From Paracoccaceae bacterium (GTDB taxonomy: Bacteria; Pseudomonadota; Alphaproteobacteria; Rhodobacterales; Rhodobacteraceae), in contig SKWJ01000342.1 of NCBI GenBank assembly GCA_007128995.1, forward strand, positions 1 through 28,110: a stretch of DNA of 28,110 nt. Direction: 5' to 3'. The stretch's first letter is position 1. Every line of letters begins with the position of its first letter. The notes beneath the pieces are model-generated. The model made no database searches. It had not been told where the DNA came from and saw nothing but the letters and a program-made list of their open reading frames with translations. The translations under genes and the position numbers were made by a program. Shown here piece by piece: positions 1-28,110 of the stretch.

Positions 1-761
1 CGTCCATTGCGCACAACCTCATTGCCCAGGAAAACCGATTGAACGAAATAACCCGCGCCCGCATCGAATGTATTGCCTCGAATGATGATATCAGTCGAAG
101 GAGAGCCGGAATTGGTCCCTTGATGAAACTGTATCATGTCAGGATGGTCGCTGGACCTGACGGCGCGAGCGAAGTTGTGGATATGATTGTCCTCGATCAG
201 AACGCGCTGAACATTCGAGAAGTTCAGGCCATCTGAACGGATACTATGAAAATCGTTTCCGGAAATGCTGATATCTTGAGAAGAAACTGCCCAGAGCCCG
301 TAATGGAACCCTTCAATCTCGTTATCCTGAATGCTGATATTGTTGGAACCGGAAATCGATAGGCCCCGGCCCGTTGGGTATCCGTCATTGACGCTTCCGG
401 TTGAATGCGCCGTGTCGCCCGAGAATAGGGAGTTCGATATGGTGACGTGTTCGCTTCCTGAGATGCGGAAGGGCCTTTCCCAAAGCGGGTGTCCCGGCAT
501 GAAATTGTAGTCGAAACAGACGCTGTCGATATGGATGTTCGAGACATCGGACAGGCGCATGCGCGAGAAGACTGCGGGATCATCAAGGTCGGCACTTACA
601 ATCCGAACCGTTTCGCTGAAGCGGAAACCGGTGTCTGATCCGGATGAGAGGATCAAAGAGCCATAATCCCCTCCTTGCAGGTAGATTGTTTCGCCGCCTT
701 GGGCATTTGAAAGGGCCGCCATCAATGCGTCATTGTCAGAAACTGTAATGCTGTAGGGCAT
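1..761 (-). CDS. Right-handed parallel beta-helix protein, C-terminus cut by window edge
   Basis: The reading frame starts at ATG 761 behind a good ribosome site (AGGAAGG) and stays open for 253 codons to the window edge, so the C-terminus is missing. After a short N-terminal part the protein consists of repeated short strands rich in Ser, Asn, Ile and Asp (for example SGSNNISIQDNEIEGF, SSQDISISGNDFHSI and NVQRVLIEDNHIHNF). This is the rung pattern of a right-handed parallel beta-helix as in pectate-lyase-like and NosD-like folds. No signal peptide is seen. Related marine proteins often end in calcium-binding repeats and leave by type I secretion, but that end is outside the window. It could be a polysaccharide lyase, an epimerase or a structural surface protein; the sequence does not decide. 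A glycosyltransferase is divergent from it. Confidence 0.75.
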   Translation of the reverse strand, partial: MPYSITVSDNDALMAALSNAQGGETIYLQGGDYGSLILSSGSDTGFRFSETVRIVSADLDDPAVFSRMRLSDVSNIHIDSVCFDYNFMPGHPLWERPFRISGSEHVTISNSLFSGDTAHSTGSVNDGYPTGRGLSISGSNNISIQDNEIEGFHYGLWAVSSQDISISGNDFHSIRSDGLNFSNVQRVLIEDNHIHNFARAVRSSDHPDMIQFHQGTNSGSPSTDIIIRGNTFDAGAGYFVQSVFLGNEVVRNG

Positions 762-1073
762 GTCTTTTCCTTCCTGATGATGCGCCGGGTCATCATACCC
801 AAGCGTAATCATAGGACTTCCCTTCGGAATCAGGTCTAAATGATATCTTAATGCGGCGAGATGAAGGCGAAACTGAAAAGTCTTAAACACCGGCCAACGC
901 GCTGTATGTCGATCCGCGCAGAAGCCCTGACAGTGCTCTGCAGATCAGATTGACATGACTCGGAGAACGGCAGAACAATGCGCGATAAGCGTCAGAACTC
1001 TGTCGCGCATTGCTGCACCGGTTGATGCGTGCTATCGCTGCGCCATTCAACATAACTTTCCGAAGTTGTTCTC
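762..1073. other. Divergent intergenic region, beta-helix gene / glycosyltransferase
   Basis: This 312-bp spacer lies between two divergent starts and must hold both promoters. One small inverted repeat is visible: ATGATG at 777-782 and CATCAT at 791-796 with an 8-base spacer, just upstream of the beta-helix start. No convincing -35/-10 pair and no further gene were found. Confidence 0.5.
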
Positions 1074-2018
1074 ATGCCTGACATTTCCGTGGCCGTGATT
1101 GTGCCGACATATAACCGGGCGGCACATGTTGGGGCCGCCATTGACAGCATTCTCGCGCAGGCAGAACCGCCCGACGAGATTATCGTTGTCGATGATGGCT
1201 CGACTGATGCAACGCATGACGTGCTCGCGCGCTACGGGGACGCGATCAAGGTCTTGTATCAGCAAAATGCTGGCGCATCTGCCGCGCGCAACGCCGGGGC
1301 ACGAGTTGCAACCTCGGACTGGCTGACATTTCTTGATTCTGATGATCTTTGGAACCCGGACCGCATGCGGCTGCTGCGGGAAGACCTGTCCAGCGCCGGT
1401 TCGGATATTGTCGCGCATGTCGGAAATGTCCTGTTTTGCGGTGTGGGGGAAGAGCGCGATTTCTTTTCGGTCGCGCGCATTGGCATCGGCCCCGGGTCTG
1501 TGCAGCGCGTAGCCCGGCCACTGGCACTGTTCCTGCATGGCTTTTTCCTGATCGGAGCAGCGTTCCGCCGCGATGATTTTGTCGCTCTCGGCGGTTTTGA
1601 TACCAGTTTCCCGGTTGATGAGGACACCGAAATGGCCCATCGGCTGGCAGAGCGGGGCGAGTTTCTGGTGCGGGGCGATGTTCTGGCCAAGGTCATCCGT
1701 CAGGCAGGAGATGACGTCGCGCTTTCCAAGCTCAGGCGGCGGGACCCGTTCCTTGCAAATGACCTCAAACAGCGTCAGTTCACTGCCATCATTGAACGGA
1801 GCGAAGATCCGCATGACCGGAAACTCGCCGCGGCTGCGCTTTCCTCAGCCCTGATCCAGCGCGCCATCTTGCTGCGGGAGTGCGGAAAACCCGGATACTG
1901 GCCCACATTGTGGAACGCTTTCCGGGTGCATCCTTCGCTGCTCAAGGGGTTCGGCAGGGTTCTCTTGGCAGTCACCAACATGTCCCGACAGCCGACCAGT
2001 GTTGATCGAACAACCTGA
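1074..2018 (+). CDS. Glycosyltransferase family 2 protein
   Basis: This 314-residue protein has the GT-A fold signatures of family 2 transferases in order. They are VPTYNRA (10-16), the nucleotide-sugar pair VVDDGSTDAT (38-47), NAGASAARNAGA (65-76) and the metal-binding LDSDD (87-91). A later acidic DEDTEMAHRL segment fits the catalytic-base region. It has no transmembrane helices, so it is probably a soluble or peripheral cytoplasmic enzyme adding one sugar to a lipid-linked or cell-surface glycan; donor and acceptor cannot be predicted. The ATG at 1074 is preceded by only a weak ribosome site. It is divergent from the beta-helix gene and may share a surface-polysaccharide role with it. A 388-bp spacer separates it from the signalling operon downstream. 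Confidence 0.88.
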   Translation: MPDISVAVIVPTYNRAAHVGAAIDSILAQAEPPDEIIVVDDGSTDATHDVLARYGDAIKVLYQQNAGASAARNAGARVATSDWLTFLDSDDLWNPDRMRLLREDLSSAGSDIVAHVGNVLFCGVGEERDFFSVARIGIGPGSVQRVARPLALFLHGFFLIGAAFRRDDFVALGGFDTSFPVDEDTEMAHRLAERGEFLVRGDVLAKVIRQAGDDVALSKLRRRDPFLANDLKQRQFTAIIERSEDPHDRKLAAAALSSALIQRAILLRECGKPGYWPTLWNAFRVHPSLLKGFGRVLLAVTNMSRQPTSVDRTT

Positions 2019-2205
2019 ATGTTTCATCTGCTGCGCCTTCCTCAGGCGATGAGCGCCATCCGGCCTCGACAACCAGGCACGGGGAGCCCGGCAGATGGCA
2101 ACGCGCTCAGATTGATCGCTTCCCGGATCTGGCAGCACACAGCACCGCTATGGTCGCAAAGCGCCCAGAGAGCGCCCAAGTAGCAGCAAGTTTTGCACAG
2201 ATCAG

Positions 2206-2224
2206 GGATATTGCCAGAATATCC
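2206..2224. promoter_or_regulatory. Perfect 7-bp inverted repeat, candidate operator
   Basis: The arms GGATATT (2206-2212) and AATATCC (2218-2224) are perfectly complementary around a 5-base spacer, a size typical of a dimeric repressor or activator site. It sits about 180 bp before the REC-HPt start. There is no T-run, so it is not a standard terminator. The binding protein is unknown. Confidence 0.35.
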
Positions 2225-2272
2225 GCTGAAACGCGCAATCAGCCCTGAATTTCGGCCTCTGTCAAAGTAACA

Positions 2273-2296
2273 CTTGGCTTTCGTGCCGAAGCCAAG
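2273..2296. promoter_or_regulatory. Inverted repeat, candidate operator or leader hairpin
   Basis: CTTGGCTT (2273-2280) and AAGCCAAG (2289-2296) form perfect 8-bp arms around 8 bases, about 110 bp upstream of the REC-HPt start. No T-run follows, so a binding site or leader hairpin is more likely than a terminator. It could also be the end of a transcript coming from the glycosyltransferase. Confidence 0.35.
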
Positions 2297-2406
2297 TTAA
2301 CAATCAAGAGAAGGGCTTTATCAGCGGCAAGCTGTCTTGACAGGGATAGCCCCTGAGCTGAGCAGATGACGCAGACCGCGTCCAAACGGCGTTGAAAGGT
2401 TGTGAC

Positions 2407-3222
2407 TTGTCAGAGAGCAGACCCTCCGATCTAGACACCGCGCGCCCAAGCGAACGAGGGTCGCACCCTCATGCCGCCACAGCCCTGCGCCGGGTGCTGA
2501 ACGCAGAGGATGGTCAGTTCAACCAGACCTTGATTGCAACCATCCTGCGTCGGCAAGGGTGCCAGACTGTCCTGGCAGAAAATGGGGTCGTTGCCGTCTC
2601 TGAAGCCTTGGCAGCGATGGCTGGTCCGGGACCTTTCGATCTGATCCTCATGGATATGCAGATGCCAGAAATGGACGGCTACTGCGCGACCCGTATCTTG
2701 CGGGACAAGGGGTATTCCAGTCCGATCGTGGCGCTGACGGCCAGCGACAAGGACGGGGACCGGGAGCGCTGTCTGGAAGCAGGCTGCGACGATTATCTGA
2801 CCAAGCCGATTTCTCGACAGGCGCTGCTTGCAGTGCTTCAGTCTTATCTGGAGCCTGAACACGCCGCGCCATTTTCCGCCGCGAGCCCAGAGAAAGAGCA
2901 GGTTGCGGGATTACAAAACGCATCATCCGGCCCTATATTCAGCACTCTGAAGGATGATGTTGAGATGCAGGCAGTTGTTGCCGGCTTTGTGGAGCGGCTC
3001 ACGGCTTTCACGAACGACCTGCAGGCCGCGGGAAAAGACAGGGATACGCCGACGCTCGCGCGTCTGGCGCATCAACTCAAAGGGGCCGCGGGCGGATACG
3101 GGTTCATGCCGGTCAGCGATGCGGCGGCAAGGCTTGAAACGACCATCGCGGATGGCGCGAAAGACGCGGATATTTCCAAAGCTATGGAGTATCTGATCGG
3201 TATTTGTGATCGCGTAAAATAG
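2407..3222 (+). CDS. REC-HPt phosphotransfer protein
   Basis: The protein (271 residues from TTG 2407) has a receiver domain at about 29-147 and an HPt domain at about 175-265. The receiver has the acidic pair in VLNAED (Glu34, Asp35), the phospho-acceptor Asp83 in LILMDMQMPEMDG, a Thr in ALTAS and the invariant Lys133 in DYLTKP. The HPt has AHQLKGAAGGYGF with His222. There is no kinase and no output domain, so it should shuttle phosphate. TTG 2407 is preferred because GAAAGG lies 7 bases upstream; an in-frame TTG at 2392 has no clear ribosome site. It probably forms an operon with the diguanylate cyclase 20 bp downstream. The hybrid kinase at 9318 lacks an HPt, so this protein is its likely partner. 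The receiver resembles those fused to hybrid kinases, so the gene may derive from one. Confidence 0.88.
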   Translation: MSESRPSDLDTARPSERGSHPHAATALRRVLNAEDGQFNQTLIATILRRQGCQTVLAENGVVAVSEALAAMAGPGPFDLILMDMQMPEMDGYCATRILRDKGYSSPIVALTASDKDGDRERCLEAGCDDYLTKPISRQALLAVLQSYLEPEHAAPFSAASPEKEQVAGLQNASSGPIFSTLKDDVEMQAVVAGFVERLTAFTNDLQAAGKDRDTPTLARLAHQLKGAAGGYGFMPVSDAAARLETTIADGAKDADISKAMEYLIGICDRVK

Positions 3223-3242
3223 AAGATAGTAGAGTACAGATT

Positions 3243-4166
3243 GTGACGAATCCTCAGCTTCAAACTGTTCTTGTCATCGACGATTCTGTCGATATTCATC
3301 ATCTTGTCACGGCGAGGCTGGCATCTGAGCGCATCTCCATACACCATGCCTATAGTGCGGTTGAGGGACTTGAAGCTGCGCGCGACTTGAGGCCTGACCT
3401 GATCCTGCTGGATCTTGATATGCCGGATGCAGACGGCCTGACGCTGTGCGAGGTCCTCAAGGATGACAAGGATCTCGTTCATGTTCCGGTAATCTTTCTG
3501 ACCGGGACACTGGATGTCGAGACCAAGGTTCAGGCGTTCGAACTGGGGGCGGTGGATTATGTCACCAAACCTTTTGACGGTATCGAACTCAAGGCGCGGG
3601 TGCGTTCGGCACTGAGGACAAAACGCTACCATGACCTTCTCAGCACCAAGGCACAAATCGATGCGCTGACCGGCTTGTGGAATCGCAAATATCTGGACGA
3701 TCAGTTGGCCGTGGATATCGCAGGGCTGCATCGTGGCAAGGGGCCAGTGTCACTGCTGATGCTGGATATCGACCACTTCAAACTCATCAATGACACCTAT
3801 GGTCACCCTTTCGGCGATACCGTCATCCAGAAAGTTGCGGATGAATTGAACCAGATGTCGCGGGCAACGGATGTTGTCTGCCGATATGGCGGCGAGGAAT
3901 TCGCCGTCATCCTGAGGGATACAGACAGCCTTGCCGCGCGTAATTTTGCCGAACGGCTGCGTCAGCATGTAGCGCGGCTGGAATTCAACATCCGGGACAA
4001 GATTGTAAAGATCACGATCAGTATCGGGCTTGTCGGCAGCGATCAACTCAAATCGACGCCCGAAGATCCTGCAGCCTTGATAGAAATGGCGGATCAGGCG
4101 CTCTATCGTGCAAAATCCGATGGGCGCAACCGGATCGTCGCAGCGTTTGAGAACAAGGCTGCCTGA
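3243..4166 (+). CDS. Diguanylate cyclase response regulator (REC-GGDEF, PleD-like)
   Basis: This 307-residue protein has a receiver domain (8-125; acidic Asp13-Asp14, phospho-acceptor Asp57 in LLDLDMPDADG, Lys109 in YVTKP) joined to a GGDEF domain (about 135-303). The catalytic motif GGEEF is intact at 216-220. The product-inhibition I-site RATD lies at 207-210, exactly five residues upstream, so an active, feedback-inhibited synthase of cyclic di-GMP is expected. The GTG start at 3243 lies 20 bp after the REC-HPt stop, which indicates co-transcription and a phospho-donor relationship. It lacks the second receiver of classical PleD. By context it is the output of the NO sensing relay, raising c-di-GMP and so adhesion, when phosphorylated at Asp57. 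The link to NO is inferred from gene neighbourhood. Confidence 0.93.
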   Translation: MTNPQLQTVLVIDDSVDIHHLVTARLASERISIHHAYSAVEGLEAARDLRPDLILLDLDMPDADGLTLCEVLKDDKDLVHVPVIFLTGTLDVETKVQAFELGAVDYVTKPFDGIELKARVRSALRTKRYHDLLSTKAQIDALTGLWNRKYLDDQLAVDIAGLHRGKGPVSLLMLDIDHFKLINDTYGHPFGDTVIQKVADELNQMSRATDVVCRYGGEEFAVILRDTDSLAARNFAERLRQHVARLEFNIRDKIVKITISIGLVGSDQLKSTPEDPAALIEMADQALYRAKSDGRNRIVAAFENKAA

Positions 4167-4230
4167 AGGGCAGACAGGTTCACCGGCGCAGCGGCCCCGC
4201 CACGAAATGATGCGGCCGGGCCTGATGCGG

Positions 4231-7200
4231 TCAGAACTTCCGGATGCTTGTAATCTTCTCTGGCCGTCCCTTGAGCGTGCGCTTGAGCCGCGCAAACCAG
4301 CTTGCCCCGCGATTGTAATGGGCATGGACCATCGCCGGGATCGCCACGTCGAAGTTCATCTTTATACCCCAGATGTCGCCGATATAGCGCCCTTCCTGAC
4401 GCATCCGCTCCAGCAGGTCTTGCGCAGCCGAATAACTCAGCCCGCCATCGCGTTGCAAGATCACGACCAATCGCTGCTCGACATCATGCGCCATCTTGGC
4501 ATCGCCGCAGATCATCACATGGCTGGCAGGATGAAGAAGGTCTTTCGCAACAATCAGGCCATCGGCGTCAAGCGCATCCTGCACATAGGATTTTGCAGGC
4601 CCAGCGCGGGAAAACGCAACATCGACGCGGCTGAGATACCCTTCTGACCGCCACGCAAGGATACGCTTGCGCTCGAGGAACTCGCCCTCGTTGCGACAGC
4701 CGAAGTAAAGCGCCAAAGGTCTGTCTTCGGTCGCCTTCATCCCTCGGGCCACACGCTCCTCGATCGCAGCAAACAGCGGGGCGATCCCGGTGCCTGCCGC
4801 GATCATTATGACCGGACCACCGAGCGTTTCAGGCAGGCGTCTGGGCGCGCGCTTCAAGGCGATCCGAACTGTGGCCCCCGCAGGCTGACGCGCGAGGAAA
4901 TGAGACGCAACCCCCCGGTTCATGCGCGCATTGGCCTGAACGACACTAAGCACGCTGACCATGATCCGCACCTCAGTCGGGTGGGCGACCGGACTGGATG
5001 CGATCGAGTAGAGCCGCGGTTTCAGGCGCGGAAGAAGCTGGATCAGAAGTTCGAAACCCGGAATGTTGTCAGGGAAGGCCTCGAAAAGATCGACGATGGT
5101 CAGATAATCCTGTCGCAGGCGGGCAATCAACTCCTGTCGTTCCGAGGTGTCATCGTCCCCGTTCAGGGTGCGCACCCAGTTGGCCAGACGGTCACGGCCC
5201 TCGCCGCCGACGTCCAGCATGGCCGAAAACAGTTCTTCTGGCGCTTCGGGAAGCGACAGGTCAAGATCCTCAGACAGCAGCTTCCAGACCGAGTACCCAT
5301 CGCGAAAGCGCTCCATCGCGTCATGCGCCGCACCATGTGCCCGAAACCACGCATCTTCAGGCATGCCAAGTTGCGCGCAAAGCTGTGTGACCAGCTCAGC
5401 CGGGTTTTCCGGATAGATGGCGATATGATCGCCGACACCGTAAGCGCCAACGTCTGATTTGGCGTCACCTGTCAGTGCCTTTGGTAGGTTAATCCCGATA
5501 TAGCGGGTCGATCTTTCCAGATCACTCTCGCCCCCGAGAGTGGTCTTGAGCATTTCCTCGTTAAAGCTGATCGTCCCGATGTCCTGCGGATCGGGCCCTT
5601 TCGGTCGCTGAGAGGGAATCAACTCGATCAGTGATCGTAGCGGTGCTTGCACTGCCTGATCAGCCCCCCACTGCTTGAAAAACATCTCGATCCAGCGTTT
5701 GACCGTATCGGCCTGACCGGAGATTTCATCAGCGGTTTCGATCGTGGCCATGCGTTCTGCACCGGCATTAGCCAAGGCTGTATCCACCGTATGGGCTGCG
5801 CGGCAGAAATGCGGATAGATCCGGTTGCCGATGCCGATGACGGCAAAGCGCGTTCCCGACAGCGCATTTGATGCCGCCCCTCGCAGTTCGGCCAGAAGCG
5901 GTTCGCCGCTCTCGGGGACATCTCCGTCCCGGCATGTCGCAACAATGGCCAGCACGCGAGACGCGCTTGCGAGGTCTGCAAGGCTGATATCATTTATCGC
6001 CTTTACATTGGGCGAAAGCCCGGCCAGCCGACGTGCCGCCTGATGGGCGTAACTTTCAGCAGTGCCCGTCTCCGAGGCATAGATGATCAGTGGTTGCGCG
6101 GTTCTGTGACGGGTCGGTGCTGCGCTGACCGTCTCGCCCGAGAGGTCCTCATCCATATGCGCAAGCCAACGGTCCGGGGCGTATTTGTAGATCGGCTTGA
6201 GTTGGAAATCGCGCATCTCATGGTGCCATACCGGGGTGGTCGAACCGCCGGCTGCCGGAACAACCCAGGAGCCTTGCGCAGGGCATTCGCGGCCCGAGCG
6301 TTTCTCGCGCAGGTCATGGATCATGAACTGACGCGAAGCTGTCTGATGATCGACAAGCGTGACACGCGCTTCCTGAAAAGAGTGCAGGATCGCGATGTTC
6401 AGCTCCAGAAATGCGCGATCGCGCCAGAGGGTCCGCTCGCTGGACGTATCGAGCCCCAGCGCTTCGGCAATGTCCATCGCCCGATCATAACGCGCTGGTT
6501 CCCACAGGTCACGGGCGATCTCGGTGCCCATGAACCAGCCATTGAAGGGCGCGCATCCGTAGTGAACACCACCAATCTCAAGATGGAAGTTCGAAATCGC
6601 AGGCACAGCGCACCATTTCAGCCCAAGCTCCGCAATCCGTGGCTCGGTCGGGTGGGTGATGTCCACCTCAAGCACTTCCTTGGGATCTATCGGATAGACT
6701 TTCGGGGCTTCGCCGGGCAGTTCAACCACAAGCGGCAGGATGTCGTAATCGCCTCTTGGCTCTGGCGGGGCCCAGCCAAGGCTCATGATCGCGCGTGTCA
6801 ATTCAAGATTGGCGCGGTCCCCGCGGAGTGTGCCATCAGGCATTTCATAGGCTGCATAGCGCACAAGCTGACTGTTCCAAAGTCGTGGCCCCCAGCGCTC
6901 GCCCGGAGTAAGAGCCCGGAAGACAGTCAGGACGATCTCGATATTGCCGCCATTTGTCGCGGTGCGCAGGTGCTGAATGCACTCATCATAAATCGAGTTC
7001 GCATCGGTGACATGCCGGAAATCCCGAACGATCAGATTCTTCCACGAAATCCGTCCGATACATTTCGGCGCGTTGCGCCATGCCAGCTTTGCGCCATAAT
7101 CCAGCTCTTCGTTGGTATGGGTGTAACTTCCGGTCGCGCGGACTTCATGCGCGATTGCCTTCAACCGTTTCTGCGTCTTGGACGCAGACCACCCAAGTTC

Positions 7201-8223
7201 CTGCGCGACCTGATCGATGAATTTCTGCGCTTCGCTCAGGATGCGCTCCTGCTGGACCATTGGTTCGGAAATGATCCGCGAGACACGATCAAACAGAACC
7301 TGCCAGCCGCTTGTCATCTCCGCGTCCAGCGGCTCGCCGAAACGCGACAGGGTTTCCAAAAGCGGGCCGGCCAGACGCTCGTATTCAGCGGGCGGGATCT
7401 GATTGACCTGATGGATTCTTGCAAGATTGCGCAACTCATCCCGCAGACCTGCGCGATGATCGTCAGCGGCCTGTATCAGGAACACCACCGTGTCGATCAG
7501 GTGACGCGACAGCGCATCCATATTCGCCGTGCGGAAAAGACTGACAAGATCGGGATATGCGTCAAACAGGGACTTGTAGAAAAAGATCCCTGCTTCCTGA
7601 GGGTGCTTGAGCATCGCCTCGGCCCCCGCACGCATGCGCCCCAGGATTTCCGGGGCAAGCGCCGCCTCTTGGGCTTCGCGAATTTTATTCATGGGGGCTT
7701 CGACATGCAGCCTGAAGAACCGTGCCAAAGCCGACTCGTCGCCCTTGGCAAGATCAGCACGTTCGTAGTCTTCCAGATAGGCAGCCTTGGAGAAGGCCCA
7801 GAGAAACGCCTCGCGCGCGGCGTCCCATGTGTCTTCGTCCATCCCGTAAGTGGCGAAGAATGCGCCACAATCTGGAATGTCGCGGCACCGCGCCTCGCGG
7901 GCTGCCGGGGCGATATGGTAGGCTTCCCTCAGCGCCAGTTCCGCCTCTGGATCAAGACCCCGGATGGCAAGGTCGAACAGCAACAGAAACTCAACTGGCG
8001 CTTGAGCCGCGATACTGCCAAGCGCGTCCTCCAGTCCCGGGGACCGGGTCAACAACCGCTCGAAAAACAGGCCGATGAGAATCGTGTCCTGAGCGATGAA
8101 CTTGTTCCAGCTGTCGCGGACCAGCACCCTGTCGACAGACGATAACGCAGGTTCAGACAGCTTTTTCGGTGTGATCTTACGTGCCTGTATGCCTGAATTC
8201 GTGGATAACGATACCTTGTTCAA
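4231..8223 (-). CDS. Self-sufficient nitric oxide synthase: pseudo-globin, globin, NOS oxygenase, FMN and FAD/NADPH reductase
   Basis: This 1330-residue protein should make NO from L-arginine, O2 and NADPH. Residues 27-165 are a globin-like fold without haem ligands (Leu68 at CD1, Phe123 at F8). Residues 190-320 are a second globin with Tyr216 (B10), Phe230 (CD1), proximal His271 and Tyr281. NOS oxygenase (330-690): haem thiolate Cys388 in RNAPKCIGRISW, Glu568 for arginine, Ile543 at the NO-escape gate, Trp653 and Trp666 at the pterin site. FMN domain 711-855, with SETGTAES and IGIGNRIYPHF. Reductase: FAD motif RLYSIASS (1070-1077) and GVASHFL; NADPH motifs AAGTGIAP, SRAGPAKSYVQD and CGDA; FAD-shielding Trp1285. 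No calmodulin helix or N-terminal zinc hairpin is seen. A basic 45-residue tail follows Trp1285. The TTG start has AGGAGAG eight bases upstream. It is convergent with the cyclase and divergent from H-NOX. Confidence 0.95.
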   Translation of the reverse strand: MNKVSLSTNSGIQARKITPKKLSEPALSSVDRVLVRDSWNKFIAQDTILIGLFFERLLTRSPGLEDALGSIAAQAPVEFLLLFDLAIRGLDPEAELALREAYHIAPAAREARCRDIPDCGAFFATYGMDEDTWDAAREAFLWAFSKAAYLEDYERADLAKGDESALARFFRLHVEAPMNKIREAQEAALAPEILGRMRAGAEAMLKHPQEAGIFFYKSLFDAYPDLVSLFRTANMDALSRHLIDTVVFLIQAADDHRAGLRDELRNLARIHQVNQIPPAEYERLAGPLLETLSRFGEPLDAEMTSGWQVLFDRVSRIISEPMVQQERILSEAQKFIDQVAQELGWSASKTQKRLKAIAHEVRATGSYTHTNEELDYGAKLAWRNAPKCIGRISWKNLIVRDFRHVTDANSIYDECIQHLRTATNGGNIEIVLTVFRALTPGERWGPRLWNSQLVRYAAYEMPDGTLRGDRANLELTRAIMSLGWAPPEPRGDYDILPLVVELPGEAPKVYPIDPKEVLEVDITHPTEPRIAELGLKWCAVPAISNFHLEIGGVHYGCAPFNGWFMGTEIARDLWEPARYDRAMDIAEALGLDTSSERTLWRDRAFLELNIAILHSFQEARVTLVDHQTASRQFMIHDLREKRSGRECPAQGSWVVPAAGGSTTPVWHHEMRDFQLKPIYKYAPDRWLAHMDEDLSGETVSAAPTRHRTAQPLIIYASETGTAESYAHQAARRLAGLSPNVKAINDISLADLASASRVLAIVATCRDGDVPESGEPLLAELRGAASNALSGTRFAVIGIGNRIYPHFCRAAHTVDTALANAGAERMATIETADEISGQADTVKRWIEMFFKQWGADQAVQAPLRSLIELIPSQRPKGPDPQDIGTISFNEEMLKTTLGGESDLERSTRYIGINLPKALTGDAKSDVGAYGVGDHIAIYPENPAELVTQLCAQLGMPEDAWFRAHGAAHDAMERFRDGYSVWKLLSEDLDLSLPEAPEELFSAMLDVGGEGRDRLANWVRTLNGDDDTSERQELIARLRQDYLTIVDLFEAFPDNIPGFELLIQLLPRLKPRLYSIASSPVAHPTEVRIMVSVLSVVQANARMNRGVASHFLARQPAGATVRIALKRAPRRLPETLGGPVIMIAAGTGIAPLFAAIEERVARGMKATEDRPLALYFGCRNEGEFLERKRILAWRSEGYLSRVDVAFSRAGPAKSYVQDALDADGLIVAKDLLHPASHVMICGDAKMAHDVEQRLVVILQRDGGLSYSAAQDLLERMRQEGRYIGDIWGIKMNFDVAIPAMVHAHYNRGASWFARLKRTLKGRPEKITSIRKF

Positions 8224-8779
8224 CCTTTACTCTCCTACAGGCCTTCGTCGTCACAGAATGCCAACAGCTCAAATATTGTGCAACTTACTAACTCAGTATT
8301 CAGGGTAAACCACAACTTTGGCATGTGCGCCAAGTGCAATTTTGGGGCAACCAGACAATATTCCAAAAAATCTGCGCGCGTGCGCTGCGGGACCCAATAA
8401 TTTTGGACAGTTCGCCCATTGATGAGTGACTTTGCAACAATATGAGCGAATAAAGTTAACAGGGCCTTCATCTGTATTTGCCAACATTTGTCAAAGGATG
8501 GTAAATTACAGGGGTGACCTTTGTACAGAATACAGTTTGAGATCGACATGCCGCATTATCAGACCAGACGCATACAGGCATTTCGACAGATGCTTTTTGC
8601 AGCCGATGCTTTATCTTTGTGATGCTAAGGTGTTTCCGGTGCTCGCCGCATTCCCGCCCAGGGGACCCTCTTGCGCTGACTCGGGGCGCTGTGGCCTATG
8701 GTAACGAGACGGAATTCGAACGCAGGCAAGTTCCTGAAGCGCAAGCAAAGACCATGTTGCAGACAGAGAAGATGACGCC
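8224..8779. other. Long divergent regulatory region between the NO synthase and H-NOX genes
   Basis: This 556-bp spacer looks AT-richer than its surroundings and has no credible gene. Short open frames inside it lack ribosome sites and family motifs. It must carry promoters for both divergent units. It contains a near-palindrome at 8477-8495 (listed separately), a short repeat TTGGC / GCCAA (8318-8333), and the word AATTTTGG at 8338 and 8398 with AACTTTGG at 8314. I saw no FNR-type TTGAT-N4-ATCAA site. Confidence 0.5.
8477..8495. promoter_or_regulatory. Near-palindrome, candidate operator for the NO synthase / H-NOX pair
   Basis: TTTGCCAA (8477-8484) and TTGTCAAA (8488-8495) are complementary at 7 of 8 positions around the spacer CAT. 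It lies 254 bp upstream of the synthase start and 285 bp upstream of H-NOX, near the middle of the divergent spacer, so one dimeric regulator could act on both. The TTTG...CAAA ends are loosely reminiscent of CRP/FNR-family sites, but the spacing is not that of known NnrR or FNR boxes. Confidence 0.35.
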
Positions 8780-9325
8780 ATGTATGGAATGATCCACCAA
8801 GCGCTACGCATCATGGTCCTTCAACATGTTGAAGAGGCAGAATGGGAAACGCTTCTGCGTACTTCGGATCATACCGAGCCGCTGTTCATCGGGATGGAGT
8901 ATTATTCGGACGCAACAACGATGGAGCTGATACATCTTGTATCAGCGCATCTGCGCATGCCGCTGGACGACACTCTCCGTCAGCTTGGATGTGTCTGGAT
9001 CGATTTTGCGGGCGCGTCCGAGTATGGGCGAATCCTGCGGATGGCAGGGGATGATTTTGTTTCGTTCCTTGAAAGCCTGGATCGGATGCATGCCAGTATC
9101 CGCTCCAACATGCCCAAAGCAGAGATGCCATCATTTGAACTGATTTCGGCTGATGACGCCGAGTTGCAGGTGCGATATCGCTCGACACGCACTGGTCTGG
9201 CGCCGATGGTGCAAGGTATTTTGCTGGCAACGGCCGAACGCTTTGACGAGCGCGTAGAGGTGACTTACCTTCCCGAGGATGGAGGCGCTTTGTTCTGCAT
9301 CCAGCGAAAGTCACTTAATGGCTGA
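8780..9325 (+). CDS. H-NOX haem nitric oxide sensor
   Basis: This 181-residue stand-alone H-NOX domain begins with the family hallmark MYGMIHQALR. The proximal haem ligand is His104 in DRMHASI. The haem-distorting Pro is in MPSF (116-119), and the propionate-binding YxSxR motif is intact (Tyr133, Ser135, Arg137 in YRSTRTGL). The distal position that is Tyr in O2-binding H-NOX proteins is hydrophobic here (Pro142-Met143). It should therefore bind NO and discriminate against O2, as in sensors of facultative or aerobic bacteria. The ATG at 8780 is chosen because it gives the canonical N-terminus. The next gene, the H-NOX-associated hybrid kinase, starts before this stop codon, so the two are translationally coupled. 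The NO source is probably the synthase encoded divergently. In characterised relatives, NO-bound H-NOX changes the activity of the partner kinase. Confidence 0.95.
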   Translation: MYGMIHQALRIMVLQHVEEAEWETLLRTSDHTEPLFIGMEYYSDATTMELIHLVSAHLRMPLDDTLRQLGCVWIDFAGASEYGRILRMAGDDFVSFLESLDRMHASIRSNMPKAEMPSFELISADDAELQVRYRSTRTGLAPMVQGILLATAERFDERVEVTYLPEDGGALFCIQRKSLNG

Positions 9326-10994
9326 AGAAACTCTTGAAGACCCCGGAAAGATGCAGACAAGCCTGCTGCTTGCTGATGACGAAATCGCGCGGTTGTTTCC
9401 GGCATATCTGAAACTCTGTCCGGAAGGGCGGATCTGCGAAGCAGGCCCATCGCTTCTGCGTCACAAAGGGCCGGGACTACTGGGGCAGCCGCTGCATGAC
9501 GCTGTTTCGTTCGAACTGCCCGCCAACAATCTCGATATAGCGGCCTTGCGAAAGCACAGGCGCGCAATCATCCTTCGGCTCAACGGCGGCACAACCCTGC
9601 GGCTGCGTGGTCTGGTGCTGGATCGCGGCGATGCGATCTGGCTTTTGCTGGGCCACATCCCGGATCTGGAACTCGGCGAAGAGATGCAACCCTTGCGCAT
9701 CGCAGATTTCTCACCGACAGATGGCACACTTGACATGATGCTTGCGGCAGAAATGCGGTCAGGCCTGCTTTCGGAAACCCGGGCGCTGGCCGCTGCGCTG
9801 GATGTGCAGCGCAATCAGGCGGAAGCGGCCAACCGGGCGAAAAGCGCGTTTCTGACAACGATGAGCCATGAAATCAGAACGCCGATGAATGCCGTTCTGG
9901 GGGTTGCGAGCATTCTTGCTGAAACCGATATCACACAGGAACAGCGCGAATGGCTTGATGTGATGGTCGATTCAGGTCAATCCCTCATGGGGCTTCTGAA
10001 CAATATTCTGGACCTGTCCAAAATCGAATCCGGTGCCATGGGGATAAACCCCGAAGAATTTGACCTGCGTGCGCTGGGCAGGTCCGTCCACGGGCTATAC
10101 GCACCGACAGCGGCCGCGAAAGGCGTCAAGGCTGAGCTTGAGATGGCCCTCGAAGGTACGTTGTATATCGGCGATTCCGTGCGCATCCGTCAAATTCTGT
10201 CCAATCTGGTCGGAAACGCGACAAAATTCACCGAGGCCGGGAAAATCATAGTCTCACTTCACGATCAGGTCGAGGGAGAGACGCGCCAGCTTTACGTGTC
10301 GGTCAAGGATACCGGCATTGGTATCTCTGCCGAGGCGATCGATCGCCTGTTCAATGTCTTCGCCCAGGCCGACAGCTCGACCACGCGGCGATATGGCGGA
10401 ACCGGGCTCGGGCTGTCCATCTCGAAGCTGCTATGTGAGCAGATGGGCGGCGAGATCACAGTCGAAAGCCGCCTTGGCCGGGGCTCTACCTTCACTGCAC
10501 GGATACCCATCGAACTGGCGGCAGAGCCAGATCAGCCTGCCCCCGCGCCAGACGAGGGTCTGGCCCTTGCGCTGGTCGGGCCGCGCCACGTCCTTATTGT
10601 GGATGACAATGCGACCAACAGGAAAATCCTGTCGCATTACTTGCGCCGACTGGGCCATAGTTTTGATGTCGCCGTGAATGGACAGCAGGCGCTTGTCGCC
10701 TGGGAAGAGCGTGACTACGACGTCATCATCATGGATATAGAAATGCCGGTTCTGGACGGGTTGGAAGCCACGCGTGAATTGCGCCGCAGAGAGATTGCAT
10801 CCGTGCGCGATTACACCCCGATCATCGCCCTGTCTGCGGATGCGATGATCGAGAAGCGGGAAACCGCGCTAAGCGTGGGGATGGATGACTATCTGACCAA
10901 GCCTGTCGGTCTGCGCGAAATCGAGGAACGTATCCAGGTTATCTGTGCGCGCAGCGATCAAACCCTGCGCGCCGTGCCGCAGGAAAGCCGCTAA
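9318..10994 (+). CDS. H-NOX-associated hybrid histidine kinase (HNOBA-HisKA-HATPase-REC)
   Basis: From ATG 9318 the protein has 558 residues. An H-NOX-associated PAS-like region spans about 10-145, followed by a short coiled linker. The dimerisation/phospho-acceptor domain has His184 in MSHEIRTPMN. The ATPase domain has an N-box (NLVGNATKFTEAG), a G1 box (DTGIGI) and a G2 box (GGTGLGLSI). A C-terminal receiver has Asp430-Asp431, the phospho-acceptor Asp473 in IIMDIEMPVLDG and Lys528 in YLTKP. No transmembrane segment is seen, so it is cytosolic and takes its signal from H-NOX. ATG 9318 overlaps the H-NOX stop (9323-9325) and is preferred to an in-frame ATG at 9279. It has no HPt domain, so a separate one is needed to pass phosphate from Asp473; the REC-HPt protein at 2407 fits. 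This connection is inferred from context. Confidence 0.93.
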   Translation: MAEETLEDPGKMQTSLLLADDEIARLFPAYLKLCPEGRICEAGPSLLRHKGPGLLGQPLHDAVSFELPANNLDIAALRKHRRAIILRLNGGTTLRLRGLVLDRGDAIWLLLGHIPDLELGEEMQPLRIADFSPTDGTLDMMLAAEMRSGLLSETRALAAALDVQRNQAEAANRAKSAFLTTMSHEIRTPMNAVLGVASILAETDITQEQREWLDVMVDSGQSLMGLLNNILDLSKIESGAMGINPEEFDLRALGRSVHGLYAPTAAAKGVKAELEMALEGTLYIGDSVRIRQILSNLVGNATKFTEAGKIIVSLHDQVEGETRQLYVSVKDTGIGISAEAIDRLFNVFAQADSSTTRRYGGTGLGLSISKLLCEQMGGEITVESRLGRGSTFTARIPIELAAEPDQPAPAPDEGLALALVGPRHVLIVDDNATNRKILSHYLRRLGHSFDVAVNGQQALVAWEERDYDVIIMDIEMPVLDGLEATRELRRREIASVRDYTPIIALSADAMIEKRETALSVGMDDYLTKPVGLREIEERIQVICARSDQTLRAVPQESR

Positions 10995-11296
10995 CGCATC
11001 AGCAGACCGGCTGGGACCATACGCGATTTATGAAAGCAGCGCGTCTCGGATCAAAGGTTTTCCGGCTTGGACGAAAAGCACTTTCAGTCATGAAGTGACC
11101 CACCCTACCGCAACAAAAAACCAGGCCGAGTTTCCGACGAAATTGGTGGCCCAACTCGCCCGAGGGCTTTTGCCCGGTTGGAAGGCATGCCAGAGGGCAC
11201 AATAACTGCCTGCGGTCGGGTGAGACGGTGCCTTGTCTGAACGGCATGTTTGGCGCTGACGGGCGCATCATTACCGCAAGATACGTCGTCTTGGTG
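10995..11296. other. Spacer between the kinase and the DUF2783 gene
   Basis: This 302-bp spacer separates convergent transcripts. A small perfect hairpin GGGC-TTTT-GCCC lies within the stretch GAGGGCTTTTGCCCGG near 11165, but it has no T-run and is weak as a terminator. No gene with a ribosome site or recognisable motif was seen on either strand. Confidence 0.4.
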
Positions 11297-11503
11297 TCAG
11301 TCCTGCCTGCCTGCCGTCGCGGCTGCGTCATGCAGCGCCTGTGACAGGACCTCGGCATCCCCGATGTGATTGGAAAGGATCAGGATCAGCCGGGCATTCA
11401 GCGCATCGCTTTCGGCCTTGGTCAACCCGTCATGCACGGCAAGCAGATCAGCATAGAACCCATCTGCATCTTGCAGGTTCGCATCCCGCCTCAAATCTGG
11501 CAT
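11297..11503 (-). CDS. DUF2783 family small protein
   Basis: This is a 68-residue acidic, probably helical protein (MPDLRRDANLQDADGFYADL...). The segment GLTKAESDALNARLILILSNHIGD is typical of the DUF2783 family, which is commonly encoded next to FAD-dependent aromatic hydroxylases. The start at 11503 is supported by GGAGAGGGG five bases upstream. It lies 16 bp after the hydroxylase stop and is the last gene of the homogentisate-type cluster. Its function is unknown; the constant pairing suggests it helps the hydroxylase in assembly, cofactor handling or regulation. No metal-binding motif or signal peptide is present. Confidence 0.75.
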   Translation of the reverse strand: MPDLRRDANLQDADGFYADLLAVHDGLTKAESDALNARLILILSNHIGDAEVLSQALHDAAATAGRQD

Positions 11504-11519
11504 TGTCGCCCCTCTCCGC

Positions 11520-13124
11520 TCATGTTCTTGCGGTGGCGCGCGCCACCGCATCCTCTATGGCCGCCTTGTCAAAACCCAGCCAGCGGGCCGCGACATGCTG
11601 ATCAGGCCGGACAAGATAGATCGCGCCTGCAGCCTCTCCAAGATACCGCGCGGCGAGCGCGTGATTTCCATCTGTACTGAGTGACAGCGTTGTCAGCACG
11701 ACACCGTCACAGGAAATCCCCTTGGGACAGTCGATATTGATCGCCAGAAGCGCAAAACCGGACGGAAGACAGTCCAGAAGCCACCCTTCAGCCACGGGCG
11801 CATCACACAGCGGCGCGCCCGGGCGGGTTCGCTGTGGCAAACCTGTGGCATCATTGCCATTCAGCGGCCCGTCATCATAGATGCTTGGCGTCGACAGCCG
11901 TCCCGAATTGACCAGCGGGCGCGCAAACGGATGGCGCGCTGCGAGGTCCAGCACAGCGTTGCGGAAGATCTGGCTGATTTCTGACTTGGGCGTGATGAAA
12001 TCGGTCGCGCGCGTCGAATGGGTGATATTCTCATCTGCCGCGTAGACGCGTTCCCAATTATAGCTGTCAATCAGGCGCTCTGGCGCATCCCCGGCCAGAA
12101 CAAGCGCGAGTTTCCAACCCAGATTGTCCGCATCCTGTATCCCGGAATTCGCCCCGCGTGCCCCAAATGGCGACACCTGATGCGCGGCATCTCCGGCGAA
12201 CAGAACCCGGCCCTGACGGAACCTGGCCATACGGCGACACTGAAACGTATAGATGGATACCCAATCGAGTTCGAAGGCCACATCCTCGCCCAGCATTGCC
12301 TTCAAGCGGGGGATGACCCGCTCTGGGCGTTTTTCGGCCTCGACATCAATATCCCAGCCCAGTTGCAGGTCGATCCGCCAGACATTTTCGGGCTGCCGGT
12401 GCAGCAGCGCAGACTGGCCCCGGTTGAAGGGTGGGTCAAACCAGAACCAGCGCTCGGTCGGGAATTCCGCCTGCATGATCACATCGGCGATCAGGAAATT
12501 ATCCTCAAAAACGCGACCGACGAAATCCAGTCCCATCATCCGGCGCGTGGGCGAGTTGGCACCGTCGCAAGCGACCAGCCAGTCGGCCTGCAATTCATAA
12601 GGGCCTTCGGGGGTTTCGACCTCCAACCGCACATGATCATCATGTGCGCCGATCGCCTCGACCCGGTTGCGCCCGCGGATCTCGATTGGTTTACCAGCGG
12701 CGGCAAGCGCCTGAACACGGTCGAACAGGAATTTTTCCAGATGATATTGCTGCAGATTGATGAAAGCCGGGCGCTTATGGCCATCTTCGGGCAGCAGGTC
12801 GAATTCGTAAATCTCGCGCTCATCGAAAAAGACGCGCCCCCGACCCCAGGTCACGCCCTTGTCAACGCTCTCATCCCCGCAGCCCAGCCGGTCAAGGATT
12901 TCAAGCGTGCGCTTGGCAAAGCAGATCGCGCGCGAGCCGAAACTCACGCGGTCATTCTCATCCAGCACCAGAACCGGAATATCGCGCGACGCCAGATCAA
13001 GGGCCAGCGCCAGTCCCACAGGCCCTGCCCCGACGACGATGACCTTGTGACGCCGCACCACATTGTCATCCTGATCAGGGTGGCGCGCATAGGGGTAAAG
13101 GGGGATTTCGAAAATCTTGCTCAT
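11520..13124 (-). CDS. FAD-dependent aromatic-ring monooxygenase (MhpA/PHBH-like)
   Basis: This 534-residue flavoprotein is of the group A aromatic hydroxylase class. In order it has the Rossmann motif VVGAGPVGLALALDLA (32-37 is GAGPVG), the DG motif in LVACDGANSPTRR (Asp190-Gly191, FAD/NADPH), and the GD motif in VLFAGDAAHQVSPFGARG (314-315). A C-terminal part of about 150 residues looks like the thioredoxin-like tail of the 3-hydroxyphenylpropionate or phenol hydroxylase branch. It should hydroxylate a phenolic acid using NAD(P)H and O2. Co-location with hmgA and fahA suggests it produces homogentisate or another diol for this route, for instance from a hydroxyphenylacetate, but the substrate is not readable. 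The start at 13124 is chosen for GGGAAAGGA just upstream. An in-frame GTG at 13151 would add nine residues. Confidence 0.85.
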   Translation of the reverse strand: MSKIFEIPLYPYARHPDQDDNVVRRHKVIVVGAGPVGLALALDLASRDIPVLVLDENDRVSFGSRAICFAKRTLEILDRLGCGDESVDKGVTWGRGRVFFDEREIYEFDLLPEDGHKRPAFINLQQYHLEKFLFDRVQALAAAGKPIEIRGRNRVEAIGAHDDHVRLEVETPEGPYELQADWLVACDGANSPTRRMMGLDFVGRVFEDNFLIADVIMQAEFPTERWFWFDPPFNRGQSALLHRQPENVWRIDLQLGWDIDVEAEKRPERVIPRLKAMLGEDVAFELDWVSIYTFQCRRMARFRQGRVLFAGDAAHQVSPFGARGANSGIQDADNLGWKLALVLAGDAPERLIDSYNWERVYAADENITHSTRATDFITPKSEISQIFRNAVLDLAARHPFARPLVNSGRLSTPSIYDDGPLNGNDATGLPQRTRPGAPLCDAPVAEGWLLDCLPSGFALLAINIDCPKGISCDGVVLTTLSLSTDGNHALAARYLGEAAGAIYLVRPDQHVAARWLGFDKAAIEDAVARATART

Positions 13125-13205
13125 GGCATCCTTTCCCGGCGGGTTCGACACGGATCAGACACGATCCGCCCACGACAACACAATGATTCAGGTCAAGCCG
13201 TCGCC

Positions 13206-14156
13206 TTAGCCCTGTAACGCGGCCCACATCTGCAGATCGCGTTCGGCGGTCCAGATCCGTGGCGTATCAATGCCACGGGCCTCATCATAGGCGCGGGCGA
13301 CATTAAAGGGCAGACAATGTTCATAGATCGCGTAATCGGCAAATTTCGGATCACAGGCAGCGCGGACCGCGTCCCAGGTCTCTTTCAGGCTGCCGCCGCG
13401 CGCTGCAACCGTCACAGCAGGCCGATAGGTCGAAGCAACGAAATCGCGCGTATTCTCTATCGCGGTATCGACCATCTCACGGCCCATCAGCGCATCGCCC
13501 CGACCGGGTGCGATCGCATCGACTTCGTGGCGTTTGATCGCATCCAGCGTGGTGCCCCAGTCACGAAAATGTCCGTCGCCGCAGTAGCAGGCCGAGTGAT
13601 ATTCCACGATATCACCTGTGAAAATGACGTTTTCATCGGGCACATGGATGACGATGTCACCCGCTGTATGCGCCCGGCCCAGATGCATCAGATCGACCCG
13701 GCGATTGCCCAGATAGATTGACATGCGGTCCTTGAACGTGGTGGTGGGCCAGGTCAGGCCGGGGATATCCTCATGCCCCTGAAACAGGCGTGGGAAGCGC
13801 TGGAATTCGCTGTCCCAGTCTTCCTGCCCGCGCTCGACCACCATCGCGCGTGCAGTGTCCGACATCAGGATTTGCGGCGCGCCATAAGCCGAGGCCCCCA
13901 GCACGCGCACCGCATGATAATGCGTCAATGCCAGATGGCTGATCGGCTTGTCGGTGACACTGCGGATACAATCGATCACCTTTTGCGCAAGGCGCGGCGT
14001 GGCCTGTGCTTCGACCACCATCACAGACTCGTCCCCGATGATGACACCGGAATTGGGATCACCTTCAGCGGTGAAGGCATAAAGCCCGCGGCCGATTTCG
14101 GTGAAGCTGGTTTTCTTCTCGCTCATATCGCCCTGAGACGCGAATGCTTTGGCCAT
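13206..14156 (-). CDS. Metallo-beta-lactamase-fold protein with only one metal site
   Basis: This 316-residue protein has the MBL-fold layout. The usual HxHxDH motif reads HYHAVR (His79, His81, then Val83 and Arg84 where Asp and His belong). Motif 3 is RAHTAGD (His163), motif 4 is FTGDIVE (Asp182), and the final PGHG motif reads PGRG (Arg219). Residues of the first metal site are therefore kept, while the three ligands unique to the second site are all replaced. Relatives include glyoxalase II-like hydrolases and enzymes near aromatic-catabolism genes. A hydrolytic or thioester-related role is possible, but the changed site makes a standard binuclear hydrolase doubtful. AAAGGA precedes ATG 14156. 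It sits between fahA (72 bp upstream) and the FAD hydroxylase (81 bp downstream), most likely in one operon. Confidence 0.8.
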   Translation of the reverse strand: MAKAFASQGDMSEKKTSFTEIGRGLYAFTAEGDPNSGVIIGDESVMVVEAQATPRLAQKVIDCIRSVTDKPISHLALTHYHAVRVLGASAYGAPQILMSDTARAMVVERGQEDWDSEFQRFPRLFQGHEDIPGLTWPTTTFKDRMSIYLGNRRVDLMHLGRAHTAGDIVIHVPDENVIFTGDIVEYHSACYCGDGHFRDWGTTLDAIKRHEVDAIAPGRGDALMGREMVDTAIENTRDFVASTYRPAVTVAARGGSLKETWDAVRAACDPKFADYAIYEHCLPFNVARAYDEARGIDTPRIWTAERDLQMWAALQG

Positions 14157-14228
14157 GGTGGTATCCTTTGATCAGATGGCCGGATTGTCCTGTCGGGGGT
14201 TTCCAGCCAGAGTTTCGGTCAAGTGGTG

Positions 14229-15485
14229 TCAGCGCGCATACGGGTCTTTCAAGGCCGGAAGGACCCGGCCCGAACAGGGGCCGAAACCGATCTGGTACTC
14301 GTCAGCCATGGCCGCGCCGCGCAAGGTCACAGTGTCGCCATCTTCCAGAAAGCTGCGCGAGACGCCACCGATATCTATCGGTGTCTCACCGCCCCAGCTC
14401 AGCTCCAGAAGGCTGCCCCGGTTTCCGGCTTGCGGCCCCGAGATCGTGCCTGATCCGAGAAGATCGCCCACCCGCATGAGGCATCCGCTGGTCGTGTGAT
14501 GGGCAAGTTGCTGGGCAGCGGAATAATAAAGCTCTCGGGCATTGGTCCGCGAAATCGTAACAGGCGGCCTGCCTTCTGCTTCAAGAACGACGTCCAGCGC
14601 GATGTCGTAATGCATGGGGCCGCAATCCGCCAGATGAGGCAGAAGCGGCAGCACGCGCCTGGGCGCAGCCACGCGGAACGGCTCCAGCGCGGCCCGCATC
14701 ACGATCCAGGGGCTGAGCGTGGTCGCGGTGGATTTGGCCTGAAAGGGGCCAAGCGGCTGGTATTCCCAAGCCTGAATATCCCGTGCGGACCAGTCATTCA
14801 GCAAGACATAACCGAAGATCATGTCATCAGCTTCGGCAACCGTGATCGGCCCTTGGGATGGTTGACCGACGATCGCGCCCAGTTCCAGTTCAAGGTCAAA
14901 CCGGGCAGAGGGTGCAAAATGCGGCGTTTGCGTGTCTCGCCCCTTAAGCTGTCCCCAGGGACGCCGGATATCCGTGCCAGAGACAACGACCGACGATGCG
15001 CGCCCGTTATACCCGATCGGAATGTGCAGCCAGTTCGGCGGCAGCGCGTTTTCCGCGCCCCGGAACATGGTTCCGACATTGGTGGCATGATGCAGGCTTG
15101 CATAAAAATCCGTATACTCGGCCACTGAGAAAGGCAGGTGCAAGTCTGCTGCGTCCATCGGGTGCAGGAACGGCTCAACGCTGGCGCGCTCGGGGGCATC
15201 TGCTTGCAACAATGTCGTGAGTTGCGCGCGCAGGTCGCCCCAGGCGCGCGGGCCACAGGCCATCAGCGCATTCCAGGAGGGGGCTGCAAGCACCGGGCGA
15301 TCGGACAGCCGCAGCAGCCCTGCACTTTCAAGGCCGGTGGCGTCGAGGATCTGATCACCGATCGCGACACCGCAGCGCGCCCCATACCTGTTCGGGTGCG
15401 TGAAAACACCCAGCGGAAGGTTGTTGAGCGGGAAGGGGCAGCCGGGCGCGTTGGCAGCCGCGATCCAGGATCGTATCAGCGGCAT
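14229..15485 (-). CDS. fahA: Fumarylacetoacetase
   Basis: This 418-residue enzyme hydrolyses 4-fumarylacetoacetate to fumarate and acetoacetate, the last step of tyrosine/homogentisate breakdown. The residues of the mammalian active site are recognisable. Asp126 is in EYTDFY, the catalytic His pair is 132-133 in SLHHATNVG, and metal ligands Glu199 and Glu201 are in LELELGAIVG. Asp231 is in LLNDWSARDIQAWEY and Lys251 in GPFQAKS. The N-terminal SH3-like domain is present (about 1-115). Length matches the family. The start at 15485 is supported by GGAG six bases upstream; the longer open frame upstream is low-complexity Arg/Pro/Ala and is not part of the protein. A short ORF with a strong ribosome site overlaps its start. 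It forms part of the hmgA-fahA catabolic cluster. Confidence 0.95.
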   Translation of the reverse strand: MPLIRSWIAAANAPGCPFPLNNLPLGVFTHPNRYGARCGVAIGDQILDATGLESAGLLRLSDRPVLAAPSWNALMACGPRAWGDLRAQLTTLLQADAPERASVEPFLHPMDAADLHLPFSVAEYTDFYASLHHATNVGTMFRGAENALPPNWLHIPIGYNGRASSVVVSGTDIRRPWGQLKGRDTQTPHFAPSARFDLELELGAIVGQPSQGPITVAEADDMIFGYVLLNDWSARDIQAWEYQPLGPFQAKSTATTLSPWIVMRAALEPFRVAAPRRVLPLLPHLADCGPMHYDIALDVVLEAEGRPPVTISRTNARELYYSAAQQLAHHTTSGCLMRVGDLLGSGTISGPQAGNRGSLLELSWGGETPIDIGGVSRSFLEDGDTVTLRGAAMADEYQIGFGPCSGRVLPALKDPYAR

Positions 15486-15577
15486 CGCGGGCTCCGCAGG
15501 GCGGCGGGGCGGCGCGGGGGTGACGCAACCCGGACCCGGCAGGCGGCCGGGACGCGCTGATCGGTGATGTGCTGCAT
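15476..15577 (-). CDS. Possible 33-residue leader peptide overlapping fahA
   Basis: ATG 15577 is preceded by GGGGGAGGACTCGATC, one of the strongest ribosome sites in the window. The short frame encodes an Arg/Pro/Ala-rich peptide (starting MQHITDQRVPAACRVRVAS) and stops at 15476, overlapping the fahA start by 10 bases. This geometry suits a translated leader that couples or attenuates fahA expression. It has no recognised family and could be chance, but the ribosome site would otherwise have no purpose. No other gene uses it. Confidence 0.35.
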   Translation of the reverse strand: MQHITDQRVPAACRVRVASPPRRPAALRSPRCR

Positions 15578-15875
15578 GATCGAGTCCTCCCCCTTGGCCC
15601 GCAGGATAGGCAAACCGCAGCCGAGCGCAAGACCTGGGCGCAAGGCCCGCGGCAGGGGCGGGGTGGCGCAACTTCCGCACACCCGGCAAGGTATTGATAT
15701 GGCAAGGTCACCGGACGGCGTTAACCGGATTGAAACTTTTGGCCGGGGCGATCTGCCAAGCCTGATCCCGTGTCGGCGCCGATCTGGCCACAGCTTGACT
15801 GCCGTGTTTCTTGCGCCGCGATGGAACGCTCCAAGCGCCGGGTCCCGTCTCCAGACGTGCAGCCCTGCTGTCTGG
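15578..15875. other. Spacer between DUF2383 gene and fahA leader
   Basis: These 298 bp are GC-rich and carry no recognisable gene. They probably contain the promoter of the fahA-MBL-hydroxylase-DUF2783 operon (minus strand), but no clear -35/-10 pair or symmetric operator could be picked out. Confidence 0.35.
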
Positions 15876-16328
15876 TCAGGCCGGGGTCGCCATCAGTGCG
15901 TCGATCTTGCCGATGTTGGCCAAAACCCCGTTGCGCTGCGTCTTGACCGCCTTGACCTCGGCAGGTTTGAACGCGTCGCCACCGATTTCGGTTTCGCGCA
16001 GCGTGTCGTCATAGGCCTCAAGCAGCCGCTTCTCGCCATCGCGCAGGCCGGGAAGCAGGCTTTCTTCATCGGCCGTGACAAGAAACCGGGCATTCAGCAC
16101 GAATTTGTGCACAAGGCTCATGTAAGAACCATCGGCATCCGGGCGTTCGCCGCGCGCAAGCAGCAGGCCAGCGATGTCATGCGCGTGAGTCATATGTGTG
16201 CGCTTCAGGTCCGTGCAAAGCGCGCCAACCTGGTCGCGTTTGGCAATGTCGGCGGCCTCATCATAACCTTTGACGGCGTCCACAACGGTCGTATGCAATT
16301 TCGAGAGTATTTCAATCGGGCTTGGCAT
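15876..16328 (-). CDS. DUF2383 family four-helix-bundle protein
   Basis: This 150-residue helical protein (starting MPSPIEILSKLHTTVVDAVKGYDEAADIA) matches the DUF2383 / PA2169-like ferritin-like family. The members are small helical bundles with conserved acidic and His residues and unknown biochemical role, often stress-associated. Visible candidates for metal binding are in KRTHMTHAHDIAGLL and the acidic TADEESLLPGLRDGE segment. The ATG at 16328 has an excellent ribosome site (AGGAGC, spacing 6). Its start codon overlaps the TAA of an upstream small frame in the sequence TAATG, suggesting translational coupling. It lies between hmgA and fahA, but nothing in it points to homogentisate metabolism, so it may be an insertion into the cluster with a separate function. 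Confidence 0.8.
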   Translation of the reverse strand: MPSPIEILSKLHTTVVDAVKGYDEAADIAKRDQVGALCTDLKRTHMTHAHDIAGLLLARGERPDADGSYMSLVHKFVLNARFLVTADEESLLPGLRDGEKRLLEAYDDTLRETEIGGDAFKPAEVKAVKTQRNGVLANIGKIDALMATPA

Positions 16329-16507
16329 TATATGCTCCTGTCGCATCGGATGGGTATGACGGGAAACGAGGAAAGACAGGTTTGGGTTCCATGACCGGTG
16401 TCTGTGCGCCTGTGCTGCATCTGCGCGCACCCGCTTCCGCGCAGGCCGGGGCCGGGGCCAAAAGCAAGGGTAGCGGCCAGCGCGACCGGCTTGAGGGAAT
16501 GGGACAT
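16312..16507 (-). pseudogene. Possible frameshifted gene for a small exported peptide upstream of DUF2383
   Basis: ATG 16507 has CGGAG eight bases upstream and begins MSHSLKPVALAATLAF, like the start of a signal peptide. In this frame the sequence then becomes unprotein-like and ends in TAA at 16328. One base over, the other frame reads LLLAPAPACAEAGARRCSTGAQ and continues to a stop at 16312, which is a good hydrophobic core, an AxA cleavage site and a Pro-rich tail. Joining the two near 16460 gives a small secreted or periplasmic protein of about 65 residues. Either the gene is broken by a single-base change, or the sequence has an error there, or the short frame is the real one and only serves to couple translation of DUF2383. 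Confidence 0.3.
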
Positions 16508-16836
16508 TGATGAAACTCCGAATATGTTAAAAAAAATTCGGGATACCCAACGGACCCTCCGCTGATCAAGATCAAAGGTGTCGGCACCACGGATCGACAA
16601 TTTGATAACTTATGGTTACCAGGTGCCCTCAAAACGCCCATGCGGCTGGATGTCTGGCCGCATCAGCGCGCGTGCAGATAGCCGAACTGCGCTTCGCCAT
16701 GGTCCATGATATCTTCCATCAGCGGGGCGAAGACGGTGGGTCTGCGGGGCTTGGGTCATGGCAGGGTCCTGCGGTCGGGGCAGATGGCAGGATGCCTGGT
16801 GCAGGTAAAGATTTCGCAGATGGGCCGCGCGCGGGG
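16508..16836. other. Spacer downstream of hmgA
   Basis: This 329-bp spacer probably contains the end of the hmgA transcript and a promoter for the DUF2383 unit. AT-rich sequence TTAAAAAAAATTC at 16527-16539 suits a promoter region. On the minus strand, around 16670-16760, a short frame reads TVFAPLMEDIMDHGEAQF before its stop. It looks protein-like but has no start with a ribosome site, so it may be a gene remnant. No clear terminator was seen. Confidence 0.35.
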
Positions 16837-18198
16837 TTATTTCAGCCCCGGCGTGCCATCGAATTTTTTCTCGATCCCATCCCAGCAATCGACATAGTCG
16901 TCCTGCAGCGGCGCCTCGCGCGCTGCAAACTCTGTCAGATGCTGCGGGAACCGGGTTTCGAACATGAAGGACATGGTATTGTCCAGTTTTTCGGCCTTCA
17001 GATCGGCGTTGGATGCGCCTTCAAACGCATTGCGATCCGGCCCATGGGGCAACATCATGTTGTGAAGCGACATGCCGCCGGGAACGAATCCTTTCGGTTT
17101 CGCATCATACTGGCCATAGATATTGCCCATCAGTTCCGACATGATGTTCTTGTGATACCACGGCGGGCGGAAGGTGTCCTCGGCCACCATCCAGCGTTCA
17201 CGGAACAGCACGAAATCGATATTTGCCGTACCGGGAACGCCAGAGGCGGCGGTCAGCACTGTGAAGATCGAGGGGTCGGGGTGGTCAAACAGGATTGCGC
17301 CGACCGGGCAATAGCTGCGCAGGTCATATTTTACTGGTGCATAATTCCCATGCCAGGCCACCACATCCAAAGGCGAATGGCCGATCTCACACATATGGAA
17401 CTGACCACACCATTTGATGGTCAGGGTTGAGGGTGCCTCGTGATCCTCGAATGCAGCAACAGGTGTCTTGAAGTCGCGGCGATTGGCCATGCAGTTTGCG
17501 CCAATCGGGCCGCGCCCCGGCAATTCGAATTTCTGACCATAGTTTTCACAGACGAACCCGCGCGCCGGCCCCTCGAGCACTTCGACACGATAGACAAGCC
17601 CGCGCGGGAGGATCGCGATCTCCTTGGGTTCCAGATCAATGACGCCCAGTTCCGTGCAGAAGCGCAACCGGCCTTCCTGCGGCACCACCAGCAATTCACT
17701 GTCAGCCGAATAGAAATAGGCATCTTTCATGGAGTCGGTGACCAGATAGATATGACTGGCCATGCCCACCTGAGTATTCACATCGCCGGCCGTCGTCATC
17801 GTGCGCATGCCTGTCAGCCATGTCAGCCGCTGATCTGTATGGGGCACCGGGTCCCAACGGTATTGGCCAAGGCTGATCACATCTGGCACAATGCAGGGCG
17901 CGCTTTTCCAGTAGGGCAGATCGACCCGCGCATAGCGCCCCGAATGTTTGACCGATGGCCGGATGCGGTAGCACCATGTACGCTCGTTCTGATGGCTGGG
18001 GGCCGTGAAGGCCGTGCCTGAGAGCTGTTCGCCATAAAGCCCGTAATTGCATTTCTGAGGCGAGTTCATTCCCTGCGGCAGCGCACCGGGCAAGGCTTCG
18101 GTTTCAAAGTCATTGCCGAAGCCGGGCATGTAGCCTTCATGCGGGCCAGCCTGAGACGGCGCACGAACCATTCCCTGCGGCAAGTCATGGCGTGTCAT
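16837..18198 (-). CDS. hmgA: Homogentisate 1,2-dioxygenase
   Basis: This 453-residue enzyme opens the ring of homogentisate to maleylacetoacetate with Fe(II) and O2, the central step of tyrosine and phenylacetate-type catabolism. The N-terminus [20 protein letters not shown] is a family signature. The iron ligands are His349 in PPWYHKN, Glu355 in MSELMG and His385 in MLPHGPD. The active-site His306 in [13 protein letters not shown] is also present. Length matches the family (about 430-450). ATG 18198 follows AGGGGG at five bases. A palindrome 40 bp upstream of the start is a likely operator. It is followed, after a spacer, by the DUF2383 gene and then fahA. Maleylacetoacetate isomerase, which normally works between HmgA and FahA, is not in this window. 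Confidence 0.96.
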
Positions 18199-18237
18199 GG
18201 CAACCCCCTGTCATACATACATGCCCCGATGTTATTG

Positions 18238-18251
18238 GTTGCACTTGCAAC
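18238..18251. promoter_or_regulatory. Palindromic operator candidate upstream of hmgA
   Basis: GTTGCACTTGCAAC is a 6-bp perfect inverted repeat (GTTGCA / TGCAAC) around CT, lying 40 bp upstream of the hmgA start. Its length and symmetry suit a MarR- or IclR-like regulator of aromatic catabolism. A tandem ATGTATGTATG tract follows on the minus strand between it and the ribosome site. The cognate regulator is not evident in the window. Confidence 0.45.
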
Positions 18252-18339
18252 GATGTCAAGAATATCCTGCGCGTTCGGCCCGTTCCGGCGCGCTGATTGC
18301 CAGCCATTGACAAAGCCGTGCCCAGCGCCGCCAGCAAGT

Positions 18340-18377
18340 GGAAAAGGCGCAGCGGTTGGCCTTGCGAGAGGCTGCGC
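18340..18377 (-). terminator. Hairpin downstream of lolA, possible terminator
   Basis: Read on the minus strand, GCGCAGC (18377-18371) pairs perfectly with GCTGCGC (18353-18347) and is followed by CTTTTCC. It begins 28 bp after the lolA stop. The 17-base loop is long and the T-run short, so it would be a modest intrinsic terminator separating lolA from hmgA. Confidence 0.35.
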
Positions 18378-18405
18378 ACGCGCCCTGCCTGACGCAACGC
18401 CAGTT

Positions 18406-19011
18406 CTAGCGCTGGCGCGCCTCGGCTTCGGCTGTGATATTGAACAGACGCGCGGACAGGCTGCCCCCGAACTGCATGTTCCCCAGAATCACCGTGGTTT
18501 CAGCGCCAGAATCATCGCGGATCACCCATTGCCGCAACTCTGTCGGATTGGCTGAAAAGACAAGCCGGATAGAGCCATATTGCGGGTTCTCGGGGTCTTG
18601 CGCGACAACAGTGGTCGTGGACCCGTCGGAACTGTGACCGACAACCATTCTTCGGTTCTCGAAATCCACGTTCTGTTCCAGGATCAGGTTCAGGGGCGTC
18701 TGGCGCAACGGGTACTGGTTCGGTCCGGTATTCGACCGACTGTCGAAAATCGCCACCTGCCCGCCGCCCGCCATCACAAGCGACGCTTCTGGCGGATCGT
18801 ATTCGAACCGGACGCGGCCGGGACGGCGGATGAACACGCGCCCTGTCGACAGGCTGCCATCGGGATTGACTTGGGTGAATTCACCCTCCGCCGTTTGAAA
18901 GCCGTTGAAATACCGCGAAATCTCGGCAAGCGGAATCGCTTGGGCAAAGGCGGGCCGTGCCAGCGCCAGCGCGGGAAGGGCAAGAAGAAGGGAGCGACGC
19001 GAAATATCCAT
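18406..19011 (-). CDS. lolA: Outer-membrane lipoprotein carrier protein LolA
   Basis: This 201-residue periplasmic chaperone ferries lipoproteins from the inner-membrane LolCDE complex to the outer membrane. The N-terminus MDISRRSLLLALPALALARPAFAQA is a signal peptide; the SRR start is slightly Tat-like although LolA is normally Sec-exported. The mature part follows the family pattern: FQTAEGEFTQVNPDGSLSTGRVFIRRPGRVRFEYDPP (read as consecutive strands), then FDSRSN, the LPL-type segment QYPLRQTPLNLIL and the C-terminal strand region. ATG 19011 is chosen because it gives a clean signal peptide, although the ribosome site is weak. The gene is unrelated in function to its catabolic neighbours and is probably an independent housekeeping unit. 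Confidence 0.88.
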   Translation of the reverse strand: MDISRRSLLLALPALALARPAFAQAIPLAEISRYFNGFQTAEGEFTQVNPDGSLSTGRVFIRRPGRVRFEYDPPEASLVMAGGGQVAIFDSRSNTGPNQYPLRQTPLNLILEQNVDFENRRMVVGHSSDGSTTTVVAQDPENPQYGSIRLVFSANPTELRQWVIRDDSGAETTVILGNMQFGGSLSARLFNITAEAEARQR

Positions 19012-19105
19012 GTCGTTCACATAACGCAATTCTGCGCCAGCGAAAGGCACGTTTTGCTCACACAGGGCGCACAAAGCAGAGAGTTGCCGATCGCGCGAAG
19101 AGGGA

Positions 19106-20182
19106 TCAGTCCGGAGCGGGGGCCGGAAAGACGCGGCCATCAAACAGTTTGCGCGCTGTACGCTGCGTCCCTGCGCGCAGTACCTTGCCATCAGCGCCTG
19201 TTTCCACACGGATCCCGACGGCCCCGGTCGGATGCTCGATCAGGTAGCGGCCATCTTCGGGGCGCTGCGCCACCCCTTCGGCAACGCTGCCCGGCAAGGC
19301 GCAGGCAGTTGCAACCGACACGGCCGCAAACACCCCGATCGAACTGTGGCATTGATACGGAATGAAGCTGCGCGTGCTGATTGCACCGCCCGCCACCGGG
19401 GCGGACAGAAGCGTCATCTTGGGCACGGATTTGCGTGTCACATCGCCCAAACCCATCGCTGGGCCAAGGGCAAGCCGGAGACGTTCCAGCCGCGCCTTCA
19501 GGGCCTGATTGGCTTCCAGCTCTGCGCAGCTCTCCTGTCCGGTCAATCCAAGATCGGAAGCCCGCAGCAGCACGACAGGCATGCCGTTGTCGATACAGCT
19601 TACCTCCAGCCCGTCAAGCGTATCGCGCACCGCCCCTGTCGGCAGCAATTCCCCGCAGACAGAGCCTGCCAGTGTGTCGAACAACAGCGTCACCGGCGCA
19701 TGCCGACCCGGAACGCCGTCAATTGACGCCTGCCCCGCATAGCACACGCGCCCGCCCGGCGTCTGGATCTCTGCGACGGCCACTTCGCCAGTATTGACCA
19801 TATGAATGCGGATGCGGGTGGTGTTCCCGCCCACAGCGACCAAGCCGCGTTCCAGCGCGGCGGGGCCGACACCGGCAAGAAGATTTCCGCAAGTCTGGGC
19901 ATCCGATACCACCGCCTGATCGACATAGACCTGAAGGAACAGGTAGTCGATATCGGCATCACTGCGAGTTGACGGCGACAGGATTGCCACCTTGGAACAC
20001 AGCGGCGTGCCACCGCCGATCCCGTCAATCTGGCGCGGGTCCGGGCTGCCCATGACGCGCAGCAGCAAACTGTCGCGCGCGCCCGGATCTGACGGCAGAT
20101 CCCGCGCGAGGAAATACGCCCCTTTTGATGTGCCGCCGCGCATCCAGAGACAGGCTATCCCATCGGTGAAAGGGTCGGTCAT
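19106..20182 (-). CDS. galD: PrpF-family 4-oxalomesaconate tautomerase
   Basis: This 358-residue protein belongs to the PrpF/AcnD-accessory isomerase family. It shows the N-terminal MRGGTSKGAYF (14-24), the IDGIGGGTPLCSK segment, the CGNLLAGVGPAALE motif with a conserved Cys, and the C-terminal YQCHSSIGVFAAVS. In the gallate and protocatechuate 4,5-cleavage pathways this enzyme interconverts keto and enol forms of 4-oxalomesaconate. That assignment is favoured over methylaconitate isomerase (prpF) because it lies directly after an RraA-like aldolase, in an operon with a PIG-L-type hydratase. ATG 20182 lies 26 bp after the aldolase stop. No prpB/C/D genes are nearby. It acts in the cytoplasm and needs no cofactor in characterised members. 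Confidence 0.85.
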   Translation of the reverse strand: MTDPFTDGIACLWMRGGTSKGAYFLARDLPSDPGARDSLLLRVMGSPDPRQIDGIGGGTPLCSKVAILSPSTRSDADIDYLFLQVYVDQAVVSDAQTCGNLLAGVGPAALERGLVAVGGNTTRIRIHMVNTGEVAVAEIQTPGGRVCYAGQASIDGVPGRHAPVTLLFDTLAGSVCGELLPTGAVRDTLDGLEVSCIDNGMPVVLLRASDLGLTGQESCAELEANQALKARLERLRLALGPAMGLGDVTRKSVPKMTLLSAPVAGGAISTRSFIPYQCHSSIGVFAAVSVATACALPGSVAEGVAQRPEDGRYLIEHPTGAVGIRVETGADGKVLRAGTQRTARKLFDGRVFPAPAPD

Positions 20183-20208
20183 GCCTGTATCCCGCTTCTG
20201 ATTGCTGT

Positions 20209-20880
20209 TCAGATATACCTCAGGCCCTTGGCGTTCAGGCGTGCGCGCATGTCATACATATCAAGGCCGAGTTCGCCTTTGGCCAGACGCGCGCGTTTGA
20301 CCTGTTCCTGCGCAAGCCGCACCCTTGCCTTTTCAGCCACATCAGCGGCATCGGCACGCCGCACCACCACCACGCCATCATCATCAGCGCAGATCACATC
20401 GCCGGGCGCGATTGACTGGCCAGCACAGATGATCGGCACATTCACCGAACCAAGCGTTTCCTTCACCGTGCCCTGTGCGCTGATCGCCTTTGACCAGACA
20501 GGAAACTGCATCGCCTGAAGTTCGGCGACATCGCGGACGCCTGCCTCGATCACCAGACCACGGGCACCGCGGGCCAGTGCAGAGGTGGCCAGCAAATCCC
20601 CGAAATAGCCGTCTTCACAAGGGCTGGTTGGGGCCAGAACAAGGATATCCCCGGGCTGCACCTGTTCGATGGCGACATGCAGCATCCAGTTATCGCCCGG
20701 CGGCGCACTGATGGTAATCGCCGAACCTGCAACCTGCGCCCCCCGCCAGACAGGGCGCAGCAGGGTGCCAAGGCACCCTGTCCGGCCCTGCGCCTCGTGC
20801 ACGGTGGCAACACCGGCGCGGCCCAGTGTGTCGATCACCTCGGGGTCGGCGCGCCTCACATTCTGAACCACCACAGCCAT
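20209..20880 (-). CDS. galC: 4-carboxy-4-hydroxy-2-oxoadipate aldolase (RraA-like)
   Basis: This 223-residue class II (metal-dependent) aldolase splits 4-carboxy-4-hydroxy-2-oxoadipate to pyruvate and oxaloacetate at the end of the 4,5-cleavage route. The family motifs are present: the phosphate/pyruvate loop region [39 protein letters not shown] with Arg116-Asp117, and the ADDDGVVVV strand. The Arg-Asp pair distinguishes active LigK/ProA-type aldolases from plain RraA RNase E inhibitors. The start at 20880 follows AAGGGGTGAG, only 3 bp after the dioxygenase stop, so the two are coupled. The product galD follows at 26 bp. An alternative name is ligK/proA. Confidence 0.88.
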
Positions 20881-20883
20881 ATC

Positions 20884-21849
20884 TCACCCCTTGTCTATCG
20901 GCGGCGTGCCATGCGTGTGAAATGTCTCGATGGTCTTCAAGCCCCAGGCCTGCCCCTTGCGCCGCTCTGCCTCGGTCCAGCAGACAGGTTCCCAGTCGGG
21001 TGCAAGGATCAGCCTTGCCCCGGCATTGGCCAGCTCGACCCGATTTCCGGCCGGTTCCCAGACATACAGAAAGAATGTGCCCTGAATGGCGTGTTTGTGC
21101 GGTCCTTGCTCGATATGGACACCGTTTTGCAAGAAGATATCGGCGGCCCGCAGGATGTCTTCGCGCTGATCGGTGGCATAGGTGACATGATGCAGCCGCC
21201 CCTTGCCGCCGCCATGTTCTTCGGTGCAGGCCAGATCATAACTCTTGTTGTTGATGGTGAACCAGCACCCGCCCAGACGGCCATTGTCCAGCTGGATATA
21301 TTCCGTCACCCGTGCGCCAAGGCAGACTTCCATGAAGCGGCGAAATTCGGTGACATCATCCGCGAGCAGGTTCAGGTGGTCCAGTCGCCGTGGCGCGGCC
21401 CCGGTGAAGGCGCTGGCGGTGTTTTTCAGGGCAGGCCGCTCGGCACCTTCAGGCGCGGCGCGGCGCGTGTCATAATATATCTCGAAGATATGGCCGAACG
21501 GATCCTCGAACCGGAAGGCAGGCCCGTGCGACGGGTCGTCATCGCTCCAGCCATGCGCCCGGAAGCCCGACGCCTCGATGATCGCGACGCGCCGCGCGAG
21601 GGCTTCGGGGCTGGTCGCGCGGTAACCGATATGGCCAACACCGGTCGTCGCGGCGCGGGTGAGTTTCAGCGAGCAATATTCATAATCATCCCAGGCGCGC
21701 AGATAGGCACTGTCGCCGGACTGTTCTGACAGTTTCAGCCCATAGACGCGGGTGAAAAACTCCAGACTGTCTTCGAACCGGTCTGTCAGCATCTCAACAT
21801 GGCCAAGATGGGCGATATCGAAGGCGGGATGGTGTGACGTGTCTGTCAA
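20884..21849 (-). CDS. Type I (VOC) extradiol ring-cleavage dioxygenase
   Basis: This 321-residue protein has two paired VOC modules (about 11-130 and 155-280), as in catechol 2,3-dioxygenase. The C-terminal module carries the iron ligands: His158 in RLDHLNL, His220 or His221 in RLHHVTY and Glu272 in NRVEL, spaced as in the catechol enzyme. The N-terminal module is the ligand-poor structural copy. It should therefore cleave a catecholic acid meta to the hydroxyls using Fe(II) and O2. Its place in the galB-galC-galD operon suggests it supplies the ring-cleaved product for that pathway, a task done elsewhere by unrelated type II enzymes (LigAB, GalA). The substrate is inferred. The TTG start at 21849 follows GAGAGAGAGG. 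It lies 30 bp after galB. Confidence 0.85.
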   Translation of the reverse strand: MTDTSHHPAFDIAHLGHVEMLTDRFEDSLEFFTRVYGLKLSEQSGDSAYLRAWDDYEYCSLKLTRAATTGVGHIGYRATSPEALARRVAIIEASGFRAHGWSDDDPSHGPAFRFEDPFGHIFEIYYDTRRAAPEGAERPALKNTASAFTGAAPRRLDHLNLLADDVTEFRRFMEVCLGARVTEYIQLDNGRLGGCWFTINNKSYDLACTEEHGGGKGRLHHVTYATDQREDILRAADIFLQNGVHIEQGPHKHAIQGTFFLYVWEPAGNRVELANAGARLILAPDWEPVCWTEAERRKGQAWGLKTIETFHTHGTPPIDKG

Positions 21850-21879
21850 GCGAGGGCCTCTCTCTCGGTTTCGCGCGCC

Positions 21880-22614
21880 CTACAGCGCATCGACGGTGCG
21901 GGGAAACACGGACTGGAATGCTTCGGCATGGGTGCAGTCGCGCCCCCCGGACTGGCCGCCCGAATTGCGCTTGAAATGATTGGCGCGCTGCTGGGCGACG
22001 CGGGTGTAGTAGTCCCACAGATGGGCCTGTCCCTGCATCTCTTCCATCGCCGCGCGCTTGCGGTCCCAGACAGAAGAAATGTCAAGGAATGTGTCGGGTT
22101 TCCAGCCCATCTGCTCGGTCTGATGCGGTTCGAACAGATAAAGCTGTGGCGCACCAAGAACCGTCTGGCCCGGATTATGGCCCCAGCCCTGCGCGATCAT
22201 GCGGCACTCCATCACCACCTGCGTGGTGTACATATGATCGGTATTGTAAGGGTCATACTGACTGTGAGACAACATGAACGCAGGCTGAACCGCGCGGATC
22301 AGGTCCACCAGCCGGTCCTTGTCTGCCCGCGTCATCTGCAACGGGTAATCGCCCAGATCAAAACATTCCAGCTGGTGCACGCCCAATATCTTCGCGGCGG
22401 CCTCGGCCTCGGCGTGGCGGATGGCCTTGACCTCTGCCAGCGTCTTGCCTTCTTTCCACAAACGCGCGCTTTCGCCACGCTCTCCGAAGGACAGACAGGC
22501 AACAGTGACCTTGACACCTTGCTTTGCGTGCAAGGCAATCGCACCGCCACAGCGCCAGACGAAATCCGCCGCATGTGCGGAAATGACAAGCGCAGTGCGC
22601 TGCGTTCCGGTCAT
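21880..22614 (-). CDS. galB: PIG-L-family 4-oxalomesaconate hydratase (GalB-like)
   Basis: This 244-residue protein has the LmbE/PIG-L zinc-hydrolase fold. It shows the metal motif SAHAADFVWRCGG (His14, Asp17) replacing the common AHPDD. The later SQYDPYNTDHMYTTQ carries the third metal His. Most PIG-L proteins are deacetylases, but GalB of Pseudomonas putida, of the same fold, hydrates 4-oxalomesaconate to 4-carboxy-4-hydroxy-2-oxoadipate. The neighbouring aldolase and tautomerase make that role the best call. ATG 22614 is preferred for AGGGGG eight bases upstream over a TTG at 22638. It is the first gene of the operon, divergent from the LysR regulator across a 130-bp spacer. Confidence 0.85.
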   Translation of the reverse strand: MTGTQRTALVISAHAADFVWRCGGAIALHAKQGVKVTVACLSFGERGESARLWKEGKTLAEVKAIRHAEAEAAAKILGVHQLECFDLGDYPLQMTRADKDRLVDLIRAVQPAFMLSHSQYDPYNTDHMYTTQVVMECRMIAQGWGHNPGQTVLGAPQLYLFEPHQTEQMGWKPDTFLDISSVWDRKRAAMEEMQGQAHLWDYYTRVAQQRANHFKRNSGGQSGGRDCTHAEAFQSVFPRTVDAL

Positions 22615-22663
22615 GCTGTCATCCCCCTTCTGTGGCAACGTGGCACCGTCCCACGAACTCGCC

Positions 22664-22713
22664 GCAATTTACAAATGCAAAGCATGTGACGCAGTATCAG
22701 TTTTTGCTATAAT
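22664..22713 (+). promoter_or_regulatory. galB-lysR divergent control region with a sigma-70-like promoter for lysR
   Basis: A consensus -10 TATAAT lies at 22708-22713, with GTGACG (22686-22691) 16 bp upstream as a weak -35. It directs transcription toward the LysR gene. Because the -10 overlaps an in-frame ATG at 22712, that ATG cannot be the start. An imperfect palindrome GCAATTTACAAATGC (22664-22678) lies just upstream and is a candidate site for the LysR protein acting on galB and itself. Confidence 0.5.
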
Positions 22714-22744
22714 GTCCGTTGGGCTAACAAGGGAACCGGATCTC

Positions 22745-23962
22745 GTGACCTCTCGCAACCTGCGGCATTTCCGGGTTTTTCTGGCCGTGGCGGAGCTTGG
22801 CTCTGCCAGTCTTGCGGCGCATAAATGTCGGGTGTCGCAACCGGCCGTGACCCAGGCCCTTGCCAAGCTGGAAGAGCAGGCCGGCGGCGCGCTGTTCGAG
22901 CGCAACCGACACGGATTCACGCTGAGCGAACGCGGTCAGCTGCTGGAACCCCGCCTGCGCCGCGCTGTGGCAAGGCTGGATGCCGCCCTTGCCGAAACCG
23001 GACCGCGCCTGCCGGTGACGGCCACGACAGCGCAGTTGCAGGCACTGGTCGCCGTGAGCGAGGCGCAGAACTCGACACTGGCTGCGCACAGGCTTGGACT
23101 GGCGCAGCCCACCGTTCACCGGGCCATCAGCCAGATCGAACAGGCGGCCGGGCGCACGCTGTTTACCCGCAGCGCAATGGGTATCCTAGCCAATCGCGCC
23201 TGCCACAGGCTTGCGCAGGCAGCACGTCTGTCATTTGCCGAGTTTGACCAGATCGAGGCAGAACTTGCAGAATATGACGGGCGCGAGGTTGGGCGCATCG
23301 TAATTGGTGCGCTGCCGCTGTCGCGCTCGGCGTTGCTGCCCGAAGCCCTGGCGCGGTTCCGTGCACAGCGTCCGACGCAACTTGTCACCGTTCTTGATGG
23401 GCCATATTCCGAAATGCTCGCCGGGTTGCGGCGGGGGGATCTGGATGTGATCATCGGCGCATTGCGCGCACCCTTGCCGATCGAGGATGTGATCCAGGAA
23501 CCGCTGTTTTCCGACCGTCTGGGCATCGTGGCACGGCCGGGCCATCCGCTTGCGGCGCAGTCCCCAGTCCGACCGGACGCGTTTACCCGCTTCGGCTGGA
23601 TCGTCCAACGCCCCGGAACCCCCGCACGCGCCCAGTTCGACCGGCTTGTGGCCGAGGGCGTGTTGCCCGCACCGTCCAATCTGATGGAAATCGGCTCAAT
23701 CCTGCTGATCCGCGAATTGCTGATCCGCTCGGACCTGCTGGGGTGCATATCCAGCCGGCAGGCAGAAGCCGAAGTCAGGCGCGGTCTGCTGGTGCCCATT
23801 GAAACAGACATCGCCTGGCCACCGCGGAAGATCGGGCTGACCTACCGGGTGGACTGGGTCCCGACAGCGGCGCAGTCGCTTTTGCTTGATCTGCTGCGTC
23901 AGGTGGCCGAAACGCTGGTCACGGCCGCGCCTTCAGACGCTGGAACAGAACCCGCCCCATGA
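22745..23962 (+). CDS. LysR-family regulator with two HTH domains
   Basis: From GTG 22745 the protein has 405 residues, about 100 longer than usual. A first LysR-type winged HTH occupies 3-62 (RNLRHFRVFLAVAELGSASL, SQPAVTQALAKLEE). A second, recognisable HTH follows at about 95-155 (TAQLQALVAVSEAQNSTLAA, AQPTVHRAISQIEQ). The substrate-binding domain runs from about 183 (GRIVIGALPLSRSALLP). The start is chosen because AAGGGA lies nine bases upstream and a TATAAT box covers the only nearby ATG. It is divergent from galB and is the likely regulator of the galB-dioxygenase-galC-galD operon in response to a pathway intermediate. Its 3' end overlaps the convergent SDR gene by 44 bp. Confidence 0.88.
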   Translation: MTSRNLRHFRVFLAVAELGSASLAAHKCRVSQPAVTQALAKLEEQAGGALFERNRHGFTLSERGQLLEPRLRRAVARLDAALAETGPRLPVTATTAQLQALVAVSEAQNSTLAAHRLGLAQPTVHRAISQIEQAAGRTLFTRSAMGILANRACHRLAQAARLSFAEFDQIEAELAEYDGREVGRIVIGALPLSRSALLPEALARFRAQRPTQLVTVLDGPYSEMLAGLRRGDLDVIIGALRAPLPIEDVIQEPLFSDRLGIVARPGHPLAAQSPVRPDAFTRFGWIVQRPGTPARAQFDRLVAEGVLPAPSNLMEIGSILLIRELLIRSDLLGCISSRQAEAEVRRGLLVPIETDIAWPPRKIGLTYRVDWVPTAAQSLLLDLLRQVAETLVTAAPSDAGTEPAP

Positions 23963-24668
23963 TCCGGGTCATGGTCTGAGGGAACAGGCGTCCAAGTGCC
24001 GCCGCCATGGTTGCGCCAAATCCGGGAACAATCAGAAACTTGCTGCGGCTGGCATCCAGCACTTTCTGTGCCACGATCCCGGGTGCAAGGCGGCGGTCAG
24101 CCTTTGCCCCTTTCGGTGCATGCTGTGCCGCATGAGGGGTGTCCATCGGGCCGGGACAGACAAGCTGCACACAGATATTCCCGGACTTGCGCAAAGGCCT
24201 GCGCAAGGCGCGCGCAAAACTGGCCAGACCATCCTTGCTGGCCGCATAGCTTGCGGCCCCCGGATAGCCTGTGAAACACGACAGCGACGCCACAAAGACA
24301 AGCCGCCCATGCGGGGCCAGCAATTCTTCAGCCAGGAGCATATGGGTCAGTCGGATCGGGCCATGCAGGTTCACCGCCGTGACCGCCTGATGCGCGTCAA
24401 GCGCGACGTTTTCAAAGGGTCCGGTTGCGTTGATCCCGGCATTGAGGATCACCAGATCGAAAGGCCCGCGCGCCCTCAAGTCTTGCGCCAGACCTGACCA
24501 GATACACGAATCTCGCGCAGCCATGTCATGGACAACCCAGTGCGGGCCCGGTTTGCCGGGCGCGAGGTCCAGCGCGGTGACCTCTGCCGCTGTCTGTCCC
24601 ATGCACTGCGTGGCGAGGGCAGCACCCAATCCGCTGCCAGCGCCGGTGATCAGCACCCGCGCCATCAT
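23919..24668 (-). CDS. Short-chain dehydrogenase/reductase 1
   Basis: This 249-residue classical SDR has the cofactor loop TGAGSGLG (8-15), the NAG motif (76-78) and catalytic Tyr141 and Lys145 in SYAASK. The catalytic Ser is in FVASLS (128 or 130). An acidic residue after the second strand (LDLAPGK) suggests NAD(H). The C-terminal part with PGFGATMAAALGRLFPQ is hydrophobic and resembles lipid- or ketoacyl-type SDRs. The substrate is not predictable. The start ATG (ATGATG) overlaps the TGA of SDR 2, so the two are co-translated. The 3' end overlaps the LysR gene by 44 bp on the opposite strand. It is one of two unequal SDR genes in tandem, perhaps acting in sequence or as a heteromer. Confidence 0.85.
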   Translation of the reverse strand: MMARVLITGAGSGLGAALATQCMGQTAAEVTALDLAPGKPGPHWVVHDMAARDSCIWSGLAQDLRARGPFDLVILNAGINATGPFENVALDAHQAVTAVNLHGPIRLTHMLLAEELLAPHGRLVFVASLSCFTGYPGAASYAASKDGLASFARALRRPLRKSGNICVQLVCPGPMDTPHAAQHAPKGAKADRRLAPGIVAQKVLDASRSKFLIVPGFGATMAAALGRLFPQTMTRIMGRVLFQRLKARP

Positions 24669-25381
24669 GCAGCCTGTCTGCCAAGGGGCAGGATCTGGCC
24701 GCGCAGCGCACGCAGATAGCCAATGATCTGCCGGTCGCGTCCGCGCGGGGCAAGTGCAGCATCGAGGATGATCCGTGCCATCAGACGGGGTGACAGGAAC
24801 AGCCGGTCAGCCAGATCGACTTTGCGACCAGCGCGCGCGGACATGCCTGTGGCAATCGGACCGGGATGCAGCACCCGGACAGCCACCCTGCCCCGCCACT
24901 CTTGCGCCAGTGCACGGCCAAACCCGTCCAGCGCGGCCTTGCTGGCGGAATAGACCGGCATGCCGGCGGCCCCTTTATGGGCGACAGAGCCAATCAGCGC
25001 CAGTGTGCCCCCCTCAAGGTTGCCCGAAAGCCGATGCGCCAGCACGATGTTTGCGTCAAGATTGAGGGTCAACACTTCGGAAATCGCCTCGGGTGTTTCA
25101 GCGGAAAGAGGCCGGAAATACCCGGCAGCCGCGTTCAGCAAGGCGCAATCGACCCGCCGACCCGAGAGATGAGACTGCACCCAGTCAGCAGTCACCTGTG
25201 CACCGCCAGCGCTGGCAAGATCACAGGAGAGATAGGGCAGATCGGGAAAATCGGAAGGCAGATCGGCAATCGCCCGCCGCCCGGTGCACAGGACATGATG
25301 GCCCCGTCTGTGGGCAGCGCGCACCAGTTCCGCCCCCAGACCTGAACCGCCCCCGGTTACGAATAGTGTCTTTTTCTTCAC
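24665..25381 (-). CDS. Short-chain dehydrogenase/reductase 2
   Basis: This 238-residue SDR has VTGGGSGLG (8-16), an Arg-rich CTGRR after the second strand that favours NADP(H), the LLNAAAG motif (81-87) and Tyr144 and Lys148 in VYSASK with Ser132. PGPIATGMSARAG follows, as in ketoacyl-reductase-like enzymes. It is the first gene of a two-gene unit, ending in an ATGA overlap with SDR 1. The two proteins differ clearly in sequence, so this is not a recent duplication. No transport or ring-cleavage gene is co-transcribed, and the substrate is unknown. It is divergent from the DUF3047 gene across a 240-bp spacer. Confidence 0.85.
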   Translation of the reverse strand: MKKKTLFVTGGGSGLGAELVRAAHRRGHHVLCTGRRAIADLPSDFPDLPYLSCDLASAGGAQVTADWVQSHLSGRRVDCALLNAAAGYFRPLSAETPEAISEVLTLNLDANIVLAHRLSGNLEGGTLALIGSVAHKGAAGMPVYSASKAALDGFGRALAQEWRGRVAVRVLHPGPIATGMSARAGRKVDLADRLFLSPRLMARIILDAALAPRGRDRQIIGYLRALRGQILPLGRQAA

Positions 25382-25521
25382 GCTTCACGCCCTTGTTCCG
25401 TTATGCCCTTGCTGAGGCCATGGCTGGATTCCCCCTAACATAGGCGGCAGGCATGGGTTCTGCTACAGCCTTGCCGAAGCGGGTGACACAGGTTTTAAGT
25501 TCTGCGTCAGGCAGGACACCG

Positions 25522-25558
25522 AAAAAAGGCCCCGGGCTCGCAGCTTTGTGAGGCCCCA
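25522..25558 (-). terminator. Hairpin plus T-run on the minus strand
   Basis: On the minus strand a GC-rich imperfect stem (GGGCCTC pairing with GAGCCC, one bulge) is followed by GGGGCC and six T. It lies between the divergent SDR and DUF3047 genes. It could stop read-through antisense to DUF3047, or act as a leader attenuator of the SDR pair, about 140 bp upstream of SDR 2. Confidence 0.35.
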
Positions 25559-25621
25559 GACTGAAACAATGCCGCATGAGAACCGTATCGTCTTAGACAT
25601 AACGCAACATGGAGCGATGAG

Positions 25622-26293
25622 ATGAGATTCACACGCCGCGCTTGCCTGACCAGTGCCACGGCCTTTGCTGCACTTGGCGGGCTGGGTCTGACAGGCGCAT
25701 CCGCCAGCACTGTCAGCTTTGATTCTGCATGGGACCATCTGACCTTTCGCCGTCTCGCGCCCAACCGGTTCGAGTTGCGCCCCTCGCGCCTGACAGTGAT
25801 CTCGGATGGAGCATCCTCGATCCTTTACCGTATTCTGCCGCCTGCACAGCGCGACGCAACCCGCGCCACATGGGACTGGGAAGTGGAAAGTTCTGTTCCC
25901 CCCTCCGACCTGTCCCAGATCGGCAATGACGACCGCAACCTTGGCATGTTTTTTGTCAGCATGCCGGGCGCACAGGCGTCAAATGTGCGCGAGGGCAGTT
26001 CGATCAGTTCCCTTTTGCGCAATCGCGCGGTGAAGGTGCTGATGTATACTTGGGGCGGAAACCAGCCGCCGGGAACTGTCGTTCCTAGCCCGCATGCGCC
26101 GGACCGGCTGCGCAATCTGATAACGCGCCGCCCGGAAACGGGGCGGTTTTCCGAAAGTGTCGATCTTACGCGCGATTTTCCGCGTGTATTCAACGCGCCG
26201 CTGGAAACACTGGTCGCGGTGGCGGTATCTTCCAATAGTGAAAACACGCCCGCGCTTGTGCGCGCCCATATCAGCAACCTGACCTTGATCTGA
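25622..26293 (+). CDS. Exported DUF3047 family protein
   Basis: This 223-residue protein begins with a twin-arginine-like signal, TRRACLTSATAFAALGGL, with cleavage near ASAS (about 26-29). The mature part fits DUF3047: a beta-rich domain with ATWDWEVESSVPPSDL, the acidic NDDRNLGMFFV segment, and VLMYTWGGNQPPGTV. DUF3047 proteins are periplasmic or exported and of unknown function; the fold recalls carbohydrate-binding jelly rolls. ATG 25622 has GGAG eight bases upstream. It stands alone between the SDR pair (divergent) and pcaQ (convergent, 39 bp), so it has no operon context. Tat versus Sec export cannot be decided from sequence alone. Confidence 0.8.
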   Translation: MRFTRRACLTSATAFAALGGLGLTGASASTVSFDSAWDHLTFRRLAPNRFELRPSRLTVISDGASSILYRILPPAQRDATRATWDWEVESSVPPSDLSQIGNDDRNLGMFFVSMPGAQASNVREGSSISSLLRNRAVKVLMYTWGGNQPPGTVVPSPHAPDRLRNLITRRPETGRFSESVDLTRDFPRVFNAPLETLVAVAVSSNSENTPALVRAHISNLTLI

Positions 26294-26332
26294 TCGTGTC
26301 ATCTGCGCCAAGGGGTTGGGCAATCGCGCGCA

Positions 26333-27244
26333 TCACAGGTCAGGCGGACCCGACAGCGACAAGAGCACGCGCACGAAGGCGGTGGCTTCGGATGACATGT
26401 CGGGGGTGTCACGCTGGCAAATGCCAACGGGACCTGCCAGCAATTCGGTATCCGGGCTGAGCGTGGCCAGCACACCGGCCGCAACCTCATCCGCGACCAC
26501 GCCTTCGGAAATGAACCAGACCACATCTGACAACAGCACAAGCTTGCGGCCAAAGGCCAGTGAAACGGTTTCGAATTCCGGCTCTGCATGCGCAAGCCCG
26601 ATGCTGACCAGCCATGACCGCACCGCCGGCGCGATCAGCGCTTTCGCAGGGGGCAGCATCAGCTTGTAATTGCCCAGCGCCGCGCCGAAATCCGCTGTCT
26701 GGCGCAGCGGATGGCCCGGACGCACAACCAGCACCACCCGCTCGGAGTAGAGCTGGCGAAAGGTCAGGCCTGTCATCTGCTCGGCGCCCGGCATGCGCCC
26801 GACGACAAGATCAAGCGTGCCTTCGCGCAGTTGCGACAGCAACAGCCAGTTCGGCCCTGTGGTGACGCGCAGCGTGCAATGGGGGTACTGCGCATTGAAG
26901 GCCAGCGCCGCGCGGGGCAGGACATCTGTTGCGACTGTCGGCAGCGCCCCGACCGTCAGTTGCGTCAGTCGCGCGGGGGCCTGGCGCACGGCATCCTGCG
27001 CAGCTTCCAGCGCCCGCATCGCCGCACCGGCATGTTGCTGGAACACGCGCCCGGCAGGCGAGAGCACCAGTCGCCGGGTTGAGCGGTCGAACAGGGCGGC
27101 GCCGACGATTTCTTCCAATTCACGCAGGGTTTTCGAGGCGGCGGGTTGCGACACGGCCAGCGCCTCGGCGGCTGCCGACAATCCGCCAAGCCGCGCCGTT
27201 TCCAGAAAACAGCGCAAATGACGCAGACGCAGGCGCGGATCCAT
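26333..27244 (-). CDS. pcaQ: LysR-family pca operon regulator PcaQ
   Basis: This 303-residue LysR regulator has an N-terminal HTH (LRHLRCFLETARLGGLSAAA, SQPAASKTLRELEE) and an effector domain beginning TQLTVGALPTVATDVLP. The sequence style and position, divergent from pcaC/pcaH, identify it as PcaQ. In alphaproteobacteria PcaQ activates protocatechuate 3,4-cleavage genes in response to carboxymuconolactone. The start at 27244 is favoured because the extra 23 residues upstream are atypical and GGAAAGGG lies just before this ATG. The PcaQ-type box at 27313-27328 lies about 70 bp upstream of it and 93 bp upstream of pcaC. The gene is convergent with DUF3047. Confidence 0.88.
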   Translation of the reverse strand: MDPRLRLRHLRCFLETARLGGLSAAAEALAVSQPAASKTLRELEEIVGAALFDRSTRRLVLSPAGRVFQQHAGAAMRALEAAQDAVRQAPARLTQLTVGALPTVATDVLPRAALAFNAQYPHCTLRVTTGPNWLLLSQLREGTLDLVVGRMPGAEQMTGLTFRQLYSERVVLVVRPGHPLRQTADFGAALGNYKLMLPPAKALIAPAVRSWLVSIGLAHAEPEFETVSLAFGRKLVLLSDVVWFISEGVVADEVAAGVLATLSPDTELLAGPVGICQRDTPDMSSEATAFVRVLLSLSGPPDL

Positions 27245-27312
27245 AGGCAGGGCCCTTTCCGAAGATGCCAGACACACTGCGCGCAACACGCCAGTTTGGA
27301 AAGAATAAATCA

Positions 27313-27350
27313 TAACTTGGAGGTTATTACAGATTGAAAAGAATATAATT
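27313..27350 (+). promoter_or_regulatory. PcaQ-type box and pcaC promoter
   Basis: ATAAC (27313-27317) and GTTAT (27324-27328) form an inverted repeat resembling the ATAAC...GTTA motif known for PcaQ. A perfect -10 hexamer TATAAT lies at 27345-27350 with the box covering the -35 position, as expected for an activator-dependent promoter. The box probably serves both pcaQ and pcaC. Confidence 0.6.
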
Positions 27351-27420
27351 TATCTTGTTTGCATGGCATGGCATACCGTTTACGGGTGGAGCGCGCAACT
27401 GTATCAGGAAGGGAGAGTGC

Positions 27421-27810
27421 ATGACAGACCGCTATTCGGAAGGCATGCGCATGCGGCGCGCCGTTCTGGGGGACGCCCATGTTGACCGTGCCGAGGCCGG
27501 GCGCACGGATCTGGACACCCCTTTCCAGAACCTGATTACCGAGGCGGCCTGGGGCACTGTCTGGGCGTCGGATGCGCTTTGTCTGCGCGAGCGGTCGATG
27601 CTGACACTGGCCATTCTGGCGGCAACGGGCAATTTTGAAGAAATCCCGATGCATATCCGCGCCACTGCTCGCACCGGCGCAAGCCAGCGCGATATCATGG
27701 AAGCGTTTCAGCATGTCGCGATCTATGCTGGCGTGCCACGGGCCAACCACGCGATCAAACTGGCCAAAGAGACCTTTGCGACCATGGAGGCGGCTGACAA
27801 TGCAGACTGA
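27421..27810 (+). CDS. pcaC: 4-carboxymuconolactone decarboxylase
   Basis: This 129-residue all-helical protein converts gamma-carboxymuconolactone to 3-oxoadipate enol-lactone. The family features are RYSEGMRMRRAVLGDAHVDRA at the N-terminus, CLRERSMLTLAILAATGN with the conserved Arg-Glu-Arg, and EEIPMHIRATARTGAS with the catalytic His region, ending in GVPRANHAIKLA. ATG 27421 is supported by AGGAAGGGAG seven bases upstream. It overlaps pcaH by 11 bases. In many relatives pcaD precedes pcaC; here pcaC is the first gene after the promoter, so pcaD must lie elsewhere. Confidence 0.95.
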   Translation: MTDRYSEGMRMRRAVLGDAHVDRAEAGRTDLDTPFQNLITEAAWGTVWASDALCLRERSMLTLAILAATGNFEEIPMHIRATARTGASQRDIMEAFQHVAIYAGVPRANHAIKLAKETFATMEAADNAD

Positions 27811-28110
27811 CGGACCCTTGATTCCCCGTAACCGATGGGTGCACCCTGTTCCCTATGATCCGGATTACAAGACCAGTGTTGCCCGCGCGCCCGGTCTTCC
27901 GCTTCTGTCGATGGATTCCGGCCCATCCGAGGAAACCGGTCCGCGCTTCGGGCATAACCAAATTGGCCCTCTGGACAATAACCTGATCCTGAACTGGACC
28001 AACGGCGCCGCGCCAGCGGTGGGCGAAAGGATCCTGATGCATGGGCGCGTCCTTGACGAACAGGCCCGCCCTGTCCCGCACACGCTGGTAGAGATCTGGC
28101 AGGCCAATGC
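27800..28110 (+). CDS. pcaH: Protocatechuate 3,4-dioxygenase beta subunit, 3' end cut by window edge
   Basis: The first 103 residues are present, starting MQTDGPLIPRNRWVHPVPYDPDYKTSV. RAPGLPLLSMDSGPSEETGP follows, then the N-terminal half of the beta-sandwich with the HTLVEIWQANA signature of intradiol dioxygenases. The Fe(III) ligands (two Tyr, two His) lie further on, outside the window. With PcaG it should cleave protocatechuate between the hydroxyls to 3-carboxy-cis,cis-muconate. The start overlaps the pcaC stop by 11 bases, a coupled arrangement. pcaG would be expected next. Confidence 0.95.
   Translation, partial: MQTDGPLIPRNRWVHPVPYDPDYKTSVARAPGLPLLSMDSGPSEETGPRFGHNQIGPLDNNLILNWTNGAAPAVGERILMHGRVLDEQARPVPHTLVEIWQAN

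Follow-up and report, generated by a model that had tools for sequence, protein, structure and literature searches.

Predicted from its gene content, a relative of Rhodobaculum may make, sense and respond to nitric oxide through a circuit like that of animals

Can a single bacterial locus make nitric oxide (NO), sense it and respond to it, as the NOS-sGC pair does in animals? Reports of NO from a bacterium's own NO synthase (NOS) acting as a signal are called scarce in the cited text (PMC5539425), and passages of a review recommend that bacterial NO not be called a gasotransmitter (PMC6195638). The window analysed here (the whole stretch of DNA under study, 28,110 bp), from a relative of Rhodobaculum, combines a synthase, a scavenger, a receptor of the sGC type, a kinase and a diguanylate cyclase, and makes the question of signalling by NOS-derived NO in bacteria directly testable. 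From this gene content the organism may possess a make-sense-respond circuit for NO, with its activities predicted. The features are listed in window coordinates.

2392..3222, plus strand: REC-Hpt phosphotransfer protein (Pfam, motifs)
3243..4166, plus strand: REC-GGDEF diguanylate cyclase with GGEEF and an RxxD I-site, tail to tail with the NOS gene
4231..8223, minus strand: globin-NOS, in the order pseudoglobin, globin, NOS oxygenase, FMN and FAD/NADPH reductase, with no C2 (ORF, Pfam, PDB phmmer)
4234..4377, minus strand: C-terminal tail of 48 residues, from DIWG (1283) to F1330, ending I-R-K-F-COOH
4477..6087, minus strand: diflavin reductase; flavodoxin 713-842, FAD 927-1109, NADPH 1140-1249 (Pfam)
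6166..7251, minus strand: NOS oxygenase, residues 325-686; haem Cys388, arginine-binding Glu568, Ile543 (PF02898, 473 bits)
7264..7659, minus strand: haem globin, residues 189-320; Tyr216, Phe230, His271
7684..8142, minus strand: pseudoglobin, residues 28-180, putatively haem-less by homology to syNOS pGlb
8224..8779, no strand: divergent NOS/H-NOX intergenic region, 556 bp
8780..9325, plus strand: H-NOX (HNOB), 181 aa (PF07700, 133 bits); His104, YRSTR at 133
9279..10994, plus strand: H-NOX-associated hybrid histidine kinase, HisKA-HATPase-REC (Pfam), with H-box, N-box and REC Asp motifs

A preliminary description of this DNA did not mention the absence of C2, the clade-specific tail or, most importantly, the neighbouring genes for H-NOX, a histidine kinase and a diguanylate cyclase.

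The globin-NOS is encoded on the minus strand (window 8223-4231) as a protein of 1330 aa in an open frame of 1331 codons. Pfam and fold matches place a globin, a NOS oxygenase and a diflavin reductase in one chain, the arrangement that defines type II bacterial NOS. The self-sufficient globin-NOS-reductase of the preliminary description is borne out by the ORF, Pfam and folds, and is of the kind of the six-domain syNOS from Synechococcus PCC 7335: the best PDB match by phmmer is syNOS 9q15 (query 28-1313 to chain 178-1468), and domain order and fold are those of the syNOS structures (PDB 9Q05/9Q06/9Q0X/9Q0Y/9Q15) except for C2. The protein was folded with AF2 in two pieces, residues 1-322 and 187-1330, the second model reaching a pTM of 0.56 only. 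Homology search and AF2 both find globin folds within residues 27-320, at 28-180 and 189-320, so the two globin-like domains noted earlier stand as folds, with the amendment that the first is a pseudoglobin. It matches syNOS pGlb 178-330 (E 3.6e-24), AF2 model and fold match agreeing, and no column of its alignment exceeds 59% His; the homology and the missing conserved His suggest that it carries no haem. The alignment of the whole protein has 115 rows, the 120 listed of 526 oxygenase matches minus five proteins shorter than 1190 aa.

The haem globin has its proximal His F8 at His271, Tyr B10 at Tyr216 and Phe CD1 at Phe230, ligands conserved in 113-114 of the 115 aligned rows among the matches listed. 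Its aligned matches include Hell's Gate globin I and a globin fused to a roadblock domain; flavohaemoglobins match it only weakly (E 0.018). In the oxygenase, Cys388, Glu568, Ile543 and Trp382 are conserved in all 115 aligned rows among the matches listed; from NOS structures we take Cys388 to be the haem ligand, Glu568 to bind arginine and Trp382 to stack on the haem. The suggestion that the tandem globin was undescribed does not hold, as the 2026 cryo-EM report on syNOS already gives the structure of such a pair of pseudoglobin and globin (PMC12922734). That layout is known; what we found no description of in the literature searched is the lack of C2 with a C2-less clade bearing a longer tail of fixed length, and the divergent linkage of NOS to an H-NOX-kinase pair.

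The cited passages of the syNOS report state that deletion of C2 abolishes NO synthesis without slowing globin reduction, and propose that C2 gates NOS versus NOD (PMC12922734). The window protein lacks this N-terminal domain, having 27 residues alone ahead of the pseudoglobin, and a cyanobacterial C2 query found no separate C2 protein in its own genome, which is 79% complete (a weak negative with no positive control). Among the matches listed, the C2-less clade comprises 63 of the 115 aligned rows, the window protein included. Its sister clade shares the same core domains but carries a C2-like N-terminus and variable tails; its 41 rows among the matches listed, with named members from Spirosoma and the cyanobacterium Desmonostoc, have at least 102 extra residues matching the Desmonostoc N-terminus, the Desmonostoc query itself included. 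Another eight listed rows, with 58-95 extra N-terminal residues, gave no match to it. The RNAPKC motif is found in 61/63 C2-less-clade rows and in 4/41 C2-bearing rows among the matches listed, and the only named cyanobacterial row listed belongs to the C2-bearing clade; the RNAP signature before the haem Cys is not, as a rule, shared with the cyanobacterial-type clade, contrary to the earlier suggestion. By alignment alone, the syNOS Glu568 that forms a salt bridge with C2 is replaced by Gln417 in the window protein; at this site Glu occurs in 41/41 C2 rows among the matches listed, and in the C2-less clade Glu is still the commonest residue (37/63, with Gln in 22/63).

The C-terminus of the window protein also departs from syNOS, its final 17 residues (1314-1330) extending past the syNOS C-terminus and closing on a conserved aromatic. 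Among the matches listed, the tail is 48 aa long in 61 of the 62 C2-less-clade rows with the motif, and 52/62 of these tails end in I/V-x-x-aromatic, against 0/39 C2-bearing tails; the terminal aromatic is absent from the other 10/62. AF2 gives residues 1327-1330 a mean pLDDT of 91, with a strand at 1327-1329, and the preceding tail 49-68. Three proteins (P0111, P0076, P0102) have a short N-terminus inside the C2 clade yet do not carry the I-x-x-aromatic tail, so the tail marks the clade rather than the absence of C2. That the fixed-length tail substitutes for C2 is a tentative proposal. The clade sharply challenges the 2026 syNOS model, in which NO synthesis needs C2: among the matches listed, 63 aligned rows without C2 keep the catalytic residues, and most share a different tail of fixed length.

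Back to back with the NOS gene lies that for H-NOX, an HNOB-domain protein with the proximal His and YxSxR. His104 aligns to the haem-ligand position of Alr2278, and the closest solved structures are Nostoc Alr2278 and sGC beta-1 (65 bits for sGC beta-1). Five residues after the Arg of YxSxR stands Pro, at a position that may correspond to TtH-NOX Tyr140, the distal Tyr of the O2-binding type. The hybrid kinase gene overlaps the H-NOX gene, and the kinase adjoins H-NOX in five NOS-bearing genomes. In sGC, H-NOX is followed by the HNOBA domain; the kinase N-terminus in G1060 matches HNOBA above the cut-off (24.7 vs 23.4 bits), and the kinases of the window and G360 give no HNOBA match.

The divergent order of NOS and H-NOX-kinase is found in 4/4 informative contigs of the clade (window, G398, G405, G1060), which span two genera, G1060 representing the second; G1059 stands outside the count, its 3,440-bp contig showing no neighbour. 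In G360 the NOS and the H-NOX-kinase pair each lie at the end of a contig, in an orientation towards one another that is consistent with linkage without proving it. Full-length NOS is rare in the genus (3/37 genomes), and in all three genomes it neighbours H-NOX; counting every type, H-NOX occurs in 10/37. The outer flanks inspected vary between genomes, and the linkage is therefore not simple synteny. The intergenic span is about 450-556 bp in four genomes, if start codons correspond, and its sequence shows little conservation in a three-genome alignment; a search for a shared FNR/NnrR-type box found a loose pattern in 2/6 stretches, absent from the window. An H-NOX-kinase pair of the same type occurs without NOS in G399 and G417, implying that it can work on other NO, and in an H-NOX tree the NOS-linked proteins grouped as a clade in 8% of 200 bootstrap replicates.

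Past the 3' end of the NOS gene, the REC-Hpt and REC-GGDEF genes complete a set of neighbours that has the motifs of a His/Asp phosphorelay together with GGEEF and an I-site. No REC-Hpt orthologue was found near NOS in G398, G405 or G360 or on the G1060 contig, and REC-GGDEF adjoins NOS in the window genome only, not in these four. The chance that the two proteins are wired to the H-NOX kinase falls a little short of even.

We lean towards reading the locus as a syNOS-like NO synthase/dioxygenase that has no Ca2+-responsive C2 and feeds an H-NOX circuit. The genes, domains, catalytic residues, clade, linkage and tail conservation are observed, and each activity that follows is a prediction from them. 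Electrons from NADPH would pass through FAD and FMN to the oxygenase haem, probably that of the partner subunit, where L-arginine and O2 would give citrulline and NO. The haem globin, with electrons from the FAD domain, would oxidise NO to nitrate before release, so that the same chain would set how much NO escapes; combined NOS and NOD chemistry of this kind is highly probable. The pseudoglobin would have a structural role as the bridge between globin and oxygenase at the dimer, and the I-x-x-aromatic tail, in place of C2, may be an internal latch choosing between NO synthesis and NO oxidation. Escaped NO would be read by the H-NOX protein, for which NOS-made NO is a reasonably probable ligand, and H-NOX would control the HNOBA-type hybrid histidine kinase. 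In the window genome only, phosphate may be handed on further, to REC-Hpt and REC-GGDEF, with an effect on c-di-GMP.

A natural enzyme without C2 might not make NO at all, because syNOS without C2 shows no NOS activity in the cited passages (PMC12922734). The protein could then be mainly an NADPH-dependent NO dioxygenase standing in for flavohaemoglobin, its oxygenase silent or weak and the H-NOX/kinase pair regulating it, as a detoxification gene, across the divergent promoter. Divergent pairs of regulator and target gene are common. The conserved haem-globin ligands among the matches listed also speak for this account, as does the undiminished globin reduction of C2-deleted syNOS, but invariant Cys388, Glu568 and Trp382 in 115/115 rows listed, the 63 C2-less ones included, would be unexpected in a dead domain, and the kinase ends in REC with no match to a DNA-binding domain; we consider it unlikely. 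Another proposal is that the enzyme recycles nitrogen, moving arginine nitrogen to nitrate while H-NOX senses other NO (denitrifiers', for example) and the linkage is incidental or a matter of co-regulation only. Such mobilisation is the role proposed for syNOS, which in the cited passages yields NO and nitrate at about 1:3 in vitro and helps E. coli under nitrogen limitation (PMC7554344), and the two congeners with H-NOX-kinase and no NOS fit it as well. It seems improbable, as the linkage is maintained across two genera while the inspected flanks change, and the neighbour ORFs scanned, a subset of the flanking ORFs, held no recognisable gene of arginine or nitrate metabolism.

Among the globin roles offered in the preliminary description, conversion of NO to nitrate is the best supported. 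Its alternative, a globin that senses O2 or donates it to the oxygenase instead of acting as NO dioxygenase, is compatible with the fold and haem ligands only; the cited passages describe the homologous syNOS globin as a NO dioxygenase that the FNR domain reduces (PMC12922734), and Tyr B10 is conserved, making an O2 role very improbable.

The favoured reading of a synthase feeding H-NOX has a precedent in Silicibacter sp. TrichCH4B, for which Rao, Smith and Marletta (mBio, 2015) reportedly described a pathway of NOS, H-NOX and kinase. As far as the cited sources describe it, this is likewise an alphaproteobacterium with NOS and an H-NOX/histidine-kinase signalling pathway reaching a diguanylate cyclase (PMC8738867, PMC5563961, PMC9500659). 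The animal NOS-sGC system is similar in its reductase-fused NOS, its H-NOX of the sGC beta-1 family and the HNOBA-type partner domain seen in an orthologue; here, in contrast, the output is a histidine kinase and probably c-di-GMP rather than cGMP, calmodulin is absent and a globin is built in. That the locus is a bacterial counterpart of NOS-sGC, a one-locus gasotransmitter module of self-sufficient NOS with a globin off-switch, controlled by a docking tail and not by Ca2+ through C2 or calmodulin, an sGC-type H-NOX/HNOBA kinase and, here, an Hpt/diguanylate-cyclase output, is possible and on balance doubtful.

In wider sampling, NOS is found in 3/394 genomes of the family sample (own genome, G360 with a globin-NOS and G275 with oxygenase pieces) and in 4/390 of the order sample, where the matches in G440, G606 (which has a long open frame) and G650 are confined to the oxygenase; the class sample yielded 1/385, the own genome, and no further ones. 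The GC content of the NOS gene (0.591, vs 0.60-0.62 downstream) gives no sign of recent foreign origin. Nor is there a sign of a plasmid-borne globin-NOS in the plasmid collection searched: the NOS protein matched 205 records, none at 80% query coverage or above, and the 20 plasmid matches listed are mostly to the reductase, with two to the oxygenase.

The 1330-residue NOS reading frame claimed in the preliminary description at 4231–8223 exists and lies on the minus strand, with a TTG start at 8223 and a stop ending at 4231 (1331 codons in the open frame). The globin, oxygenase, FMN and FAD/NADPH domains said to share this one chain were all matched in a Pfam domain search:

Residues 215–315: globin
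Residues 325–686: NO_synthase
Residues 713–842: flavodoxin
Residues 927–1109: FAD_binding_1
Residues 1140–1249: NAD_binding_1

Synechococcus syNOS is the closest solved relative (phmmer, 1111 bits), and a single alignment pairs residues 28–1313 with syNOS 178–1468; syNOS is the globin-NOS-reductase fusion of strain PCC 7335. The host assembly (3.2 Mb, 545 contigs, 79% complete) contains one NOS, that of the window. Since the enzyme class is already known, the protein by itself is of moderate interest. What adds to it is the locus, an NO circuit that can be put to the test. The variant stands out by its C2-less clade, a striking conserved tail and the conserved proximity of an NO receptor gene.

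The N-terminus of syNOS is a 134-residue C2 domain (PMC12922734). The window protein, in contrast, lacks an N-terminal C2, and its pseudoglobin is preceded by 27 residues. Of 115 aligned globin-NOS proteins, 41 are extended N-terminally by 102–230 residues. Each of these 41 matches the Desmonostoc N-terminus, the query, which itself comes from one of them; no such match was found in eight proteins with 58–95 extra N-terminal residues. A tree of the oxygenases (130 rows, built by a quick method, support by SH-aLRT alone, long outgroup branches) places 63 of the 66 proteins with short N-termini in one clade (SH-aLRT 93), whose sister is a 52-row clade with all 41 C2 proteins (SH-aLRT 84). The remaining three branch within the C2 clade, perhaps through late losses of C2 or mis-called starts. 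In syNOS, Arg107 of C2 pairs with Glu568 of the oxygenase (PMC12922734), whereas the equivalent residue of the window protein is Gln417. In the alignment this position is Glu in 41/41 C2 proteins; within the C2-less clade it is Glu in 37 and Gln in 22 of 63. Such a clade was not found described in the literature searched, and neither alphaproteobacterial nor C2-less globin-NOS was found among the matches listed, most subscription journals being outside the scope; cyanobacteria and Spirosoma linguale are named as bearers of globin-NOS in PMC6104048. That the window protein is a new variant within the globin-NOS family is well supported.

The C-terminal tail of syNOS, 27 residues forming two helices, holds the FMN domain locked and also binds to the globin (PMC12922734). 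The syNOS C-terminus aligns to window residue 1313, and the window protein goes on for 17 residues more. Counted from the D-x-W-G motif, the C-terminal stretch measures exactly 48 residues in 61 of the 62 motif-bearing members of the C2-less clade and in 1 of 39 C2 proteins; an I/V-x-x-aromatic end closes 52 of these 62 tails against 0 of 39. The 62 tails all belong to one clade and are therefore not independent. Tails of 48 residues also occur in the NOS genes of four genomes, G398 and G405 of the window's genus and G360 and G1060 of a second genus (ending SIQKF, SIRSY, GIRTF and SIQRF, respectively). An AlphaFold model (residues 187–1330, 52 rows, pLDDT 80.2, pTM 0.56) gives tail block means of 49–68, yet the last four residues, IRKF, reach 91, with a predicted strand at 1327–1329. 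From this model we infer that the C-terminal end may form a docked latch, which, hypothetically, would replace C2.

The H-NOX gene starts 556 bp from NOS on the opposite strand, and sensor and relay genes surround the NOS gene:

2392–3222: REC-Hpt, before REC-GGDEF
3243–4166, tail to tail with NOS: REC-GGDEF
8780–9325, opposite strand to NOS: H-NOX (PF07700, 133 bits)
9279–10994, opposite strand to NOS: hybrid histidine kinase, overlapping H-NOX

The nearest solved structures to the window H-NOX are Alr2278 (111 bits) and sGC beta-1 (65 bits). HNOBA scores above cut-off in the kinase orthologue of G1060 and below it in the kinases of G398 and G405; those of the window and G360 gave no HNOBA match. 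Because the phospho-acceptor His and Asp motifs, the Hpt H-x-LKG, GGEEF and the RxxD I-site were all found, H-NOX, kinase-REC, Hpt and REC-GGDEF could, judging by these motifs, make a four-step relay in that order.

Of 37 genomes in the window's genus, three have full-length globin-NOS and four more give short reductase matches only. In each of the three, NOS and the H-NOX-kinase pair are divergent neighbours (G405 and L003 denote one record). The second genus has NOS in three of six genomes: G1060 repeats the window's divergent order on one contig, G360 has the NOS and H-NOX-kinase halves at two contig ends facing each other, and the G1059 contig (3,440 bp) carries NOS alone. The window, G398, G405 and G1060 share the divergent order, so that 4/4 informative contigs agree. 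The outer flanks, where inspected, vary between genomes. In G398, G405 and G360 nothing near NOS closely matches REC-Hpt or REC-GGDEF, and on the G1060 contig their sole match is the kinase's own REC. Two NOS-free congeners, G399 and G417, carry the NOS-type H-NOX-kinase pair at contig ends (L084 5411–6567; L085 4034–5118); the sensor unit is therefore able to stand alone. Besides its NOS locus, G398 (6 contigs) holds two more H-NOX genes far from it; they score equally, and one of them is on a different contig (G398:C1:56129-56599, G398:C4:219403-219873).

Ile543 of the oxygenase, which we take to be the bacterial form of the Val/Ile switch residue, is present in 115/115 aligned proteins, and Ile at this switch is linked to slow NO release. 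With a dioxygenase globin alongside, slow release would hold free NO at a low level, and this would suit a signal detected by a high-affinity sensor encoded next door. A pairing of NOS with H-NOX signalling is already known. Rao et al. reportedly described it in 2015 in Silicibacter TrichCH4B. The diguanylate cyclase of that pathway is inhibited by phosphorylation, according to PMC8738867, and both gene families are reported from Microscilla bins in PMC5563961.

Elsewhere in the window, aromatic catabolism genes occupy 11520–21849 on the minus strand:

FAD monooxygenase
metallo-hydrolase
fumarylacetoacetase (TIGR01266)
homogentisate dioxygenase hmgA (TIGR01015)
LigK-type aldolase
extradiol dioxygenase-related protein (below curated cut-off)

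Other genomes yielded variant NOS proteins. In two from Myxococcota (L005 8001–11477, L006 7812–9632) the pseudoglobin is joined straight to the oxygenase, the intervening haem globin being absent; both branch outside the globin-NOS clade in the oxygenase tree, and the pseudoglobin can thus occur without the dioxygenase globin. The globin-NOS of Paraliomyxa miuraensis (L004 8001–11768) has, judged by eye, a C2-like N-terminal stretch, and the proximal His of its globin appears, from the sequence, to be lost (LGRTYREHSIP against LARIHQVNQIP in the window protein). Oxygenase-only NOS genes in two genomes of the same family, G650 and G275, adjoin a B12-binding radical SAM protein (L055 9366–12199; L056 9109–11955), possibly reflecting a biosynthetic use of NO; the G275 NOS is split over two adjacent open frames. 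A Balneolaceae MAG (L025 7468–12440) has a stretch resembling NOS that contains in-frame stops within the portion read; several response-regulator and kinase matches follow it on the opposite strand.
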